NCBI GenBank assembly: GCA_017610205.1
Contig: JAFCCL010000008.1
Span: 1 to 64,000 of the forward strand
DNA: 64,000 nt
From: Candidatus Iainarchaeum sp.
GTDB lineage: Archaea; Iainarchaeota; Iainarchaeia; Iainarchaeales; GCA-2688035
Reading direction: 5' to 3'
Notes under the pieces: generated by a model
Database searches by the model: none
What the model was told of the DNA's origin: nothing
What the model saw: the letters and a program-made list of their open reading frames with translations, nothing else
Shown: positions 1 through 64,000 of the stretch, one piece after another
How the letters are laid out: each line of letters begins with the position of its first letter
Position numbering within the stretch: position 1 is the first letter of the stretch
Position numbers and translations under genes: made by a program

Positions 1-60
1 ATGAGCCTCGAAAACGACTCACTAAGAACCCCTCTACAAGCCTTCATGGAGAAAGCTTAA
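1..60 (+). CDS. 3' end of a gene cut by the window edge
   Basis: An open frame enters from base 1 and stops with TAA at 58-60, giving 19 residues that end in FMEKA. The ATG at base 1 may be internal, since the frame is open to the edge. Nothing in this short tail identifies the product. The next gene has its own promoter about 75 bases later. Confidence 0.4.
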   Translation: MSLENDSLRTPLQAFMEKA

Positions 61-165
61 AATGACAAAGGACAACCCAGATTATAGAGGGAACATTAAT
101 TCAGGACAACACAGTTATTTTTCCCCCCGAAACCCTTAAATAGAAGAAAAACGATTATTTGGGTA

Positions 166-495
166 ATGACAGAAGGAAAAAGAAGTGTTACTGAAATAAT
201 TGCCGAAATGAGGCAAGAACTAAGGGAAGACACAGGCGAAGACGCAGAACTTTTTGCACCATATATTTCAAAGCCAAAAGCAGCCAAACCAGCAAAAAAA
301 GCAAAGAAAAAGGCAACAAAAGCAAAAAAAAGCAAGGCAAAAATTGCAAAAGCAAGGAAAAAGACTGTTAAGAAAAAGGCAACAAAAACAAAAAAAAGCA
401 AGGCAAAAATTGCAAAAGCAAAAGCAAGGAAAAAGACTGTTAAGAAAAAGGCAACAAAAGCAAAAAAGAAAGCTGTTAAGAAAAAAAAGCCCTAG
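166..495 (+). CDS. Small lysine/alanine-rich DNA-binding-like protein
   Basis: This 109-residue protein has an acidic head (residues 1-40, with EIIAEMRQELRED) followed by a very basic tail of imperfect repeats built on KKATKAKK, SKAKIAKA and RKKTVKKK. Such tails resemble histone H1 and bacterial Hc1-like proteins and normally bind nucleic acid non-specifically, so a chromatin or RNA-binding role is inferred from composition only. A TTAAATA box A at about 136-142 lies 27 bases before the ATG, which predicts a leaderless transcript and supports this start. Its end overlaps the end of the convergent HPF-like gene by 4 bases. The repeats make length variation between strains likely. Confidence 0.7.
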   Translation: MTEGKRSVTEIIAEMRQELREDTGEDAELFAPYISKPKAAKPAKKAKKKATKAKKSKAKIAKARKKTVKKKATKTKKSKAKIAKAKARKKTVKKKATKAKKKAVKKKKP

Positions 496-809
496 TGCCT
501 TTTAACTGATTCAACTGTTTTCCTTTCAAGAACATTTAGGGCTTTTTGCAGCACTGGTACAAGAATCCAGCCAGAGCCAGATGCAACAGATGTCACACCA
601 GGAATACTTAGCTTTAAATGAACCGAATGCTTTGTTTTGGAACCCTCTGATTCATGCTGTTTAAAATGGGCATGCAAAAGCATTTCGTTGTTTGTGACCT
701 TTTGCAGCTTGTCAAATGAAAGAATTAACGCCGATTCCACCTTGCTTTTGTCAAAAGAATCAAGCTCTGGCAAATTACTTGCCTCGATTTTTCTACCCTC
801 AAAATCCAT
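492..809 (-). CDS. Putative ribosome hibernation (HPF/RaiA-like) protein
   Basis: This 105-residue protein has a beta-strand LHAHFKQH followed by KHSVHLKLSIPG and a C-terminal helix ALNVLERKTVESV. That is the beta-hairpin plus helix arrangement of small HPF/RaiA-like factors, which sit in the ribosome decoding channel in stationary phase. The match is by pattern, not a strong signature, so another small ribosome-associated protein remains possible. Its ATG overlaps the stop codon of tpiA by one base (TAATG), so the two are almost certainly cotranscribed and translationally coupled. Confidence 0.5.
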   Translation of the reverse strand: MDFEGRKIEASNLPELDSFDKSKVESALILSFDKLQKVTNNEMLLHAHFKQHESEGSKTKHSVHLKLSIPGVTSVASGSGWILVPVLQKALNVLERKTVESVKRH

Positions 810-1492
810 TATTTGAATCCCTCCGCAAGTTCTTTTATTGCAGCAGCCTGATTGGATGCCCTGGTTATACCTGAAGCAACAAAGACTCCTTTGGTGCCAA
901 ACTCCAATGCCTTTTTAACATCAGAACCAGTCTTTATTCCAGCACCAGTAATAACCTCTATTTCCGGCATTATTTCCTTAACAGCCTTTACAGAATCTGT
1001 TATAAGCTCTGGGTTTGCAGTGCTTACACTTACGTTCCCGCCAATAAGCTCAGGCGGCTCTACAGCAATAAGGGCTGGCTTTTGGATAAAGGATGCAATT
1101 TGCTTTGCCCTTTCAATGTCTTCAGCACAAACCATTACAATCAAACCAAGTTCTTTTGCCCTTTCAATTGCCTTTTCAATGAAAGCGTTATCACGCTTGT
1201 TTTCAGCGTGGTTCAAAACAGTTCCAACAGCACCTGCTTCTTTTACAGCCTCTGGAAGAATGTGACCAGTGTTGCTTCCAAAAGAAACAGGATCTATGTG
1301 TTGTGCAAACACAGGCAATTTTACGGCTTTAGAAACAGCCAGTATATCAACAGCCTGAACAACAAGTGCAATCGAAGCATTTTCTTCAGCAGCTATTTTC
1401 TCAGCTGTTTTAGCCAAAACAACCGCGTTTTTTCCTGTTGATTCAGCATATGTTTTAAAATTTATAAACAAAACAGGCAAATCAAGATTCAT
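809..1492 (-). CDS. tpiA: Triosephosphate isomerase, archaeal type
   Basis: Cytosolic enzyme interconverting dihydroxyacetone phosphate and glyceraldehyde-3-phosphate. The 227-residue length fits archaeal TPIs, which are about 25 residues shorter than bacterial ones. The TIM-barrel active-site residues are visible: Lys13 in NFKTY, His95 in LNHAENK and Glu145 in AVEPPELIGG, with phosphate-binding glycines in ITGAGI and FVASGI. It starts about 36 bases from a TTTAAA box shared with the divergent RelA/SpoT gene and is followed by the HPF-like gene with a one-base overlap. It is the only obvious glycolytic gene in the window. Confidence 0.95.
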   Translation of the reverse strand: MNLDLPVLFINFKTYAESTGKNAVVLAKTAEKIAAEENASIALVVQAVDILAVSKAVKLPVFAQHIDPVSFGSNTGHILPEAVKEAGAVGTVLNHAENKRDNAFIEKAIERAKELGLIVMVCAEDIERAKQIASFIQKPALIAVEPPELIGGNVSVSTANPELITDSVKAVKEIMPEIEVITGAGIKTGSDVKKALEFGTKGVFVASGITRASNQAAAIKELAEGFK

Positions 1493-1523
1493 TAAACATT
1501 ACCAAGAAAATAAAGATGAGGAG

Positions 1524-1532
1524 TTATTTAAA
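1524..1532. promoter_or_regulatory. Shared divergent box A between tpiA and rsh
   Basis: The sequence TTATTTAAA is nearly palindromic and sits between the two divergent genes. It lies about 36 bases before the tpiA start and about 40 bases before the ATG at 1570. With transcription starting some 26 bases downstream, the rsh leader would be about 15 nt and carry the GAGGGG site, which favours 1570 over the upstream in-frame ATG at 1516. Confidence 0.5.
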
Positions 1533-1569
1533 CTTTTTCGCAGCAACATTATTAAATGGAGAGGGGATT

Positions 1570-3450
1570 ATGAGGAAGAATTATGGGAAAAAGACAACTA
1601 TTCTAAAAATAGTTGAAAGCAAAAAAGGCCTCGAAAAAAAAGGAGAAACACTTGTCAGAAAAGCCTACTTGCTCGCAGAAAAAGGAGTTAAAGGAAAGGG
1701 CGCTGAAGGAAAAAGACAGTTTGAGCACTCTGAAAGAGTTGCTGAAAAACTGTTCGAACTGGGTTTTGACAACACAACTGTTGCTTCAGGCCTTGTGTGC
1801 AATTTGTATTCAATAGCAGAACTTTCCAGTGAAGAGATTTTGAAGGCTCTTGGAAAAGAAGTTGAAGCAATTGCAATAGATTATGGAAAAATCAGACAGA
1901 TTGAGAAAAAAAACTTTGGAAAAACTGACAACAAAATTCTTTCAACAATTATTCTTTCAACTGCAAAAGACCTCAGGTCAATTTTCGTAAAGTTTGTAGC
2001 AAGGCTTGATGCCATGCAAAACAAAAAATATGGAAAAAAAGAACTTGAAGGAAAAGCCAACGGGACTCTTCATATTTATTCCCCAATATGCCAAAAAATT
2101 GGGCTTTATGAGTTGCAATCAATGCTTGAAGACAGCAGCCTGAAAATACTTGCACCAAAGGACTATGACAAAATTAGCTCGTTTTTGGGAAAAACAAGAG
2201 CTGAAAGAAATAAAGAAGTTGAACTGGCAATTGCAGAGTTTTTATCATACATTAGAGAAAAGCCAACTGTTTCAATAGAAGGCAGGGCAAAAAGCATTTA
2301 CTCAATATGCCGAAAAATGAAGGAGCAGGAAAAAACTTTTGAAAAAATATACGACCGCAGGGGAATCAGAATTATTTGTAATTGCGTAAGAGAATGCTAC
2401 GAACTTTTAGGAATAGTTCATTCGGAATACAAAACAATTCCAAACCAATTTACAGACTATATTGCAAACCCAAAAAAAAACAGGTACAGAAGCATTCACA
2501 CAGCAGTCGAATGGAATGGAGAGCCACTAGAGGTTCAAATAAGAACCTGGGAAATGCATTATGAATGTGAAACAGGCTTGGCTTCCCACTGGAATTATAA
2601 AAAATATGCAAAGGACAAATTTTTTGACAAAAGACTTAGTTTGATAAAACAACTTGTTGACTGGCATAGGACTGCAAGAACTGCCGGACACCTTACACAT
2701 AGCCTAAAAATGGGTTTTGGACAAAACAGAATTTTTGTATTTACACCAAAACACGAAGTTATTGTGTTACCTGAAGGGGCTTCGCCAATAGACTTTGCTT
2801 TTGCAATTCACTCAGACCTTGGAATAAAATGCGTTAGGGCAAAAGTTAATGGAAAAGTAGTACACTTGGCACACAAACTTGAAAACGGAGACATTGTTGA
2901 AATAACTACCGGAAAACGGTCAATGATTAAAAGACTCTGGCTTAGCATTGTAAAAACACACAAAGCACAGGCAGTGATAAGAAACAAACTTGGAATAAAG
3001 CCACGTAAAAAAAGGGTTATTGGAATTGGTAGCGAAAAGCTTACAAGCGATGCAAACACAAAGATTGCAAAATGCTGCAATCCTGTTCCTGGTGACGAAA
3101 TTATAGGGGTGAGAACAACGAAGAGAAAAATTTCAGTTCACAGAAAAGGATGCGGAAATGCTGCAAGAATAGCAAAAGAAAAAAGAATCAAAATAGGGTG
3201 GGGTCTTGCAAAAAAAGACTACATTGTTGAAATAAAAGTAAGAAGCAGAGACAGCCCTGGTACGCTTCCAACAATTCTTAAAATTCTTGAAAAAGGAAAT
3301 GTCACCATTGCTTCAACAGACGCAAAAGCAAGCAAGAATGATATCCTGCAGTGTAAATTCAGCATCAAAATAAAAAATATTGAACAGCTTAATAGTATAA
3401 TAAAAAAAATTGAAGACATTCCAACAGTGTTTGAAGTCGGACGTGAATAA
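1570..3450 (+). CDS. Long RelA/SpoT homolog (ppGpp synthetase, degenerate hydrolase)
   Basis: A 626-residue RSH protein with the full bacterial layout: N-terminal HD-like region (about 1-180), synthetase (about 238-345), TGS (about 387-450), Cys-containing linker with AKCCNPVPGDEI (about 500-532) and ACT (about 552-622). The synthetase keeps Asp262 in YDRRGIRI and Glu321 in LEVQIRT, the positions that catalyse pyrophosphate transfer in characterised Rel proteins. The usual NGYQSIHT reads NRYRSIHT. The hydrolase is damaged: the HD pair becomes VCNLYS and the later RLHNMR-like motif becomes RLDAMQ, so hydrolysis is probably lost. Start 1570 is chosen for the GAGGGG ribosome-binding site at 1561-1566; an in-frame ATG at 1516 overlaps the promoter. 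Full-length RSH proteins are rare in archaea, so transfer from bacteria is likely. Confidence 0.9.
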   Translation: MRKNYGKKTTILKIVESKKGLEKKGETLVRKAYLLAEKGVKGKGAEGKRQFEHSERVAEKLFELGFDNTTVASGLVCNLYSIAELSSEEILKALGKEVEAIAIDYGKIRQIEKKNFGKTDNKILSTIILSTAKDLRSIFVKFVARLDAMQNKKYGKKELEGKANGTLHIYSPICQKIGLYELQSMLEDSSLKILAPKDYDKISSFLGKTRAERNKEVELAIAEFLSYIREKPTVSIEGRAKSIYSICRKMKEQEKTFEKIYDRRGIRIICNCVRECYELLGIVHSEYKTIPNQFTDYIANPKKNRYRSIHTAVEWNGEPLEVQIRTWEMHYECETGLASHWNYKKYAKDKFFDKRLSLIKQLVDWHRTARTAGHLTHSLKMGFGQNRIFVFTPKHEVIVLPEGASPIDFAFAIHSDLGIKCVRAKVNGKVVHLAHKLENGDIVEITTGKRSMIKRLWLSIVKTHKAQAVIRNKLGIKPRKKRVIGIGSEKLTSDANTKIAKCCNPVPGDEIIGVRTTKRKISVHRKGCGNAARIAKEKRIKIGWGLAKKDYIVEIKVRSRDSPGTLPTILKILEKGNVTIASTDAKASKNDILQCKFSIKIKNIEQLNSIIKKIEDIPTVFEVGRE

Positions 3451-3553
3451 AACAAACACCTCAAATTTAGAACAAGTGAACTGAAAAAGCAAAAAGTATA
3501 TTAAGCTCTGAGTCATTTATAATTTAGCTGAATTGATAAGGAGTGAATTTAAA

Positions 3554-4294
3554 ATGGAAAGAATAAAAACAGGAATAACAGGACTTGACAAACTTATTGA
3601 AGGCGGTTTTCCTGCTGGAAGAAGCATTCTAATAAGCGGAGCATGCGGAACAGGAAAAACTATTATGTGCATGCAGTATATTTACAAAGGAGCACTTGAA
3701 TTCAACGAACCAGGAGTTTATGTTACACTTGATGAAAGGCCAAATCTTATAAGAGAAGATGTACTGCGTTTTGGCTGGGACCTTAAGCCACTTGAAGAAA
3801 AAAACATGCTTAACATTGTTGACGGAAGTATTGCAAAATTGGGCATGCCATCAGAAGAAGAATACAGCCTGCCAGTAACAGGATATGATGTTGACAAACT
3901 GTTGCTTGAAATAATGCGTGTGATTAAAAGAATTGAAGCAAAACGGGTTGTAATTGACAGCATTCCAGCACTTGGATTCAATTTTGAAAACCCAACAGAG
4001 GTAAGAAAAGCAATTCTAAAACTTAGTTACATGCTTATGAGAAGCGGAGTAACATCCATACTTGTTTCAGAAATGCAGGAAGGAATGAACAAATTCGGCA
4101 AATATGGAGTTGAAGAATATGTTGTTGATGGAGTAATAGTATTGCACTACATGGGAATCGGAACACAAAGCAACAGAACAATGCACATTAGAAAAATGAG
4201 AGCAACAAAACATTCAGAAGACCTGCACCCGCTTGAAATATCAGAAAAAGGCATTTCAGTTCACAAAATAGAAGAAGAATACGGCGAAGTTTAA
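3554..4294 (+). CDS. KaiC-like RecA-superfamily ATPase
   Basis: A 246-residue single-domain KaiC/RadA-related ATPase. The start IKTGITGLDKLIEGGFPAGR and Walker A GACGTGKT are diagnostic, and Walker B lies in KRVVIDSIPAL. Archaea carry many such single-domain KaiC proteins, linked to signalling, archaellum control or unknown tasks. An AAGGAG site at 3537-3542 supports the ATG at 3554 over a TTG at 3533. The end overlaps the convergent lysyl-tRNA synthetase gene by 4 bases. Confidence 0.85.
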   Translation: MERIKTGITGLDKLIEGGFPAGRSILISGACGTGKTIMCMQYIYKGALEFNEPGVYVTLDERPNLIREDVLRFGWDLKPLEEKNMLNIVDGSIAKLGMPSEEEYSLPVTGYDVDKLLLEIMRVIKRIEAKRVVIDSIPALGFNFENPTEVRKAILKLSYMLMRSGVTSILVSEMQEGMNKFGKYGVEEYVVDGVIVLHYMGIGTQSNRTMHIRKMRATKHSEDLHPLEISEKGISVHKIEEEYGEV

Positions 4295-5889
4295 TTGGCT
4301 GCGTCTTTAAGGCGCTTTAAGCAACGTTCTTTTCCCAAAGCAAGAATTAACAAACCCGCCCTTGGTCCTGATTCTTTTCCAGTTAAGGAAAGATAGATTG
4401 TCTTAAATAACTGCTTTGGTTTTACATCGTTTGCCTTTGCTTCCTCAAAAATTGCCTGCTGCATTTTATCAGCGGAATCAATTCCTGAAAGCTTTTTTGC
4501 AACAGCTGGCAAAAGCTTTCTTGCAGAGGAATCCATTGCACTTGTTTCCTTTTCAGAAAGTATTTCAAGAAAAGAAAGCTTGAACTCTGGCGGAGCGTAT
4601 TTTTCAAGCCAAACACGCGCTCTTTCAAGCTGTTTAAGTAATAGTTTTTTTTCTTCTCTTGAAAGATTTTCCGAAGCAATATGCCTTGTTTGTTTAAGTA
4701 ATTTAACAGTTTCCGCAAACTGTTTTTTGGGATTCAAAAATTGGACAATTTGTACTGCAAAAGAGTAAGGAATGTGTACAGGTTTGGTTTTGGAAGGTTT
4801 TGCGATAACTGACAGGGCGTATGCTTCTTTTAGTTTTTTTTCAACCCGTTCATTTTCTGCTTTTTCTTCACCGTAATAAATTCTTTCTGCTCGTTCAAAG
4901 CGATCATTGAGAAGAATAAAACTGTTGTCAGCTAAACTAAAGTCAATTGCGCTGTTTGGTTTGTAGGAAAAAAATAAAAATCTGAAAAGTTCGGGTGAAG
5001 CTACTTCAAGCCATTCTTTTAAGCCAAAAACATTTCCGACAGAACCTGACATTTTTGCTCCCTTTAATTGAACAAACTCTGTGGGCACTTGATAAGGAGC
5101 CTCTTTTTTGAAAACCTCCGCCATTAAAGCTCCGCCTACATCAACGCTGCCGCCCTTGCTAAAGTGATCTTTTCCACCAGATTCAAAGGCAACATTATTT
5201 ACAATCCAATTTGCAGCCCAGTGAACACGCCAATGCAATTTTGCGTTTCCGTTTAAAGGAGAAATTTCCCCATTGAATCCACATTTGCATTTGTACTTTA
5301 CTTTTTTTCTATCCCATGCAATAGCAGTTGTAAAAAGACTTTTTCCGCATTGTTCACAGGTAACAACAATTGGCAAAAAACTTTCTGGTTTGTCCGCGCC
5401 TGCGACCTTGTTCCAAACAATAGTAATTTCTTTGCTGTGATTTAAAGAAAATTCAATCAAGTCGTTGAATTTTCCTTTTTTGTATAAATCATAAGAAGAG
5501 ATAATATTCAGTTCTAAACCAAATTGGTCAATAACACCAGATACTTGGGAGAGAAAATAATCCGCCCAGTTTTTAAAGCCCTTAAAAGGCGGGGGGGCAA
5601 ACTTGCAGGGAAAACCAATAAATTTGTCTTCGTCATCTTTTTTTATAGGAATTCCTGCAGGAATTTTGTCAATTGGGTCAAAGTCATCAATAATCAGATT
5701 TTGTTTTGCTTTAACTCCTTTTTCTTTCAAAATTCTGAAAACAGAGTAGGGAGTAAAAATTTCTGGCCTTGCATTGCCTATGTGAAAATAACCGCTTGGA
5801 GTCCACATTCCCTCACAAACATACTCTTTTCTTTTTTGCTTTAAGATCTTGTCAGCAATTCTTTCAGCCCAGAAAACATGTTCGTCCAT
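4291..5889 (-). CDS. lysK: Lysyl-tRNA synthetase, class I
   Basis: Charges tRNA-Lys with lysine. The class I type, found in most archaea and some bacteria, is identified by the HIGN signature at residues 36-39, KMSGS near residue 280 and a CEQCGKS...CKCG zinc-binding insert. The 532-residue length is normal for the family. Both tRNA-Lys isoacceptors (UUU and CUU) lie about 5 kb away. The gene is convergent with the KaiC-like gene and is followed 36 bases upstream by the surface protein gene on the same strand. Confidence 0.95.
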   Translation of the reverse strand: MDEHVFWAERIADKILKQKRKEYVCEGMWTPSGYFHIGNARPEIFTPYSVFRILKEKGVKAKQNLIIDDFDPIDKIPAGIPIKKDDEDKFIGFPCKFAPPPFKGFKNWADYFLSQVSGVIDQFGLELNIISSYDLYKKGKFNDLIEFSLNHSKEITIVWNKVAGADKPESFLPIVVTCEQCGKSLFTTAIAWDRKKVKYKCKCGFNGEISPLNGNAKLHWRVHWAANWIVNNVAFESGGKDHFSKGGSVDVGGALMAEVFKKEAPYQVPTEFVQLKGAKMSGSVGNVFGLKEWLEVASPELFRFLFFSYKPNSAIDFSLADNSFILLNDRFERAERIYYGEEKAENERVEKKLKEAYALSVIAKPSKTKPVHIPYSFAVQIVQFLNPKKQFAETVKLLKQTRHIASENLSREEKKLLLKQLERARVWLEKYAPPEFKLSFLEILSEKETSAMDSSARKLLPAVAKKLSGIDSADKMQQAIFEEAKANDVKPKQLFKTIYLSLTGKESGPRAGLLILALGKERCLKRLKDAAN

Positions 5890-5925
5890 AAGAAGACTTT
5901 TCCAAAAAAGGTTTTAAAAAAGGGA

Positions 5926-8223
5926 TTATTTCTTGCCAAAGACACTTAAAGGAGATTCCTCTTTTTTGCGAAGGGACGGAAAGTTTATTTTTGACTTGCT
6001 TTTTTTCTTTGACTTGAATTCAGGCTTTTCATTTTTTTGGTTTTTCCTACCTAGTCCTGAATCTGGCTTTTCACGTCCTTGCTTTGTTTTTCCTCCAAAT
6101 CCGGATTCTTTTCGCTTTGACTTTCTTTTTTTCAGTAATACAAGAACTACAAGGACAACAATGATGACGCCTATTGCAATTCCTGAAAAAAGAAGCACGT
6201 CTGAAGAAACAGGAAATCCTAATGACACAACCGTTCCAACAGGCAAAAAAACAGGTGGCGCAACAAACTTGTTTATTACGTTTTCTTCAATCAAGGCATC
6301 AGCCTGAGATTGTGAAAGATTGTCTTTCAGGGCATAGGAAAACTGCTTTTTTCTATACTCTTCCTTTGTAAGCTCAAAAGAAAGTTTTGGGTCATCATAC
6401 AAAACCTCGAAAGAAATATTTGAATCAAGCTCTGCTGCATATTCGGCAAATTCTTTTGGAACAACTTCCACAACCTGCATTACTATATCTTCCGAATTAT
6501 TATCAGACAAAATGTTGATGTCAAGAGAATACGAAATTGTGATTAATGCCCGAAAGTATTCAGTGTTGTCATCAATAACTCTTAAAATTTGCAGCTGCCT
6601 TTTTGGATCTGTTTTTTCAATAAACTGCAGCGCCTGTTGTTCAATGGCACCAGAAATGCCGGCTGCGTTCAAAAGGATTCCAGCCTGTTCTTTGTTGAAA
6701 ATAAAATCAGCAGTATTGTAAACAGAAGTAGTAACTGTTCTCTGTGAATCCTTAAGCAAAAGAATTGCTTCTGAAAGAAGAACTTTGGCGTTTGTTTGGC
6801 TTTCAAGGCCAGGTAATTCAGAAAGAAGAATGGCTTCGTCGAATTTTGCATTTGCCTCTTCAATAAGACTGTTTGCCGTTTCTGAAAAAATTGCTTTTGC
6901 TTCAAGGCCTGCTTTTGTTTCAAACGCGGCGTTCATTGCAATTATTGCCTGTTCAATTGCAGCATTTGTATCAACCACACTTTCAAATGCATTAAGAACG
7001 GTGATTGACTGTGTTGCCTCAACCTGATTTCCTGCAAGGTCTATTGCAACTGCTTTGATTTTGTTAGACCCATTTTCGGCAGAAAAAGAATCCCAATTAA
7101 AGGCATAAATATTATTTTCACCAGAATCAACTGTTCCAAGTTCAGTCCAGGAACTTCCTTCCTGAATAAAAAAAGTAACTGGCTCAAGCCCGCTTTTGAA
7201 ACTGCCTTGGTCTTCAGCCTCAACCTGGAAAGGCACTGTTTCACTTACCCTGTCATTATATTTTGGGAAAACGAAATGAATTGACGGGTTGGTTATGTCA
7301 TAAATAAATCTCTTTTCAAATCCGCAGTTGTCTCCAAAAAACTCTTCAGCTGCAAGGGTAAAGTCAATGTAGCCTTCTTCAATGCTTGAAAGGTCAATTG
7401 AATCGTTCCACTCTGTAAAAGCAGATGCACTTTCAAAAAATGTTTTTGTTGAACCGTCCGGCAAAATTGCTTTAAGACCACCGCGATAGATTGAATCAGA
7501 ACTTGTTATGCTTAACGCAAGGCTGTTGCCTGCATCTGACAATTCTGTTGAAAAAGAAATATCCAAATCACATTTTGCCGCTGTTTGAGCAAAGGCTTCA
7601 TTGCTGACAATCCCTGAGTTGCCAGCATTGTCAATTGCCCTTATCTTATAATGATATGTTGTACTTTGATCCATTTCATTAAAATCATTTATTGAAGTGG
7701 TGCCTAAAGGAAGGATAAGGTAAATAGGCGTTGTTCTAATGTCAAAACCACCCATAAGTTTTCTGTAAAGTTCATACTCTTTTACACCACTGGAATCGTC
7801 TTCCGCAGGCTCCCAACTTAAATCAATACTGCCATCAGAAACTGATTCGGCAGAAAGAATTGGTTTTGAGGGATTGTCAACATCAAGTTTTATAGGATAG
7901 GATGTTGAATCACTTTCTTCTGCAGGATTAACTGATTTTATGACAAAATAATATTCTCCGCTGTTCATTTTTCGTGGAGGATAGACACTTGTGCTGCTGG
8001 TGCAATAGTTGTCTTCTACAGGAATCTCTTTGTCAGGAACAGAGACCAGAATCCAACAGTATTTATTGGCACCATTGATAGCACTCCATCTGAATTCCAT
8101 TGGCATTGCCGCCCACACACCCTCAGAATGAGTAACGCTTGTAACAACAGGAGCATCCAATGCAACAGTTACAGGAATTAAAAGAAGAAATGCAAGAAAA
8201 ATTGGTAAAAAAATCTTTGGCAT
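5926..8223 (-). CDS. Large secreted membrane-anchored protein with fibronectin/Ig-like domains
   Basis: A 765-residue surface protein. It has an N-terminal signal peptide (FLPIFLAFLLLIPVTVALD), then a fibronectin type III-like region around 100-215 (SDGSIDLSWEPAEDD, YHYKIRAIDNAGN), Ig-like beta domains to about 410, a helical region with coiled-coil character (about 415-520), and a mixed region to about 680. A transmembrane helix near 690-712 (GIAIGVIIVVLVVLVLL) precedes a basic cytoplasmic tail rich in KKRKSKRK. The ectodomain therefore faces outside and is anchored at the C-terminus. Adhesion or cell-envelope function is inferred. No enzyme motif is visible. Confidence 0.7.
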   Translation of the reverse strand: MPKIFLPIFLAFLLLIPVTVALDAPVVTSVTHSEGVWAAMPMEFRWSAINGANKYCWILVSVPDKEIPVEDNYCTSSTSVYPPRKMNSGEYYFVIKSVNPAEESDSTSYPIKLDVDNPSKPILSAESVSDGSIDLSWEPAEDDSSGVKEYELYRKLMGGFDIRTTPIYLILPLGTTSINDFNEMDQSTTYHYKIRAIDNAGNSGIVSNEAFAQTAAKCDLDISFSTELSDAGNSLALSITSSDSIYRGGLKAILPDGSTKTFFESASAFTEWNDSIDLSSIEEGYIDFTLAAEEFFGDNCGFEKRFIYDITNPSIHFVFPKYNDRVSETVPFQVEAEDQGSFKSGLEPVTFFIQEGSSWTELGTVDSGENNIYAFNWDSFSAENGSNKIKAVAIDLAGNQVEATQSITVLNAFESVVDTNAAIEQAIIAMNAAFETKAGLEAKAIFSETANSLIEEANAKFDEAILLSELPGLESQTNAKVLLSEAILLLKDSQRTVTTSVYNTADFIFNKEQAGILLNAAGISGAIEQQALQFIEKTDPKRQLQILRVIDDNTEYFRALITISYSLDINILSDNNSEDIVMQVVEVVPKEFAEYAAELDSNISFEVLYDDPKLSFELTKEEYRKKQFSYALKDNLSQSQADALIEENVINKFVAPPVFLPVGTVVSLGFPVSSDVLLFSGIAIGVIIVVLVVLVLLKKRKSKRKESGFGGKTKQGREKPDSGLGRKNQKNEKPEFKSKKKSKSKINFPSLRKKEESPLSVFGKK

Positions 8224-8313
8224 GAATAAAAATTAGCTTGGAAAATAATTTAAATGAATGGATATGAAAAACGGATAAAAGGATATGAAAAAAGAAGGAA
8301 ATGAAAAAAGAAT

Positions 8314-8754
8314 TCAAATCTTTAATTTGGTGTCTTTTATTTCCTGAAAAAGAACCGTCATGTTTATTGTAAGGTTTTCAGGCAGATTTTCCAAAGAAAA
8401 CCATTGCCATTGAGCCATTTTGTCTGGCTCTGTTACAATTGGCTTCCCGCCGAGAAGTTTTGCTTCAACTATGGGATTGAACCAGTGTTGTTTTTCGTTT
8501 GGAATAATGTGGTCAATTACCTTCACAACCCTCAGGGGTTTAACATCAATTCCTGCTTCCTCTTTTGCTTCCCTTTTTGCACAGTCAAACAACTTTTCTC
8601 CAAATTCAAGGGTTCCTCCAGGAAAACACCATTTGCCTGGCTCATTATTTGAATGTTTTTGACGCTGGCCCAGCAAGAATTCGCCTTTTTCATTTCGGAC
8701 CATTACACCTACGCCAACTCCGACAAAGTCCTTACCGGGTTTCAGTTCTGTCAA
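8314..8754 (-). CDS. Nudix hydrolase
   Basis: A 146-residue Nudix protein. The Nudix box is complete: GGTLEFGEKLFDCAKREAKE followed by EAGI, which coordinates the divalent metal that cleaves nucleoside diphosphate derivatives. The upstream GVGVGVMVRNEKGEFLLGQR is typical of MutT/NudG-like members that clean up nucleotides. The exact substrate cannot be read from the sequence. Translation probably starts at TTG 8754 after a GGTGG site. The gene begins 23 bases after the 3' end of tRNA-Phe on the same strand and may share its transcript. Confidence 0.85.
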   Translation of the reverse strand: MTELKPGKDFVGVGVGVMVRNEKGEFLLGQRQKHSNNEPGKWCFPGGTLEFGEKLFDCAKREAKEEAGIDVKPLRVVKVIDHIIPNEKQHWFNPIVEAKLLGGKPIVTEPDKMAQWQWFSLENLPENLTINMTVLFQEIKDTKLKI

Positions 8755-8777
8755 TCAAACCACCAAAAGAAAAAAAT

Positions 8778-8884
8778 GAGGCCGGCGGGATTTGAACCCG
8801 CGACACTTCGGTCTTCAGCCGAATGCTCTCCTAAGCCACGCACGTAGTTTAATCCACAATGCGTTCAGACTGAGCTACGGCCTC
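8778..8884 (-). tRNA. tRNA-Phe (GAA) with D-loop intron
   Basis: The exons form a perfect 73-nt tRNA: 7-bp acceptor GAGGCCG/CGGCCTC, D-stem GCTC/GAGC, anticodon stem TTCGG/CCGAA with loop CTGAAGA, and T-arm GCGGG-TTCAAAT-CCCGC. The GAA anticodon gives phenylalanine. No CCA is encoded. A 34-nt intron interrupts the D-loop. Removing it restores the D-loop AGTCTGGGA, matching archaeal tRNA-Phe, whereas a linear scan would see a broken D-arm. Confidence 0.9.
8832..8865 (-). other. 34-nt intron in the D-loop of tRNA-Phe
   Basis: On the minus strand the intron runs from AACGCA to GGCTTA and falls between D-loop residues G and GGA. It can fold into a hairpin through ACGCA/TGCGT and GTGG/CTAC. The flanks pair as CTGA/TTAG with a 3-nt GGC bulge, resembling a relaxed bulge-helix-bulge motif cut by archaeal tRNA splicing endonuclease. 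The exact splice points could shift by a base. Confidence 0.75.
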
Positions 8885-8912
8885 ATATATTAGAAATAGC
8901 TTTGAGAATGTT

Positions 8913-9779
8913 TTAAAAACTTGTCATTTTATGTAAACGGTCTAGAAGAACTTCTTGTTTATACCTTCCAAGATTGTAACCTGTTTTTACGATTGCTTTT
9001 CCAAAGCCAACCTTTTGAAAAAATCTGGAATAATTATCTAAGGTTCGCTTTATTGATAAGGAATGTGCTTTGCCAGTTTTATTTAAATACCTTTTACAGT
9101 CTATACCAAGGCTTTTGTGTAGTATAACCAAGTCACCAAGCATTTTTTTACTCTTGGAACTGCCAGTAAGATACCCTCTAGCACTAATGCGCCCTTCATC
9201 CGCCCAAAAAGCCAACAAAAAAGATTCTTTTATTGAATCTTCTGCTGCCATTATCTCAACAGGAACGCCAATGTTCTTACTAGTACTAAAACAACCAGAA
9301 AATTTTTTAACAAAATAAAAAGCTTTTTTAGAATAAAAGGTTGATTGATACCAATCAAGATTAACACCTTTAAACTTTGATATTTTAACAGGTTTTAAAG
9401 AAAACAGGATATGCACTTTTGAAACAAACTCCTTAATTAGTTCAATTGAAGAATTGCAATAAGATAACATATATTTGCCATTTGAATAAGAAACGCAACC
9501 GTCAAAAAACAAGTGGCCTAAAATAAGTGCTAAATTCTTGTCCAATTTAGGAGGAGTTATTTGCTTTTCTTTTGCATACTCGCGTGCAAACTTACGCCTG
9601 TTTTTGTTTTCACAGAAAAGAAGCCGATTTTTAGCTTCAGGCAATAAACTCAATTTTTTGGTATAGTTGTAAGCAGAGCCTGTTGAAATAGATAATTTTT
9701 TGGGAATTTTCTTATAGGAACATCCTTTACTTCTTAACTTAATTGCTTGCGCAACTGAGGAATCACTTAACTTTTGCAT
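8913..9779 (-). CDS. Freestanding LAGLIDADG homing endonuclease-like protein
   Basis: A 288-residue protein with an N-terminal helix-turn-helix (AQAIKLRSKGCSYKKIPKKL) and two degenerate LAGLIDADG helices, LGHLFFDGC near residue 100 and FLLAFWADEG near 190. Each keeps the acidic residue (D, then D/E) that would bind catalytic metal. The family cuts long asymmetric sites and often spreads introns, and some members act in tRNA or RNA processing. The gene ends 29 bases before the intron-containing tRNA-Phe on the same strand, so a link is tempting but the tRNA intron is too short to host it. ATG 9779 is chosen because an AT-rich box A lies about 26 bases upstream. A GTG at 9821 is an alternative. 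Confidence 0.7.
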   Translation of the reverse strand: MQKLSDSSVAQAIKLRSKGCSYKKIPKKLSISTGSAYNYTKKLSLLPEAKNRLLFCENKNRRKFAREYAKEKQITPPKLDKNLALILGHLFFDGCVSYSNGKYMLSYCNSSIELIKEFVSKVHILFSLKPVKISKFKGVNLDWYQSTFYSKKAFYFVKKFSGCFSTSKNIGVPVEIMAAEDSIKESFLLAFWADEGRISARGYLTGSSKSKKMLGDLVILHKSLGIDCKRYLNKTGKAHSLSIKRTLDNYSRFFQKVGFGKAIVKTGYNLGRYKQEVLLDRLHKMTSF

Positions 9780-9873
9780 ATAAATTAATTTAATTTTATT
9801 AATATAGTCATTTCGAAACACGCCAGATTTCCGGTGAACTTTCTTAGTGGGTTGTTTCCGTTAAAAAAATGGT

Positions 9874-10323
9874 TTATAATTTCCTTATTTTTATCCCTGC
9901 TTCCTCCAAAACACCCTTGCTTAATTCGTCTTTTTCATCGTTCAAAAAAACAATTTCTTTAATTCCTGCATTTATGAGAAGTTTTGCACAAAGAATGCAG
10001 GGAAATGTTGTAGAGTAAAGTATTGCACCCCTGGTTGAAACTCCCTGAAAGGCAGCCTGTGCAATTGCGTTTTGCTCTGCGTGTGTTGCCCTGCAATATT
10101 CCAATCTTTCACCACTTGCAATGCCATTATCCTTCCTAATGCAATTTCCAAGTTCAAGGCAGTTTTTTACGCCCTTGGGAGCGCCATTATAGCCAGTTGC
10201 AAGAATCTGCTTGTCTTTAACCAAAACAGCCCCTACTTTTTTGCCCCTGAAGCAGGAAGCCCTTTTTGAAGCAGTCTTTGCTATTTCAAGAAAATATTCA
10301 TCCCAACTAATTCTCTGAACCAA
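9874..10323 (-). CDS. dCMP/cytidine deaminase family protein
   Basis: A roughly 149-residue zinc deaminase with HAEQNAI (zinc His and catalytic Glu) and PCILC (two zinc cysteines), plus [12 protein letters not shown] and RATHAEQ typical of dCMP deaminases (ComEB type). These make dUMP from dCMP for thymidylate synthesis. The start is uncertain. TTG 10323 is preferred because GTGGG lies about 8 bases upstream; GTG 10335 is in frame. The gene begins only some 25 bases after the 3' end of tRNA-Lys(CUU), so the tRNA and mRNA probably share a primary transcript. Confidence 0.85.
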
Positions 10324-10348
10324 AAAAAAACCCACTAAAAAATTTAGC

Positions 10349-10474
10349 GAGCCCGAAGGGATTCGAACCCTCGACGCCTAAACCAAGCATCTCCGCTAAG
10401 AGAATGCATTCTGGTCGCTGCCTCCCATCTGGAAGTTAAGAGCCAGGTGCTCTACCAGACTGAGCTACGGGCCC
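10349..10474 (-). tRNA. tRNA-Lys (CTT) with intron
   Basis: Acceptor GGGCCCG pairs with CGGGCTC (one G-U), D-arm is GCTC-AGTCTGGTA-GAGC, and the T-arm is GAGGG-TTCGAAT-CCCTT. The 5' half of the anticodon arm reads CCTGG-CTCTTA, giving anticodon CTT (lysine). The matching 3' strand TTAGG appears only about 54 bases later, so an intron at or near the canonical 37/38 position (about 10383-10436) is inferred. The mature tRNA would be 72 nt with a 4-nt variable loop. I could not fit a perfect bulge-helix-bulge, so the boundaries are approximate. Confidence 0.85.
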
Positions 10475-10537
10475 ATAAAAACATTTTTCTATGGGTAAAT
10501 TTTTGAATATTTTTAGCCACCAAATGTGGTAACTAAC

Positions 10538-10610
10538 GAGCCCGCAGGGATTTGAACCCTGGACACCTTGGTTAAAAGCCAAGTGCTCTGCCAGACTGAG
10601 CTACGGGCCC
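10538..10610 (-). tRNA. tRNA-Lys (TTT)
   Basis: A compact 73-nt intronless tRNA with anticodon TTT. Acceptor GGGCCCG/CGGGCTC, D-arm GCTC-AGTCTGGCA-GAGC, anticodon stem CTTGG/CCAAG with loop CTTTTAA, and T-arm CAGGG-TTCAAAT-CCCTG. It is nearly identical in the acceptor and D-arm to the neighbouring tRNA-Lys(CTT), suggesting an old duplication or shared synthetase recognition. No CCA is encoded. Confidence 0.95.
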
Positions 10611-10703
10611 TGGTATAAGAAAAAGTGTTGGAAAAGCATTAAAAATGTTCATTTGACCAAAAAAATAATAAAAATTAATGGTTAAATTTGAATAAAGTCA
10701 ATT

Positions 10704-11030
10704 TCATTGCTCCCTTAACAAATCGCGTATAAAAATTCCTGTTTGAGTTAGGGCATAAGTATTCTTGTTTCTAATTTCCTTAATAATGCCTTTTTGAATC
10801 AGGGTATTGATAGCATCTTTTGACAAACGAGCTATTTCTCCGCTTGGAACTTTAGACCTTGATTTGAATAGGGTAAAGACTGGAAGAAGATCTGGCCTTT
10901 CAGCAAAAAAAGTATTTCGAACATTTCTGGCATTGTCAATAGGGCCCATTGCATGAATGCCTTTTCCTAGAACCGACCTTCGAATTCTTCCACCACCAAC
11001 CTTTGAGTGCTTTCCACCGTACCTGCCCAT
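10704..11030 (-). CDS. Small basic protein, possible winged helix
   Basis: A 108-residue protein of unrecognised family. Residues 1-30 are glycine- and arginine-rich (MGRYGGKHSKVGGGRIRRS). The C-terminal half looks like a winged helix-turn-helix: PSGEIARLSKDAINTLIQKG followed by a turn and YALTQTGIFIRDLL. It follows serS by 10 bases on the same strand and is likely cotranscribed. An RNA- or ribosome-linked role similar to wHTH ribosomal proteins is possible but is not shown by any motif. Confidence 0.6.
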   Translation of the reverse strand: MGRYGGKHSKVGGGRIRRSVLGKGIHAMGPIDNARNVRNTFFAERPDLLPVFTLFKSRSKVPSGEIARLSKDAINTLIQKGIIKEIRNKNTYALTQTGIFIRDLLREQ

Positions 11031-11040
11031 GTAATATCAC

Positions 11041-12312
11041 TTATTTTTTAACTTTTCCTTTAATTTCCTTCAAACCATTCATGTACTTTTGTAACACTGT
11101 TGGAATCTTTATTGTTCCTTTTTTTGTTTGATATGTTTCAATTATTATGCGAAGCATTCTCGTGGTGGCAACCATAGTATTGTTTAGAGTAAAAACAACC
11201 ACTTTTTTGCCGTTCTTTTTTCTATACCTTATTCCAAGCCGCCTTGCCTGATAATCAGTACAGTTGCTGCAGCTCATCAACTCAATATATTTTTCCTCCC
11301 GCGGAGACCAGCCATTGAAATCATATTTTTTGGCAGCTATGCTTCCAATGTCGCCAGTGCAGACATTTACCTTTTCAAAAGGAATTTTAAGGCCCTTAAG
11401 CAATGTTTCAGAATTGTTTGCAATTTCTTCAAAAAGTTTTTGGCTTTGGGCTGGTGTGCAAAAAACAAATTGCTCTATTTTGTTAAATTGGTGCACTCGG
11501 AAAAATCCCCTTTCGTCAAGACCATGCTTTCCAATTTCTTTTCTGAAACAAGCACTTAACCCGGCGTATTTTATTGGCAAATCCTTTTCGTTAAGAATTT
11601 CGTCTTGATACATTGCAGCCATTGGATGCTCTGATGTTGCAATAAGATAAAGGTCTTCGTCCTCAGCCCTGTACATTACACTTTCAAAATCGTCAAGAGA
11701 AACAACTCCTTCATAGGGTTTTCTTCGCATAAGAAAAGGCGGTTGAATTGGAACAAAACCTTTTTTCAAAAGAATATCAAGAGCGTAACGCTGCAAAGCA
11801 AGATCAAGCATTGCAAGAGCACCTTTAAGGTAAAAAAAGCCATTGCCACTAATCTTTACAGCCCGTTCAAAATCTGCTATATCAAGCTCTACTGCAAGCT
11901 GCCCATGATGTTTTATTGGAAAAGCTGGTTTTTTTGCAGAACCTGTTTTTTTTACAACAACATTTTCTGAATCATCCTTTCCAAAAGGAACAGAGTTATC
12001 CAAAAGATTTGGAAGCCTCATAAGATAGTAATCAACCTTTTCCTTAAGTTTGACCATTTCGGATTCTTTTTCCTTAATTTTGCCAGCAGTGTCCTTCGCA
12101 GTTTTAATTGCAGCAGGGCTGGGTTTGGATCTTACATCTGAAAGCGTGTTCATTTTCTGCCTTAAGACATCAACTTCCTGTTTAAGGAAACGCCATTGCT
12201 TGTCTTTTTTAATCAAGCCCTTAAGCCAGGCAACCTTTTCAGAATTGTGCCTTTTCGCAAGATTTTCTTCAACCAGACCAGGATTTTGCCTTATAAGATT
12301 TATATCAAGCAT
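11041..12312 (-). CDS. serS: Seryl-tRNA synthetase, class II
   Basis: Charges tRNA-Ser with serine. The 423-residue protein has the N-terminal antiparallel coiled-coil arm (about 30-110, WRFLKQEVDVLRQKMNTLSD) that contacts the tRNA-Ser long arm. Class II motif 2 is FRKEIGKHGLDERGFFRVHQF and motif 3 is NNTMVATTRMLRIIIETY. This is the common bacterial/archaeal form, not the rare methanogen type. It heads a two-gene unit with the downstream small protein. Confidence 0.95.
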   Translation of the reverse strand: MLDINLIRQNPGLVEENLAKRHNSEKVAWLKGLIKKDKQWRFLKQEVDVLRQKMNTLSDVRSKPSPAAIKTAKDTAGKIKEKESEMVKLKEKVDYYLMRLPNLLDNSVPFGKDDSENVVVKKTGSAKKPAFPIKHHGQLAVELDIADFERAVKISGNGFFYLKGALAMLDLALQRYALDILLKKGFVPIQPPFLMRRKPYEGVVSLDDFESVMYRAEDEDLYLIATSEHPMAAMYQDEILNEKDLPIKYAGLSACFRKEIGKHGLDERGFFRVHQFNKIEQFVFCTPAQSQKLFEEIANNSETLLKGLKIPFEKVNVCTGDIGSIAAKKYDFNGWSPREEKYIELMSCSNCTDYQARRLGIRYRKKNGKKVVVFTLNNTMVATTRMLRIIIETYQTKKGTIKIPTVLQKYMNGLKEIKGKVKK

Positions 12313-12369
12313 TTTTTCACCTATAACTTAAGTACTAATAAAAATCGTTTGCAACTAATATAAATCTAT

Positions 12370-12906
12370 ATGGTTGGAAAGGAAATTGTGGTACTAAGAT
12401 ATGGACACAGGTTTGTAAGAGATTACAGAGTTACCTCCCACTGCTGCCTAGTGGCAAGAGCCTTTGGAGCAAAAAAAGTAATTATTGCAGGAGATGAAGA
12501 TTCAAGCATAAAGGAAAGTGTGGAAGATATTGTAAAAAGATGGGGCGGGCCGTTTAAAATTGAATTTACTAAAAGCTGGAGAAAAACATTAACAGCATTC
12601 AGGAAAAAGGGTTTTTTTGTAGTGCACTTGACAATGTATGGGTTACAATTACAAAAAGAAGAAGAAAAAATAGGAAAGAATAAAAAAATTCTAATAGTAA
12701 TAGGCAGTCAAAAGGTTGAGAAAGAAGTTTATGAAGAAAGCGATGCAAACATTTCAGTAACAAGCCAACCGCACAGCGAGATTGCAGCACTTGCAGTTGC
12801 TCTTGACAGGATACAACAAGGAAAAGAAATTAATAAGAGATTTTTAAAATCAAAAATTAAAATCATTCCACAAAAAATGGGAAAAAAGGTAAAAAAAAGG
12901 AGTTAG
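12370..12906 (+). CDS. trm56: tRNA (cytidine-56-2'-O)-methyltransferase
   Basis: A SPOUT-fold methyltransferase that 2'-O-methylates C56 in the T-loop of tRNAs, an archaea-specific modification. The start IVVLRYGHRFVRDYRVTSHC matches the family signature, and the C-terminal knot region carries VIGSQKVEKEVYE and VTSQPHSEIAALAVALD. The 178-residue length is typical. It is divergent from serS, and TFE follows 31 bases later with its own box A. Confidence 0.9.
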   Translation: MVGKEIVVLRYGHRFVRDYRVTSHCCLVARAFGAKKVIIAGDEDSSIKESVEDIVKRWGGPFKIEFTKSWRKTLTAFRKKGFFVVHLTMYGLQLQKEEEKIGKNKKILIVIGSQKVEKEVYEESDANISVTSQPHSEIAALAVALDRIQQGKEINKRFLKSKIKIIPQKMGKKVKKRS

Positions 12907-12937
12907 TTTAAATCACCTTTGAAAAATAAGTATTTAG

Positions 12938-13483
12938 TTGATACCCTTGCCGACAAAAAAAAAGTTTATCAAATTACCTTTAGTACAGGAATTCCTAGAA
13001 GGAACAGGTGGAGAAGCAGCCATAGGAGTTGCAGCCTTTTGTGAAAAAAAAGGCAAACGAGTGACAGACGAAGAAATCGCAAAAAAAATGAAAGTAAAAG
13101 TTACTGAAATAAGAACTGTTTTGAATAGATTGCATTACAAAGGAATTGCGTGTTATAAAAAAACAAAAAATAAGAGAAACGGATGGTATAATTATACCTG
13201 GGAAATTAAAAAGAAACGAATTGTCGAACTAATTCTTGAAGAACAAAAAGAAAATATTAAAAAACTTGAGGAAAAACAGAATTTTGGAAAAAATTACTGT
13301 TTTTTCAGTTGTAAAAACACATGCAATGTTACTCCTTTTGAAATAGCAGCAGAATACCAATTTAAATGCCCTGAATGTGGAGAAACTATGAATTCGTTTG
13401 ATTACAGTAAAAAACTTGAAAGTATCAACAAACAGATAGATACAATGAAAAAAGAAGTAGGGCAACTGGAAAAAATAACCTAA
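12938..13483 (+). CDS. tfe: Transcription factor E (alpha subunit)
   Basis: Archaeal homolog of TFIIE-alpha, which helps RNA polymerase open promoters. Residues 1-95 form an extended winged helix (GGEAAIGVAAFCEKKGKRVTDEEIA). A coiled-coil linker with KRIVELILEEQKE follows, and then a zinc ribbon with CFFSC and CPECG near residues 120-152. The C-terminal helix has KQIDTMKKEV. Translation is assigned to TTG 12938 because TTTAAATC at 12907-12914 lies about 28 bases upstream, as expected for a leaderless transcript. Confidence 0.92.
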   Translation: MIPLPTKKKFIKLPLVQEFLEGTGGEAAIGVAAFCEKKGKRVTDEEIAKKMKVKVTEIRTVLNRLHYKGIACYKKTKNKRNGWYNYTWEIKKKRIVELILEEQKENIKKLEEKQNFGKNYCFFSCKNTCNVTPFEIAAEYQFKCPECGETMNSFDYSKKLESINKQIDTMKKEVGQLEKIT

Positions 13484-13650
13484 AAAACACAAAATCTTGG
13501 ACAGATTTTAAAACAAAGAAAGAAAGAAAAAATAATAAAATCCTGGCCCCACAAGCCTTTTCATAAGCTTAAAAGGCCAGAAATTAAGCTAAATGAGAAA
13601 TAGGGTAAAAAAAGACGGTTTTGGTTGAAAAGGGGTTAGAAGGCTTCTTT

Positions 13651-13656
13651 TTAAAC
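13651..13656 (+). promoter_or_regulatory. Box A of initiator tRNA-Met
   Basis: TTTAAA sits about 27 bases before the first base of the tRNA at 13680, the normal archaeal box A spacing. A second TATATAAG at about 13663 lies too close to direct this start. Confidence 0.6.
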
Positions 13657-13679
13657 CTTTTTATATAAGTTTTTATTAA

Positions 13680-13754
13680 AGCGGGGTGGGGCAGCCAGGA
13701 GTGCCCGTCGGGCTCATAACCCGAAGGTCGGAGGTTCAAATCCTCTCCCCGCTA
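13680..13754 (+). tRNA. Initiator tRNA-Met (CAT)
   Basis: A 75-nt tRNA with anticodon CAT in loop CTCATAA. The anticodon stem TCGGG/CCCGA carries the three consecutive G-C pairs that mark initiator tRNA, and the acceptor AGCGGGG/CCCCGCT starts with the archaeal initiator A1-U72 pair. T-arm is GGAGG-TTCAAAT-CCTCT. It has no intron and no encoded CCA. Confidence 0.95.
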
Positions 13755-13895
13755 TTAGCTCACAAAATCAGGCTAAACTTATTCTTTAAAAACACCAAAT
13801 TAGGGCGGTTTTTAAGTACCTCACAAGGGGACAAAAAGCAACTAAATCTATGAAAACTTATTTTTAAGCGAAAAAAGGCATATCACAATAAAGGG

Positions 13896-14015
13896 ATGGA
13901 ACAAATGAAAAAAATAAAAATAAAAGTAGTGAAAAGGCAGGTCTCACAAAGGGATAAAAGCAAGCAAAAAGGCCAGAAAAGAAGACAGGCTATGTTAACA
14001 AGGCACTCAATCTAA
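13896..14015 (+). CDS. Possible 39-residue lysine/arginine-rich peptide
   Basis: This short frame begins MEQMKKIKIKVVKRQ and ends at TAA 14013. A TTTTTAAG box A at about 13860-13867 is spaced some 27-30 bases before the start. The peptide is strongly basic and could be a tiny nucleic acid-binding protein or chance. The surrounding 13755-14184 stretch otherwise shows only A-rich sequence. Confidence 0.3.
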   Translation: MEQMKKIKIKVVKRQVSQRDKSKQKGQKRRQAMLTRHSI

Positions 14016-14184
14016 AGCAATAAAACAGATTAAATGAGATATAAAAAAACATGCAAAATAAGCCACTCACACAGTAAAATAAATGTTTAAAAACAACCAG
14101 GGTAAGCATGTTCCTACTTATTTAAAAAAAGAGCAGGATAAACATACTCACTCAGGAGCATAAACAACAAAAACTAACAAAATA

Positions 14185-14247
14185 GGTAATTACAGTTAAT
14201 TACCATAATGAGAGTTCATTACCGTAATCATTTAAAGTAATTACGGT
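14185..14247. promoter_or_regulatory. Paired operator-like palindromes around a box A
   Basis: Two inverted repeats precede the gene at 14263. The first (14185-14204) is GGTAATTA-CAGT-TAATTACC, a perfect 8-bp palindrome. The second has arms ACCGTAAT (14221-14228) and ATTACGGT (14240-14247) enclosing the box A TTTAAA at 14231-14236. A 13-bp direct repeat GTAATTAC(A/G)GTTA at 14186 and 14237 links them. Box A to ATG spacing is about 29 bases, so a protein bound here would block the TATA-binding protein. Confidence 0.6.
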
Positions 14248-14262
14248 TATTATAATAATAAC

Positions 14263-14724
14263 ATGGTATTTAAAAAAATTGTAAGAAGCATAATCGGGCT
14301 TTTCCACAAGGCAGATGATTGGAGTGCGGAAAGCCCTAAAAAGGTCTATAAAGTAGAAAAAACAAGGGAAGAAAGGCGTTTTGAAGAAATACACGGGGTC
14401 TGGGATTATTTAAAATTTAAGGCAAATACTCAAGCATACCATCTTTCAAATGTGATTGGTTTTGATGAATGGGTGGATATGACTGAGATTAGAAGAAGAA
14501 TAAAGGAACTTTTTAGAGTAGAATACAAAAACGAACGAAGCCTTTATCCCTATCTTAAAACATTAACAGATATAGGCCTTATGGAAAGCAATAGTATTGG
14601 CGGCAGGATGCAGTGGAGAAAACACGATTTAGCAGTAAAAATAAGTAAAAAAGAAGAAGAAAAACAGGTTGCTAGTATAAAGGCAGCACTGGCAAAAAAG
14701 CCAAGGGAAGAAGAAGAAAAATAG
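14263..14724 (+). CDS. Putative winged-helix regulator
   Basis: A 153-residue protein of unrecognised family. Residues 85-125 read DMTEIRRRIKELFRVE, SLYPYLKTLTDIGLME and GGRMQWRKH, which looks like a winged helix with a recognition helix and basic wing. The N-terminus FKKIVRSIIGLFHKADDW is amphipathic and the C-terminus is a charged helix. The two palindromes overlapping its promoter suggest it represses its own transcription; this is inference. ATG 14263 fits a leaderless transcript. Confidence 0.6.
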   Translation: MVFKKIVRSIIGLFHKADDWSAESPKKVYKVEKTREERRFEEIHGVWDYLKFKANTQAYHLSNVIGFDEWVDMTEIRRRIKELFRVEYKNERSLYPYLKTLTDIGLMESNSIGGRMQWRKHDLAVKISKKEEEKQVASIKAALAKKPREEEEK

Positions 14725-14765
14725 GCAGAATTAACACCAGGGAAGAAAAAGAAGTTTTAAGAATA

Positions 14766-15362
14766 TTAAGCCTGGTTTTTTAATTTCTTATAGTTTGAAT
14801 AAAATGCCTTTAGTTTTTCAGACTGAGAATAAACGCTTTTGAACCAGTCGCTTGTAGCAACAGGCGTAGCTTCAGATAAAAGCATCGAAACATATGCTTT
14901 ATCAAATTCGCTGGTTTTTGAAGCAGTCATATTAAGCATTGAAGAAAGCGACTCCATTTTACCTGATTCAGAAGGAACATAATGTCTTTCCAAAAGAGAT
15001 TCAATTGCTGTTGCGGCGTTCTTTTCATCAACTGTTTTTTCGTTCATATAATAAACTGCTTTCCAGTCGCCTTTTCCTTTCCAGGTGTGGGCAGGGTTTC
15101 TACCGGTTTTAAAGAATTCAAGAAGATTTTGAAAATTTCCCGAAGGAATAATAACACAATTTTTGCCAGGGCGAAGATAAGGAGTTGATGATAAAACACC
15201 TGGCCGGCGATAATGATATATTTTACCGTTTGATTTGAAAACTGATTGGGTATAGCCATATAGTGCTCTGAACAGTTTTTGATAAGTATAACTTGAATGC
15301 TTCATGTTTTCAGGGATTATGAATTTGTATTGAATAAAATAACCTTTGACTCCCATAGACAC
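14766..15362 (-). CDS. Hypothetical protein, 198 residues
   Basis: No family recognised. The N-terminal half is rich in Tyr, Lys and aromatic residues (GYFIQYKFIIPENMKHSSYTYQ) and looks like a globular beta fold. The C-terminal half is helical and polar (SLSSMLNMTASKTSEFDKAY). A GGAGGG site lies about 10 bases before the ATG at 15362, and a perfect 10-bp inverted repeat at 15403-15429 covers the predicted core promoter. Confidence 0.6.
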   Translation of the reverse strand: MSMGVKGYFIQYKFIIPENMKHSSYTYQKLFRALYGYTQSVFKSNGKIYHYRRPGVLSSTPYLRPGKNCVIIPSGNFQNLLEFFKTGRNPAHTWKGKGDWKAVYYMNEKTVDEKNAATAIESLLERHYVPSESGKMESLSSMLNMTASKTSEFDKAYVSMLLSEATPVATSDWFKSVYSQSEKLKAFYSNYKKLKNQA

Positions 15363-15402
15363 CCCGTCCCTCCACTATTAACTACTACTACAATACTAAT
15401 TG

Positions 15403-15429
15403 TCTTATGTATAATATTAATACATAAGA
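15403..15429. promoter_or_regulatory. 10-bp inverted repeat at promoter of the 15362 gene
   Basis: Arms TCTTATGTAT and ATACATAAGA are perfectly complementary with a 7-nt AT-only spacer. The repeat sits 41-67 bases before the minus-strand start codon, where the box A of a transcript with a short GGAGGG leader is expected. It resembles an operator. The inner ATACATAA/TTATGTAT is the same element that recurs at 15927, 15980 and 16045. Confidence 0.5.
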
Positions 15430-15530
15430 ATATTTAAACTTTTACTAACGTTTAAATTTGATTTAAAAAGGTTTGGTGTTTTTAGAAAAGAAAGATAAAG
15501 AAAAAAATCCTGTTAAAACAGGGAAAACAC

Positions 15531-15836
15531 TTAGTGCCTTTTAGATCTATAATATGAAGTTCTTGCCTTTTCTCTGGGTTCGGGGCCTGCAACAACTTTT
15601 CCGCCAACCAATATAATATCTTTTGCAGCCTTCACATTTTTGTAGGGAATACTCTTTTCACTAATGATTTTTTTGGCTTCCTGTTTTGATCTGGCTTTCA
15701 GCGCCTCTGTTGTAATGGTTTCCAAACGTCCTTTTTCTAGGTTTATTATAACATCAAAAACCTTTCCTTTGTACTCAGCGTCATTAGTGTAGATATCCAT
15801 TCCAAATAATTTTGATAATCGCATTGTCATTTTCAA
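15531..15836 (-). CDS. PRC-barrel domain protein
   Basis: A 101-residue protein consisting of one PRC-barrel: SKLFGMDIYTNDAEYKGKVFDVIINLEKGRLE followed by IPYKNVKAAKDIILVGG. PRC-barrels occur in archaea as small proteins tied to RNA metabolism and the CdvA division protein. The tail ends with basic REKARTSYYRSKRH. A GGAGG site precedes the ATG, and TATATAG near 15880 is a plausible box A. Confidence 0.85.
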   Translation of the reverse strand: MKMTMRLSKLFGMDIYTNDAEYKGKVFDVIINLEKGRLETITTEALKARSKQEAKKIISEKSIPYKNVKAAKDIILVGGKVVAGPEPREKARTSYYRSKRH

Positions 15837-16512
15837 CCCTCCTTTAATTTTACTATAATAATAATCTCGTTAAACTATATAAGCGTTTTGGTCGGCTTTC
15901 CTTCTAAAAAACAAGTAAAAGAATTACTTATACATAATCTTTTCTTCCTTCTAAAACACCAACTATATTTCACATACACCTTATACATAATCGTTATTTT
16001 TCTCCATTCTTTACTTTCTATCATGTCTAATTAATATTTCTCTATTTATACATAAAAAAAGATAGTTTTCATTTTAGGTTTCTTTTAAATTTTTTTTGCT
16101 AATTTATTTTTTTCACTTGATTGTTATGGCAGTAAATTTTATACAAAACAGGCTTTTTTAAGGGTAAAACCTGTTAATGCAATAATTGTCTTGCCCGGGG
16201 AGATAATGCCTGGCATGCGTCTGCTCTTGTAAAAGAAGTTGATTGTACATTTCCGCATATAATCAATCTGCTTTCCTAATTTGAGGAGCTGGCCATTATT
16301 TCATTTAAGGTTGAGGCGGCATAAAAAAACTCATTTTTTTAACCCTTAAAGGCAGAAAATTATCTGCTGATTTTTCCAGACTTTCAACAACACTGGCCTA
16401 ACTTACTAACAATACTGTTTGGTCCTAATGTGTTGTGTTTCTTTTCTAACTTCGAAATTAGTGGAAGTCTGGGGGCTGCCTTTTCAACCCCTTCGTTCAT
16501 GGTTTTAAAATA
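15837..16512. other. 676-base non-coding stretch with repeated TTATACATAA motifs
   Basis: The left part (15840-16060) is very AT-rich and carries CTTATACATAATC at 15927-15939 and again at 15980-15992, plus TTTATACATAAAA near 16045. The right part (16140-16340) is less AT-rich. It includes a minus-strand frame of 39 residues (16139-16258, beginning MRKCTINFFYK and containing GIISPGKTIIALTG) that could be a small gene or remnant. A 28-bp imperfect palindrome lies at 16239-16266, beside the XerA gene. Confidence 0.5.
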
Positions 16513-17403
16513 TTACAGCCTGTCCAGTGGACTTTTTACTTTCTTTAATTCTGCCGTGCTTACTCTTGTATATATTTGGGTAGTGCTTAAGTCGCTGTGC
16601 CCTAAAAGTTCCTGTATTTTTCTAATGTTTTCACCTGTTTCCAGAAGGTGGGTTGCGTAACTATGCCTCAAAGTATGTGGGGTAACCTTTTTTTGAATAC
16701 CTGCTTTTTCAGCTGCTTTTTTTACAACTCTTTGTACTGTGTCTGATGAAAGAGGTGTTCCATTTTTTTTACTAAAAACAAAAACACTTTTGATTTTTTT
16801 TCTTTTGAGATATTTTTTTATGTGTTTTAACCATTCTTTTGAGAGTATTATCATTCTGTCCTTATTTCCCTTTCCTCCTCTTATTGAGGCCATTTTTTCT
16901 TTAAAATCCAGATTCTCTGTTTTGAGTTTGACACACTCACTTACCCTGCATCCTGAACTGTAAAGGAATTCTACAATCAACCTGTCTCTTTTTGGAGGAG
17001 TTGCCTTTATCAATTTTTTTACTTCGTCTCTTCCAAGCACTGTTGGAAGTTTTGTAGCCTTTTTTGCAATCTTTATATCTTCAACTATTTTCTTACGCAT
17101 TATTTTGTGGAAAAAGAAATGCAAAGCCGCGTGAACTAATGCAAGCGTTGCATTACTTACATTTCCTTTTTCTTTTTTTTCTGCAAGGAACGCAACAATA
17201 TCATCGCGTTCACATTGTTCAATTGGTTTTTTTAAAAATCGGTCGAATTCATTAAAATAACACAAATACATTTTTACAGTTCTTGAACTGTAACCACTCA
17301 CTATCAACTCTTGTCTTAGTTTTTGAACCCAATTATCATTTCCAATTTCTTCCACGCTGCCCTTTTCATCTTTTACTTCAGAAGTGTTTGCAGTATAATC
17401 CAT
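16513..17403 (-). CDS. xerA: Tyrosine recombinase XerA
   Basis: A 296-residue XerA/XerC/D-type recombinase that resolves chromosome dimers at a dif site. The N-terminal SAM-like core-binding domain spans about 22-105. The catalytic set is complete: Arg153 in GCRVSE, Lys178 in GGKGNKDR, His243 and Arg246 in HTLRHSYATHLL, His269 in LLGHSDL and nucleophile Tyr278 in TQIYTRV. The first 20 residues are an acidic extension not typical of the family. An integron or phage integrase is less likely because there is no adjacent tRNA or element boundary. Confidence 0.92.
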   Translation of the reverse strand: MDYTANTSEVKDEKGSVEEIGNDNWVQKLRQELIVSGYSSRTVKMYLCYFNEFDRFLKKPIEQCERDDIVAFLAEKKEKGNVSNATLALVHAALHFFFHKIMRKKIVEDIKIAKKATKLPTVLGRDEVKKLIKATPPKRDRLIVEFLYSSGCRVSECVKLKTENLDFKEKMASIRGGKGNKDRMIILSKEWLKHIKKYLKRKKIKSVFVFSKKNGTPLSSDTVQRVVKKAAEKAGIQKKVTPHTLRHSYATHLLETGENIRKIQELLGHSDLSTTQIYTRVSTAELKKVKSPLDRL

Positions 17404-17493
17404 GTTACTATTTAGACTTTCTTGTTTTTATTTTTTTGCCCTGCTAAAAGCAACTTTTTAATATCTTTTCATTCATCTGTTCATTTGATTACC

Positions 17494-17709
17494 GTGTCTA
17501 AAAAAGCAAAACTTAAACCACTGCCTGAAGGAAAGATTGACAAACCAGGGGACAAAGAATGGACTGAATGGTACAAAAACCTTGATGTAAAAGAACACGA
17601 AAAACACCTTGCACAATTGGGCCTTGACAAAGAGGACATAGGGGAATGGGAAGAAATTGAAGGATTTAAAAAACCTTCAAATGAAAAACCCTCTAAAAAA
17701 AAGAAATAA
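17494..17709 (+). CDS. Small charged hypothetical protein
   Basis: A 71-residue protein starting at GTG 17494 with KLKPLPEGKIDKPGDKEWTE and a central helix DVKEHEKHLAQLGLDKEDIGEW. It ends in a lysine/serine tail. Upstream in-frame codons are hydrophobic and lie over the divergent xerA promoter, so the longer start at 17422 is rejected. No function is evident. Confidence 0.55.
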   Translation: MSKKAKLKPLPEGKIDKPGDKEWTEWYKNLDVKEHEKHLAQLGLDKEDIGEWEEIEGFKKPSNEKPSKKKK

Positions 17710-17780
17710 TTTTACACGCCTTTTTTTCCTTGTTTTTGATAGCGCTTGCTTTGTTTATTTGCCCAAAAAACACAAGAAAG

Positions 17781-18014
17781 TTATTCTGAAATTTGGGCGT
17801 AATGAATAAGCTGTCTTGCCTGGATTCCCAAAACCAACCCGCCAATTCCTGCAAGCCATGCTGCAAAATAATACATAAAAGCGGCTTCGTTTCCGCCTGT
17901 TACTATGTGGGTTAAGATTCCTTGCACCATGCTCCAAACAAAAAGCGTTGCGAAGGCAACGCCTAGTACAAAATAGAACGATCCCTTCAAAAACATAAAT
18001 CTTACTTTCTGCAT
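17781..18014 (-). CDS. Small membrane protein (2-3 helices)
   Basis: A 77-residue hydrophobic protein with helices FYFVLGVAFATLFVWSMVQGIL and AFMYYFAAWLAGIGGLVLGI, and a short polar loop TGGNEA. No family recognised. It is convergent with the small gene before it. Confidence 0.6.
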   Translation of the reverse strand: MQKVRFMFLKGSFYFVLGVAFATLFVWSMVQGILTHIVTGGNEAAFMYYFAAWLAGIGGLVLGIQARQLIHYAQISE

Positions 18015-18114
18015 GGTTATTTAGTAAAAACAATCTCTTTTTAAACAGTTTAACTGTATATTAGTATAACACAAAGTCCTATTTATATGTGTTTTTTTTG
18101 TAATGTAAAAGAAG

Positions 18115-18315
18115 GTGTTAGATGTGGATATGGGAATAGACGAAGAAATGAGACAACAGTTGCTTGCTGAGGAATTCAAACTCAGAAAAAAGCAGCCTCC
18201 TGCATGGACTATGCAGAAATACAGAAAATATGCCAACTTTGGTGCAAACAGAAAAAAGAAAGAAGAAATCAAAAACCAAAAAACAAAAACTGAAACAGTA
18301 AAGGAATCTACATAA
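18115..18315 (+). CDS. Small charged protein
   Basis: A 66-residue Lys/Gln-rich protein (IDEEMRQQLLAEEFKLRKK, then QKYRKYANFGANRKKKEE). The box A TTTATATG at 18082-18089 is about 29 bases before GTG 18115, so a leaderless GTG start is likely; ATG 18130 is the alternative. No family is recognised. DNA or RNA binding is possible from charge only. Confidence 0.5.
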   Translation: MLDVDMGIDEEMRQQLLAEEFKLRKKQPPAWTMQKYRKYANFGANRKKKEEIKNQKTKTETVKEST

Positions 18316-18374
18316 TTTTTGTTTTTTTTTGTTTTCTTCAAAAATTCTTTTTTTTTCAAAACCTTTTTCAAAAA

Positions 18375-18438
18375 CCAGCTTTTGCTTAACTTTAAAAAGC
18401 ATTTGCTGGGCTATATTTTTACCCGCAAGGGGTACTAA
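18375..18438 (+). other. Two hairpins between small genes
   Basis: CCAGC (18375-18379) pairs with GCTGG (18405-18409), with an inner TGCTT/AAGCA stem. It is followed at about 18422-18438 by TACCC-GCAAG-GGGTA. The TRAM gene downstream has its own box A (TTTATAAATA near 18490), so these hairpins are more likely the 3' end of the preceding transcript or a small RNA than a leader. Confidence 0.35.
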
Positions 18439-18528
18439 AATGGAATTAAGGGTAGAAATAAAATTACAGTCTTTTTTCTGGCATTTTATTTATAAATATC
18501 TTAAGTTCCTTAACTGGAGGTAAATAAC

Positions 18529-19017
18529 ATGGCATACAGTCAATATAACCGGAGAAGATTTGAAGGAGAAAAACCTGTAAATGAAGGAGAAACATACGAC
18601 ATAGAGATTGAAGCAACAGGCGCAAAAGGAGACGGAATCGGCAAAATCAAGGGCTTTGTTGTAATAATCCCTGGAGCAAAACCAGGCCAGACAGTAAAAG
18701 TCAAAATTGATGCTGTTAGGGGCAAGGTTGCTTTTGGCACACTTGTTGGTGAAGCAGAAGCTGTTCCCGCCAAGGAAGAAGGCGAGGAAACAACTGAGCC
18801 TGCTGAGGAAGAGCCTGCTGAGGAAGAGCCTGCTGAGGAAGAGCCTGCGGCTGAGGAACCTGCTGAGGAAGAGCCTGCGGCTGAGGAACCTGCTGAGGAA
18901 GAGCCTGCGGCTGAGGAACCTGCTGAGGAAGAGCCTGCTGAGGAAGAGCCTGCGGCTGAGGAACCTGCTGAGGAAAAGCCTGCTGAGGAAGAGCCTAAAG
19001 AAGGAAAAAAGGAATAA
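18529..19017 (+). CDS. TRAM domain protein with acidic repeat tail
   Basis: Residues 15-80 form a TRAM domain (EGETYDIEIEATGAKGDGIGK, then VVIIPGAKPGQTVKVKI and VRGKVAFG), a small RNA-binding barrel; single-TRAM proteins in archaea act as RNA chaperones, some cold-induced. Residues 85-160 are a low-complexity array of EEPA, AEEPAEE and EEEPA units, giving a very acidic tail that should modulate RNA binding or keep the protein soluble. GGAGG at 18516-18520 fixes the ATG. The fused tail is unusual for this family. Confidence 0.85.
   Translation: MAYSQYNRRRFEGEKPVNEGETYDIEIEATGAKGDGIGKIKGFVVIIPGAKPGQTVKVKIDAVRGKVAFGTLVGEAEAVPAKEEGEETTEPAEEEPAEEEPAEEEPAAEEPAEEEPAAEEPAEEEPAAEEPAEEEPAEEEPAAEEPAEEKPAEEEPKEGKKE
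18796..19000 (+). repeat. 15/30-bp tandem repeats coding the EEPA tail
   Basis: GAGGAAGAGCCTGCT units alternate with GCGGCTGAGGAACCTGCT variants in frame. The units are nearly identical at the DNA level, which implies recent slippage and likely length polymorphism. Confidence 0.85.
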
Positions 19018-19127
19018 TTCTATTTTTTTGGGAACCTTGTTCCCAAATATTTCATTTTTTTGGGTTTATTTTCCAAAACAAATATACTTAAATTTATCAT
19101 CTCCCTTATATTGGTGAGGTGGGTATT

Positions 19128-19298
19128 TTGTCATTAACTACTACTACTGAAAGACGTGTTGAAAATTTTGCAGAAAAAAAAAGATGGCGTTGTCTGTACT
19201 GTGGTAACATAATTGAAAATCCAACAGACTTGTACACCAGGCGTTTTTGCACTATAGCTTGCAAGGATGCATACTTTAGACCGCTTGATTCAATTTAA
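19128..19298 (+). CDS. Small zinc-finger protein (56 residues)
   Basis: A 56-residue protein starting at TTG 19128 after GGTGAGGTGGG. It has CLYCG and CTIACKDAYF separated by about 15 residues, the C2-C2 pattern of a small treble-clef or FCS-like finger. A threonine-rich head and charged ENFAEKKRWR precede it. It probably binds zinc; the partner is unknown. Box A is AATATACTTAAATT near 19081. Confidence 0.65.
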   Translation: MSLTTTTERRVENFAEKKRWRCLYCGNIIENPTDLYTRRFCTIACKDAYFRPLDSI

Positions 19299-19362
19299 TT
19301 TTCTTTAAATTCATTGCTTCCAAAAAAGCAGATTTAAATACTTTGGAAGCACCAATTTTATT

Positions 19363-19647
19363 ATGCCTCGTCGCGTAGCAGGTTTTTTTGATAAAGTTGT
19401 AAAAGCGGTTCCAATCCTGCTTGCAAAACTTGGTACTATCTTAATGCTTATTTTTACTATTGGAATGGTTGTCGGTTACCTTGTCTTTGTAATGGGATTA
19501 ACCCCTGTAATTTTTCTTATTCCGATTGTTGCAATGTTTGTAATGTGGTACAGGCTTGACGAAGGCGTACTTCTATTAGTTCTTTTAGCATTGCTTGTTA
19601 TCTTCTTTCCAGAGCTCTTCAACAACCTTTTTTCATTCCTTCTCTAA
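19363..19647 (+). CDS. Small membrane protein (3 helices)
   Basis: A 94-residue protein with a basic start (MPRRVAGFFDKVVKA) and three hydrophobic stretches, near 25-45, 47-62 and 68-90 (VLLLVLLALLVIFFPELF). Leaderless start: TTTAAATAC lies about 28 bases upstream. No family recognised. Confidence 0.6.
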   Translation: MPRRVAGFFDKVVKAVPILLAKLGTILMLIFTIGMVVGYLVFVMGLTPVIFLIPIVAMFVMWYRLDEGVLLLVLLALLVIFFPELFNNLFSFLL

Positions 19648-19697
19648 GGCCTGCTTTTGAAAGCATTTAACTTTCTTTCTTTTCTCCTAGTTTTACA

Positions 19698-20078
19698 ATG
19701 CGCTACACTTTCTCCACCTCTTGGACTGCCAAATCAAGAAAAATAGCAAAAGCTATCGAATTTGACCACATCTGCCTTGAAAGAATTGCCTGTGTTGAAA
19801 GCAACGGCACAAAAACACGCAGGGTTATTGCCAGAATTCACACTCTTGGGAAAGTAATGCAGCTTGGCATGCAGCAAAAACCATTTTACGTAATAGAACT
19901 AATTTCAGAACAGTTTAACCGCCAAAGCCAGCAAGATCAGATAAAAACAATAATTCACGAACTAATGCACATACCACACGGCTTTGGCGGCGGCTTCAGG
20001 CACCACAAGCCATATGTAAACAAAAAAACAGTTGAAAAAGAATTCAAAAAACTGCTGGATACAGATTTTGAATTCTAA
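19698..20078 (+). CDS. Putative metallopeptidase (HExxH)
   Basis: A 126-residue protein with IIHELMHIPHGFGGGFRHHKPYV near residues 85-107. HELMH is a zinc HExxH motif and HGFGGGFRHH supplies the third ligand region. The arrangement matches the small 'putative phage metallopeptidase' family found in archaea and phages. The substrate is unknown. It is probably intracellular, as there is no signal peptide. Confidence 0.75.
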   Translation: MRYTFSTSWTAKSRKIAKAIEFDHICLERIACVESNGTKTRRVIARIHTLGKVMQLGMQQKPFYVIELISEQFNRQSQQDQIKTIIHELMHIPHGFGGGFRHHKPYVNKKTVEKEFKKLLDTDFEF

Positions 20079-20130
20079 AAAAAAATAGAAGAAAGGCACA
20101 GTTCTAATACAAGACTGAATTAAAGCAAAA

Positions 20131-20430
20131 TTACTCTAAAACAGTTAATGTGCCAAATTTTCCAGCGCTAACCTGTTTATTTCCCTGGAATTCAGAACAC
20201 CAGCCTTTTTCAATCTTTATCTTTGTTCCATCCTCAACCTTGGCAATTTCATCATTCCACAATGAAACAGTTACTTCGTCGCCTGCTGCGTCTTTTGCTG
20301 CTGCAGAACAAACCTTTCCAGAACCTCTATCGTTTGCAAATTCTCTGACTTCGCCTTTGCTGACAATTTCAAGTTCTATTTCGTCAACAGCTGATCTTGC
20401 TTTTAATTCACTTACTTTCAAATAAAACAC
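20131..20430 (-). CDS. OB-fold (RPA-like) nucleic-acid-binding protein
   Basis: A 99-residue single OB-fold: KVSELKARSAVDEIELEIVSKGEVREF, then VTVSLWNDEIAKVEDGTKIKI and KFGTLTV. This is the pattern of small archaeal RPA/SSB-like proteins that bind single-stranded DNA. The absence of a zinc finger or second OB-fold sets it apart from full RPA. Box A candidates lie in the AT-rich region to its right. Confidence 0.75.
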   Translation of the reverse strand: MFYLKVSELKARSAVDEIELEIVSKGEVREFANDRGSGKVCSAAAKDAAGDEVTVSLWNDEIAKVEDGTKIKIEKGWCSEFQGNKQVSAGKFGTLTVLE

Positions 20431-21268
20431 CCCTGTTTTGATTTTGTTTTAAAAACACGAAAACAACCCAAGTCCCCAACAAGTGCGAAAAGGATATTTT
20501 CCTGTTTTAATTAATTATATATTGGCATAATAGAATTTAAATACCTTCCACAACCAAATTTCCGCTGAAAATAACTCCCCCAAAACAATATTTTTCCAAG
20601 CCTATCTTTATCCCTTCCCAAAAAAAATTTAATCTTGTTCCCAAAAAATTTAATCCTAATCCAAAAAAATTCAAATCACCCTGAAAAAAATTCAACCCAT
20701 CTCCAAAAAAACCAACCCCTCAAAAAAATCCAATCCTGCCCAAAAAAAAACAAAATCATTCAAAAACTGAATTCGCTTCAAACCCCATTACACCAAAAGA
20801 AACCTATCTTATACATAACCCTTTTCCTGTTTTTCCAACAAAAAAATTTTCCGAAAAAATTCCTGTTTGTGTTTTGGCCTTTTTAGCCCCCAAAACCCCT
20901 AACTACAAGCCCTTACAAAGCACATAAACCGAAAAATGGTTTGCTTTGCAGAGTTTGGTTTGAAAAGAAGTTTAGTAAGGAAACTGTTTTTTCCTATTTT
21001 GCTTTGGTTTTCATTTTGCCTACTTTCTGAGGACAGAGCGGCTTTTCTGTCTTGGTTTCCTGCAAAAAATTTTTTGCACACCATGCTGTCTTCATGCGTC
21101 AAATTTTTTCAAGGAAATTTCCCTTTTTTCCCAATTTTTTCACAGGTCAGATTTTCGTTTTTTTCTGGAAGAAAAAACAATGCTTGAAAAAACTCTTTCC
21201 AGTGAAAAAGTCAAAGAAAAACAGGCTAAAACCCGTCTTCTACATAACAGGTCTTGCTTAGTTTATAG
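20431..21268. other. 838-base stretch without a convincing gene
   Basis: From about 20574 to 20770 the sequence is an array of degenerate units around CCAAAAAAATTCAATC, which produces a low-complexity frame (20635-20886) that I do not accept as a protein. From 20890 to 21240 there is T-rich sequence with no coding signal I trust. A minus-strand frame of 67 residues (20899-21102) reads through but has no recognisable features. TCTTATACATAACC at 20807 and CTTCTACATAACA at 21236 look like box A variants. The second sits about 25 bases before the gene at 21269. Confidence 0.5.
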
Positions 21269-21445
21269 ATGGAAATAAGTTTTGGTTCTACTTCCACTGT
21301 CCTTCATGGCAAAATTCTAATTGGTTTGTCAGAGAGCGAGCTGAACGACCTGGTTAAAGGGGTTGGGTTTACAAAAACGTACACTGAACTAAAGCCCTGG
21401 GGTTGGAAACCAGTAACAGATTTCTATTTTAGATTTGAAAAATAA
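21269..21445 (+). CDS. Small hypothetical protein (58 residues)
   Basis: A 58-residue frame beginning MEISFGSTSTVLHGKILIGL and ending FYFRFEK. TACATAAC at 21241-21248 is spaced like a box A for a leaderless start. The composition, with balanced charge and a mixed alpha/beta pattern, looks coding. No family recognised. Confidence 0.5.
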   Translation: MEISFGSTSTVLHGKILIGLSESELNDLVKGVGFTKTYTELKPWGWKPVTDFYFRFEK

Positions 21446-21509
21446 TATTTCTGACATTAGTTGAGTGTAGCGCGCAATTAAAAACCCCTTTTCATTAAAT
21501 TCTTTTGTT

Positions 21510-22427
21510 ATGGGTTTTAAAATTGCCAATGTTGAATTGAAGAACAAACTTGTTCTTGCTCCAATGTACAGGGTTACAGATTTGGCTTTTAGGCTGCTTT
21601 GCAGGGAGCAGGGAGCAGGACTTTGCTATTCTGAGATGATTAATTCAGAGGCCTTGATTAGGAACAATAAGGCAGCCCAGGCTCTTTCCCTTTCGTGCAC
21701 TGAGGACACGCCTCTTGCAATGCAGGTTTTTGGAGCAAGGGTTGAAAGCATGAAAAAGGCTGCTGAAATCCTTTGCAGGGAGCACGAGTTTGACTTTTTG
21801 GACTTAAACCTTGGCTGTCCCTCTGATAATGTGATTAATCAGGGAGCAGGCTCTGCTTTGCTCAAGCGCCCTAAGAGAATTGCTGAAATCATTTCTTCTT
21901 GGAAGTGTTTTGAAAAGCCTGTTACTGCCAAAATTCGTTCAGACCAGAATATTTTGCACACAATTAAGCTTGCAAAGGAAATTGAGCGCGCTGGAGCAAG
22001 CGCAATTGTAATTCATGCAAGGCCTGTAAAGCAGAAAAACAAGGGCTTGGTTGATTTTGTTGCAATTAAGCGCGTTAAGAAAGCTGTTGGGATCCCTGTT
22101 ATTGGAAACGGTGGCGTAAAAAACAAGGCTGGTTTTGAAAAAATGCTTGAAAAAACAGGCTGTGATGCTGTTATGGTTGGAACTGCTGCAATCGGAAACC
22201 CTGGAATTTTTGCCGAAATTTTGGGAAAAAAGCCAGTTGCCAGGGAGCAGGCATTTTTGAATTATCTTAAATTATCCCACAAGTTTGGCATTGACTCATA
22301 TTTTGGCAGAATGAAAATCCATGCAGTGAAGTTTTTTGAAGAAAATAAGGAAAAAGTGCTTTTGTTTCAAAAAACTAAAACCCTTGAAGAGCTTATTTCA
22401 ATTGCTGGTTCAAATAATCCCGGTTAA
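21510..22427 (+). CDS. dus: tRNA-dihydrouridine synthase
   Basis: FMN-dependent enzyme reducing uridine to dihydrouridine in the tRNA D-loop. The 305-residue TIM barrel shows LAPMYRVTDLAFR, DLNLGCPSDNVINQGAG (with the catalytic Cys in GCPS), AIVIHAR and VIGNGGV, with phosphate-binding GTAAIGNPGIF. It belongs to the archaeal/DusB-like group. It reads with the coiled-coil gene 54 bases downstream but probably as a separate unit, since that gene has its own AT-rich promoter. Confidence 0.93.
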   Translation: MGFKIANVELKNKLVLAPMYRVTDLAFRLLCREQGAGLCYSEMINSEALIRNNKAAQALSLSCTEDTPLAMQVFGARVESMKKAAEILCREHEFDFLDLNLGCPSDNVINQGAGSALLKRPKRIAEIISSWKCFEKPVTAKIRSDQNILHTIKLAKEIERAGASAIVIHARPVKQKNKGLVDFVAIKRVKKAVGIPVIGNGGVKNKAGFEKMLEKTGCDAVMVGTAAIGNPGIFAEILGKKPVAREQAFLNYLKLSHKFGIDSYFGRMKIHAVKFFEENKEKVLLFQKTKTLEELISIAGSNNPG

Positions 22428-22480
22428 TTTGCTAAGGAAATATTTTTATACACCAAAGTTCCTTATACTATTGAATTTTT

Positions 22481-23005
22481 ATGGCTTCAGAGAAAAAAAC
22501 AGCAAAGAAAAAAGCAAGTCCAAAGAAGGCAGTTAAAGCAAAACCAATAAAGGTTTTAAGGGGTAAAAAAACAAAAGATGTTAAAAGAAAGCAACCAAAA
22601 GGTAAATCAAAGGCTGTTAAACACAAGAAGGTAAAACACAACCCAGTTGCAACCAAAGCAAGCTTTGATGCAAAAACTGCTTCATTATATTCAGAACTAA
22701 GACTTGTTAGGCAAGCGCTTGATAAAAACGATTTAATGATTGTAAAAAAACTTGGTGAAAAAAACAAGCTTGAAAATTTTTTGAATTCCTTGCTTAAGAA
22801 AAATTTTGCTTCTGAAAAAAACATTCTGTTAGCCCTTAAAGCAAGTTCTGCCAAAAAGCAGACTGCTTTAAGAAAGGAAATTTCTTCCCTAAGTGCAATT
22901 AACAAGGTTTATGAGGAAAAAAAGGCAAGGATTGACCTTGCAAAGAAAAAACAATCCGCTTTGCAAAAACAGCTTAAGCTGCTTGAATCAAAGGCAGGTG
23001 CTTGA
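22481..23005 (+). CDS. Lysine-rich coiled-coil protein
   Basis: A 174-residue protein. Residues 1-60 are basic and disordered (KKTAKKKASPKKAVKAKPIK), resembling histone H1 tails; residues 65-172 are a predicted coiled coil (YSELRLVRQALDKNDL... QSALQKQLKLLES). It overlaps the next gene closely (stop 23003-23005, next ATG 23008), so the two are cotranscribed and likely partners in one complex. A cytoskeletal or nucleoid role is possible. Confidence 0.6.
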   Translation: MASEKKTAKKKASPKKAVKAKPIKVLRGKKTKDVKRKQPKGKSKAVKHKKVKHNPVATKASFDAKTASLYSELRLVRQALDKNDLMIVKKLGEKNKLENFLNSLLKKNFASEKNILLALKASSAKKQTALRKEISSLSAINKVYEEKKARIDLAKKKQSALQKQLKLLESKAGA

Positions 23006-23007
23006 AT

Positions 23008-24267
23008 ATGGCTAAAGAAAAAATTGAAGAGATTAAGAAGAAAGCAAACTTGCTTGAAAAGGAAATACTTAAAGCTGAAAAAAAATCCCTGACTCTTACA
23101 AGAAAAGCAATTTCTCTGGAAAACAGTCTTAATAACCTGCTTTCAACACAGGTTGCATCTGAAAAGGCAAAAATTGCAAAAGCAAAAGCTGATTCAAAAG
23201 CAACTGAAAAAAAACTTTTGGCAAAAGTCAACACCCTTAAAGCAAAAAGAAAAGTTTATAAGAAAAAGCGTGAAATGCTTAAACACGTTAAGGAAAAAAC
23301 CGCAAGAGTCAAATCAGAACTAAATTCTCTTGAATCAAACATACGCCAGGAAACAAAAGAACTTTACAAAATCGAAGCCTTCAAAAAAATAATTCAAAAA
23401 AAGCCAAAGGCTGTTGTTAAGCCAAAGGCTGTTGTTAAGCCAAAGGCTGTTGTTAAGCCAAAGGCTGTTGTTAAGCCAAAGGCTGTTGTTAAGCCAAAGC
23501 CAGTTCTTAAACCAAAGGCTACCAAACCAAAACCTTTGCAAAAACCAAAGCCAAAACTTGTTGTTAAACCAAAGCCAAAGCCTTTTGTTAAACCAAAGGC
23601 ATTTGTTATTCCGCCAGCGGCAAAAGAAGACCCTTCTTTCAAGTCAGAGGAAATGAAAGAAGCAAAATCTGAGAAAGCATTTCCCTGGAAGGAAGAGCCT
23701 AAAAAAATAGAAAAATCCAAGGAAGAAATAAAGGAAGAAATTCCCAAACCTTTTGAATCAATTGAAGAGCCTGCTCCAAAAGAAGAAAAATTAGAAGACT
23801 CTGTAAAAAAAGACAGGCCTTTGGAAGAGAAACCTGTGCGGCCTTTGAAAAAACAACTGTTTGGTGGAAAAAAAGAGAAAACTGATTTGTCTGCTAAAGA
23901 AGGATTTGAAGAGCCTCCAGTGGATTGGGGTGTAATGAATGATAAAAACACACCCTCTGAAAAAAAACCCTCTGTTGAAAAAAAACCACTTATTGAAGAG
24001 AAACCTTCTTTTGAAGAGAAACCTTCTTTTGAAGAGAAACCTTCTTTTGAAGAGAAACCTTCTTTTGAAGAGAAACCACCTACTAAAGAAAATTTAGGTC
24101 CCAAAGAGTCTGAAGAGAAACAACCTTGGTCTTCATTTGATGAAAAACCCAAAGTAGTTGGCATTGGTTCTGAAAAAGAACCAGTGGATTCAAGCCAGGG
24201 TAATACAAGAGAACAACCTCCATGGATTAAGAAAAAAGAAAAAAAGGAAGTTGATTCCGAAAACTAA
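23008..24267 (+). CDS. Coiled-coil protein with KPKAVV and FEEKPS repeats
   Basis: A 419-residue protein in three parts: coiled coil (about 1-125, KKKANLLEKEILKAEKKSLTL), a KPKAVV/KPKP repeat zone (about 130-205) and a long acidic, proline-rich disordered tail with repeated PSFEEK units (about 325-355). No membrane segment or enzyme motif is present. Pairing with the preceding coiled-coil gene suggests a structural scaffold. ATG 23008 is preferred to TTG 23002, which overlaps the previous stop. Confidence 0.6.
   Translation: MAKEKIEEIKKKANLLEKEILKAEKKSLTLTRKAISLENSLNNLLSTQVASEKAKIAKAKADSKATEKKLLAKVNTLKAKRKVYKKKREMLKHVKEKTARVKSELNSLESNIRQETKELYKIEAFKKIIQKKPKAVVKPKAVVKPKAVVKPKAVVKPKAVVKPKPVLKPKATKPKPLQKPKPKLVVKPKPKPFVKPKAFVIPPAAKEDPSFKSEEMKEAKSEKAFPWKEEPKKIEKSKEEIKEEIPKPFESIEEPAPKEEKLEDSVKKDRPLEEKPVRPLKKQLFGGKKEKTDLSAKEGFEEPPVDWGVMNDKNTPSEKKPSVEKKPLIEEKPSFEEKPSFEEKPSFEEKPSFEEKPPTKENLGPKESEEKQPWSSFDEKPKVVGIGSEKEPVDSSQGNTREQPPWIKKKEKKEVDSEN
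23401..23490 (+). repeat. 18-bp tandem repeat x5 (KPKAVV)
   Basis: Five identical copies of AAGCCAAAGGCTGTTGTT in frame, followed by a diverged sixth. Identity at silent sites means recent expansion. Confidence 0.95.
24004..24075 (+). repeat. 18-bp tandem repeat x4 (PSFEEK)
   Basis: Four perfect copies of CCTTCTTTTGAAGAGAAA in frame in the acidic tail of the coiled-coil protein, with one diverged copy on each side. Confidence 0.9.
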
Positions 24268-24536
24268 ATTTTTGCTTTTTTCCCACTCAACCTTAAATAC
24301 TTTTTGTATATTCTTTTCTAAAATGCTTAGTGCAATTGTTTTGAATAATTTTTCAGGTGTTTTCAATGCCTGTTTGCGTTTGCACTGTAGGCTTTTGTGG
24401 CGTTATTGAATGCAATTATGTGGCCTAATTAACTAACCTTATTGTGTTAGGCTCCCTTTCCCAAACGCTTTTTTTTTATTTGTAAAATTGGTGTTAAGCC
24501 AGCAAAAACCACAGGCATAGTAAAAAAGGAGTTGAA
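24268..24536 (+). other. 269-base intergenic stretch with possible tiny ORFs
   Basis: TTAAATAC at about 24291-24298 is spaced 28 bases before ATG 24323, which opens a 28-residue frame (stop 24407-24409). Inside it in another frame, ATG 24366 opens a 20-residue cysteine-rich peptide (MPVCVCTVGFCGVIECNYVA) preceded by GGTG. Either could be a leaderless small gene, or both could be chance. Confidence 0.25.
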
Positions 24537-24893
24537 TTGAAATTGAATAAAACACTACTGATCGGAATTTCCGCGACATTTTCATTTATTTTATACAGTT
24601 TTATCTGGAAAAACGCTTTTCAAAAAGTTTTTGAAAATTTTTTGTTTGAAGCCTTTATCTTTGGCGGGGCAACAATTGCTGTGGCCAGCGTAATAATTGC
24701 AATGTCTCAACTTCATACATTGTTAAAATCCGGTTCAATTCCCTCTTTCTTCCAAAGGCACCCGCCTTCTTCCACTGCTTTTTTTTCGGCTTCTCGGAAA
24801 AGGCTTGCGAGGGAATTATCTGGTGCAAATTCAAACGCCCTTGCAAAACCATCTTCTGCAAGAACCAAATTTACAAAAAATCCATCAACATAG
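24537..24893 (+). CDS. Possible small membrane protein overlapping the nuclease gene
   Basis: A 118-residue frame starting at TTG 24537 after AAAGGAG. The first 60 residues, outside the overlap, contain two hydrophobic helices (LLIGISATFSFILYSFI and FIFGGATIAVASVIIAM). The rest runs antisense to the 3' end of the nuclease gene and has unnatural composition. The real gene may end near 24713, or the frame may be a truncated gene reading into its neighbour. Confidence 0.35.
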   Translation: MKLNKTLLIGISATFSFILYSFIWKNAFQKVFENFLFEAFIFGGATIAVASVIIAMSQLHTLLKSGSIPSFFQRHPPSSTAFFSASRKRLARELSGANSNALAKPSSARTKFTKNPST

Positions 24894-25216
24894 GCAAAGC
24901 GCACAAGTCTTCCATATTTGTCTCTGTTTGATTGGTCCTTGTACAACAAAACATCTTTGTTCAAAACAAGCTCTTGCAACCTGCTTTTTGCTTCTTCAAA
25001 GCAAAACTCGCCTTTTTCTGGAGTGTCAATTCCAATCAATCTAACTTTTTCTCCTCCTTTAAGTACAAATGTGTCTCCATCTATTACCCGTTCAACAACT
25101 CCTTTTTCCACTGCTTCAAATTTAAATCTCTTTGTTTTCTGTTCAAACAATTCGCCTTCTGGTCTTATACATCCAATTAACACAATTGCCAGCAAAAGCA
25201 AAAACAAGGCTTTCAT
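24713..25216 (-). CDS. Secreted staphylococcal-nuclease-like lipoprotein
   Basis: A 167-residue protein with an N-terminal lipobox signal (LLLLAIVLIGC), so it is exported and probably lipid-anchored. The SNase fold is clear: VIDGDTFVL, VRLIGIDTPE (catalytic Arg and Asp), EAKSRLQELV and DKYGRLVRFAYV (second catalytic Arg). It cuts DNA and RNA using calcium and would supply nucleotides from the surroundings, useful to a symbiotic or scavenging cell. The lifestyle point is inference. Confidence 0.88.
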   Translation of the reverse strand: MKALFLLLLAIVLIGCIRPEGELFEQKTKRFKFEAVEKGVVERVIDGDTFVLKGGEKVRLIGIDTPEKGEFCFEEAKSRLQELVLNKDVLLYKDQSNRDKYGRLVRFAYVDGFFVNLVLAEDGFARAFEFAPDNSLASLFREAEKKAVEEGGCLWKKEGIEPDFNNV

Positions 25217-25549
25217 AATTCATATTTTGCCCTAAGCTGCTTTTTTAATCTTGCTTTAGTGCGCTAATTGTCGAAGAAAACAAGGGCTGTTTTTTTTATT
25301 ACTACTGGCAAAAGTTTTATTGCAAGTGCTGGCAGGAGTTTTTTTTTATTGGAAGTGCAGTGCTTGTTTTTGAAAAAAGAAGGTTTGTTTTTTTATACAA
25401 TGCTAACTCCGCCAGTTTCTTTTTCAAACCACGTTTTTCTCCATGTGCCTTAATTGAAATCCAAACCACCTGCTTCCAATATTATTCCTTTGCCGCAGGC
25501 GTTTGCTTAAATTCTTTTCGTTCTTTTTTTCTCTATAGAGTTGATTTGA

Positions 25550-25750
25550 ATGAAGTGTGCAAAATGCAAAAACCCCGCATCAAAGTATAACAAGCAGGGC
25601 TTTCCTGTATGTGCAAGGCATCTCAAGACAAAAATAAAGCCCCCAAAGTGCCCGAATTGTAAGCTTGAAATGGTTGTCAGAGAAGGCAAGTTTGGAAGAT
25701 TTTGGGGATGCCCTGCCTTTCCAATGTGTGACGGGCTTCGGGGCTTTTAA
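25550..25750 (+). CDS. Zinc-ribbon protein (topoisomerase C-terminal type)
   Basis: A 66-residue protein with two zinc modules: CAKCKNPASKYNKQGFPVCARH and CPNCKLEMVVREGKFGRFWGCP followed by MCDG. The second is the topoisomerase I C-terminal C4 finger fold, here as a standalone DNA-binding unit. No promoter element is obvious in the AT-rich upstream 330 bases, where I also see no gene I can support. Confidence 0.8.
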   Translation: MKCAKCKNPASKYNKQGFPVCARHLKTKIKPPKCPNCKLEMVVREGKFGRFWGCPAFPMCDGLRGF

Positions 25751-25942
25751 CGAATTCGTAACTGCTAACGGTTTTTCAATTTCTTGCAAAAACTAAAATG
25801 CTGAATTTGTGGTTTAACTTACAAAAGAACACAAAAACGAAAAAACAAAGCAGGATAGGATAAAAAAATAGGACACGATTAAATCAGCTATTAAACGCAT
25901 TACACGCCAATTCTCAGAGACTGTTAGCAGTTACACGAATTC
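25751..25942. mobile_element. Candidate MITE-like element with ~18-bp terminal inverted repeats
   Basis: GAATTCGTAACTGCTAAC (about 25752-25769) is repeated in reverse complement near 25923-25942 with a 2-base insertion (GAATTCGTGTAACTGCTAAC). The 153 bases between have no frame of note. Size (about 190 bp), non-coding content and terminal inverted repeats fit a miniature transposable element. I see no clear target-site duplication, so a large RNA hairpin is an alternative. Confidence 0.5.
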
Positions 25943-26010
25943 CTTTTCTTTGAAAAAATTAGTTTTTAATGCCTCTTTTAAAAAATAGTTTTTGGAAACA
26001 AAAACCAGTA

Positions 26011-26712
26011 TCAGCATATTTGTGTCCAAATACAGTTTAAGCCGGTTGTTAAAAGCGTGCATTCTTCACTTACTGAGTCTGGTGCAACTATTGGACATCT
26101 GACTTCGTTTCCCCAGCTTCCGTCTTCTTCAAGTTTGTAAAAACTTGACCCTGCTCCTTCAATTGAACTTACTGTTTTTGCATATTCTCCGCATACATAA
26201 ACAGCCGGTATATTTGGCTGTCCGCAGAATTCCTGGGCTTTGTATTCAATTGTTCCCTCTGACGGATGGCATTCTACTTTGTTGCATCCTGTTCCTTCTG
26301 CAAAAGACTGGCATTTTTCTGAAATGTATTCAGGGGCTACAATCGGACATTGTGTTGCTTCTCCCAATACTCCGTTTTCAACAGTATGGTATGTTGAACC
26401 TCTCCCAATAAGCGTGCTTACAATCCGTATATATTCGTCGCATGCAAATATTTCCGCAACGTTTTCCGTTGTGCAAAAACCTTCTGCAAGTTCTTCAGTG
26501 GTTTTTTCTTTGATGTCTTCGCATTCTTCTTCCCATGGTCTTAGGCATTTTTGTTTTGGTTCGCACCAGGTGTATCCTGCTGATGGTATGCATCCGTGTT
26601 CGTCTCTGTCTCCGCCTATTGGCGCAGGTGTTGGCGGCGGTTCTGGTTGAATGCATCCGCTTAGTAACAATGTTGCCACAACTAAAACTATTGAAAAATA
26701 AGTTATTTTCAT
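26011..26712 (-). CDS. Lipoprotein with WCEPKQKC module
   Basis: A 233-residue lipoprotein: signal peptide with lipobox LLLSGC, proline-rich linker (PEPPPTPAPIG), one GYTWCEPKQKCLRPWEEEC module (about 40-65), then two related cysteine-containing repeats with QCPIVAPEYISEKC and RCPIVAPDSVSEEC. Many cysteines suggest an extracellular disulfide-bonded protein. Start 26712 (MKITYFS) is chosen because the upstream 16 codons precede the signal peptide. It is a paralogue of the next gene. Function unknown. Confidence 0.7.
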   Translation of the reverse strand: MKITYFSIVLVVATLLLSGCIQPEPPPTPAPIGGDRDEHGCIPSAGYTWCEPKQKCLRPWEEECEDIKEKTTEELAEGFCTTENVAEIFACDEYIRIVSTLIGRGSTYHTVENGVLGEATQCPIVAPEYISEKCQSFAEGTGCNKVECHPSEGTIEYKAQEFCGQPNIPAVYVCGEYAKTVSSIEGAGSSFYKLEEDGSWGNEVRCPIVAPDSVSEECTLLTTGLNCIWTQIC

Positions 26713-26815
26713 TTTGTTTAGTTTATATCTAATGTAATATATATACCTTTCTTGGAGCAATTTGAAAAATTTGTCAGTATTATTTTATATTATTTTTTTG
26801 GCAAAGGAATTTATT

Positions 26816-27328
26816 TTATTCAATTAGGCAGTTTTCTTCATATGGTTTTATGCATTTTTGTTTTGGTTCGCACCATATTTCTGCTGCGTCTATATTGCAT
26901 CCGTCGCTGTCTAATACGTCAATTCCGTTGCATTCTTCTTCCAGTGTTTTTATGCATCTTTGTTCTGATTCGCACCATGTTTCACCATTTTCTGTACTGC
27001 ATCCGTATTCGTCTATTTCAATAGGGCATTCTTCTTCCCATGGTTTTATGCATTTTTGTTTTGGTTCGCACCATTCTTCATATTCTTCTATATTGCATCC
27101 ATATTTGTCTATTCCACTGGGGCATTCTTCTTCCCATGGTCTTAGGCATTTTTGTTTTGATTCACACCAGGTGTATCCTGCTGATGTAATACAGTCGCGT
27201 TCATTTTCTCCGTTGACTATTGGCCCTGATGGCAGTGTTGGCGGCGGTGTTGGTGGTTTTGGTTGAATGCATCCGCTTAGTAACACAATTGTCAGGATTA
27301 AAGCAACTGAGACATAGGCAATTTTCAT
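26816..27328 (-). CDS. Lipoprotein with four WCEPKQKC repeats
   Basis: A 170-residue lipoprotein with the same signal and lipobox (VLLSGC) as its neighbour. Four repeats of about 32 residues follow, each with a pattern like GC-x-WCEPKQKC-x-PWEEEC. The module is a small cysteine-knot-like unit found singly or in arrays on archaeal and candidate-phylum bacterial surface proteins. The two genes arose by duplication and the repeat number differs between them. A surface or binding role is inferred. Confidence 0.7.
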   Translation of the reverse strand: MKIAYVSVALILTIVLLSGCIQPKPPTPPPTLPSGPIVNGENERDCITSAGYTWCESKQKCLRPWEEECPSGIDKYGCNIEEYEEWCEPKQKCIKPWEEECPIEIDEYGCSTENGETWCESEQRCIKTLEEECNGIDVLDSDGCNIDAAEIWCEPKQKCIKPYEENCLIE

Positions 27329-27384
27329 TTTTATCTTTTAAAGTTCAAACTATTATATATATCTTTAACTCTTGTTTCTTGTCA

Positions 27385-27648
27385 ATGGCTTTTTATGTTT
27401 ACTTGCTTGAATGCTGTGACAAAAGTCTTTACTGTGGCTGGACAATTGATTTGAAAAAAAGACTCAAAAAGCATAATGAGGGAAAGGCAAGCAAGTACAC
27501 CAGTGTAAGGCTTCCTGTTAGGGCTGTTTTTTTTGAAAAAGTTAAAACAAAAAGCCTTGCATTGAAGCGAGAGTTTGAAATAAAATCTTTTTCCAGGAAA
27601 AAAAAGCTTGCGTTGATTGCAACAAGCCGTTTACCTGGAAAGAGTTAA
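27385..27648 (+). CDS. GIY-YIG nuclease domain protein
   Basis: An 87-residue single-domain GIY-YIG protein of the YhbQ/UPF0213 type: FYVYLLECCDKSLYCGWTIDLKKRLKKHNEGKAS shows the paired GIY/YIG strands (YVYLLEC, LYCGWT), the R of KKRLKKHN and the E of KREFEIK. Standalone members are implicated in DNA repair, but activity is mostly untested. The start is the ATG at 27385, which lies just after an AT-rich promoter shared with the divergent lipoprotein. Confidence 0.85.
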   Translation: MAFYVYLLECCDKSLYCGWTIDLKKRLKKHNEGKASKYTSVRLPVRAVFFEKVKTKSLALKREFEIKSFSRKKKLALIATSRLPGKS

Positions 27649-27675
27649 ATACTTCTTTTGCATTCCTTCTTCTGT

Positions 27676-28297
27676 ATGCTAACAGAAAAGCATGGCGTGT
27701 CGTTTATTGCAACAAAGCGTTTTGAAGCATTGGTTGACGCAATATTTGGTGTGGCAATGACCTTGCTTGCTCTTTCAATTGCTGTTCCAGTGCTTGTTAG
27801 TGCATCTGATTCACTGCTTTTGCAGGGCCTTACAGGAATGTTTCACCAGTTTATAGTTTTTGCTTTTGCGTTTGTTTTGCTTGCAGCCTTTTGGTTTCAC
27901 AACCATAAGTTTTTCTCTTTGATTAAGAGTGCAGACTCAATTTTTTTCTGGATTAACATTTTTTTGGCTTATGTTAATAGCTCTTGTTCCGTTTTCAGCT
28001 TCGCTTACAGGCGCCTATGGTCTGCTTTCTATTGCCGCGGTTTTTTTCCATGTTAACATGCTTTTAATAGGTCTTTTGTTTTACCTGTCAGTTGCCTATG
28101 CAATAAGAAAGGGTTTTGTTGCGGATTCTTTGAAGGCAAGGCGCATAAAGCTTGATTCATTGTCCCTGCCGCTTGCAGCTATTTCAGCAATTATTTTTGC
28201 AATTTTTGCAGTTCCTAGGTGGAGTTATTTTATGTACCTTTTAACTTTTCCATTTGACTGGATAATTTCAAAACTTGACAAAGCATTTGGACATTAA
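27676..28297 (+). pseudogene. TMEM175/DUF1211-like channel with frameshift
   Basis: The first frame (from ATG 27676) encodes RFEALVDAIFGVAMTLLALSIAVP and WFHNHKFFSLI, the hallmark of TMEM175-family potassium channels, with FSD degraded to LVD. The rest (MLIALVPFSASLTGAYG onward, ending at TAA 28295) lies in another frame. Removing one T from the run of seven T at about 27959-27965 joins the halves exactly (WINIFWLML). A +1 indel or base-call error is likely. A -1 slip would hit a stop, so programmed -1 frameshifting is unlikely. Confidence 0.75.
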
Positions 28298-28319
28298 ACC
28301 ATTCTTTTCCATAATCTTT

Positions 28320-29075
28320 TCATTCCTCTATTCTGTTAAAGGACCAGATTGCAATTGCAATGAATACAACTGTAAAAGCCGAGATTACTGCAAAGCATGT
28401 TGTAAAAGGAATGTCTGAATATCCAATCAAAATATGACGCAATCCATTTACTCCGTATGTTAATGGGTCAAACATTGATGCAACTCTTAGAATTTCCGGA
28501 GCAGTTGAAAGCGGAAACAATGCTCCACTTAGGAAAAACAACGGCATTATCAAAAAGTTCGTTATGATTTGAAAACCATGCATGTCCTCCATTTTTGACG
28601 CAATTGTAATTCCCAAAGAAACAAACATTACTGAAACCATAAACATGAACAAAAGCAGTAAGAGAACGCTTCCAATTTGGAAATTTACCCCTAAGAAAAA
28701 GGCAATTAGCATTATAATAATTCCCTGAAACATTGCAGTTGTTGCTCCTCCAAGCGCCTTTCCTATTACAATTGAAGCCCGGCTTACAGGCGCAACAAGT
28801 GTCTCTTTCAAAAACCCAAACTGCCTGTCCATCAAAACAACAATCCCTGAAAACATTGAGCCAAACATTAAAACCATTCCGATTATTCCGGGAGTAATAA
28901 ATTCCAGATAATTTCCTTCCATTGGAAGAATAAAAGCATTGCTTAATCCTGTTCCAAGAATTGCCAGAAAAAAGAACGGCATGCCAAGGCTTCCAATAAC
29001 ACGGCTTTTTGCCCTAAAAAATCTTATAAGCTCCCGCTTCCAAAGGGCGTAAATTGCTTCAATTTCACGATTCAT
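28320..29075 (-). CDS. ABC-2 type transporter permease
   Basis: A 251-residue membrane protein with six hydrophobic segments, of the ABC-2/DrrB drug-exporter type: GSMFSGIVVLMDRQFGFLKETLVAPVSRASIVIGKALGG is the conserved coupling region. The paired ATPase gene lies 28 bases upstream on the same strand. It probably exports a lipid, drug or polysaccharide. Confidence 0.9.
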   Translation of the reverse strand: MNREIEAIYALWKRELIRFFRAKSRVIGSLGMPFFFLAILGTGLSNAFILPMEGNYLEFITPGIIGMVLMFGSMFSGIVVLMDRQFGFLKETLVAPVSRASIVIGKALGGATTAMFQGIIIMLIAFFLGVNFQIGSVLLLLLFMFMVSVMFVSLGITIASKMEDMHGFQIITNFLIMPLFFLSGALFPLSTAPEILRVASMFDPLTYGVNGLRHILIGYSDIPFTTCFAVISAFTVVFIAIAIWSFNRIEE

Positions 29076-29103
29076 TACACTGCCACCTTGGCGCTTTTTT
29101 GGT

Positions 29104-30099
29104 TCATCTTTTATGACCCCAGGCTTTTATTCTAAGTCTCATTGCTGCTCCAGGGCTTGCTTCCTGTTCTCTGATAGTTCTTCCGGTGTAGTGAATAAAC
29201 ACGTCATCAAGCGATGGTTTTCTCAAACTTACAGACTCTACTTTTATTCCCTGCTTGTTTACAATTGCAAGAATTTTTGGAATCTTTTCCTCGCCTTTTT
29301 CAACCCTAATATTTACTGTTCCGTTGTGCTTTACTGCTTCCTTCACCCATTCAAACTTTTCAAGCTGTTTTCTGCACTTTTCAGAATTCCTGCATTCAAT
29401 TGAAACAACGTCTCCACCAAGCTCGTTCTTCAACTGCCTTGGGCTTCCAGACGCAATTATTTTTCCCTGGTCTACTATTGCAATCTTGCCGCAGACGCTG
29501 TCAGCTTCATCCATGTAATGTGTTGTCAGAATAATTGTAATTCCCTTTTCTTTATTCAGTTTTTTGATATAATCCCAAATGCTTGCTCTGGTTTGCGGGT
29601 CTAATCCAATTGTTGGCTCGTCAAGGAAAAGAATTTTTGGATGATGCACCAAACCTCTTGCAATTTCAAGCCTTCGCTTCATTCCGCCTGAAAAAGTTTT
29701 TACTTCTTTGCCAAGCTGTTCTTTCAATCCAACAAGCTTTATCATTGCCTTAATTCTTTTTCCCCTTTCTGCTTTTGGCACACTGTACATTGCTGCATGC
29801 ATTTCAAGATTTTCTTTTGCAGTTAATTCGTCATCAAGACTTTGGTCCTGAAAAACAATTCCAATGCTTTTTCTGACATTTCCTGCCTCTTTTTCAACAT
29901 CAAAACCGTTTACTTTTGCGCTTCCACCAGAGGGCTTTCGCATTGTAACAAGCATTGAAATCAGTGTTGTTTTTCCTGCTCCGTTTGGCCCAAGCAATCC
30001 AAAAATAGTTCCCTTTTCAACAACAAGGCTTACTTTGTCAACAGCCTTTAATTCCTTGTAATTTTTGCTCAATTCCCTTGTTTCAATTGCTTTTGTCAT
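29104..30099 (-). CDS. ABC transporter ATP-binding protein (DrrA-like)
   Basis: A 331-residue ATPase: Walker A GPNGAGKT, Q-loop FQDQSLDDELTAKEN, signature TFSGGMKRRLEIARG, Walker B ILFLDEPTIGLDPQTR and H-loop TTHYMDEAD. The C-terminal 90 residues form the accessory domain typical of daunorubicin-resistance DrrA ATPases. ATG 30099 (MTKAIETRELSKNY) is taken as start. The ORF is open upstream to 30138 but that part is hydrophobic and outside the family. Confidence 0.93.
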   Translation of the reverse strand: MTKAIETRELSKNYKELKAVDKVSLVVEKGTIFGLLGPNGAGKTTLISMLVTMRKPSGGSAKVNGFDVEKEAGNVRKSIGIVFQDQSLDDELTAKENLEMHAAMYSVPKAERGKRIKAMIKLVGLKEQLGKEVKTFSGGMKRRLEIARGLVHHPKILFLDEPTIGLDPQTRASIWDYIKKLNKEKGITIILTTHYMDEADSVCGKIAIVDQGKIIASGSPRQLKNELGGDVVSIECRNSEKCRKQLEKFEWVKEAVKHNGTVNIRVEKGEEKIPKILAIVNKQGIKVESVSLRKPSLDDVFIHYTGRTIREQEASPGAAMRLRIKAWGHKR

Positions 30100-30162
30100 C
30101 ACAAAATAAACTATAATTGGCTTTAAAACCATTTCCAAAAACCAGGTTGTGTTTTCGAAAGG

Positions 30163-30215
30163 TTTAAATATAAGGTGTGATATATATCTAACATGGTGTT
30201 AAGTCATTCTAACAT
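30163..30215 (+). promoter_or_regulatory. Box A and spaced direct repeats before the DUF3796-like gene
   Basis: TTTAAATA at 30163-30170 is followed by TCTAACAT at 30187-30194 and again at 30208-30215. The 21-base spacing puts the two copies on the same face of the helix, as expected for a dimeric regulator such as the XRE protein encoded at 30703. The role is inferred. Confidence 0.4.
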
Positions 30216-30249
30216 TATATTTTTGTTTGAATAAAATAGAGGTGAATTT

Positions 30250-30594
30250 ATGAAGTGCACATTTTGGTATCTTGGTTTTCTTTCCCTGCTTAGCCTTTTA
30301 TTTTTTGCCGAGGACAAGGTTGGCTTTTTGGGTTTTCTTGGATTTATTTCGTTCTTTTCAGTGTATAAGATTAGTGACGAGATGCTGGAAGTAAACATTG
30401 GCAGGGCTTCAAGGAATGCTTTCCTTTTTGCAATGTTTTTTGGCTCTGCTTCCCTTGCTTACTTGTATCTGACAAATGGCTTGGAGTTTCTTCAAATAGC
30501 GTTTGTGCTATTGTTTGGCGGAACTCTGCTGGTTTGCCTGCTTTCCCTGTTTTATTACCAAAAGGTTGGGAAAGTGCATAGGACCAAAGATTAG
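30250..30594 (+). CDS. Small membrane protein, DUF3796-like, paired with XRE
   Basis: A 114-residue protein with a hydrophobic N-terminus (LGFLSLLSLLFFAEDKVGFLGFLGFISFF) and three to four membrane helices. This resembles the DUF3796 membrane proteins that sit next to small XRE regulators in many archaea and bacteria, forming a two-gene unit of unknown trigger. AGGTG precedes the ATG. The stop codon TAG is part of the first copy of the 31-bp tandem repeat. Confidence 0.65.
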   Translation: MKCTFWYLGFLSLLSLLFFAEDKVGFLGFLGFISFFSVYKISDEMLEVNIGRASRNAFLFAMFFGSASLAYLYLTNGLEFLQIAFVLLFGGTLLVCLLSLFYYQKVGKVHRTKD

Positions 30595-30720
30595 GTTTGG
30601 GAAAATTGTATGAAGTCAAAGATTAGGTTTGGGAAATTGCTTGAAGTCAAAGATTAGGTTTGGGAAATTGCTTGAAGTCAAAGATTAGGGCTGGAAAATT
30701 GCATGAAGTCAAAAATTAAG
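30585..30720 (+). repeat. 31-bp tandem repeat x4 spanning a stop codon and the next start
   Basis: Units begin at 30585, 30617, 30648 and 30679 (32, 31, 31 and 31 bp) and share CAAAGATTAGGTTTGGGAAA-type sequence ending in TGAAGT. A fifth partial unit runs into the XRE gene. The first copy contains the TAG stop of the upstream gene, and every copy carries a near-duplicate of the XRE gene start (ATGAAGTCAAA). The copy at 30609 opens a 15-codon frame [15 protein letters not shown]. Confidence 0.9.
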
Positions 30721-30897
30721 GAGTTGAGGGCAAGGTATAATTTGACTCAGGAAGATCTTGCCAAAAAAGTTGGCGTTCGAAGGGAAACAATTGTGTTTCT
30801 TGAAAAAGGAAAGTACAACCCTTCTCTGAGGCTTGCCAACGATGTTGCAAAGGTCTTGAAAACAAGTGTTGATGACTTGTTTGAATTTGAAGAATAA
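30703..30897 (+). CDS. XRE-family helix-turn-helix regulator
   Basis: A 64-residue single-domain HTH_3 protein: [48 protein letters not shown]. This matches the short YvaO/YozG-type archaeal repressors. The start is the ATG of the last repeat unit at 30703. It probably regulates its own two-gene operon with the membrane protein. Confidence 0.9.
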
Positions 30898-30939
30898 GCA
30901 AAAGATTAAATTCATTTAACTGCCTAAATATTTTAATCA

Positions 30940-31506
30940 TTGCAAAAATCCTGAAAAAATCGCTTGCTGGAAGAGGCAAGTTCCCGGGAAAAGCAGACTA
31001 TCTAAAGAAATTGATTGAAAAACTATCTTCCGGCAAAATAATGCCTGTAAAGTTTGCTTCACAAAGAAGGCTGATTAAACACCAAGCGTTTTTGAAAAAC
31101 CCAAACCTTAAGAGAAGGCCTGAGCATTTAAGAAGATTTCGGCTTAGGTATTTTGTTTTAAAGCTGCCAAACACTCTGGCAGAAAACAGCGCTGTTCAAA
31201 AAATTATTTCATCAAGGCACACTACTGACTACATTGCAGCAACGAGGTTTTCAACCAATGCCTTGCAAGTAACACCAGAAGAAGAAAGACAAGGAAAACA
31301 TCTTTGAATGGCCAAAAAGAAAGGGAAGCGGTTGTTAATATTTTGAATAGAATGCTTCTTTTGAATATTTCTGGCAAGGCAAAGGTTCAAATGTTGAAAC
31401 AATTTCCTTTCACAGGCTGTCTGAATGCCTTCCAATTCTTGAATGGGCTGCCTTCCCAAACGAAAAGTTTTCTGAAAGTGTAATGGAAAAAGCGAGCAGG
31501 TGGTAA
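30940..31506 (+). pseudogene. Decayed gene with several frameshifts
   Basis: A continuous protein-like signal changes frame at least twice. The first part (to TGA 31305) reads LAGRGKFPGKADYLKKLIEK and RRPEHLRRFRLRYFVLKLPN. A later segment (to TAA about 31506) reads NASFEYFWQGKGSNVETISF and SECLPILEWAAFPNEKFSES. The intervening 100 bases are open in a third frame. No start codon fits the first part. I do not recognise the ancestral family. Confidence 0.45.
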
Positions 31507-31580
31507 AAAAATAAAAGCTTTTGAGAAAAAGAAAAAATAAAAACCACCAAGGCAAAAAAGTATTTTTTTTTAAAAAAATA

Positions 31581-32111
31581 TCAGCCCATTATGAGTTCGT
31601 GTGAGTAATAGCTTTCTTCTGCGTATTCTGAAAGCATTTCAGCATGACCTTTTTCAAATTCTGCCAAGGCCTTGAAAAATTGTTTTGCACGCGCATCCTT
31701 TACTTTTTCTGCAATTCCTGTATAAAATTCCTGTGCCTGTTTTTCTTTCCACAATGCAAAAAGGACTGCTGTTAACTCCTCCAGGTCTTCTTTGTCCCAG
31801 TCTTTTTTTGCAAAAATTTTTGGTCTTTCCTTTCCTGAAAGCTCTGGTTTAATCCATTTTTCTTCCTTTTCCAAAGACTCTTTCAAAGAATTTATTGCTT
31901 CAAGGTGGGCTTTTTCCTGGTTTGCAAGAAACCTGAAAAACGCTTCCCTCTCAGTTCCAATTGCCTTTTCTGCCTGTGCAGAGTAGAACGAAATGCTTTC
32001 CTGTTCAATTCCTAATGCAATTCCAATTCCTTTTGCCGCTTCCAAACCACTCTCTGAGCCAATTTGTTCAAGTGCTTTTTCAAGCTCTTTGGAGCCAATT
32101 GCTTTTTCCAT
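31581..32111 (-). CDS. Rubrerythrin-like diiron protein
   Basis: A 176-residue four-helix ferritin-like protein. The two metal helices pairs show EQESISFY, EKAHLEAI, EKQAQEFY and EKGHAEML, the E and ExxH ligands of rubrerythrin. There is no rubredoxin domain at the C-terminus, so this is the short 'sulerythrin/erythrin' form that reduces peroxide using an external donor. It protects an anaerobe from oxidative stress. Confidence 0.88.
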   Translation of the reverse strand: MEKAIGSKELEKALEQIGSESGLEAAKGIGIALGIEQESISFYSAQAEKAIGTEREAFFRFLANQEKAHLEAINSLKESLEKEEKWIKPELSGKERPKIFAKKDWDKEDLEELTAVLFALWKEKQAQEFYTGIAEKVKDARAKQFFKALAEFEKGHAEMLSEYAEESYYSHELIMG

Positions 32112-32251
32112 TATTTATTCTAAGTTCAACCATCTATTTTATTGTTCCTGCCATTTCTTTCCCTTTTTAAAGCTTTAGGGTACCCCATTATTGTATTCAC
32201 CTGCTGCAAAATAGCGGGTGTTTTAATCAAAAAAAAGGTGAAAAAATTCAA

Positions 32252-32422
32252 ATGAGTGACGATAAATTTGGCAGAGAAATGCATAAGGTAAATTGTTCAG
32301 ATTGCGGAAAAGAAACAGAAGTTCCTTTCAAGCCTGATGGAGACAGACCTGTATACTGCCGAGACTGCTATCAAAAGCACAAAAAGCCTTCTTTCAATAG
32401 AGGCGGAAGAGACCGATACTGA
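32252..32422 (+). CDS. CxxC zinc-binding small protein (56 residues)
   Basis: A 56-residue protein of the family with VNCSDCGKETEVPFKPDGD and RPVYCRDCYQKHK, two CxxC knuckles binding one zinc. The family is widespread in candidate-phylum bacteria and DPANN archaea and looks like the zinc domain that binds RNA or partners. AAAAAAGGTG precedes the ATG. Confidence 0.85.
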   Translation: MSDDKFGREMHKVNCSDCGKETEVPFKPDGDRPVYCRDCYQKHKKPSFNRGGRDRY

Positions 32423-32554
32423 TTTTTAAAAAAATCAATTTCAAAAAATTCTTCAAATTTGTTTCTAATTCTTTTTTTTTTAATTTTACAACAGCCGCAG
32501 GCACTGCCTTTTGAAAAAAAGGGTTTTAAAGGATTAAAGCTGTAAATTGTTTTT

Positions 32555-33058
32555 ATGGTTAAGGTGGAAGAACCTGAAAAGAAGAATTCGTTTGTTGTTG
32601 CTGTTGTTTCTTTATTTTTTGTCGGCATTGGCTTTGCTTACTTGGGGCATTATAAGCGGTTTGCTTCAGGTCTTTTAAGCGCTTTTATTATTGTGTTTTT
32701 AACTTTTACATTTGTTCGAAGCTTTGGAATTTTTTTTGATGCACTGGTTGGAAGATTTTTTATTTTCATTATAGTGTTTTCATTTTGGGCGTATATTGCT
32801 TATTTAACAAAAGAACTTTGTGACCTGGAGAATTCAGGAAAGCCTGCTGAGGACACTTTCGAGTTTTGGGTGTTAAAAAAATCAAAAGCTGAAAAAATCA
32901 AGGAAGGGGAGCAGGAAACCACTAAAAAAGGCCCTAGCTTTCTTGCACTAATAGTCAGTACTTTAATTGCGGTGCTTGTTTTGTTTCTTGCCGGGCCAGT
33001 TGCAGCCTTGTTTTCATTTGCAATAATGCTTGCTTTAACTTACTGGGGCTCAATCTAA
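32555..33058 (+). CDS. Membrane protein, 4-5 helices
   Basis: A 167-residue protein with hydrophobic segments at about 12-35, 40-62, 68-85 and 125-165, and a polar lysine-rich linker (KKSKAEKIKEGEQETTKKG) between the third and fourth. No known family, though YLGHYKRFASGLLSAF resembles the GG-rich TM2-like membrane repeats. Confidence 0.6.
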   Translation: MVKVEEPEKKNSFVVAVVSLFFVGIGFAYLGHYKRFASGLLSAFIIVFLTFTFVRSFGIFFDALVGRFFIFIIVFSFWAYIAYLTKELCDLENSGKPAEDTFEFWVLKKSKAEKIKEGEQETTKKGPSFLALIVSTLIAVLVLFLAGPVAALFSFAIMLALTYWGSI

Positions 33059-33085
33059 TTCTAATAGTTTTTTTCCCCAAGTTTT

Positions 33086-33280
33086 TCATTTCTGTTGTAT
33101 TGACACCCACTTTTTGCCATCCCATTTGTGACTTGCACCGACTACTCCATGTCCCTTGGCTCCGCGGGCAGTTCCTAAAATAATGGTGTGGTGTGGCCCC
33201 TCTCCAACATATCCCATCGCGCGGCTGTGTGGAAGCTGCACTCTTTCGCCTGGCCTTGGTCGCCTATGTATAGTGGGCAT
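33086..33280 (-). CDS. Small histidine/glycine-rich hypothetical protein
   Basis: A 64-residue protein of beta-rich look: RPRPGERVQLPHSRAMGYVG, then HHTIILGTARGAKGHGVVG and HKWDGKKWVSIQ. Base composition is richer in G and C than its neighbours. Function unknown. Confidence 0.5.
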   Translation of the reverse strand: MPTIHRRPRPGERVQLPHSRAMGYVGEGPHHTIILGTARGAKGHGVVGASHKWDGKKWVSIQQK

Positions 33281-33351
33281 ATCAGAAACATCAACAGCTT
33301 AGCAGTATTTATTAGTTTGTTTGTTTTCCCTTGGAATCGTTTTCTGTTTTT

Positions 33352-33897
33352 TTAGCAGTGTGCGAATTTGAATTCGGCAGGCTTTCTAAAGCCCCTTTTT
33401 AGCAGAATGTCTCTTTCTTTTAGAAGACAGCTTCTGTTGTGGGCTATTGCCTTGTTTAGTTTTCCGTTTTCCCATGCCTGCATGCAAAGCAGGCCGTTGT
33501 CGTTGAAGGGGTCGCCGTACTGCGGAATGCTGAGCTGTTTGACTGCTGTTTTTTTTGCCTCGAATTTTTCTTTGTTTAACTCTCTTTCAAACAAAAACCT
33601 TTCCTTTAGGTTGTGAAACAAAACTCCCATTTCGAAATCGCAGTTGAATGCATGAAATGGCTTTGTTAAATTGCTTAATACTGTGGAAAGCCTTTTCTTT
33701 AATTTTGTTAAGTCTCTGGTGTTTTGGGCTGTAAGAATTCTTAGCTCTTGTCTGTTAATGTATCCAAAAATTACCGGTTCAATACTGGAGTACTGCCTTG
33801 AATCGCTGAAACCTTTGGAAAAGCCTCCAATTGTTTCAATGTCAATAATTGTCCCGTCAAAACCAAACTCGTTTTTTTCACAATGCTCCAAAATCAT
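33352..33897 (-). CDS. RNase H-fold 3'-5' exonuclease-like protein
   Basis: A 181-residue protein resembling the DEDD exonuclease/YprB superfamily: IIDIETIGG (first D-x-E), FHAFNCDFEMGVLF (second D) and AIAHNRSCLLKERDILL (late H and D). Motif spacing fits the fold, but the family is not certain. Start 33897 follows a TTTAAAC box some 39 bases upstream; an in-frame start at 33942 overlaps that box. Likely nucleic-acid trimming role. Confidence 0.55.
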   Translation of the reverse strand: MILEHCEKNEFGFDGTIIDIETIGGFSKGFSDSRQYSSIEPVIFGYINRQELRILTAQNTRDLTKLKKRLSTVLSNLTKPFHAFNCDFEMGVLFHNLKERFLFERELNKEKFEAKKTAVKQLSIPQYGDPFNDNGLLCMQAWENGKLNKAIAHNRSCLLKERDILLKRGFRKPAEFKFAHC

Positions 33898-34009
33898 TCT
33901 GCAACCACTATTAACCAAAAGAGTCAAGGGGTTTAAAAACAATTTTGTGAGCAGGTTTCCGGTGAAAACTTATTTGTTTAAATAACTCTTTTTACACTAA
34001 TTGTCTGCA

Positions 34010-34357
34010 ATGCTTTCTAAAAAAAGAAGATCTGTAAGAAAAGCTACTGTTTTGGCTCGGTATGAACTGCTAAAAAAAAGGAAGGAAAAGAAACTCAGAA
34101 GCCAGATAAAGGAATTAAAGTCAAAAATTGTTCAAAATGAAATAATAAGAGACCTGCTCTCAAAAACAAGCGACTTGTTTAAAGAAGGTCAAATAGATCC
34201 AGTACTAGTGAAAGACCCTGCAATCAACGAAAGGATAAAATATTCCAAAAGAAAATTGCAGAAACTGGTCTTGGACAAAGGCGCACAACAAGCAAGGCAG
34301 GAAACTGCCCTCAAAAGAAAACAAAGGCAATTGGAAGTGCTTAAGAAGAAAAAGTGA
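34010..34357 (+). CDS. Basic coiled-coil protein
   Basis: A 115-residue protein, highly charged: KKRRSVRKATVLARYELLKKRKEKKLRSQIK and a long C-terminal helix KGAQQARQETALKRKQRQ. A central acidic segment DLFKEGQIDPVLVKDP breaks the coil. Reminiscent of ribosome-associated or nucleoid basic proteins; no family recognised. ATG 34010 is preferred to TTG 34001. Confidence 0.55.
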   Translation: MLSKKRRSVRKATVLARYELLKKRKEKKLRSQIKELKSKIVQNEIIRDLLSKTSDLFKEGQIDPVLVKDPAINERIKYSKRKLQKLVLDKGAQQARQETALKRKQRQLEVLKKKK

Positions 34358-34701
34358 TTATTTCTTGTAGACAAACAAATGAGTCTGCGTTTTTTTTTTT
34401 ACTTCAAAACCGTTTTGTTCGGCTGCCTTTTCAATAATTGACTCCTGCCGTTGTCTTCGTTTTCTTGACCTCTTACTTTTTACTTCAAAATGCTGTTGTT
34501 TTAGGGCAAACCTGAAAGAAATTGCTTTTTTTCAGTTCCTTCCCTCGCACTTATCAGGTCTGTGAATACCGTGTAAATTATTTTATGATTTTCTTGGCGG
34601 TAATATGACAACATATGCTGAGTAAAAGAAGAAAGCGCCTTAAAAGTCCTTTTCGCATGGTTCTTTTTCAATAACCTAAAAAACTGTTTTTTTGGCGACA
34701 A
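34358..34701 (-). pseudogene. Frameshifted basic protein gene
   Basis: The N-terminal frame reads SPKKQFFRLLKKNHAKRTFK, FTQHMLSYYRQENHKIIYTV and ends early as FLSGLP. If the run of seven A at about 34526-34532 had eight, translation would continue through AISFRFALKQQHFEVKSKRS and QESIIEKAAEQNGFEVKKKT to a TAA at 34358-34360. The two parts have matching composition, so one gene with an indel or sequencing error is the simplest view. No family recognised. The stop directly abuts the convergent gene. Confidence 0.55.
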
Positions 34702-34734
34702 GATTAAATTCTTTGAAACCCTTAATTACTTTGC

Positions 34735-35076
34735 ATGGTTCAAAGACCTACTGTGAAAAAGCCAAATTTAAGTCGCTTTACCTGCGAAGTACGGCCTTGT
34801 AGTATTGTTAAGCCGACTTTCATAACTATCAATCCAGAGGGAAGGCTTTTTATTCACAAACCTAATGGGGCGCCTTACACTGTAGAACTTGGAAAACACA
34901 AAGGAAAAAATGTTGCAGTTTACAACTTTCGCAAAGGGGTCACAATTGTAAATCCTGAGAACAGCAAAGTGCTTGATTTTATTCCATACGCAAAAATTCC
35001 TACTCCTCCCAGTACAGTAAATCCCTGGACTTATGCTAATCTCAAAAAGCAAAAACAACACGAAAAAACGCGTTAA
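34735..35076 (+). CDS. Hypothetical protein, 113 residues
   Basis: Beta-rich centre (TFITINPEGRLFIHKPNGAP, VAVYNFRKGVTIVNPE), two cysteines at TCEVRPCS and a lysine-rich tail. Unrecognised. Starts at ATG 34735 after an AT-rich region with a CCCTTAATTA box. Confidence 0.55.
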   Translation: MVQRPTVKKPNLSRFTCEVRPCSIVKPTFITINPEGRLFIHKPNGAPYTVELGKHKGKNVAVYNFRKGVTIVNPENSKVLDFIPYAKIPTPPSTVNPWTYANLKKQKQHEKTR

Positions 35077-35097
35077 AAAAAGGCATTTAAAGTAAAT

Positions 35098-35178
35098 GTC
35101 CACTCAAGAAAACTAACATCAAGAGCAGCAGGGAATGAATGGTGTGGGATTGGAGGACAGGAGGGAGAATCTGATTGA
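35098..35178 (+). pseudogene. Short remnant related to 40200-40354
   Basis: The frame containing HSRKLTSRAAGNEW ends at TGA near 35178. It resembles SRELISRAAWNEW upstream of the restriction gene at 40287-40330, with about 37 of 43 bases shared. Both lie immediately before island genes, so they look like two scars of one ancestral sequence. Confidence 0.35.
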
Positions 35179-35256
35179 AGAATAAGTAAAAAGGTTTTCT
35201 TGGGAAGATTCCTGAAAAAGGAAAGGAATAAAGAGATTTTCAGGGTGAAAATCATA

Positions 35257-37908
35257 ATGGATTTAGATAATGAAAAACAACAGATTATCGATTGTGAGGG
35301 CAATGTTCTTGTTACAGCCAATCCTGGTACTGGAAAGACCTTTTTGCTGGCCTGCAAGTATGTTGATTTGATTCAAAAGGGTCTGAAGTCTGAGGAAATC
35401 CTTTGTCTGACTTTTACCAACAAAGCAAAGTCTGAGATGGAGGGAGGTATTATTGAAATGCTAAAAAAGGAAGGCATTGAAATTGATTTAGCAAAATTGA
35501 ACGTTTTTACCTTTCATTCCTATGCTTTGGATGCTATTGGAGAACAAGGAATTATTTCGGCAAACCTTTTGCGTTACTCTATTTATCGTTATTTGAAGGG
35601 AAACAAGGTTCTCAATTATGGAGATGAATACTTGCTGAGTACCATCGTCCCAAAAATGGACAATTTATTACGGTACCTTAAAAACTTTGGAATTCTTCCA
35701 GAAAAAATTGATGTTGCTGCTTCAAAAGTATTTTTGGAGGACGGCAAAAAATTCAACAAAGAAGATCTTGAAGCTTTTCTGGAAGAATTTGTTAAAATCT
35801 TTCAAGATTATGAAAAAAAGAAAAAAGACCGTGGTTTAGACTATGCTGATCTTTTAATAGAGTTTTTGAACCTTCACAAAATTGAAAAATTCAAATACAC
35901 TCTTGTAGATGAACTACAGGACGTGAATACAATTGAAGCAGACCTTGTTTTGAATTCCACTGAAAAATTTATGGTTGTAGGGGACCAAAAACAAGCAATT
36001 TTTGGATTCCAAGGAGGTTCAATATTAAACTTTGAAAAATTTAAGAACTCAGAAAAGTTTGTTCTTTCAGCTAATAGGAGAAGTACTGATCAAATTCTTG
36101 ATTTTGCAAAAGAATTCTTTTCTTCAAAAACATCCAACGACAAATACAAGGAAGTACTTTCAAACCTTCACAGTTTTGAAAACAAAAAGGGTTCAAAGCC
36201 CAAAATAGTTGAAGTAAAAGAAAATCTTCAGGCGGAAACAGCTGCTTTGGTAAAAGAACTAATGAAAACAGAAACAAAAATAGCAGTAATTGCAAGAACA
36301 AACTCTCAAATAATGGCCCTTTCAAAAGAATTCACAAATCAGGGAATAGAGCATTCCTCAACACACTTTTCTGCCTCAATTGAAGCAAAACAAAACATTA
36401 TCTCTTTTATGAGAGGAATATTTACTTCACAAGTAGAGTATGTCAAAAACTCAATGTTTACTCCCTTCTTTCCAATTCCCTTACACACTGCTTTTGAACT
36501 AGCAGGCAAGAGAAAGCTTTCAATTGAAGACATTCTTGAAAAAGCACCGGAATTCAAAAAACTCCGCGAAAGCGTTTCAGGAACAGAAGAAATACATCTT
36601 CTATTTAAAGAAAAAATCATTCCACTATCAATAACTTACGGCAAAGAATACCTTTTTGCCGCACTAAGTTTACAAGACGCCTGCTCTGAAGCACTGCGAC
36701 TGCTTGAAGAAAAAACACTTGAAGCATTTTCAGCATACCTTGAATCATCCGATCTTTTAGCACAAGAATCAGATACAGAACAAAAAGTTGTGTTAACCTC
36801 AATTCACAAATCAAAAGGAAAACAATTTGATACGGTTGTATACGTTCCAAAAAAGACAAAAAATACCTCCAGCTTTCAGGATACCGTAGTTGAAGCAATC
36901 CTCAAATCACACGGAATCAACGCGGTGGAAGAACTTGAAGAGGAAAGTCTGAGAGCAGACTTTGTTGCCATAACTCGTGCAAAAAAACAACTCTTTGTTT
37001 TAACTGACAAGCTCTCAAATTACCTTAATACTTTTGCTGAAACAGTAGAGCCCTCCAAAACACCCTCTGCCGCACAAGAATTTGACGAAGTAGAAAAACG
37101 TGCCTACAACCTTTTCCTAAACCACGAATATGACAAAGCAAAGGAATTGCTTGAAGAACACAAACCATGGCTAAAAGACTTTGTAAAAAAACATTTTGAA
37201 GGTCTTGATAGGGTTTCCTTTTCTGCCTTAAAAGATTCTCCTTACAATTATTTTCATGACCGAATTCTAAACATTCAAAAGCCTTCTCCTGCTCTAAACA
37301 TTGGAAGTAAAGTGCACAACATTGCTGAAAAAATGCTTAAAGGAGCCGAGTTTCAGGTTTCACCTGAAGTAAAGCCCTTTGTTGATAATGTTCAAACAGT
37401 GATTGCGGACATCCAAAAAAATTATCCTGATGTTGTTGATGCTGAGCTCAAAATAGATTTGCCTCTTTCCAAAATAATTGAAACAGATGACGACATTCGC
37501 TTCAGGGGAGTAATTGACGGTATCTTCAAAAAAGGAGATTCTTTTCTTTTAGTGGATTGGAAAACAGACATTGACACAAACAGGGCTTCAGAACACAGGC
37601 AGCAGCTTGCAGTTTACCAAAAAGTCTTTTCTCTCTCCAAAAACATTCCTCTTGCAAACATCAAGGTCGCAATAGGGTTTGTCGGAATCCGTAACAGAAT
37701 CAACGACGGCGCAATCAACCCAGAACTGGACACAAGACAGCCAGGTCCAACATCATTCAACACAATCTCAAAAAAACTCCAAAAATTCTTGGAATGGAAA
37801 AACAACACAGAAACATTCTTTGAAGAACTAAAAGAACAAAAAGTAGACAATGTGCTGTGGAGGAGTTTGGTGGAGGAATATGGAAGAGAAGGAGACGAAA
37901 GGGGTTAG
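35257..37908 (+). CDS. UvrD/RecB-type helicase with C-terminal nuclease
   Basis: An 883-residue SF1 helicase fused to a PD-(D/E)XK nuclease, like AddA/RecB. Helicase motifs: Walker A TANPGTGKT, motif Ia LTFTNKAKSEM, Walker B VDELQDVN, motif III VGDQKQAIFGFQG, motif IV SANRRSTDQI and motif VI FVAITRAKKQLFVL. The nuclease near the C-terminus shows FRGVIDGIF, LLVDWKTD and QQLAVYQKVF. It should unwind and degrade DNA ends in recombination or defence. ATG 35257 follows GGGTGA; an upstream TTG adds a doubtful head. Confidence 0.9.
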   Translation: MDLDNEKQQIIDCEGNVLVTANPGTGKTFLLACKYVDLIQKGLKSEEILCLTFTNKAKSEMEGGIIEMLKKEGIEIDLAKLNVFTFHSYALDAIGEQGIISANLLRYSIYRYLKGNKVLNYGDEYLLSTIVPKMDNLLRYLKNFGILPEKIDVAASKVFLEDGKKFNKEDLEAFLEEFVKIFQDYEKKKKDRGLDYADLLIEFLNLHKIEKFKYTLVDELQDVNTIEADLVLNSTEKFMVVGDQKQAIFGFQGGSILNFEKFKNSEKFVLSANRRSTDQILDFAKEFFSSKTSNDKYKEVLSNLHSFENKKGSKPKIVEVKENLQAETAALVKELMKTETKIAVIARTNSQIMALSKEFTNQGIEHSSTHFSASIEAKQNIISFMRGIFTSQVEYVKNSMFTPFFPIPLHTAFELAGKRKLSIEDILEKAPEFKKLRESVSGTEEIHLLFKEKIIPLSITYGKEYLFAALSLQDACSEALRLLEEKTLEAFSAYLESSDLLAQESDTEQKVVLTSIHKSKGKQFDTVVYVPKKTKNTSSFQDTVVEAILKSHGINAVEELEEESLRADFVAITRAKKQLFVLTDKLSNYLNTFAETVEPSKTPSAAQEFDEVEKRAYNLFLNHEYDKAKELLEEHKPWLKDFVKKHFEGLDRVSFSALKDSPYNYFHDRILNIQKPSPALNIGSKVHNIAEKMLKGAEFQVSPEVKPFVDNVQTVIADIQKNYPDVVDAELKIDLPLSKIIETDDDIRFRGVIDGIFKKGDSFLLVDWKTDIDTNRASEHRQQLAVYQKVFSLSKNIPLANIKVAIGFVGIRNRINDGAINPELDTRQPGPTSFNTISKKLQKFLEWKNNTETFFEELKEQKVDNVLWRSLVEEYGREGDERG

Positions 37909-37976
37909 ATCGGTGATAGCTTTTGTGTAAGTACTCGGTTCTGTGTAAGTATTCGCAAGGTTGTGTCAATTTAATG

Positions 37977-38867
37977 CTAGGTTTTTATTTTTTTGGGGTA
38001 AGGTTTTAACCAAGAATACAATTTGAATTCAGAACTCTGTGACCCCCAAGGTTTACACAAACTTTTCTCTAAAATAATCTTTTTACCTCTTGATTTAACA
38101 TATTGAATAATTTTCGGAAGTTTTTCTTTCTGCAATTCAATAATTGTTCCATTCATTAGATTAGTAAATACTGCTGGAATATCATTAACCAAGAATTGTC
38201 CTTCGCCAAAGTGTCCACGAATTATCAATTTTGGCTTTATCAAACTTACTCTAGGTAAGTTTTTCTGCTCACAATGAGTTATAACAACATCAACTTTACT
38301 TTGAAATAAGTCTATAAAAGAATTAATTGTTCGAAGATAATGACTCTCTTTAAATCCAAGTCCTAAAAAAGTAGTGCCAGCTATATTAGTAATTTTTCCA
38401 GAAATTTCTTCGCAGTTTGCAATTTCATTTATTTTTCTAACAATATAATCTCCTTCAAAATCACTGTCGTGATCTCCCTTAACTACTAGAACTTTTGATT
38501 TTTTTCCCGCGTATTTCAAAAAATCATAAAATTTGTCAACATGCATTCTTTTCCGATTCTCTAAGAACGCGTTGGTATGTTCATATTTTTTAATTAGACC
38601 TTGTACAGAATCTAAGAAATCACTCATTATACTATTCCTACTTCCGCTATATGTGCCATTCGCCGCTTGGGTAATGTTCATTTTCTTCATTAGAGTTTTT
38701 TTTTCTTTCTGAAATTCAGGTATTTCTATAACTGCTTTCTTCCAAAAAGATGCAAATCCATCTGAAGTTAAATCGCCAGCTAAAGCAACAACATCTGGTT
38801 TAATTTCATCTAGCAAATCTTTTTGTTTATCCCATTCTACAACATCTGAAAATACGAGAATCTTCAT
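37977..38867 (-). CDS. Calcineurin-like metallophosphoesterase
   Basis: A 296-residue phosphoesterase: GDLTSDGF, KGDHDSD, ITHCEQKNLPR and IRGHFGEGQF are the metal-binding GD, GNHD-like and GH motifs. The first motif is degenerate: the usual DxH is SDVVE, so one metal site is altered. The protein lacks the cap of SbcD/Mre11, so a nuclease role is only a guess from its position between two DNA nuclease genes. Possible substrates are nucleotides or DNA. Confidence 0.8.
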   Translation of the reverse strand: MKILVFSDVVEWDKQKDLLDEIKPDVVALAGDLTSDGFASFWKKAVIEIPEFQKEKKTLMKKMNITQAANGTYSGSRNSIMSDFLDSVQGLIKKYEHTNAFLENRKRMHVDKFYDFLKYAGKKSKVLVVKGDHDSDFEGDYIVRKINEIANCEEISGKITNIAGTTFLGLGFKESHYLRTINSFIDLFQSKVDVVITHCEQKNLPRVSLIKPKLIIRGHFGEGQFLVNDIPAVFTNLMNGTIIELQKEKLPKIIQYVKSRGKKIILEKSLCKPWGSQSSEFKLYSWLKPYPKKIKT

Positions 38868-39004
38868 AGGATATATCTTTCCAAACAGGCTGTTTACAAT
38901 TTTGCATTTTTTTCGTATTAATTATTATTAGCTCTTTCTTGGCTTTGATATAAAACAATATTAAATGAAAAGACTGTAAAAAGCTTTTGGAGATAAAATT
39001 TATT

Positions 39005-40198
39005 ATGACAATCTATTCCCATTCCCGCCTTGGCTCTTTTGAGTCCTGTCCAAAAAAGTTTTACTTTTCTTATATTGAAAAGCCCAGAATTGAGTACAGG
39101 GAGGGTGTTGAGGCTTTTATGGGCAAGCGTGTTCATGAAACCCTTGAAAAGCTTTATTCTGACCTTAGGGTAACAAAGTTTAATTCTTTGAAGGATTTGC
39201 TTTCCTTTTACGAAAAAGACTGGAAAAAGAATTGGACTGATTCAATCATAATAGTAAAAAAGGGATTGAAGCAAAAGCACTATTTTGACCTTGGCAAAAA
39301 ATGTGTTGAACAATATTATGCAAGGCACAAGCCTTTTGATGCAGATAAAACAATTGCCTGTGAGAAAAGGGTTGTTTTTTCTCTTGACAAAGGGGGAAAG
39401 TACAAAATGCAGGGCTATATTGACAGGCTAACAGAAGAGTCTCCAGGCCATTACGTTATTCACGACTATAAGACCAATGGAGCCTTGCCAATGCAGGACT
39501 ATTTTGACCAGGACAGACAGCTTGCATTGTATAGTATTGCTGTTTACAACGATTTCAAAGACTGTGAGGATGTAAACCTTTGCTGGCATTATCTTGCCTT
39601 TGACAAAGACCTTTTTAGCAAGAGAACAGAAAACCAGCTTGAAGGATTGAAAAAAGAAACGATTGCATTAATTCAAACAATTGAAAAAGCGGAGGAAAAA
39701 GGCGAGTTTCCAACAAAGGAGTCAAGATTGTGCGATTGGTGCTCTTACCAAGAACTCTGTCCTGCAAAAAAACACGGAGCAAAGGTTGAAAAGCTTCCTG
39801 TGAAAAAATTCAAAAAAGACGAAGGAGTAAAGCTGGTAAACAAATTTGTTAAACTCAGCGGAAAACTGAAAGAAACAGAAATAGAACTTGACGAACTAAA
39901 AGAAAACGTTTTTGCCTATGCAGAACAATTTGGATTGGAAAAGATTATTGGAAAAAAAGCAGCACTCAAAATAAGCAAAACATATAGCTACTCGTTTGCA
40001 GGACTAGGAAAAGAAGAAAAAGAAGAATTGATAGGAATTCTAAAAAAGGAAAAATTGCTCAAAAAGTTTTTGACGTTTGACACAAGGGCGTTGGGAAGTG
40101 CGGTGGTGAAAGAAGAATTAGGGAAAGGGATAATTAAGGAAGTTAAAGAGTTTGGGAAGGAAAAGGAAAGTAAAGGTGTTAGGTTGGTGGGGAAATAG
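39005..40198 (+). CDS. RecB/Cas4-like exonuclease with Fe-S cluster
   Basis: A 397-residue PD-(D/E)XK protein. Active-site segments: MQGYIDRL, YVIHDYKTNG and RQLALYSIAV. Four cysteines, in SCPKKFYFSY and LCDWCSYQELCPA, would hold a 4Fe-4S cluster as in AddB and Cas4. The last 120 residues are helical and charged. Such nucleases trim 5' or 3' DNA ends with a helicase partner, probably the UvrD-like gene nearby. ATG 39005 is preceded by GGAG. Confidence 0.88.
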   Translation: MTIYSHSRLGSFESCPKKFYFSYIEKPRIEYREGVEAFMGKRVHETLEKLYSDLRVTKFNSLKDLLSFYEKDWKKNWTDSIIIVKKGLKQKHYFDLGKKCVEQYYARHKPFDADKTIACEKRVVFSLDKGGKYKMQGYIDRLTEESPGHYVIHDYKTNGALPMQDYFDQDRQLALYSIAVYNDFKDCEDVNLCWHYLAFDKDLFSKRTENQLEGLKKETIALIQTIEKAEEKGEFPTKESRLCDWCSYQELCPAKKHGAKVEKLPVKKFKKDEGVKLVNKFVKLSGKLKETEIELDELKENVFAYAEQFGLEKIIGKKAALKISKTYSYSFAGLGKEEKEELIGILKKEKLLKKFLTFDTRALGSAVVKEELGKGIIKEVKEFGKEKESKGVRLVGK

Positions 40199-40199
40199 G

Positions 40200-40354
40200 T
40201 TTTAAACTTCCTCAAACAATTCTTCTCCACCCTGTTCCTAGTATGCCATATCACATACTTCCTAGGAAAACACAACAACATTCAATCAAGAGAACTAATA
40301 TCAAGAGCAGCATGGAATGAATGGGTTGATTTTGTTCTAATTGGACCTTTGTAG
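40200..40354 (+). pseudogene. Remnant of a hydrophobic protein
   Basis: An open frame without a start codon begins just after the preceding nuclease stop and ends at TAG 40352. It reads LKQFFSTLFLVCHITYFLG then SRELISRAAWNEWVDFVLI. The second half is related to the fragment at 35098. It looks like the 3' end of a membrane protein gene that lost its front. Confidence 0.35.
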
Positions 40355-40386
40355 GTTAATTAAATGTTTTGTATGGAAATTAATTC

Positions 40387-41112
40387 ATGCTTAGCTATAA
40401 GGATTTTGTTAAAAGGTTGAATGAAATCAAATCTCGTGGTTGGATTAAAACACATCGCGCAGGTCCAACCGGAATCGGAAAAACGCTTGAGGACTTACTT
40501 GATATTGATGAAAACAACATTGCTGGTCCAGACCATAAACATTTTGAGCTAAAATCAGCAAGAAAAAGCAGCCAGAGTATGTTAACACTCTTTACTAAAG
40601 CTCCTTTGCCAAAAAAGGCAAATGCGGATTTACTGAGTAAATTTGGTTATGTTTCAGCTAAGGGCAACAACAAAAAGGAGATTCATACAACCGTTAACTG
40701 TCTTGAATTCAATAAACTTAAAGGACTGCCAGGTTTTAAGATTGAGGTGCGAGAAGATGAAGATAAAATGGTTCTTATTGATACAAGAAACAGTGTTCTT
40801 GGATACTGGGATAAACTTACTTTGAAAAGTGCTTTTGTGAAAAAATATCCTGCATTAATGTATGTCAAAGCAGATAGTCGAGGAACAGATAAAAACGAGG
40901 AATTTTTTTTCAATGAAGCGTATATGCTGAAGGGTTTTGATTTTGATAATTTTTTGGACCTGGTTGAAAAAGGAACAATAAAAGTTGATGTTAGAATAGG
41001 ACAGTATAGTAGTGGAAAAAGCAAAGGTAAGACACACGACCACGGAACAGGATTCAGAATAAAGCCTGAAAAGTTGGACTTGTGCTTTGGACAGAGGAAA
41101 AAAATAATATAA
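40387..41112 (+). CDS. MvaI/BcnI-like restriction endonuclease
   Basis: A 241-residue type II endonuclease resembling the MvaI/BcnI family, monomeric MutH-like enzymes that cut CCWGG or CCSGG. The N-terminal signature RAGPTGIGKTLEDLL, ENNIAGPDHKHFELKSARK is the family's active-site region (the D in GPD and ELK lysine). The C-terminal KPEKLDLCFGQRKKII is typical. Two methyltransferases downstream would protect host DNA. Specificity cannot be read directly. Confidence 0.88.
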   Translation: MLSYKDFVKRLNEIKSRGWIKTHRAGPTGIGKTLEDLLDIDENNIAGPDHKHFELKSARKSSQSMLTLFTKAPLPKKANADLLSKFGYVSAKGNNKKEIHTTVNCLEFNKLKGLPGFKIEVREDEDKMVLIDTRNSVLGYWDKLTLKSAFVKKYPALMYVKADSRGTDKNEEFFFNEAYMLKGFDFDNFLDLVEKGTIKVDVRIGQYSSGKSKGKTHDHGTGFRIKPEKLDLCFGQRKKII

Positions 41113-41179
41113 ACCATTTTTACGACAATGGCCAAAGTTTTTTGTTGATTAAAAAAGATTTGTTTTGGCTACTTTTTTA

Positions 41180-41878
41180 ATGAGTGAGAACTATAGGAAT
41201 GTAGATTGGCTTAGTAGTGTGTGGAGAATAACCACTGAAAATCCATCTATTCAAAAGTTTAAATTAGACATATCTGCTGCGCATCCTGCTGCGTTCCCTG
41301 AAGAATTAGCCTATCGGTTGATTTATTTATACAGCAAACCAGAAGATTTTGTTCTAGACCCTTTCTGTGGCATTGGCACAACCAACTTTATTGCTTTGAG
41401 CTTGAATAGAAAAACAATTGGTTATGATATTGAATCCAAATACATTGCAATTGCACAAAAACGATGTAAAGAACAAGCAAGACTTTTTTGTAAATCATCT
41501 GAAAGCATGAATGAATTAGCACCTAATAGTATTCAACTCTGCATTACAAGTCCGCCTTATTTAAATGCCAGAATTTATTCTACCAATTCAAATAATATTG
41601 GAAACATGGCTAATCCAATACCTTCATTAAAACAAATTTTTCAAGAAGTATACAGAGTGCTAAAACCTAAAGGGTATTTTTGTCTGAATGTAGCAAATAT
41701 TGCTGAGCACGGCTATCTCAAAACTTTTCCTTTTGACCTGATTAATCTATGCATGGATGCAGGGTTCAAGTTTAGAAGTAGTGTCATATGGGACAAAGGA
41801 ATAAAAATAAAGGAATGGAATCTTAGGTATAATGAAGTAGCAGAAAATCACGAGTATGTTTGGATATTTAAAAAGTAA
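41180..41878 (+). CDS. DNA (cytosine-N4)-type methyltransferase
   Basis: A 232-residue methyltransferase of the beta class: TSPPYLNARIYS (motif IV) precedes no target insert, and LDPFCGIGTTNFIALSLNRKTIGYDIE is the SAM-binding FxGxG region (motif I). SPPY often marks N4-cytosine methylation. It starts 67 bases after the restriction gene, so it most likely belongs to the same R-M unit. ATG 41180 is preferred to TTG 41165. Confidence 0.85.
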   Translation: MSENYRNVDWLSSVWRITTENPSIQKFKLDISAAHPAAFPEELAYRLIYLYSKPEDFVLDPFCGIGTTNFIALSLNRKTIGYDIESKYIAIAQKRCKEQARLFCKSSESMNELAPNSIQLCITSPPYLNARIYSTNSNNIGNMANPIPSLKQIFQEVYRVLKPKGYFCLNVANIAEHGYLKTFPFDLINLCMDAGFKFRSSVIWDKGIKIKEWNLRYNEVAENHEYVWIFKK

Positions 41879-41916
41879 AAAAAACAGATTCTGGTTATTT
41901 TGTGCTATTTTTAGTA

Positions 41917-42102
41917 TTAATCTAGAACAGGGCAAGTTCTGCATTGTTTACAATTTTTATCTGGTTTTTCAGGACAATCGGGATACAAACCTTTGCAATT
42001 TGGAAATCCCGCCGATTTTGCGCTTTCAATTGTTTTCTCAGCATCTGTTTTAATCGTGTTGTAAATTTTTCTCCGTTCTCTTTCGCTACTATAATAAGTC
42101 AT
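41917..42102 (-). CDS. Small cysteine-rich protein
   Basis: A 61-residue protein: YSSERERRKIYNTIKTDAEKT then CKGLYPDCPEKPDKNCKQCRTCPVL. The CxxxxxxC/CxxCxxC pattern suggests one metal site. It follows the methyltransferase at 42109 by 6 bases on the same strand, so it is its operon partner. Confidence 0.55.
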   Translation of the reverse strand: MTYYSSERERRKIYNTIKTDAEKTIESAKSAGFPNCKGLYPDCPEKPDKNCKQCRTCPVLD

Positions 42103-42108
42103 ACATTT

Positions 42109-43344
42109 TCACCGTTTCAATAGTACAATATGTTCCTCATTCATTGTTGAAGAAAGAACCCCTGGTTTGTTTGTTGGGCTATTAACCCTTGGCATTCTTT
42201 TTGAAGGGATGTGTCTAATACTTGTCTTGTCATGGTTGAAGTTGAATTCTTTAAATAATTCTATAATAATTTTGTCCATTGGTATTTTTACTCCTTTGAC
42301 AGTTCTATTGCCCACCACAAAACACATTCTTGAATTGTCTTTCATAATACGATTTATTTCTTCAGCTGCTTTATAGAAATCTGAAAAAAAACCTAATACA
42401 TCTCTTGCTCTTTTTTCATCTTCTTTTGATATTGTTGAAATTGTTGTATCAAGTATTTTTGAGGGTAAAGAATGTGTGAGTACTTTTGGAGCTATTCCGC
42501 CCATCATTACATTATCCATGCGCTTTGCTTTTTTCTCATCACATCCAAGCCATTGTGAACTTAATCTACTGAATTGCCCATAAGCTACTGTGGTTCTACT
42601 GTCTCCGTAAGGTGGGGATGTTACTAGTAAATCAGTTGAAGATGTCCAAATTTTTGTTTTTTTGGTAAGGTCTGCTTCTATTATATTCACAGAGGGGCTT
42701 TTGTTTTTTTGTAAGGCATTGTATAAACATTCCATTGCTTGTCGATTTTTCTCAAAGACTGTTTGAAAAATTAGTTTGGCATCAGGAGCATAATTTTTCA
42801 GTTTTTCTTCTTTAATACGGTAAAGTTTGAATTCACCGCCTCTGGTATTGCTTGCCTTTCTAACAGTTTCACTAAAGCAAACTAAAAAGAAATCTCGTAT
42901 TTTCTTATCCTTAATTTCATCAATTGCTTGCTTTATTGCTGTTAATGCTAATTTTGCTTCTTCTTTGAACCAAAAATCAATATTAAAAAAAACCGGTGGT
43001 TGAATTTTTTTCTCATTACTGAGGTGATAAATTTTGGGTTTTAAGTTCATCCACGTCTCAAAAAGACTTGAAGGTTTTACTGGTGTTGTTTTGACTTTAC
43101 TAATAAGTGTGGCTAAAGGATTTATATCGACACCATAACTTTTAATTCCTGCTAACTTAAATTCCAATAGAACACTTCCTGAACCACAAAATGGATCAAG
43201 ACCAACTTTGGCACTAGTACTATTTTCTTTAATTAGTCTTTTTGCTACTTGCGGAATCATCATTGCGGGATAAGTGTGTATGCCATGAGTGTAATATTTT
43301 GTATTTGCTTTAGCAAAATCCCAACTATGATCAATTTTTTTCAT
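42109..43344 (-). CDS. Second DNA methyltransferase (SPPY-type)
   Basis: A 411-residue enzyme: GLDPFCGSGSVLLEFKLAG plus GVDINPLATLIS (SAM binding) and LLVTSPPYGDSRTTVAYGQF (motif IV). The order places the SAM motif first and SPPY near the middle, with a 130-residue region between that should recognise DNA. It is convergent with the first methyltransferase of the R-M system. BcnI-type systems use two N4-cytosine methyltransferases for one restriction enzyme, which fits this arrangement. Confidence 0.85.
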   Translation of the reverse strand: MKKIDHSWDFAKANTKYYTHGIHTYPAMMIPQVAKRLIKENSTSAKVGLDPFCGSGSVLLEFKLAGIKSYGVDINPLATLISKVKTTPVKPSSLFETWMNLKPKIYHLSNEKKIQPPVFFNIDFWFKEEAKLALTAIKQAIDEIKDKKIRDFFLVCFSETVRKASNTRGGEFKLYRIKEEKLKNYAPDAKLIFQTVFEKNRQAMECLYNALQKNKSPSVNIIEADLTKKTKIWTSSTDLLVTSPPYGDSRTTVAYGQFSRLSSQWLGCDEKKAKRMDNVMMGGIAPKVLTHSLPSKILDTTISTISKEDEKRARDVLGFFSDFYKAAEEINRIMKDNSRMCFVVGNRTVKGVKIPMDKIIIELFKEFNFNHDKTSIRHIPSKRMPRVNSPTNKPGVLSSTMNEEHIVLLKR

Positions 43345-43417
43345 AGAAACACACCTATCAATATAATTAACTTCAGATTAAATGTTTTTTGGAAGAGGGG
43401 GTTTCCGCTAAACATTT

Positions 43418-43579
43418 TTAAACCACTCCCATCCCGATCATCATTCCAACCATCAACACCACCGCATACTTCCCTACCTTATAGGCCCAGTCATTCCAGC
43501 CGTACATATAGAAAACTGCTACATAACCGACTGCTAACCAAGAAAAAAGATGAAGCCAGGGGAAAAGGTCGGAAGGCAT
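43418..43579 (-). CDS. Small membrane protein (53 residues)
   Basis: Reading on the minus strand from ATG 43579 to TAA 43418: WLHLFSWLAVGYVAVFYMYG then YKVGKYAVVLMVGMMIGMG, two hydrophobic helices joined by WNDWAYK. The composition is coding-like. It sits between the methyltransferase and the RHH gene. No family recognised. Confidence 0.45.
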   Translation of the reverse strand: MPSDLFPWLHLFSWLAVGYVAVFYMYGWNDWAYKVGKYAVVLMVGMMIGMGVV

Positions 43580-43655
43580 TTTGTGTCACTTCATATAATA
43601 TGAATAATATGTATTATAAAAGTTCTTTTAAACCTATGCATAGGATATGCATTGT

Positions 43656-43784
43656 ATGGGTGAAGGAAAATACATCAGAAAAACAATCACGATTAAATCA
43701 GCGCAGGAAAAGTATATTCAAGATAAATCAATAAACCTAAGCAGGTTTGTTCAGAAAAAGATTGATGAGGAAAGGAAAGGTTGA
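43656..43784 (+). CDS. Ribbon-helix-helix regulator (42 residues)
   Basis: A short protein: RKTITIKSAQEKYIQDKSINLSRFVQKKIDEE shows the beta-strand TITIK and two helices of MetJ/Arc-type ribbon-helix-helix repressors. TTTTAAAC at 43626-43633 is about 27 bases before the ATG. It lies 7 bases before the ParB-like gene, so it probably regulates the operon. Confidence 0.7.
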   Translation: MGEGKYIRKTITIKSAQEKYIQDKSINLSRFVQKKIDEERKG

Positions 43785-43791
43785 TGGATGT

Positions 43792-45117
43792 ATGGTTACA
43801 ACTAAGATAATCTTTTTAACAGATCTTAATGTAAACACGGAAAATTCGCGCTTTGACCCATTAACAAGTCAGAAAGAAGCTATTGATAAAATGATTGAGA
43901 ATCAAGGCGATAAACTTTATAATCTGGCAAAGGACATCGCGCAATATGGTCTCAATCCAAATGTAAGGGCACAAGTCACCGCTATTGATAAAGATGCGAC
44001 GAAGTTTATTGTTCTTGAAGGGAATAGAAGAATTGTCACATTAAAACTTATGGCAAATCCAGATATAATAGATACTCCAGTAAGAAGCACACTAAAAAAG
44101 AAGTTTCAGAATCTTCACAATAAGATTAAAGACAATTTGATAGACAAAGTAGAATGTAACTATTATGCTGACCCCAAAGATGCAGAACATTGGATTGGCA
44201 TTAAACATGGTTATGGCCCACAAGGAGTAAGTACTGTTAAATGGGATGCTTGGCAAAAAACTCGCTATGAAGAGTCTATTGGTGGAAAATCTAAGATTGT
44301 TTTTCAGACTATTAAACTGCTAAAAGATTCTCCCTATATCTCTAAAAAAATAAAAAATGATATCCCAAATATAAAATTAACAAACTTGCATAGATTAGTT
44401 TCAGATCCTTCTGTGAGAGATTTTTTAGGTTTAGAATATAGTAAAGGTATTCTCAAATCAAAAATTGATGAGAAAGAGTTAATGAAAGGATTAGCAAAAG
44501 TTGTAGAAGATTGCGCAAATCCAAAATTTACAGTAAATGATATATACACTAAAAAAATTCGGAAAGATTATATTGATAGTTTTCCTGCTGAAAGTACTCC
44601 TAATAAAGATAAAAAAATTGATGGTAAGTCAACTTCTGCAAAATCAAAAAAAACTAGAAAAAAAGCGCCCTATAGAACAAAATTAATTCCAGGCTCTTGT
44701 AAACTGTCTGTTAGTAACCCCAAAATTAATTCTATTTATGATGAATTACAAAAATTAAATATTGAGACTTACCAAAACGCTGTTTCGGTATTATTTAGAG
44801 TCTTTATTGAATTGAGCCTGGACACTTTCCTAGAAAATAAAAAAATGATAGAGGGTGTATCAGCAGCAAAAGAAAGATTGACACTTAACAAAAAGCTCAT
44901 TAAAGTATTAGGTTATCTGACTGATAAGGGTTTTATAGATGCCACTATTAGTAAAGGCATTAGAGTAGCGGTGAGCAATAAGGATCATTTGTTAGGAATT
45001 GACACTTGGCATGCTTATGTCCACAGCAACCAATTTTCAGCAACCCCAAAAGATTTAATTACCACCTGGGGCAACATCCAAATTTTTGTAGAAAAAGTTT
45101 GGGAAAACATTAAGTGA
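43792..45117 (+). CDS. ParB-like domain protein with helical C-terminus
   Basis: A 441-residue protein. Residues about 30-110 contain LAKDIAQYGLNPNVRAQVTA and FIVLEGNRRIVTLKLM, the signature of the ParB/Srx (sulfiredoxin-like) fold with its G-x-R-R motif. Middle region to about 290 is helical and lysine-rich. The C-terminal 140 residues (VLFRVFIELSLDTFLENKKM, LLGIDTWHAYVHSNQFSATP, TTWGNIQIFVEKVWENI) form a helical domain resembling those of defence-linked ParB proteins, possibly HEPN-like. ParB-fold domains can bind CTP or act as nucleases. It directly precedes a D12 methyltransferase with a 4-base gap. Start 43792 (MVTTKIIFLTDL) follows GGTTGATGG. Confidence 0.75.
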   Translation: MVTTKIIFLTDLNVNTENSRFDPLTSQKEAIDKMIENQGDKLYNLAKDIAQYGLNPNVRAQVTAIDKDATKFIVLEGNRRIVTLKLMANPDIIDTPVRSTLKKKFQNLHNKIKDNLIDKVECNYYADPKDAEHWIGIKHGYGPQGVSTVKWDAWQKTRYEESIGGKSKIVFQTIKLLKDSPYISKKIKNDIPNIKLTNLHRLVSDPSVRDFLGLEYSKGILKSKIDEKELMKGLAKVVEDCANPKFTVNDIYTKKIRKDYIDSFPAESTPNKDKKIDGKSTSAKSKKTRKKAPYRTKLIPGSCKLSVSNPKINSIYDELQKLNIETYQNAVSVLFRVFIELSLDTFLENKKMIEGVSAAKERLTLNKKLIKVLGYLTDKGFIDATISKGIRVAVSNKDHLLGIDTWHAYVHSNQFSATPKDLITTWGNIQIFVEKVWENIK

Positions 45118-45121
45118 TTTT

Positions 45122-45970
45122 ATGGGTGTTTATTCTCCGTTAAGATATCCGGGTGGAAAGGGAAAAATTTCGCCTTATTTTAAACAAATTATAAAGGATA
45201 ATTTGTTGTTTGATGGGGTTTATGTTGAGCCCTATGCAGGTGGCGCGGCTGTTGCTCTTTCGTTGCTTTTTGATGAATATGTTTCTAAAATAATAATTAA
45301 TGACATTGATCGTTCAATCTATGCTTTTTGGTATTCAATTCTAAATGAAACCGAGAAGTTTTGTAAACTTATACAAAAAACACCCGTAACTATTGGTGTT
45401 TGGAAGAAACAGAAAAAAATACAAACTTTTAAGAAAAAATGTGGTCTGCTCGAACTTGGATTTTCAACTTTTTTTTTAAATCGAACTAATCGCTCAGGAA
45501 TTTTAAACGCAGGTGTTATTGGCGGATTAAAACAAGCGGGTGAATGGAAAATTAATGCGCGATATAATAAAAAAGAACTGATAAGGCGTATTAAAAAAAT
45601 TTCTTTGTATAAAAACCAAATCCAATTATATAATTATGATGCTTCAAAATTAGTTAAATTGCTTTGTAAAACTCTTCCAAAGAACACTTTATTTTATTTT
45701 GACCCGCCTTACTATATCAAAGGTAAAAATCTTTATCTAAATCATTATGCCTATAATGACCACAAAGAAATTGCTAAGGATATCCATGCTTTAAAAAACC
45801 AAAAATGGATACTAACCTATGACAATGTAAAACCAATTAAAGAATTATATCTAGCTTATCGACAAAAAAAATACAACCTACACTATAGTGCGGGAAAGTC
45901 AGAAACTGGACGAGAATTGATGATTTTTTCAAATAATTTATCCATCACAAAGAATCCAATATTAGCTTGA
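45122..45970 (+). CDS. DNA adenine methyltransferase (D12 class)
   Basis: A 282-residue enzyme of the Dam/D12 family: SPLRYPGGKGKISPYF (motif X), VEPYAGGAAVALSLL (motif I), LFYFDPPYYIKGKNLYLNHY (motif IV DPPY) and WILTYDN. It methylates adenine N6, commonly in GATC or a similar site. No endonuclease is adjacent, so it works either alone or with the ParB-like protein. Only 4 bases separate it from that gene, which implies coupling. Confidence 0.92.
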   Translation: MGVYSPLRYPGGKGKISPYFKQIIKDNLLFDGVYVEPYAGGAAVALSLLFDEYVSKIIINDIDRSIYAFWYSILNETEKFCKLIQKTPVTIGVWKKQKKIQTFKKKCGLLELGFSTFFLNRTNRSGILNAGVIGGLKQAGEWKINARYNKKELIRRIKKISLYKNQIQLYNYDASKLVKLLCKTLPKNTLFYFDPPYYIKGKNLYLNHYAYNDHKEIAKDIHALKNQKWILTYDNVKPIKELYLAYRQKKYNLHYSAGKSETGRELMIFSNNLSITKNPILA

Positions 45971-46020
45971 CCTTGGTTTTCTAACAGATTATGACTTTTC
46001 TTCTTAGACAACAACCCAAA

Positions 46021-46791
46021 TCACGTTGCTTCTATATCAACAAAAAATTCTGCAAAGACTGCAGATTGTGAAGTTGATATTTTTCCTGAAACATTACAAT
46101 CATTTGTAACATCGAGATTTTGTTTTTCTATTTCAAAATGAAACGCTTTAAATTCACCACTTTTCAGTAGCTTCCCTTCAACACCCTTTATATATTGATT
46201 GCCAGTAGGTTCTGAAAAATCTCCTTTTATGTTCCCACCAAGACAATTTAAGTAAACATCAAAATTTGGTTTCCTTGCGGGAATTTGCAATATTAATGGC
46301 TGTTGCCCAGTGTTATAAACACGAATTATACCCTCAACTTTGTCGTTTACAGATGAGGTAATAAGTTTTCCATCTTTAGTTAAATCTCGCTCAAACACTG
46401 CTTCTAATCGCGGATGTAAATAAGCTGTTTCTTCAGTTACTTTACTTAAGTCATTAGTAGCCAAAACTAAGCCTATAGTTGCAACTATTAAACCAATAGC
46501 AAAAATCACTTGAAAAATGCTAATAATAGTCTGCTTAGATGACTGCTTGAGCTGTTTCTCTAAAATCCTTCGATGTATTTCAAAACGATAAACTTCAGCA
46601 TCTAATCCACTTTTGTTAGCAAGTGAATAAACTTGTAATAGTTCTTTATCACTTAGTTCAATAGCAGATTTAGCTAACAAATCAGCATACTCTAACCCTA
46701 TAATACCACCTTTTTCAACTACTGGCTTTTTCTTTTTGTTAATATCGGCTTTCTTTGCGAAATGCTTTTGCCAAGGTTCTGAATGTGCCAT
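46021..46791 (-). CDS. Membrane protein with cytoplasmic helix region
   Basis: A 256-residue protein with one central membrane helix (IISIFQVIFAIGLIVATIGLVLA, residues about 88-110). The N-terminal half is charged and helical (ELSDKELLQVYSLANKSG, EIHRRILEKQLKQSS); the C-terminal half is a beta-rich extracytoplasmic domain (VEGIIRVYNTGQQPLILQIP). It starts the other strand after the methyltransferase operon. Function unknown. Confidence 0.6.
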   Translation of the reverse strand: MAHSEPWQKHFAKKADINKKKKPVVEKGGIIGLEYADLLAKSAIELSDKELLQVYSLANKSGLDAEVYRFEIHRRILEKQLKQSSKQTIISIFQVIFAIGLIVATIGLVLATNDLSKVTEETAYLHPRLEAVFERDLTKDGKLITSSVNDKVEGIIRVYNTGQQPLILQIPARKPNFDVYLNCLGGNIKGDFSEPTGNQYIKGVEGKLLKSGEFKAFHFEIEKQNLDVTNDCNVSGKISTSQSAVFAEFFVDIEAT

Positions 46792-46889
46792 CTCAAATCA
46801 CTTATTTTATCCTATGAAATTCCTTTAAATTTGTCTTTTTCTCAAATCCCGACCCGCGCCCAATTCTCTGGGTCTGTGTTAAGGTAATC

Positions 46890-47159
46890 TCACTTAAACA
46901 TTCTTTTCAGCTTTTGCCACAGCGAAGGCTTGTCAATTTTTGCAAAGAATTCTTTGCGTTCTTTTTCTCTTTGTAGTTTGAATTCATCACCATAACCTTC
47001 ATAAGGAACAGGTTCAGGTTTGTTAGGCTTTTTTTCTTTCTTAAACTTACTGCCTATTTTGGCGTGTCTTCCAAACTTTTTGGTAAGTAGTTTGTCTTCT
47101 TCTTCGTCTGGGTCGTCAACAAAATCGAAACGTCCTCCAGTTATTCTACGGCTACCCAT
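46890..47159 (-). CDS. Charged hypothetical protein, 89 residues
   Basis: Starts MGSRRITGGRFDFVDDPDEE, middle FGRHAKIGSKFKKEKKPNKP, ends KIDKPSLWQKLKRMFK. The C-terminal amphipathic helix could contact a membrane. The ATG at 47159 follows the ribosome-binding site GGGAAGTGA, which overlaps the stop of the next upstream gene. The two are cotranscribed. Confidence 0.55.
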   Translation of the reverse strand: MGSRRITGGRFDFVDDPDEEEDKLLTKKFGRHAKIGSKFKKEKKPNKPEPVPYEGYGDEFKLQREKERKEFFAKIDKPSLWQKLKRMFK

Positions 47160-47164
47160 CCAAA

Positions 47165-47356
47165 TCACTTCCCTATTTCTTCAAATCTCCTCATGGCTTC
47201 TAAAAGAAGCACTATTGCTAAAGAACCAATTGTTATGCCTGCAACAAGATAAGAATCGAGAGATATTTGTGCTGTTATAATCAGAAGTGCTTCAACACCT
47301 AAGCCCAAACCAATTGCTCCAAAGATAGCAAGTCTAATACTTTTAATTTTATTCAT
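47165..47356 (-). CDS. Small membrane protein, two helices
   Basis: A 63-residue protein with helices LAIFGAIGLGLGVEALLIITA and LVAGITIGSLAIVLLLEAM and short polar ends. The stop lies 5 bases before the start of the following 89-residue gene, so they may form one complex. Family unknown. Confidence 0.6.
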   Translation of the reverse strand: MNKIKSIRLAIFGAIGLGLGVEALLIITAQISLDSYLVAGITIGSLAIVLLLEAMRRFEEIGK

Positions 47357-47450
47357 TTAATTGTTATCTCCTTGACTAATTTTGCTACAAAATCCCTTTA
47401 AATTTGCGTTTTCCCAAAAACCCAGTCCATACCCTACATACCAAATTTTA

Positions 47451-48341
47451 TTAATAAACACCTAATACAGTTTGCTTCTCCGAATTGATTATACTTTTAG
47501 GAAAACAATTAATTCGGCGATATAAACTATAGGTGTTGTTACTCAATCGTTTAAATCGATCTTCTAGCCCTTTTTTAGAAATATACCTTACTGATTTTAG
47601 CAAGACCATATTTTTTTGAAGAATGTCTTCAACAAAAGGTATTTTGTTAACTATTTGAGGCAGTATTTCGCGATAATCTCCCACCATTGCGCAATCATTT
47701 AGAAATCTATAGTGGCATTTTTCTCTAATTCGTCTTAATTCGTTTAACTGAGTCAAATCTACACTTGGTAATTCTACTCCGTTTTTTGTTAGTCCCTCAA
47801 AAGTAAAGAATAGGTTTTGGTGCCAACGACCTGTTTTACCTACTTTAAGATCGTCATTTATAAAACTCTTTTTCTTTTTTAATTCCCAGTCTTCTTTTTG
47901 GCGAACAAGAAAATAATCTTCATTTTCGGTGTCTCCCCTTAAGGAAATGCAGCCAAATAACGAGAACATGGAAATTAGAGAAGTTATTGCCGCATAATAA
48001 AGTGTTGGCCCACTTGTCCCAATTGCATAATTTAGAAGAAATTTTTTCCCAATCCGGTCTCTCGAACAAGAAGCATTGAGAATTTCTAAACTTCCCCAAA
48101 ACTTATTTATTGCTTCATTCAATTGGTGATTACTTCTAGAAAATGAAAATACTGTAAAAAATTCCTGATTCGCTTTTGAGAAATTTTCTGTGGTTTTATT
48201 CTCGGAATCAAATGACAATATTCGTCCTACTCCTCTATTTATGCTTGAAGAACTGCCACGTTCCCAGTCCCAATAGTTCTGGTGCTCTAACGACTCAAAA
48301 AGTTTCTTTATTTCTTCGACTTTTTTAGGGTATACTGGCAT
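47451..48341 (-). CDS. Hypothetical protein, 296 residues
   Basis: An aromatic- and serine-rich protein, with HQNYWDWERGSSSSINRGVG, an internal hydrophobic stretch TLYYAAITSLISMFSLFGCI, LNELRRIREKCHYRFLND and a helical C-terminus. The HYRFL segment and basic helix could be nucleic-acid-facing. Low G+C and the position beside defence genes hint at accessory content. Family unrecognised. Confidence 0.55.
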   Translation of the reverse strand: MPVYPKKVEEIKKLFESLEHQNYWDWERGSSSSINRGVGRILSFDSENKTTENFSKANQEFFTVFSFSRSNHQLNEAINKFWGSLEILNASCSRDRIGKKFLLNYAIGTSGPTLYYAAITSLISMFSLFGCISLRGDTENEDYFLVRQKEDWELKKKKSFINDDLKVGKTGRWHQNLFFTFEGLTKNGVELPSVDLTQLNELRRIREKCHYRFLNDCAMVGDYREILPQIVNKIPFVEDILQKNMVLLKSVRYISKKGLEDRFKRLSNNTYSLYRRINCFPKSIINSEKQTVLGVY

Positions 48342-48524
48342 ATAGTATTCCTCTCTAGAAAAGTTTAAAGTTGCTTGGAAAAAATATTTAGAGTTATTGA
48401 GTTGCGAGGGACGCCTTATCTTCTATTAACATCACCGGCCAATGTGCCAATTCCAATTTTATTTTTTTTATTTTTTTTGTTTGCAGTTAATCACTTTTAA
48501 TACTTTTCAGGGGTTAATTTTTTC

Positions 48525-50522
48525 ATGTCTGAAATTATTGGAGAGCCTGAAGAATCTGAAAAGTTGGAGAAGTTCATGTCCTTTTTTCCCTATCCTGAGT
48601 TCAAACCACAGCAGTTGCCTGTGATGGAGTTTGTTTCTGAGATTATTGAAAAAGAGGGAATTGGGCTGATTGAAGCCTATTGCGGTTTTGGAAAGACTAT
48701 TTCGACGTTTGCGCCAGTTTTTGAAGCAGGAAAAAAGGTATTGCTGCTGTCTCCGACTCATACTGCAAGAAATGCAGGTGTAGCAGAAGCGTTGCGGATT
48801 AATAAGGTGAATGGGAAAAAGTTAATGGTGGCGGATTTGCGTTCAAAGTCAGCAATGTGCTTTATGTTTCAGGGGAAGCGGTTTAGTTACGAAGCCTGCT
48901 GGAAGGTAAAAAAATTCAAACAATGCCCCTTCTACAAGGCGACGTACTACGGAAAAGACCTTTCCAAAAAAGCAGAAAAGGCAATTAAGCAAGCGGAAGA
49001 ACTTGTTTTTAACAATCCTGAACAGATTTTTTCAGGGAACAATATGGACAAGGAACCGAATTTTTTTAAGGAATTTGAAAAAATTTCGGAAGAAAACGGA
49101 GTATGCTTTTACGAAACAATGAAACACGTTATCAAAAAAGCAGACGTAGTAGTATTGGATTACTACTGGTGTTTTACTGACATTTTTGCCTTGCTAAAAA
49201 TGCTAATAGACCCAAAAGACTTTGTATTATTGGTTGACGAAGCAGACTTATTGATTGACAGGCTTTACAACAACCTTCACGCAAAGCTAACCTTTCAGGG
49301 AGTAAAAGATTTGCTTAGCCAGTCAAAAAAAATCATAAAAAGTGAAGAAAATTTAGAAGACGAAAAAAAGACACTGAGCAAGGCAGATTTTGAATTTTTG
49401 AAAGAATTCTCAAATTATACCGTTGAAATTTTGCGATTTCTTCCCCAAAAAAAACCGCTTTTGCCGGAAAAACTAATGTGGCACTATGTTAGCGGATTTA
49501 AGAAAAGTTCACAGGAAGCAGGATTGGAAGGAGTAATAGAATTTGACGACATTGTAAAAAATATTGAAAGAATAACAGAGTCAATTGACTCAAGCAACGG
49601 TTCTGAAAAAGCAAGATTCAGGCCACATCTGTTTTTGGAAAAACTCGGCAAAATAAGGCGGTCAGAGCAGCACCTTACATTTATTCCGGAATCACAGGAA
49701 GAAATTTCAATCAAGCCATTTGAAATAAACACAGAAACCCTTTCAAGCGGACTTACAAGTGCTGAAACACTGGAACAGTTTTACAGCACAATACTTTTTT
49801 CAGCAACAATTGGGGACGAAAACCTGTTTATGGAAGAATTTGGCTTGAACAAAAAGCAAACAAAAGTCTTCAAACTCAGCCACATGCCCCACGAAAACCT
49901 TGTTCTCATAATTGACACAGAACTGGATTCAACATTCAAAAAAAGGCTGGAAAACGCTCCAAAATATACTGAAAAAGTAAAGCTCTTGCTGGAACAAGAT
50001 TCCTCACTGCTGGTAAGCTGCTGCAACCAATTTGAAACAGACCAAATGATTGAAGCAATTCCCTCAATGGAAAGCGGACAAGACAACGAAAACCTTGCTG
50101 CAGGAAAACCATACGCAATAAACATCAGGACAAAACACGCAAGAAGCACAAACAAAGCAAGCAAGGTAAGAAACTGCATTGTAATAGGCCTTCCGCTTCC
50201 AGACTACTCTGACTTCTACTTTGGCCAGAGAAAAAAATACCTGGAGGAAAAATACGGCAAAAAACACGCAGGAAAACTAATAAACAGAAAAGCAGTAGAC
50301 CTTGCAGTTCAACTAATGGGAAGAATTACCCGCGACCTAAAAAACCCAAAAGTACTTGTTCTGGCAGACAAACGTTACAAAAACGATTACTTCCTGCAGG
50401 ATTTCTACTACGAAATAATTCCAAAATACCTCAAACCCTACATTAAAATTGTCGGAAACAACCAAGGGCTAAAAGAAGAACTAAACAAATTTCAAAAGAA
50501 AAACCCAACAACTTCTACATAA
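48525..50522 (+). CDS. XPD/DinG-like Fe-S helicase
   Basis: A 665-residue SF2 helicase. Walker A is EAYCGFGKT, motif II VDEADLL, and late motifs include LFSATIG and QLMGRITRDL. Cysteines in SAMCFMF, ACWKVKKFKQCPFYK match the Fe-S insertion of XPD-type helicases that senses DNA. These enzymes unwind DNA 5' to 3' in repair. It stands alone on the plus strand. A divergence from canonical XPD is the unusual Walker A (CGFGKT). Confidence 0.85.
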   Translation: MSEIIGEPEESEKLEKFMSFFPYPEFKPQQLPVMEFVSEIIEKEGIGLIEAYCGFGKTISTFAPVFEAGKKVLLLSPTHTARNAGVAEALRINKVNGKKLMVADLRSKSAMCFMFQGKRFSYEACWKVKKFKQCPFYKATYYGKDLSKKAEKAIKQAEELVFNNPEQIFSGNNMDKEPNFFKEFEKISEENGVCFYETMKHVIKKADVVVLDYYWCFTDIFALLKMLIDPKDFVLLVDEADLLIDRLYNNLHAKLTFQGVKDLLSQSKKIIKSEENLEDEKKTLSKADFEFLKEFSNYTVEILRFLPQKKPLLPEKLMWHYVSGFKKSSQEAGLEGVIEFDDIVKNIERITESIDSSNGSEKARFRPHLFLEKLGKIRRSEQHLTFIPESQEEISIKPFEINTETLSSGLTSAETLEQFYSTILFSATIGDENLFMEEFGLNKKQTKVFKLSHMPHENLVLIIDTELDSTFKKRLENAPKYTEKVKLLLEQDSSLLVSCCNQFETDQMIEAIPSMESGQDNENLAAGKPYAINIRTKHARSTNKASKVRNCIVIGLPLPDYSDFYFGQRKKYLEEKYGKKHAGKLINRKAVDLAVQLMGRITRDLKNPKVLVLADKRYKNDYFLQDFYYEIIPKYLKPYIKIVGNNQGLKEELNKFQKKNPTTST

Positions 50523-50585
50523 TAAATAATTGTGTTGATTTGTGAACGAAGGTATTTTTTCTGCTAGCTGTTTTTATTTTGGATG

Positions 50586-51245
50586 TTAGTTTTCTTGTAT
50601 TGATCGTGGATTTTCGTGGTCAATTATTCCTAGTATAAATTTCTTTGTTTTTTGGTCAAAGTCAAGTAATAGATAGTTTACATCATTTATGGTAATATAA
50701 ATTTTTTTGAAATAGATAATTTTTTGGAGTTCATCCAGAGCACGTTCAAGGTGTTTTTTTACATTTGAGAAATCTTTTTCTTGGTCTAGGTTTATTCCTT
50801 TTATCCTTAGCCTTCTTTTTAATGCCGAAAAATATCTCCCCTTTTTGAGATAGAAATTTATACAGTCTGGGCCTGTATAAACTCTTTCCAATACAAGATT
50901 GCCTTTTTTGCTAAGGAATTGGATGGGTTGCAAAACAAATAGTTTTGGGTTTGCTTCTATAATCTGGGTTTCATTTTCTTTAGAGTTTTTAATATACCTT
51001 CTGGCTTCTTTCGCATTTTTAAACCTTCTTACTGTTCCAAGAACGGTTGGAGAAACTCTTAAAACAGTTCTTGTCCAATGGCTGTCAGGGATTAATGTTT
51101 TTTTTGTCTTTTCAGGTTTTTGCCAGTCTTTCCAAAATTGTTTAATATATTTTTTATCAATCTGTTTTTCCTTAAAAACCCTACAAGACATCCTTCTTTG
51201 AGGCTCTTTTCTTCCAATACTAAAACACCAACGCAAATGTTTCAT
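50586..51245 (-). CDS. Hypothetical protein, 219 residues
   Basis: A basic protein with conserved-looking blocks: VLRVSPTVLGTVRRFKNAKEARRYIKN, LERVYTGPDCINFYLKKGRY and YITINDVNYLLLDFDQKTKKF. The last resembles the strand-loop of a kinase-like fold (LLLDFD). It lies downstream of the kinase-like gene at 51449 on the same strand, which supports a related or partner fold, but catalytic residues are not clear. Confidence 0.5.
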   Translation of the reverse strand: MKHLRWCFSIGRKEPQRRMSCRVFKEKQIDKKYIKQFWKDWQKPEKTKKTLIPDSHWTRTVLRVSPTVLGTVRRFKNAKEARRYIKNSKENETQIIEANPKLFVLQPIQFLSKKGNLVLERVYTGPDCINFYLKKGRYFSALKRRLRIKGINLDQEKDFSNVKKHLERALDELQKIIYFKKIYITINDVNYLLLDFDQKTKKFILGIIDHENPRSIQEN

Positions 51246-51259
51246 AGTATTCTTTATGT

Positions 51260-51391
51260 TTACACTTGTTTAAAAGAATTCTGGGTTTCACCGTTCCCTG
51301 TAGCAAAGAATTTGATTTTTATGTCATCAGTGTACTGTGAGAGTATCCTCTTCTTCTGAGTTCGATGTAGATTGGCAGTGCCATCCCGCAT
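51260..51391 (-). CDS. Possible 43-residue protein between kinase-like genes
   Basis: Minus-strand frame from ATG 51391 to TAA 51260: MRDGTANLHRTQKKRILSQY then IKIKFFATGNGETQNS. It lies 14 bases before the start of the 219-residue gene, as an operon member would. The composition looks coding. Confidence 0.35.
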   Translation of the reverse strand: MRDGTANLHRTQKKRILSQYTDDIKIKFFATGNGETQNSFKQV

Positions 51392-51448
51392 TGCCCCAAT
51401 TCAATTTCAATTTTTTTTTGTTTTTTTTTGTTGGTGTGTGGTTTTTTT

Positions 51449-52147
51449 TTACGGCGTTAGAGTTATTTCTTTTGGGTAGTTTTTTAAGAACTGCAAGAGT
51501 ATTTCTCTTTCGCGTTTTTGCTGCTCTGGTTTGCTTAATTTTTTGACGTGGTTTTCCAGTTTGGTAATGGTTTTGGCTGTTTTTAAAAGTTCCTGAAAAA
51601 TTCCTTCTCCTATTGTAATAGTTTTTTTTGAAATCCTGGCTTTTTTAAAATCAAGCAATACCACTGTTCCATTGTTTGTAATGGCAATATTGCTTAGGTG
51701 CAAATGATTGTGGGTTATTCCCAAAGAATGCATTTTTCTAATAACCCTGCCAACATTTTCAATGTTTTTTTCCCGATTTTGAATAAAAAGTTTTATTCCA
51801 TTAACAGAATCCAGGCTATTCCCTGTTTTTTTGAAAAGAAATGTTCCATTCTTAAGGTCCTGAATAGCCTTTTCTACAATTATGCCATTTTTTTCAAGAA
51901 GGCTTCTAATCTCTTTTGCTTTTGGGCTCAATGGCTTGATAAAGTATTCTGAACCATGGGCGATTCTTTTCAGCCAATAAACCTGTTCTCTTGGAGAAAG
52001 ACCTTTTGGCATTTTAACGCCTTTTTCCACAAAAGCCTTTGTTCCACCAGGTCTTGTCTTAAAACTAACTACTTTGCCGCCTGCCTCGCCCCTGACAATT
52101 AAACTAACAGGTGTTGGAACCAAAATTTTCTTTGGCTTTCTAGTCAT
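51449..52147 (-). CDS. Atypical RIO/Bud32-like kinase fold protein
   Basis: A 232-residue protein. The catalytic loop region reads IRKMHSLGITHNHLHLSNIAI followed by VVLLDFKKARISKK, comparable to the H-x-D-x4-N and DFG segments of RIO/Bud32 kinases. However, the catalytic aspartate is replaced (HNHLHLSN) and DFG is DFK, so it may be a pseudokinase or use a different base. The N-terminal half (VVSFKTRPGGTKAFVEKG) would be the nucleotide lobe. It may pair with the gene downstream. Confidence 0.55.
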   Translation of the reverse strand: MTRKPKKILVPTPVSLIVRGEAGGKVVSFKTRPGGTKAFVEKGVKMPKGLSPREQVYWLKRIAHGSEYFIKPLSPKAKEIRSLLEKNGIIVEKAIQDLKNGTFLFKKTGNSLDSVNGIKLFIQNREKNIENVGRVIRKMHSLGITHNHLHLSNIAITNNGTVVLLDFKKARISKKTITIGEGIFQELLKTAKTITKLENHVKKLSKPEQQKREREILLQFLKNYPKEITLTP

Positions 52148-52226
52148 AACAAATTAACGCAGTTTTCAAATAAAAAACCTTTCACCACGAAATTCTTATA
52201 TACTAATTAATAGTTATAACTACATT

Positions 52227-54983
52227 ATGAGAAAAGCCATTCCCATATTACTAGTTTTGTTGTTGGCGCTGTTTTTGTTAGCTGGTTGCATTGAGCCAAC
52301 AGGACCAGGTGACTTGCCTAACAATGGCAAAGCAGACTGGACAGTAATGGTTTACCTTGCCTCGGACAACGACCTTGAAGTGCTTTCAATTGGCAGTGTT
52401 GATGAACTGGAGAGTGTTGGCTCAACAGATAATGTAAAAATGGTGGTTCAGTGGGACCGGAATCCAGGTTACGATGATGGGGCAGGCGACTGGTCTGGAA
52501 CAAAACGCTTTCTTGTTGTGCATGACGATCAGAAAGGAGTAATTGCCTCACAGGAACTAATTGATCTTGGTGAAAAAGACATGGCAAGTCCTGAAACGCT
52601 TGCAGGCTTTCTCAAATGGTCAATGCAGGAATATCCGGCTGAAAGGTATATGCTTGTTTTATGGGATCATGGGGGAAGCTGGCCACTTCACACAGTGGAC
52701 GAAACAAGTGGCACTCACATGACTTTGCAGACTACAAGGCAGGCGTTGGCTGAAGCTGGTTTTGGGGGAAGCAACAAGCTTGATTTGGTTGTGCTAACCC
52801 AGTGCCTGATGAGCCAGGTAGAGGTAGCATACACTTTTGCATCCTATGCAAAGGTGTTGGTTGCATCAGAGGAAACAATCCCGGGATTCGGGATACGGTT
52901 TCCAGGGTATTTGAACAAGCTGGTGAAAAACCCAGGTATGAACGAAAAAGAGCTTGCAACAGCAATTGTTGAAAATTACAAAGACTATTACACTAACAGC
53001 AGCCCAGACCCTTTCACCACCTTAACTGCAATAGACTTGGAAAAAATTCCGGCAGTAAAAGATTCTTTAACCGACTTCACGAATGCATTAAAAGAGAGTT
53101 TAGGGCAAAACTGGTCTGCAATAGGAAAAAGCGTCCACTATGCGGAAGCGTTTGGAACACCAGTAGGCTTTGCTGACGTAAAAGCCCTTAGCTCTTATGA
53201 CCTGTTGGATTTTACAGGGCTTGTAAAGCAAAATCTTGCAACACAGGACATTGAACAGTCTGCCGCCTCACTTGAAAAAGCGGTTAAAGAAGCAGTGATA
53301 GCCGAGTACCATGGGGAAGAGCACCCTTTTGCAACAGGGCTTGCAATCTACTTCCCTGAAGACGAACTGCTCTACAACAATTCTTACCAGGCTGAAGCAG
53401 GGCTTGCATCCGAAACAGGCTGGGGCGAGTTTGTGAAAAGCTATATTGCACTTGAGAAAACAGACCAGATTGCCCCCAGCCTTGTAATTGAAAAGGTTTC
53501 ATCTGCAACAACCAGCTTAAACAATCCGCTAACCATCTATGGAACAGCCACTGGCAACAACATTGTTGCACTATATAGGACAATCAACAGGGTTGAAGGC
53601 AGTAAAATATTCATGCTGAACCAGCATCCTCTTGTGCAAAACTACCGTGACTACGACGGTGAACGAAGGCTACCAGAGTTTTTTGACGGTGTAAACAACA
53701 TTGATTTCACTTGGGTGCCAATGGTGGAAGTGATAACAAACGGAGAACAGCAGGTAATCGCCCCGCTTGTCCCATTTGGAAAAAGCGATTATTACTTTGT
53801 TGCCCAAGGCGAGTACCAAACCAAACAAGGGCAAAAATTTGATGCAAAACTGGTATTTGACTACAGAACAGGGCTGTTGGTAGGAGCACAGGCTCTGATT
53901 GAGTCAGGCAACGAAATGGCAGTAAAGTATTTTGAACCCCAGACAGGAGCTGTTTTCACTCCATACATTTCAGTATTCGACCTGCAGTCAGGGCAGTCTT
54001 ACCTTGCAAAAACAGACAGCATTGCTGTAACCGAACAAGGAATTGGCACGGACCTCGTTCTTTTGGCGCCTGGCCAGTATGCAATTGGCTTGTTTGTCCA
54101 AGACCTGTCCGGAAACGTTATGATGGATACTGCAACTGTACAGGTTGCAAACCAGCCTGCTTCACTCCCAAACATTTCATTACTGGATGTTGTAGCCGAC
54201 TGGAAAGGCGACGGAATGGGTTTTGAGATTATGGACGACGGCACCTGCGTTTCAACAGTTGGGTTGAAAAAAAACCCCTGTGCTTACTGGTTTAGGAACA
54301 ACAACGGATTGCCGCTGATAAGCTTTTTGATTGATGCAGGCAAAACAGAGCCTGTCTTCATTGCGTTCAGGGCAGAACCTGTCGGAGACAAGCTGGTCCT
54401 TACAGAAGTGTTTGAAGGCAGAAAATACGTCTTGTGGAAGGAAGGCACTAAACCTGTGGAAGAAGACCAAAAAATAGATTCTGCACTGGTTGGAAAGTGG
54501 GTAAACGCACAAGACAGTATCGAATTTGGCGCAGACGGCTCCTACATTTGGATTGTTGGCAGTTCAACAGTCACCGGCACTTTCTCAGCTTCAAACGGCT
54601 TTATTTCAATGAAAAGCAATGGCCTAACAACACAATACACTTACACTGTTTCAGGGAACTCCATTTCCATTAACAATTCACAGGGCGAGTCAATTTCCTT
54701 CACTAAAGCCAGTGCAAAACAATCACTGCCTGCAAACAGCCTGGTTGGAAGATGGTACAACGCTGCTGTCAACGAAATCGCCGTATTCAATGCCAATGGA
54801 ACATACCAGTCATACATGTCAGGAGCCCTGTTTGTTTCCGGAACCTATACTATTTCAGGAAACGCCCTTGTACTGCATGGCCCATACGGCAACTTTGGAT
54901 ACGTTTTTACAATAAACGGAAACATTCTCTCCCTCTACGACCCAATGTACGGAACACTTGTAAGCTATATAAAAACAGGTTAA
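52227..54983 (+). CDS. Secreted clostripain-like (C11) lipoprotein peptidase
   Basis: A 918-residue lipoprotein with signal LLVLLLALFLLAGC. Residues 35-400 are a C11 (clostripain) protease: WTVMVYLASDNDLE, LVLWDHGGSWP with catalytic His148, and VVLTQCLMSQVEV with catalytic Cys193. The rest has beta domains (about 410-640) and a C-terminal pair of lipocalin-like beta modules (LVGKWVNAQDSIEFGADGSY, LVGRWYNAAVNEIAVFNANG). Cuts after arginine or lysine in the family. It acts outside the cell, possibly in nutrient gain or host contact. Confidence 0.9.
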   Translation: MRKAIPILLVLLLALFLLAGCIEPTGPGDLPNNGKADWTVMVYLASDNDLEVLSIGSVDELESVGSTDNVKMVVQWDRNPGYDDGAGDWSGTKRFLVVHDDQKGVIASQELIDLGEKDMASPETLAGFLKWSMQEYPAERYMLVLWDHGGSWPLHTVDETSGTHMTLQTTRQALAEAGFGGSNKLDLVVLTQCLMSQVEVAYTFASYAKVLVASEETIPGFGIRFPGYLNKLVKNPGMNEKELATAIVENYKDYYTNSSPDPFTTLTAIDLEKIPAVKDSLTDFTNALKESLGQNWSAIGKSVHYAEAFGTPVGFADVKALSSYDLLDFTGLVKQNLATQDIEQSAASLEKAVKEAVIAEYHGEEHPFATGLAIYFPEDELLYNNSYQAEAGLASETGWGEFVKSYIALEKTDQIAPSLVIEKVSSATTSLNNPLTIYGTATGNNIVALYRTINRVEGSKIFMLNQHPLVQNYRDYDGERRLPEFFDGVNNIDFTWVPMVEVITNGEQQVIAPLVPFGKSDYYFVAQGEYQTKQGQKFDAKLVFDYRTGLLVGAQALIESGNEMAVKYFEPQTGAVFTPYISVFDLQSGQSYLAKTDSIAVTEQGIGTDLVLLAPGQYAIGLFVQDLSGNVMMDTATVQVANQPASLPNISLLDVVADWKGDGMGFEIMDDGTCVSTVGLKKNPCAYWFRNNNGLPLISFLIDAGKTEPVFIAFRAEPVGDKLVLTEVFEGRKYVLWKEGTKPVEEDQKIDSALVGKWVNAQDSIEFGADGSYIWIVGSSTVTGTFSASNGFISMKSNGLTTQYTYTVSGNSISINNSQGESISFTKASAKQSLPANSLVGRWYNAAVNEIAVFNANGTYQSYMSGALFVSGTYTISGNALVLHGPYGNFGYVFTINGNILSLYDPMYGTLVSYIKTG

Positions 54984-55076
54984 AGCACTGCTTTTACAGC
55001 CTTCCGGCAAGGCAAGGCTTTAATCAAAGAAGAACAGACGGAGGCAAGCCATTCTTTAAATAAAGCACAATTTTCA

Positions 55077-55510
55077 GTGGCTTTTTGTTGGCAACCTGTA
55101 AAAAGGTTTTCCAAAGAGGGCAAAGCCAAAACCCAATATGGGCTGGTTTCAGAAATTCTCAGAAACAGGAGTGCTGACTACAAAGCATTACATCAATACT
55201 TTTACTGGAACCTTAAAACAAACAAATCAAAGAAATCAAATGCCCCGAACCTCCTTACCGGATTCTAAAACGTCATGAAATCTTTGTTAGTCTGGTTGCA
55301 GGGGCCTTTGCTTTGAAAATACAAAAAGAAACCGGAATAAAACTGAATATGCGCAAAGTAAATATATACAACGTTAATTCAACCCCTGTTTTCTTTGAAA
55401 TAATAGCTATTAATCAAATCTGGCTAGAGCACTACATTAAGGCCAATGTTAAACCCAAGAAAAAAAGGGAACAATTGCTAAAGTATTTGGACGAATGGCC
55501 AAGGCTCTAA
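55077..55510 (+). pseudogene. Degenerate gene in two frames
   Basis: From GTG 55077 the frame reads KRFSKEGKAKTQYGLVSEIL, RSADYKALHQYFYWNLK and stops at 55268. In a second frame beginning near 55223 the signal continues as PEPPYRILKRHEIFVSLVAG, IQKETGIKLNMRKVNIYNVN and IKANVKPKKKREQLLKYLDE to TAA 55510. The phrase order suggests one lost protein joined by an indel. The ancestral family is not recognised; a transposase C-terminus is possible but unsupported. Confidence 0.4.
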
Positions 55511-55518
55511 GGCACTAC

Positions 55519-55540
55519 AATTAACACAAATTTTAGGACA
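55519..55540 (+). repeat. 22-bp direct repeat, copy 1
   Basis: The core TTAACACAAATTTTAGGACA is preceded by AA, and an identical 22-bp copy occurs at 58137-58158. A degenerate version (GCACGAATTTTGGGACA) occurs at 56179-56195. Each follows a plus-strand stop codon within about 9 bases. The perfect copies bracket the toxin-antitoxin island. Confidence 0.8.
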
Positions 55541-55644
55541 CGAAATTCTCCCAATGCCAACCCCCCTTTTTTTGCGCTGGGAATTGAACTGGAAGTGAAA
55601 GGGTGTAAAAGGGTTTTTGGGATAGGAAAGACTTATACGCTCTT

Positions 55645-55660
55645 GTATACATATGTATAC
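55645..55660. promoter_or_regulatory. 16-bp perfect palindrome at RelBE-like promoter
   Basis: GTATACATATGTATAC is self-complementary. ACTTATACG upstream (55631-55639) is a box A candidate, which places the palindrome over the transcription start, where the antitoxin-toxin complex would repress. Confidence 0.75.
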
Positions 55661-55673
55661 TTGGTGATTGTTT

Positions 55674-55913
55674 TTGGCTTCTACTACTATAAGGCTTGAA
55701 ACCAGTACAAAGAAAGGGCTGGAATCCCTCAAGGAACACAGGAGGGAAACTTTTGATGAAGTGATTGAAAAGCTCTTGGCTCTTGTTCCGGAAGGAGATG
55801 AGGAAGGAAAGTACTCTGATGAGTTCAGGGCAGGGCTTTTGGAAGCCCACTTTGACGCAAAGCAGGGGCAATTTGTTTCCCTCAGCAAGCTTAAGAAGGA
55901 CATTGGGCTTTGA
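55674..55913 (+). CDS. RelB/VapB-like antitoxin
   Basis: A 79-residue protein: STTIRLETSTKKGLESLKEHRRETFDEVIEKLL is an RHH-like N-terminal DNA-binding segment (TTIRLE), followed by an acidic linker EGDEEGKYSDE and a toxin-binding tail GQFVSLSKLKKDIGL. TTG 55674 is taken as start because GGTGA lies 8 bases upstream; TTG 55668 is closer to the site. Overlaps/abuts the toxin gene, so it is the antitoxin of that module. Probably autoregulates through the palindrome at 55645. Confidence 0.8.
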   Translation: MASTTIRLETSTKKGLESLKEHRRETFDEVIEKLLALVPEGDEEGKYSDEFRAGLLEAHFDAKQGQFVSLSKLKKDIGL

Positions 55914-55915
55914 CC

Positions 55916-56170
55916 ATGTGGCAGTTGGCTTTTACAAGAAGGGCTGAAAAGGACTTTCTTCGCCTGGAAAAAGAGGTTTCAAAGAGAATTATAGCAAAGC
56001 TTGAAAAAAGCCTTAAAGACCCAAAAAAACACTTTTCTCAGGTTAAGGACACAGACTACCACGAGCTTCTGGCAGGCGACTACAGGGTGCTTGTAATCCT
56101 GCAACAGTCAAAGCAAGTCATTGACGTAAGAAGGGTTGGGCACAGAAGAAACATTTACAAAAACATTTAA
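55916..56170 (+). CDS. RelE/ParE-family toxin
   Basis: An 84-residue RelE-like toxin: MWQLAFTRRAEKDFLRLEKEVSKRI, then YHELLAGDYRVLVILQQSKQVIDVRRVGHRRNIYKNI. The Arg/Lys/His residues of the C-terminal strands (YRVLVI, VRRVGHRRNIYK) match mRNA-cleaving RelE. ATG 55916 follows the antitoxin stop by 3 bases. Confidence 0.85.
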   Translation: MWQLAFTRRAEKDFLRLEKEVSKRIIAKLEKSLKDPKKHFSQVKDTDYHELLAGDYRVLVILQQSKQVIDVRRVGHRRNIYKNI

Positions 56171-56178
56171 AATAAAAA

Positions 56179-56195
56179 GCACGAATTTTGGGACA
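56179..56195 (+). repeat. Degenerate copy of the 22-bp island repeat
   Basis: GCACGAATTTTGGGACA matches the 3' part of the island repeat at 14 of 17 positions and follows the relE stop codon by 9 bases. It supports the idea that each cassette ends with this element. Confidence 0.45.
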
Positions 56196-56198
56196 TGT

Positions 56199-56702
56199 TT
56201 ATTTTTTCTTCACAAGCTTGCTTCCAATAAAGCTGCCTGCAATTCCTATGGCAAAATTGAGTATTGCAAGAAACACTGTGCCAATAATTACTGAAAAGAT
56301 TACCATTGACTTGTAATCTGCCAAAGACATTGTTGTAAAGAATTCAATTCCTAATTCTGCAAGTTCGTCCATTTGAATTTGCCATGCTGCATCAGTCATT
56401 AGCAAAAGGGCACCAGCGCTCAAACCCATTAATATCAGTCCGCCAATTGCTGCTCCCAGGGCCGGAACAAAAAGAATGAACTTTATGTTCTTTGTTTTCT
56501 TTGAAATAAGGTAACCGCTTGGAATGCAGCCAACCAACGCAGGCAAAACAAGCACTACAATTGAAAAAAGCATCAATCCGGCTGAAAGCGTTACATCGCC
56601 TGTTTCCGGAACAAAAAAGTTTCCAAGCAAATCCATTATAGTAAAAATTATTGCAGTAAGAACTGCCGCCAGCAAAGCCTCCTTCCAAAATTTCTTACAC
56701 AT
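56199..56702 (-). CDS. Membrane protein, 4 helices
   Basis: A 167-residue protein with helices near 10-30 (LLAAVLTAIIFTIMDLLGNFF), 38-60, 70-105 and 135-160, and a short basic tail KLVKKK. No family recognised. It lies between the toxin-antitoxin modules on the opposite strand. Confidence 0.6.
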   Translation of the reverse strand: MCKKFWKEALLAAVLTAIIFTIMDLLGNFFVPETGDVTLSAGLMLFSIVVLVLPALVGCIPSGYLISKKTKNIKFILFVPALGAAIGGLILMGLSAGALLLMTDAAWQIQMDELAELGIEFFTTMSLADYKSMVIFSVIIGTVFLAILNFAIGIAGSFIGSKLVKKK

Positions 56703-56865
56703 TCAAACAAAACAAGGGCCAAAGTAGTATTTTAGTGTTTCGCTAAACCACCATCGCCCACTCCCACACATCTACCTTGGCCTAACCGCCAAAGCCGTTT
56801 GGGTTGAATGAATGTGATGTGAAAAGGTGTAAAAGGGTTTTTGAGGGCTTAAGACCAGTGTTTTG

Positions 56866-57183
56866 TCACTGGCTTTTTAGCCTATGCAGCCTTTTTTCAA
56901 GTTCGTTGTAAAGTTCTTGTTTTTTTTTCTTGTTTAGTTTGAATAGTTGTTTCTCAATTGCTTTTTCTGTGAGGGTAAAAATATAATTTGTCTTTATTAC
57001 GCTATCTTTTATTGCTCCGTCTTTTTTTGTAAGAGCAATACCCTTCATTCTAACATTGCTTGTTATGCCTGCAACAACAACGTTTCCGAGTTCCTCAAAA
57101 AGGACTACTGCCGGCCTCTTCTTTATTTCAAAGGTGTCAGTGAACTGTGCCTTTGCAAGCACAACGTTTCCTGGTTCAAGCAT
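56866..57183 (-). CDS. PemK/MazF-family toxin
   Basis: A 105-residue endoribonuclease-like toxin: EPGNVVLAKAQFTDTFEIKKRPAVVLFEELGNVVVAGITSN shows the PemK beta barrel (D/F loop, KRPAVV). Lys/Arg-rich C-terminal helix KAIEKQLFKLNKKKKQEL follows. ATG 57183 overlaps the antitoxin stop by 8 bases, so expression is coupled and the longer upstream frame is rejected. Confidence 0.88.
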   Translation of the reverse strand: MLEPGNVVLAKAQFTDTFEIKKRPAVVLFEELGNVVVAGITSNVRMKGIALTKKDGAIKDSVIKTNYIFTLTEKAIEKQLFKLNKKKKQELYNELEKRLHRLKSQ

Positions 57184-57403
57184 TTTCCCAGTCCTCATCT
57201 TCCTTATTGTCCCAAAGCTCAGCCATTTTTTCCTGCTGAATCTTATGCAGAAACTCGTCATACTGGTTTTTCATCTTGCAGGCCTTGTAAACCCTTGTAA
57301 GCTCAAGAATCAGCTCAGAGTAGGTCTGCCTTGGATACTGTTTGACTTCCTTCAACTCTGCAAGAGCCGGTTTCTTAACCTGAATAGTAGTAACATCAGA
57401 CAT
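57176..57403 (-). CDS. Antitoxin of the PemK module
   Basis: A 75-residue protein: SDVTTIQVKKPALAELKEVKQYPRQTYSELILELTRVY is an RHH-like DNA-binding head; the acidic tail with DNKEDEDWENA binds the toxin. ATG 57403 is 29-40 bases after a 12-bp palindrome, giving an autoregulated promoter. The stop codon overlaps the toxin start. Confidence 0.8.
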   Translation of the reverse strand: MSDVTTIQVKKPALAELKEVKQYPRQTYSELILELTRVYKACKMKNQYDEFLHKIQQEKMAELWDNKEDEDWENA

Positions 57404-57431
57404 ATAACTCACATATAAGAGATACATAGTT

Positions 57432-57443
57432 AGTTATATAACT
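57432..57443. promoter_or_regulatory. 12-bp palindrome at PemIK-like promoter
   Basis: AGTTATATAACT is self-complementary and overlaps the likely box A of the antitoxin start at 57403. A matching half-site ATATAACT lies at 57402-57409. Confidence 0.5.
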
Positions 57444-57549
57444 CTTTCTTATGTCCTTTTCCTCTTTTTTATTGTTTCGGGCATACGTGGTGGAAAGTGA
57501 AAAAAAGGGGAAAAGAACCGATGTGGCAAAAGAGGAAACAAACATAAAT

Positions 57550-57577
57550 ATATATACTTGTTAGTATTAGTATATAT
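57550..57577. promoter_or_regulatory. 9-bp inverted repeat at promoter of the third TA module
   Basis: ATATATACT (57550-57558) and AGTATATAT (57569-57577) are perfect complements with a 10-nt spacer. They surround the TATA region before the toxin start at 57590, so a bound antitoxin dimer would block initiation. Confidence 0.6.
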
Positions 57578-57589
57578 TATGGTGTTTTA

Positions 57590-57805
57590 TTGAAACGTGT
57601 ATTTTTCTTCAGCAAGCACTACAGGAAAGACAAGGGAATTGACACAAGTCTTGCAATTGAATGCATTAATACTGGGAAGAAAGCACTTGATGAAAAACCA
57701 AATAAGTTCAAAAGTCACAAAAAGCACAGGAAAGGGGTGCTAATAGTTGTTTGGAAGGACCGAGGAGAGAAATGTTTTGTGATAACAGCCTATTGGAAAC
57801 ATTAG
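57590..57805 (+). CDS. Putative toxin (DUF4258/RelE-like), toxin-first module
   Basis: A 71-residue basic protein: RVFFFSKHYRKDKGIDTSLAIECINTGKKALDEKP, KFKSHKKHRKGVLIVVWKDRGEKCFVITAYW. The order of helix then beta with HYRKDKGI and VLIVVWKD resembles the DUF4258/YoeB-like RNase fold. Starts at TTG 57590. It precedes its antitoxin by 13 bases, the reverse of the usual order and like HigBA or MqsRA. Confidence 0.7.
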   Translation: MKRVFFFSKHYRKDKGIDTSLAIECINTGKKALDEKPNKFKSHKKHRKGVLIVVWKDRGEKCFVITAYWKH

Positions 57806-57818
57806 GAGATGATGAAAA

Positions 57819-58136
57819 ATGATTGAGAATGAGAAATGTCCAAAATGTGAAAATGGAAAACTGCACGAAGTATTTGATGAGGTAGAGCCAGGCATAAAGG
57901 TTGAATCATTCAAATGCGGCAAATGCAGTGAAACCTGGTATTCGCAGGAAATAATGGAGAAAATAGAGGCCATGCAGGGAGCAAAAGCAGAGCAAAGGAG
58001 ACTGGTTAAAGTTGGAAACAGCATTGCAGCAATAATTCCGGCAAAAATAGCCAAAAAGCTGGACTTGCATGAAAAGGAAAAAATCTACGTGGAAGAGCAA
58101 AACGGCGAAATCCTGATAAGGGCAAGCAAAGTATAA
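57819..58136 (+). CDS. Zinc-ribbon + AbrB antitoxin
   Basis: A 105-residue protein with two domains: a zinc ribbon (CPKCENGKLHEVF, KCGKCSETWYSQE; residues about 7-45) and a SpoVT/AbrB swapped-hairpin DNA-binding domain (RRLVKVGNSIAAIIPAKIAKKLDLHEKEKIYVEE). The N-terminus resembles MqsA, the antitoxin of MqsR, but with AbrB in place of the HTH. It follows the toxin by 13 bases and ends at the right-hand 22-bp repeat. Confidence 0.85.
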   Translation: MIENEKCPKCENGKLHEVFDEVEPGIKVESFKCGKCSETWYSQEIMEKIEAMQGAKAEQRRLVKVGNSIAAIIPAKIAKKLDLHEKEKIYVEEQNGEILIRASKV

Positions 58137-58158
58137 ATTAACACAAATTTTAGGACAA
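58137..58158 (+). repeat. 22-bp direct repeat, copy 2
   Basis: Identical to the copy at 55519-55540 and begins immediately after the AbrB-antitoxin stop codon. With the first copy it encloses about 2.6 kb carrying three toxin-antitoxin modules. Confidence 0.8.
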
Positions 58159-58354
58159 CATTCCATTACTTACTTAGTTTTCCAAACCTATCTTTTCCCC
58201 TCTCCCTTCAAATTATTCTTATGCGAATAATTAACCAATTCTTTTAAAGCAGGGGGACAAAAGCGCACAAGGAAAGAATGTTTTTCCTAAAGCTAGAGAT
58301 TTTAACCGTGTATTGTTCTAAAGGCTTAAATAGTTCCTTACTCTAAATCTATTT

Positions 58355-58738
58355 ATGAGCAAGGTAAGCGCCTGGTTTGTGAGGAAAGCCAGGGCAATTG
58401 GAAACATTTCAAAGCGGTGGAAAAAAACTCCTGAGCAAAAGGCAAGAAACCGCGTTATAAAGCTCTGTAAGGAAAAAAATGCAATAAAAATCTCTGATAA
58501 TGGCGAGAAGGCCTTTAGCCGCTATTGGTATTCATCTGCTAAGAGTTTGGCTTGGCAAATCCCATGGGCTGCCAATTACATTGCAGGGACACTTAAAAAC
58601 TCCCAAAAAAGAGGTGTTGTTGGCGTAGAAGGTCTAGTTAATGGATCAATGGCTTTTATTAAGGTGGAAGATGCAATAAACGAAATTCGAGCAAGTGGAA
58701 GAGGCGTATTCTTTAGCCACCGTCAAAAGAATTATTAA
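58355..58738 (+). CDS. Hypothetical basic protein, 127 residues
   Basis: Starts WFVRKARAIGNISKRWKKTP, centre SAKSLAWQIPWAANYIAGT, end KVEDAINEIRASGRGVFFSH. It is positively charged at the head and has an all-alpha look. Leaderless: GGCTTAAATAG lies about 30 bases before the ATG. Family unknown. Confidence 0.55.
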   Translation: MSKVSAWFVRKARAIGNISKRWKKTPEQKARNRVIKLCKEKNAIKISDNGEKAFSRYWYSSAKSLAWQIPWAANYIAGTLKNSQKRGVVGVEGLVNGSMAFIKVEDAINEIRASGRGVFFSHRQKNY

Positions 58739-58794
58739 TAAAAATCAAAACAAAAAACAAAATACAACTAACTTCTACATAACATTAAATTCTT

Positions 58795-59045
58795 TTTGAA
58801 GATTGAAAAAAGGAAAATTACTGCTCCCAAGCGACGTTCCTTACAACTCACAAGCCACGTATAACCGTTTCCTAGATAGCGTAGGGAGCGCAGGAAAGCC
58901 AAATAAGGCAAATACAGTGCAAAAGAATACTGGAATATAGCGCGAAAACGCTAGGAAACGCCTTGTACCCCCACTATGGGTCATTTAGGGCAAATAACCC
59001 TCGAGATAAAGGATAATCGTTATTATACCGAATCTCCACGTCTAG
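58795..59045 (+). ncRNA. Structured RNA candidate (RNase P-like segments)
   Basis: A box A-like TACATAAC at 58775-58782 predicts a transcript from about 58803. The following 240 bases have strong stem potential: GCTCCC (58823) with GGGAGC (58883), TAGCG/CGCTA at about 58937, AGGG/CCCT near 58988, and GAGA/TCTC enclosing GGATAAT/ATTATACC near 59000-59035. Short motifs AGGAAAG and CAGTGCAAAAGAA recall conserved RNase P RNA blocks (CR-I and CR-II), but CR-V is not clear. The region has no coding frame of note. RNase P identity is a weak inference; an unknown structured RNA is the safer call. Confidence 0.4.
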
Positions 59046-59845
59046 AACTTTTCAAAAAACGCAAAAAAACACCTGTGAAAAATTGATTGGTGGAAGTGGA
59101 GGTGGCGTAATTTCTTTTCAAAGGTAGGGCAAAGAGCAATCTGTTATGTAGAAGTAAGAGTCGATATTTAATGTCTGCTTCTTCTAAAACCATTGTTGCA
59201 GCGAGAATCGCTGCCTGTGTTCTAACATAGGCCAACCTCCTCTTTTTATGCAACCCAATAAAGCGCCAATAGTTCTTTTGTGTTCTGTTATACTTCGTCC
59301 TCTTCCCAATAATTCTGGCTGGTTGCAGAGCACAGCGTAAGACTGGCTGCAAAGCCTTCTTGCAATAACTTTTGTGCCCTTATTTGCACAAGGGGGGGAT
59401 CTTTTCTTCTTAGATTCTCGATTCCTTTAGCCGGTCTTTTTGCTGTCTCCAAAAAACTGTCCCTGGCCTGTTACATCCTTTGCACGTTTTCCCCTCAAAA
59501 AATTGGCCATATTCAATTTACGCTATGGGAGCGTTAAAATCTTTATTTTTTAGGCACAAACAACAATATGTTATGTAGCATTTAACTACATAATCTATTT
59601 GTTTTTTGACAATTCACTGTCTTTAAACCACTGCATAATACAAACTTTTTTTAAAGCCTGTTGGAGATGAAGCCACTACTGACGGCATAAGCCCAAAGCA
59701 AGGCTGATTAGGATGCCTTTTTCTGGCTTACAAAGTGGGATGTACTTAACGCGCAAAAAAAACTTTAAAAAATGAGAACACGTCTGTATGCGCAAAGAAA
59801 CAATCCCCCACAAAATTAATTATGTAGACTTTGGGCTCTTTTTTT
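59046..59845. other. 800-base non-coding stretch, mixed
   Basis: A minus-strand box A like ACTTCTACATAACA (about 59137-59150) could drive a short RNA toward 59045. From about 59160 to 59560 the minus strand carries broken protein-like frames (TCKGCNRPGTVFW with an in-frame TAA, then IARRLCSQSYAVL), none with a clear start. CTTTTGTGC/GCACAAGG at about 59370-59400 forms a hairpin. I cannot assign a gene here. Confidence 0.4.
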
Positions 59846-60514
59846 TTATTTTTTCTTCTTCGTTTTCTTTTTCTTCTTTGCTTCCCTTATTGTTCTTCCG
59901 CCTGCTCTTGCTTTTTTCTTTTGCCTTGTTGCTCTTTGCATCCCTCTAATTGATCTAGCTGAACCAAGCCTTACAGCCCCTTCTCCTCTTGAACTTCCTT
60001 TCTTCGCTGTTTTTCCTTTAGAAACCCTTCTTACAATAAGTTCTTCGCTAATTACTTTTTCCTTAGGGGTTTTCCAGTATCCTTTTTTTACCAATATCTC
60101 TCTTTGGGTTGATCCCCGCCCAGTTCTCTGTTCCATGGGAATTGTCTCATGCCTATATTCTGCTTCAACGTAAACTGGTTTTCCAGGTTCCCGAATTATT
60201 TTCCTCCCTGTCACAGTGTACCTGCTTGCCTTTCCTGGTTTTATTGTTCCATCCGGTCTCCTTGTTCCAACCGCTATGCTGAGCCTTGGTTGTTCATACC
60301 CAAATGTCTCTTTGAAAGCTTTTCTTTCAGATACTCTTTGTGGTCTTGTCCTTGTCAATCCTGCCTTTTTCAGGGCTGCCTTCAATTTTGCCCTTTGAGT
60401 TACAGTTGGCTGTTTTGACCCCTTTTTTCCCGCTCTTTTCCGCATTGTATCCCATTCTTTATTGTGTTGTTTCCTTTTTTTAAGCTTTGCAACGTCGACT
60501 GTTCTTCTCTTCAT
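59846..60514 (-). CDS. Basic protein with lysine/arginine tail
   Basis: A 222-residue protein: RRTVDVAKLKKRKQHNKEWD, AGLTRTRPQRVSERKAFKET, GYEQPRLSIAVGTRRPDGTI with a beta-rich centre, and a strongly basic C-terminus ending KKKKKTKKKK. It is probably nucleic-acid binding, such as a nucleoid or ribosome-associated protein. Not a recognised family. The promoter region to its right is AT-rich. Confidence 0.55.
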   Translation of the reverse strand: MKRRTVDVAKLKKRKQHNKEWDTMRKRAGKKGSKQPTVTQRAKLKAALKKAGLTRTRPQRVSERKAFKETFGYEQPRLSIAVGTRRPDGTIKPGKASRYTVTGRKIIREPGKPVYVEAEYRHETIPMEQRTGRGSTQREILVKKGYWKTPKEKVISEELIVRRVSKGKTAKKGSSRGEGAVRLGSARSIRGMQRATRQKKKARAGGRTIREAKKKKKTKKKK

Positions 60515-60643
60515 TTTTCCACCTTTTCAATTAATTTATTATCTTTCCTTCCTTTTAATTCTTTGTTATTTTTTCTTAGTTTAAAAAGAATTTTTTTTTT
60601 AATCTTAATAATTTAAATACCAATTAAGTCTTATATATAGCAA

Positions 60644-63214
60644 ATGAATTCAAAAATTGGAATTGCTGCAACAATTATTGTTATTGCTTTGGCGGCATTT
60701 GTTTTGTTTTATCCGCAGGTTTTTCAGGATGAAAACCAAGCAGGGTTTTTTACGCTTTACTTTGCTGATTGTGGTGATGGTGATTGTTCGCCATCTGAAG
60801 ACTATGAAAGCTGTTCGCAAGACTGTTGTTCAACTGTTTGTAACAATTTTTGTGAAAGTTCTTTTTGCTTTGAAATTGATCCAGACTGTGATATTTTGGG
60901 AAATGCGACAGGTGAATGTTGTGGAAATGGTGTTTGTGAGGGAACAGATGATTGTATAACCTGTCCGGCAGATTGTCCTGGAAGCGTTGTTTGCAGTGTT
61001 GATGGTGATTGTCCTGATGATGGTAATTCTTTGACTGTTGAGACTTGTTCTAATCCTGGTGCTTGTGATTCTTCTTGTTCTAGTGTTCCTTGTGTTGTTG
61101 AGTGTAGTGTTGATGGTGATTGTCCTGATGATGGTAATTCTTTGACTGTTGAGATTTGTTCTGATGGTGATACCTGTGCTGCTGCCTGTTCTTTGACTGT
61201 TGAGATTTGTTCTGATGGTGATACCTGTGCTGCTGCCTGTTCTAGTGTTCCTTGTGTTGTTGAGTGTAGTGTTGATGGTGATTGTCCTGATGATGCTAAT
61301 GTAATGACTGTAGATACTTGTACAAATCCTGCCACCTGTGCTGCAAACTGTGTTTACACGCCTATTGGTTGCAGTATTGCCTGCAGTTCAAATACTGATT
61401 GTGATGACAGCAATCCACTTACTGTTAACACATGCTCTTCTCCAGGAACTTGTGATTCTGCCTGCGAATTTCCGCTGTGTGATATTGAATGCAGTGTTGA
61501 CACAGATTGTGATGATTTAAATTCTTTTACTTCTGATACCTGCAGCAATCCGGCGACTTGCAGTGCTGATTGCTCTTATTCTGCCTGCACTCCTGCGTGC
61601 TTTTCAAGTACTGATTGTGATGACGGGCTTTCCAATACTGTTGATACCTGCAATGGTGCAGGAACATGTGATGCAAACTGCAGCTCTGAAGTTTGCACAC
61701 CCTCTTGTTTTAGTGATTTAGATTGTGATGATGGCAACCCGGCCACTTTTGGAATGTGTATTCATCCCGGCGCATGTGGTGCCCATTGTGTTGATGACTT
61801 TTGTACAATTGAGTGCAATAGCAATGTTGAATGTAATGATTCGGATTCTTTAACAACTGATACTTGTTCAGATCCAGGAACCTGTGAGTCTGCTTGCTCA
61901 AACACCTCTTGTACAATTGCCTGTTCTTCCAATTCTGATTGTGACGATTCCAATCCTTTAACAGCTGACGTTTGTGACAATCCAGGTACTTGTGCAGCAA
62001 GTTGCAGCCATCCACAGGAAGATTTTCTGCTTTCCTTTGAGTTTCCATCAAGCTTTGATGAGGGTTTTGAAAGGGGCAATGTTGTTGACTTGAATGTTTT
62101 TATAGAGGATAATGAAGGTAATCCAGTTAATGAGGCTTCTTTTACTTTGACAGATTCTGAGGGAAACGAGGTTGAGCTTGAGGGCATTGGGGGTGGCAAT
62201 TATGTTGGAAAATATACAATTCCTATTAATTTTCCTGTTGGAGAGCACACTTTTTCATTTTTTGCTGTAAAGGTTGACGATTCCGGTTCTGAAAAGTTTG
62301 GTTATGAGGAAATTGTGCGCGATGTAAATACCGGAAAAATAATTGCTGTTTTGCTTGAGCCTTCTGTTGCAAAAGCCATTCCTGGTAAAAAAACAGAGAT
62401 AAAGTTCAAAGTTGTTTACGGCAACAATGATTCTGTTGAGGATGCAAATGTTTCTGCTGAAATAAACGGCGTTCAAATTCCTTTAACTTATTCAAACAAT
62501 GTATTTTCAGGTCATTATCTTTTCTCAGATTCGGATTTGGAAGAAGCTTCTCTTGTAATTTCAGCTAATGATTCTGCTGGAAACAGTGGGACAACAACAA
62601 TTCCATTTTCAGTAGAGCAGCCATTTTCTCTTTCCGCAATTCTTGCAGTACTTGCACTTATTGTAGCTGCTGTAATTACAGTTTATGGTTTAAAGCGAAC
62701 ACACAGGCTTTCAAAGCTTTTGCACAAGATTGAGCGAATAAAGGGCGCTACAAGGGCTGCAAAATTACAGCATTCAATTGCAAAAGAAAAAGGCCAGAGA
62801 AAAAAGCTTGCAAAAAAAATTATTCAGCAGGAAAAAGACCTTGTAAAAGCAAAACAAGAAGTTGAGGTTGAAAGAAGAAAACAGGCTTTTGCTGTAAAAA
62901 GAATGCCAATTGAGTCAAAGTATGCGGCCCATGGGGCAAGTGTTGGTATTATTTCTAAGGTAAAGAAAATCTTTTCAAAAACTTCTAAGAAAACAAAAGG
63001 CCAAAAACAGGTTGAAAAGGCAAAAGGGCAATCGCAGACTGAAAAAAGGGTTGGAGAAATTGACACAGAAGTTTCAGGCCTGAAGGAAAAAATGAAAAAT
63101 CTTGAAGCAGAGTTCTTTAAGCAGACAATTAAAGAGGATTTTTTCAGAAAAAAGCTTTTTGACTACAGGGAAAAAATGCACCTGCTTGAATTGGAAAAAA
63201 AGAAAATTGAATAA
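60644..63214 (+). CDS. Cysteine-rich repeat membrane protein
   Basis: An 856-residue surface protein. N-terminal signal anchor (IAATIIVIALAAFVLFY), then about 12 repeats with patterns such as CxxxCSSNSDCDDSNPLT and TCSNPGTCxxxC (residues 40-460), comparable to disulfide-rich adhesion modules. Residues 465-670 hold Ig-like domains (EFPSSFDEGFERGNVVDLNV, VYGNNDSVEDANVSAEIN). A transmembrane helix near 672-692 (LSAILAVLALIVAAVITVYGL) is followed by a 160-residue cytoplasmic coiled coil rich in KK and Q. It probably links the cell surface to internal structure. Confidence 0.8.
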   Translation: MNSKIGIAATIIVIALAAFVLFYPQVFQDENQAGFFTLYFADCGDGDCSPSEDYESCSQDCCSTVCNNFCESSFCFEIDPDCDILGNATGECCGNGVCEGTDDCITCPADCPGSVVCSVDGDCPDDGNSLTVETCSNPGACDSSCSSVPCVVECSVDGDCPDDGNSLTVEICSDGDTCAAACSLTVEICSDGDTCAAACSSVPCVVECSVDGDCPDDANVMTVDTCTNPATCAANCVYTPIGCSIACSSNTDCDDSNPLTVNTCSSPGTCDSACEFPLCDIECSVDTDCDDLNSFTSDTCSNPATCSADCSYSACTPACFSSTDCDDGLSNTVDTCNGAGTCDANCSSEVCTPSCFSDLDCDDGNPATFGMCIHPGACGAHCVDDFCTIECNSNVECNDSDSLTTDTCSDPGTCESACSNTSCTIACSSNSDCDDSNPLTADVCDNPGTCAASCSHPQEDFLLSFEFPSSFDEGFERGNVVDLNVFIEDNEGNPVNEASFTLTDSEGNEVELEGIGGGNYVGKYTIPINFPVGEHTFSFFAVKVDDSGSEKFGYEEIVRDVNTGKIIAVLLEPSVAKAIPGKKTEIKFKVVYGNNDSVEDANVSAEINGVQIPLTYSNNVFSGHYLFSDSDLEEASLVISANDSAGNSGTTTIPFSVEQPFSLSAILAVLALIVAAVITVYGLKRTHRLSKLLHKIERIKGATRAAKLQHSIAKEKGQRKKLAKKIIQQEKDLVKAKQEVEVERRKQAFAVKRMPIESKYAAHGASVGIISKVKKIFSKTSKKTKGQKQVEKAKGQSQTEKRVGEIDTEVSGLKEKMKNLEAEFFKQTIKEDFFRKKLFDYREKMHLLELEKKKIE
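61138..61239 (+). repeat. 51-bp perfect tandem duplication in the Cys-repeat gene
   Basis: The 51-bp unit coding SLTVEICSDGDTCAAAC occurs twice in tandem with no differences I can see, starting at 61138 and 61189. It is a very recent duplication of 17 residues within the larger Cys-repeat array. Confidence 0.85.
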
Positions 63215-63228
63215 GGTTTTGAAATTTC

Positions 63229-63585
63229 TTACTCTTCAACGCTTACTTTTAAGACTCTATTGTGCTTTTTCTTCACGTAATTAAAGCCCTGGTAGTGTTC
63301 AAGAACAACAAGGCTTATTGCCTGTTCTCCAATCCTTGCAGCCTGCTTTGGCCAAATATCATAATAGGATTTTTTAATGTCACCTGGTTTAAACTCAGGA
63401 ATTTTCACTACTGCTGTAGTCTTAAATCCTGTTTTTTCGAAACTGAATTGCTGTCCAAGATTAAGTTCAAACGAAACAATTTCTGTTTCTGCTCCATCAT
63501 TTTCAATTTCTATACAAAGCGAAATAGGCTCACGCCTGCTAATCTTCATTTTGAAAGGCGTAAAACTTGTTCTTATATCAAGCAT
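63229..63585 (-). CDS. Small beta-sandwich protein
   Basis: A 118-residue protein: LDIRTSFTPFKMKISRREPISLCIEIENDG, then FELNLGQQFSFEKTGFKT and WPKQAARIGEQAISLVV. The pattern of alternating beta strands fits a CARDB/Ig-like sandwich as seen in many archaeal hypothetical proteins. No signal peptide, so it probably acts in the cytoplasm. Convergent with the Cys-repeat gene. Confidence 0.6.
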   Translation of the reverse strand: MLDIRTSFTPFKMKISRREPISLCIEIENDGAETEIVSFELNLGQQFSFEKTGFKTTAVVKIPEFKPGDIKKSYYDIWPKQAARIGEQAISLVVLEHYQGFNYVKKKHNRVLKVSVEE

Positions 63586-63673
63586 AAAACATTTTCATTC
63601 TGAAATGGTTAAAAAACATTGTTTTTTTACCAAAAGCCTTAAATACTACTTTGCAATATTCTTCTAGCAAAGG

Positions 63674-63735
63674 AAAGATTGTTTTTCCTAAAACTGGTTG
63701 CTGCCCTGTGCAACAATCTTTTTCTTTAGGAAAAA
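63674..63735 (+). other. Interleaved inverted repeats (A-B-A'-B')
   Basis: AAAGATTGTT (63674-63683) pairs with AACAATCTTT (63712-63721), and TTTTTCCTAAA (63682-63692) pairs with TTTAGGAAAAA (63725-63735). The two stems overlap in order, so they form either a pseudoknot or two alternative hairpins. TTAAATAC at 63639-63646 would start an RNA near 63670, giving a roughly 100-nt leader before the gene at 63775, or a short independent RNA ending in the T-rich stretch. Confidence 0.5.
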
Positions 63736-63774
63736 TTTTGTTTCTTATAGTAATTATGTATAAGTGGTCATGTG

Positions 63775-64000
63775 GTGTATCATCCTGAATCAGAACTTGT
63801 TAGAAAATCTTTTACTGTAAAGAAGATGGATTTCCCGCCTTCTGTTCAGTTAACAAAGCGTTCAATGCTTAGGTGGTTTGCAATAAGTTTTGGTTTGCTT
63901 TCAGAGCAGGAGTCCAGGGATACTGTGCTTAATGTTTTGGATTCCTTGTTTTATTTTTTGCTTTCCAAGAAGCAGAATCCTTCAACAATTGAATTGCAAA
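63775..64000 (+). CDS. Conserved archaeal hypothetical protein, 5' part
   Basis: The frame from GTG 63775 reads VYHPESELVRKSFTVKKMDF, PPSVQLTKRSMLRWFAISFG and continues beyond the window, so the 3' end is missing. The pattern KKMDFPPSVQLTKRS...WFAISFGLLSEQES is of a type I have seen in small DPANN-like archaeal proteins, with helix pairs and a lysine-rich stretch KKQNPS. A TATGTATAAG element lies 15-20 bases upstream. Function unknown. Confidence 0.6.
   Translation, partial: MYHPESELVRKSFTVKKMDFPPSVQLTKRSMLRWFAISFGLLSEQESRDTVLNVLDSLFYFLLSKKQNPSTIELQ

Follow-up and report, generated by a model that had tools for sequence, protein, structure and literature searches.

What does an operon that joins a ParB-like protein to an adenine methyltransferase do in an apparently archaeal genome? 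The question is raised by positions 43656-45970 of the window (the whole 64,000-nucleotide stretch of contig JAFCCL010000008.1 analysed here), where three + strand ORFs encode an RHH-like protein of 42 aa, a ParB-like protein of 441 aa and a D12 methyltransferase of 282 aa. The intergenic gaps are 7 bases between the first two genes and 4 bases between the last two, in agreement with the coordinates and spacing given by the first-pass annotation, and we infer from this spacing that the three genes would be carried on a single transcript. The features of the operon are the following.

43656-43784, + strand: 42-aa RHH-like leader gene, apparently not a PD-λ-5 component (translation; sequence pattern)
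43792-45117, + strand: PD-λ-5 A, 441 aa (PADLOC PDLC03998 and PDLC04008; AF2 model; PDB fold matches)
44020-44031, + strand: GNRR (G77-R80), the ParB P-motif GxxR (invariant in 80/80 and 48/48 sequences)
44662-45114, + strand: putative C-terminal HEPN-like domain of A (E318, L319, R336 and H411 invariant)
45122-45970, + strand: PD-λ-5 B, D12-class N6-adenine DNA methyltransferase, 282 aa (PF02086; PDLC04018; motifs)

The layout had been described as not a standard one, a view that must be revised because the combination is already known as PD-λ-5 (PADLOC; PMC9519451). The ParB-like protein is matched as PD-Lambda-5_A by PDLC03998 with E=1.7e-142, and a second PADLOC model, PDLC04008, spans its residues 1-437 with E=3.1e-100. 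The methyltransferase is matched as PD-Lambda-5_B by PDLC04018 (E=7.4e-123). Its earlier assignment as a D12 adenine methyltransferase is upheld by an above-cut-off PF02086 match (4.3e-18) and by the intact motifs EPYAGG and DPPY, the latter present in 73/73 relatives, in which the motif I glycines are also invariant. On the strength of these profile matches, 43792-45970 is a PD-λ-5 system, a known kind of system rather than a new one. Profile scans returned no Pfam or NCBIfam name for A, and a PDB sequence search with A returned no match.

PD-λ-5 was identified in E. coli through a functional selection (Vassallo 2022, PMC9519451), where broad phage protection was demonstrated for the E. coli system only. 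Its reported origin is a P2-like prophage (PMC10482375). An E. coli homolog of the A family was found in 22 of 5426 genomes at near search, and in the one genome examined the member is flanked by the replication endonuclease and portal genes of a P2-like prophage, which supports the family match because this is the origin reported for PD-λ-5. The window operon and E. coli PD-λ-5 have in common both protein families, their order and tight linkage, the invariant residues and a mobile or island setting. They differ in the apparently archaeal host and the extra 42-aa RHH leader gene of the former, and window A is ~27% identical overall to an E. coli A protein, with 32% in the best segment.

The linkage of A and B was followed across relatives, which were recovered with alignment queries, as single-protein pattern scans of the genome and viral collections found none. 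Among 80 genome relatives, B lies within 200 bases of A in 76 and is adjacent in two more, where it overlaps A or follows a broken A; in another (L152) it is 3 kb away, and in the last (L150) the contig stops at A. Thus B adjoins A in 78/79 genomic loci with room to tell, and the corresponding count for viral loci is about 72/74. In the 80 viral-contig relatives, B is directly downstream of A except at contig ends and in L087 and L021, and in a minority the two genes are convergent, with B encoded on the other strand. The pairwise distances of A and B co-vary with r=0.75, a value reached in 0/1000 label shuffles (Mantel), and the linkage is not due to chance. A lack of conserved linkage had been named beforehand as evidence against the proposal, and what is found is a nearly universal one. 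A occurs without a nearby B in L087 and L012, which suggests that A may not be strictly toxic alone and counts against the defence model set out below. The L152 locus (5920-11422, Caulobacter) encodes two ParB-like proteins and a protein that by eye resembles GIY-YIG (T5orf172), and its D12 methyltransferase gene is reversed.

The closest relatives are a Micrarchaeota protein (49%), those of Pontibacter (47%) and further Bacteroidota (44-45%), and one from Aenigmatarchaeota (44%), with additional archaeal relatives in Methanoregula, Methanoregulaceae and Parvarchaeota. Archaeal and bacterial rows are mixed inside supported groups of the tree, a pattern that fits repeated transfer, though bins can hold foreign contigs. 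The host of the window is presumed to be archaeal from its gene content and the company of its relatives; an rRNA search of the bin gave no match. Among 86 other genomes of the same phylum no convincing copy was found, one of them giving a weak partial match with E=2e-4. The operon is situated in a variable island of roughly 14-16 kb, in which a separate restriction system is also present.

33950-48440 (approximate), no strand: variable genomic island with the operon (content absent at the site in sibling genomes)
40387-41112, + strand: MvaI/BcnI-family type II restriction endonuclease of a separate system in the island (PF15515, 1.4e-54)
41165-41878, + strand: N6_N4-type DNA methyltransferase, probable MvaI/BcnI partner (PF01555, 1.2e-37)
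42109-43344, - strand: second type II DNA methyltransferase of the restriction-modification cluster (PADLOC PDLC03322, E=4e-140)

In the sibling genome G004, gene order is kept at 22.6-32.5 and 48.4-51.9 kb of the window while the contents between differ, and in the sibling G003 the 33.4-33.9 kb gene has its homolog next to the 48.5 kb helicase gene, with only a small ORF separating the two. GC content is low across much of 38-48 kb. Taken together, the mixed tree, the island and the absence of a convincing copy in the 86 phylum genomes point to horizontal transfer. The first-pass annotation had stated that no restriction enzyme stands beside the methyltransferase; this is true of the operon itself, while the MvaI/BcnI system lies 2.5 kb upstream inside the same island. 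The D12 enzyme was considered as the partner of that nuclease and rejected: almost everywhere it goes with A, and the nuclease has methyltransferases of its own next to it. Elsewhere in the island, 35200-40195 may hold another defence module: it encodes a UvrD helicase fused to a PD-(D/E)XK nuclease (901 aa), a metallophosphoesterase and a second, unfused PD-(D/E)XK nuclease. At its right end (46021-48341) are minus-strand genes of 256, 92, 63 and 296 aa, three of which were scanned and matched no Pfam family above threshold. Other genes of the window include a phage-type tyrosine integrase (16516-17403, PF00589) and ParE-like and PemK/MazF-like toxin genes (55910-56167 and 56869-57261).

The predicted architecture of A comprises a ParB/Srx-fold domain (about 1-125), a middle helical domain (about 126-262), a linker and a helical HEPN-like domain (about 292-441). 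The AF2 model, built on 48 sequences, has a mean pLDDT of 91.2, and its closest matches in the PDB are ParB, Noc, KorB and Srx (sulfiredoxin), with probability up to 1.0 and a best E of 1.4e-3. Both the ParB fold proposed earlier and the G-x-x-R motif looked for with it are borne out, the latter as G77-N78-R79-R80, invariant in 80/80 sequences. H139, G145, W151, R201, E318, L319, R336 and H411 are likewise invariant among the 80 sequences, and E340 is kept in 79/80. A shares its fold and the GxxR P-motif with ParB/Noc/KorB/Srx proteins (PDB 6sdk, 7nfu, 8qa9) and differs from them in its C-terminal domain and in the lack of a nearby ParA gene, as neither the operon nor the neighbouring genes that were scanned include one. 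In Vibrio phage ValB1MD-2 (L190 1943-4382), A is encoded by two ORFs, a ParB part and a C-terminal part, whose start and stop overlap, and B follows them.

The C-terminal domain is modelled as six helices with a pLDDT of 88. HEPN structures are among its top fold matches, which include 2q00 (TM 0.53/0.64), 2hsb (0.51/0.59), 1wwp, 8xdj and 1jog, all with E>=2 (best 2.0), values that fall short of significance. Marginal profile matches to DUF4145 (6/72 A members, best E 0.0086) and DUF5677 (5/72, best E 0.0011) were also obtained. The model and these matches weakly suggest a HEPN-like domain, and to this extent the earlier proposal of a HEPN-like C-terminus stands. The canonical Rx4-6H motif sought with it is absent: H411 is invariant and the polar residue after the arginine position (N or H) is kept, but the arginine is replaced by L/F/M/W. 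The alignment has no conserved R at -5 to -7 of H411, the invariant R336 being elsewhere. HEPN families that keep H without R have been described (PMC3710099), and PD-Lambda-5 is listed among HEPN-domain systems (PMC11811056). HEPN-ParB fusions, and a HEPN family (MAE_28990) in operons with ParB and a DNA methylase, were reported by Anantharaman (2013, PMC3710099). At the level of domains, they share the combination and the methylase link with the window operon; window A lacks the Rx4-6H arginine.

The operon would most likely provide a methylation-guarded abortive or restrictive defence with A as the effector. The earlier suggestion of a defence operon with the ParB-like protein as probable effector and the methyltransferase as probable guard is likely to be right, and we consider it rather probable that this PD-λ-5 copy arrived by horizontal transfer and acts in this manner. 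We infer that B marks self; absence of the mark would be recognised by the nucleotide-controlled ParB/Srx domain of A, with the C-terminal domain as its acting part. B would methylate an adenine within a short motif of the host's DNA, and A, binding DNA and nucleotide via the ParB/Srx domain, would stay inactive on methylated self DNA. Unmethylated invading DNA would then switch the state of A, and its HEPN-like C-terminal domain would act as the effector. This domain would most likely be an RNase in which R336/E340/E318 and H411 form the site in place of the classical Rx4-6H, and it would end the infection through death or stalling of the cell. The RHH leader would probably set expression and would not be needed for the mechanism.

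Of the alternatives, a minimal restriction-modification system survives best, as an unlikely but serious candidate. Here B would again mark self, the ParB/Srx domain of A would nick or cut unmethylated DNA, and the C-terminus would dimerise or hold B. This proposal draws on the DNA nicking by ParB/Srx superfamily proteins cited in PMC12839542, on the invariant GxxR beside a C-terminal domain that lacks the classical HEPN motif, and on the enrichment of type II restriction-modification and PD-λ-5 in one hot spot of Pseudomonas islands (PMC12629846). Like type II restriction-modification, the operon has a D12 adenine methyltransferase beside a putative effector, but A has no recognisable restriction endonuclease domain, neither Pfam nor PADLOC giving such a match. 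Moreover, R336, H411 and E318 are as invariant as the ParB motif, which is beyond the expectation for a passive scaffold.

The RHH-like ORF could instead be an antitoxin or dedicated repressor of A, making a three-gene unit. RHH proteins are common antitoxins, and the gene lies only 7 bases from A with an upstream region in common. Its sequence pattern fits the RHH assignment made earlier, which found no match in Pfam or NCBIfam. No matching RHH gene was found next to any of the relatives looked at, among them the closest archaeal ones, and the one close homolog, of 43 aa and 74% identical, in another genus of the same family (L186 1492-1623) heads an unrelated gene, whose start it overlaps (ATGA). 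For these reasons the RHH gene was rejected as a conserved third component, contrary to the first-pass annotation, and a three-gene unit appears very improbable; the gene is probably a lineage-specific portable leader or regulator. Least credible of all is a module for epigenetic regulation or DNA partition with no role in defence: a ParB-type switch with a methyltransferase would suit it and ParB-fold proteins serve many roles (PMC12704722), but the locus is patchy, horizontally moved, prophage- and island-borne and adjoins restriction-modification genes, no ParA gene is seen there, and the E. coli system protects against phage (PMC9519451).

Returning to the methylation-guarded defence, the B clade also occurs next to AAA/OLD-like ATPases, in place of A, in elements of Citrobacter, Streptococcus, Acinetobacter and Fusobacterium, which supports the view that B marks self for more than one kind of effector. 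PD-λ-5_B-like D12 methyltransferases, 48-51% identical to window B, directly follow OLD/AriA-like AAA ATPases in L188 1634-3421, L189 1711-3432, L192 1697-3415 and L193 1839-3498, and may form with them an unnamed sister system. On the viral contig L021 (5004-8760), an AAA ATPase gene stands between A and B. The idea that the ATPase replaces the C-terminal domain there was rejected, since the C-terminal end is present in another frame; judged from the reading frames, A is split or frameshifted, with the ATPase gene added. A broader proposal, which we regard as doubtful, is that B belongs to a general 'self-mark' module with interchangeable effectors, either an OLD/AriA-like ATPase or a ParB-HEPN protein, the latter having a rebuilt HEPN site (R336/E340/E318 and H411) switched by nucleotide and DNA methylation, in archaea and bacteria.

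The range of PD-λ-5, a system known from prophages and islands of bacteria, is thereby extended to several archaeal lineages. The deep alignment provides G77-R80, H139, W151, R201, E318, R336, E340, H411 and DPPY as targets for mutation, and the interest of the locus to specialists lies in this range extension together with a testable list of residues. For the family, the findings indicate that methylation-guarded effectors may be swappable, which brings the unsolved mechanism of PD-λ-5 within reach of experiment.

Follow-up and report, generated by a model that had tools for sequence, protein, structure and literature searches.

A 17-nt motif conserved behind the TFE gene in Iainarchaeales recurs as a direct repeat around a toxin-antitoxin island

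Background

The core site of a tyrosine recombinase needs inverted arms, as in Xer sites, where two such arms lie around a spacer, and attC sites need a core pair. Archaeal regulators can have binding sites upstream of the BRE/TATA. Among described systems, archaeal integron attC sites and CALINs (Sci Adv 2022, PMC9668308) resemble the locus analysed here in that short, directly oriented repeats follow small genes and the cargo includes toxin-antitoxin genes; the main text of PMC9668308 does not name Diapherotrites. The Acinetobacter pdif modules (PMC13141974, PMC6449649) likewise combine toxin-antitoxin modules between short sites with an Xer-like recombinase in the genome. The U-rich archaeal terminators read by aCPSF1 (PMC7515710) share with our motif the location behind stop codons and, with many of its copies in one family (f8), a T-run.

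In this article, we analyse a stretch of 64,000 nucleotides of Candidatus Iainarchaeum sp. (contig JAFCCL010000008.1, positions 1 to 64,000; hereafter the window), in which a toxin-antitoxin island lies between two copies of a direct repeat. A sequence-only reading of this DNA had suggested either a shared 3' end element or a recombination site like an integron cassette boundary. We conclude that the island repeat is a copy of a signal found directly behind the TFE stop codon and very probably not a gene-cassette boundary.

Results and discussion

The repeat bracketing the island is, as the sequence-only reading had it, perfect over 22 nt (AATTAACACAAATTTTAGGACA, 55519-55540 and 58136-58157, both on the plus strand). 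Its 20-mer core, exact at 55521-55540 and 58138-58157, has no further match at up to 3 mismatches in the 64 kb, and none of 100 shuffles reached 2. The degenerate copy claimed after the RelE/ParE stop is also present (56174..56195, +, 77%), and all local copies share one orientation. The core of the right-hand copy (58141) lies 4 nt past the stop of a MazE/AbrB-like gene, that of the degenerate copy (56179) lies between the ParE stop, 8 nt behind it, and the end of a convergent membrane protein gene, 3 nt ahead, and the left-hand copy is preceded by the stop of an ORF of 65 codons without a family match. A second repeat, of 35 nt (86%; 55585-55619 and 56809-56843), is found within this genome in the island only. 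Its core GTGTAAAAGGGTTTTTG may be a core promoter, since it also stands ~20-35 nt upstream of a hisC-like start in a congener (G005).

The island begins with an antitoxin-like gene (55668..55913, +; DUF7557/VapB-like, a weak match with E 4.5e-5, under the curated cut-off) and a toxin gene of the ParE/RelE superfamily (55910..56170, +; PF05016, E 7e-10), whose match is above the cut-off (39.7 bits vs 23). The membrane protein gene (56199..56702), a PemK/MazF-like toxin gene (56866..57261; PF02452, E 8e-7) and the presumed antitoxin of the latter (57176..57427), so assigned by position with DUF7557 at E 0.08, occupy the minus strand. They are followed on the plus strand by a DUF4258 gene, presumed to encode a toxin (57590..57805; E 9e-5, slightly under the cut-off), and a zinc-ribbon plus MazE/AbrB-like gene, presumed to encode an antitoxin (57819..58136; PF04014, E 1e-8; TIGR01439, E 3e-5, under the cut-off). 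The three modules proposed from the sequence are thus supported in their ParE, PemK/MazF and MazE/AbrB members, while the partners match weakly (DUF7557, DUF4258). The membrane protein, which has no function assigned, has a 75%-identical homologue in a congener (G004) that also sits between two motif copies (L046 9445-9951); its neighbours are pyrF-like in that congener and toxin-antitoxin genes in the window. A PF00589 search found no recombinase gene in the island and five PF00589 genes genome-wide. The best of the five is an Xer-like tyrosine recombinase at 16555-17037 on the minus strand (304-codon frame, E 2e-47), which lies ~3 kb from the TFE motif and is the nearest to the island.

The weak match noted earlier behind the TFE gene proved to be real. 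The gene (TFIIE alpha; 12938..13483, +; PF02002, E 6e-19, above the cut-off with 68.3 bits vs 22.9) has its stop at 13481-13483, and the motif copy ACACAAAATCTTGGACA (13487..13503, +) starts 3-4 nt past it. This copy is the top match of the whole genome (E 9.6e-6) for a motif profile, followed by the left-hand and right-hand island copies (E 0.0013 and 0.0014); because 42 TFE copies and 5 others, the window copies included, went into building the profile, the order of these matches does not count as independent evidence. A match in coaE comes next, in coding sequence common to congeners. The genome, which was covered by pattern and profile searches, holds four copies when chance coding matches are set aside, namely the one at TFE and the three in the island. 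The conserved downstream neighbour of TFE is a tRNA-Met (CAT) gene (13680..13754, +). Between the motif and this gene, Rfam gave nothing above the gathering score except the tRNA, and no conserved sequence past the motif was seen by eye; a non-coding RNA in this interval was rejected on these grounds.

The evidence that carries our interpretation comes from TFE genes collected from 63 genomes of the order, in which the sequence 3' of the stop was inspected. The strict count comprised the 59 TFE loci whose downstream sequence extended for at least 60 nt: the pattern C.C.{8}GGACA occurs within 60 nt past the stop in 48 of the 59, and in 37 of these 48 it lies 0-5 nt past the stop, counts that do not represent independent events because the loci are phylogenetically related. 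Only 10 of 11,800 Markov-shuffled control sequences show the pattern. A background of 675 genes, 26 with the pattern, is an unfair control because those loci were fetched on account of the motif. By a looser criterion, the motif is found behind TFE in 55 of 63. Most of the genomes are incomplete MAGs; outside the window, genes were called from ORFs, and in the related genomes many were named by eye.

The consensus of the 17-nt motif is AAAACACAAAWWSTWGGACA, and 55 aligned copies yield AAAACACAAA-W-W-S-T-W-GGACA, where GGA is invariant, the flanking C and A are nearly so, and the central and flanking columns tolerate A or T, with G or C almost absent. Copies compared in pairs are on average 75-85% identical within the motif vs 36-46% in the flanks, which cannot be aligned. 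The relatives in this series belong to Diapherotrites/Iainarchaeales, archaeon GW2011_AR10 among them, and TFE genes of Micrarchaeota are without the motif. Within the order, about 10 TFE loci are also without it, three of them in f4. Downstream of TFE there is usually a tRNA-Met (CAT) gene, at a variable distance of about 55-200 nt from the motif. In one genome (G033; L116, L184) the TFE frame is broken by an in-frame TAG and the protein continues to a later stop, which again precedes a motif variant; the interruption could be a sequencing error, decay or recoding. These comparisons directly demonstrate the conservation, position, orientation and lineage limits of the motif, and we regard it as established, at the level of sequence comparison, that a single archaeal order (Iainarchaeales/Diapherotrites) conserves the motif as a cis-element of fixed orientation.

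Regarding its role, we favour, at roughly even chances, a cis-acting site of ~17 nt at the borders of transcription units that would be bound by a lineage-specific factor. A putative sequence-specific protein of Iainarchaeales/Diapherotrites would recognise the site; behind the TFE stop and upstream of tRNA-Met, the bound factor would set the border of two transcription units, either by 3'-end formation or termination or by blocking read-through. The 3'-border role is favoured because the motif is anchored to the TFE stop, and read-out of duplex DNA would fit columns that accept A/T and almost never G/C. The lack of a known binding factor, the scarcity of T-runs at TFE copies and the TFE loci without the motif speak against the border role.

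Copies elsewhere have to be counted with caution. The genome-wide search suggested by the sequence-only reading did not set the repeat apart from its control, the window's own genome having 18 matches at up to 3 mismatches vs 23 for the reversed pattern; since such loose matches are no commoner than the control, only near-exact or context-supported copies are considered. Among 75 genomes, the 17-mer occurs 44 times at up to 1 mismatch vs 4 times for the reversed control, an enrichment not to be taken at face value because a large share is coding, including orthologous coaE. In the window's genome and four congeners (L003, L044, L055, L056, L140), the 16-mer core also lies antisense within the codons for the coaE P-loop, which we read as shared coding sequence. 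Weak profile matches outside f8 fall mostly inside ORFs and were discarded.

Most f8 genomes have 14-42 profile matches each. One of them (G054) has about 20 intergenic copies, several of which lie 34-51 nt before start codons, often with a T-run next. Divergently transcribed gene pairs enclose many of the copies in f8 and G036, 34-51 nt upstream of starts. In f8, a TTTAAA-like box stands between motif and start at dph2-, dph5-, map- and adk-like genes (names given by eye) and at the tRNA-His unit. Orthologous f8 copies before the dph2-/dph5-like genes and the tRNA-His unit are kept where the surrounding intergenic sequence has mostly diverged. Positions +2 to +8 after the f8 motif are enriched in T, and T5 occurs within 14 nt of it in 15 of 32 copies (further on, in 1/32 and 3/32), whereas a T-run follows 2 of 46 TFE copies. 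Because f8 copies lie before start codons, the earlier statement that the repeat always follows a stop is not general: it clearly holds for 56179, 58141 and the TFE copy, is less clear for the left-hand island copy behind its family-less ORF, and is contradicted by the many copies in divergent intergenic regions of related genomes. The idea of a shared 3' end element survives in part: across the order the motif stands behind the TFE stop, and in several genomes behind other genes too, although in f8 there are also copies before genes.

The same arrangement raises the main alternative, in which an activator or repressor would bind the motif close to the promoter, immediately upstream of the next gene's TATA box; the motif's place behind the TFE stop would be incidental, and at TFE it would serve the tRNA-Met unit. 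The copies in f8 and G036 fit such a site at least as well as a border because they precede starts, with the intervening TTTAAA-like box in f8 and a pirin-like gene 39 nt downstream of a copy in G036. Outside TFE, moreover, the copies are oriented towards the downstream gene more regularly than they come after an upstream gene of their own strand: the right-hand gene is on the same strand in 24 vs 6 cases and the upstream gene in 17 vs 17 (crude gene calls, families pooled), which counts against the border role. A promoter site is in turn difficult to reconcile with the tight distance to the stop at TFE as compared to the loose distance to tRNA-Met, and with the island, where 127 and 197 nt separate copies from the starts that follow and one copy faces a convergent gene. 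We consider the promoter site a serious possibility that is nevertheless somewhat improbable on the sequence evidence. A DNA-binding factor at transcription-unit borders would cover both the TFE anchoring and the f8 promoters.

If the motif marks borders, further copies would have been gained at other borders, behind toxin-antitoxin genes in the window and in two more genera, and at many intergenic places in f8. In G011, an MNT-like gene and its small partner lie between two motif copies, one of which follows the small partner (their toxin-antitoxin nature was judged by eye, with no Pfam match), and in G066 a copy follows a gene that is HicB-like by eye. A few copies, such as those at G004:C11:38499 and G005:C105:3139, have no same-strand gene ahead, which also speaks against the border role. 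In G054 (C71; L225, L314), ~60 nt of the TFE 3' end are duplicated together with the motif, almost identically, behind the next gene, so copies can move by duplication or conversion; the identical 22-nt pair of the island would best be accounted for in the same way, by an element that was recently duplicated or gene-converted on the spot. Two local arrangements were also observed: three tandem copies ~52-61 nt apart near a radical-SAM-like gene start in G011 (C66; L266, contig 2424-2562), and two copies in G066 (L264 1144-1220 and L265 1166-1240), each followed by the same hairpin-rich stretch, the stems of which show paired changes (GCCGG/CCGGC vs GCGGG/CCCGC; GTGCTGTC/GACAGCAC vs GTGCTATC/GATAGCAC), which suggests a structured RNA or a mobile repeat. 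A more specific and unlikely version of the border role holds that an order-specific factor reads the 17-nt signal at the TFE stop, for border setting or autoregulation, and that the toxin-antitoxin genes acquired the same signal; if true, these genes would be coupled to how the basal transcription machinery stands.

Mobile toxin-antitoxin cassettes bounded by a site for site-specific recombination (integron attC, dif/pdif or integrase att) would account for toxin-antitoxin-like modules between direct copies in the window's genome and in G011, and the genome has its five tyrosine recombinase genes, one of them close to the TFE copy. We nevertheless hold this reading to be very unlikely. The motif is vertically conserved as a single copy at TFE, the local copies all point one way, and loose matches across the genome do not outnumber their reversed control. 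Reading of the motif and its consensus revealed neither the attC core pair RYYYAAC ... GTTRRRY nor a foldable palindrome, and as to dif/pdif sites (~28 bp, inverted arms, short spacer), the consensus is symmetric at best at 4/6 or 4/7 positions. No integron integrase accompanies the array in the island, all five PF00589 genes being elsewhere in the genome. No empty site was found; the left-flank gene was found in one congener only, where the surroundings are not syntenic. The integron-like boundary proposed earlier, and pdif with it, was therefore rejected for want of a core, a dyad and an adjacent recombinase, as was a viral att site, since the 20-mer occurs exactly just once in viral contigs, inside coding sequence.

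An origin as the end repeat of an insertion sequence or MITE now in decay, to which copies scattered between genes and the family-less short ORFs beside the left-hand copy might point, is highly improbable: the window has direct copies only, with no inverted partner at up to 3 mismatches, and order-wide conservation at one gene disfavours this origin. IS256/Mutator ends in particular were rejected, a search covering that group having found no transposase in the genome. Chance similarity, suggested by loose matches that equal their control and by weak matches outside f8 that lie mostly in ORFs, several in orthologous coaE, is negligible overall; for the copies in the window, with 56179 as a possible exception, it is refuted by the exact pair, the TFE series and the orthologous intergenic f8 copies.

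Comparison with known systems

Literature searches on the lineage, promoter motifs and termination brought up no title describing the motif, and the 17-nt signal behind the TFE stop is apparently undescribed so far. It persists in ~80% of the TFE loci examined, in intergenic sequence that otherwise cannot be aligned between families. The motif points to an unrecognised regulator or termination factor in Diapherotrites and supplies a sequence handle for finding it, and the island exemplifies a repeat around toxin-antitoxin genes that imitates a cassette boundary.

In contrast to archaeal attC sites and CALINs, the motif is without core sites or a palindrome, sits at a housekeeping gene and has a single strong copy in most genomes, and unlike Acinetobacter pdif sites it has no dyad. 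It differs from the U-rich terminators read by aCPSF1 in comprising a fixed 17-nt sequence beyond the T-run and in TFE copies that are mostly without one. Archaeal regulator sites are similar in orientation and distance to the copies at f8 promoters and in their A/T-tolerant spacer, whereas at TFE the motif is anchored to the upstream stop codon.
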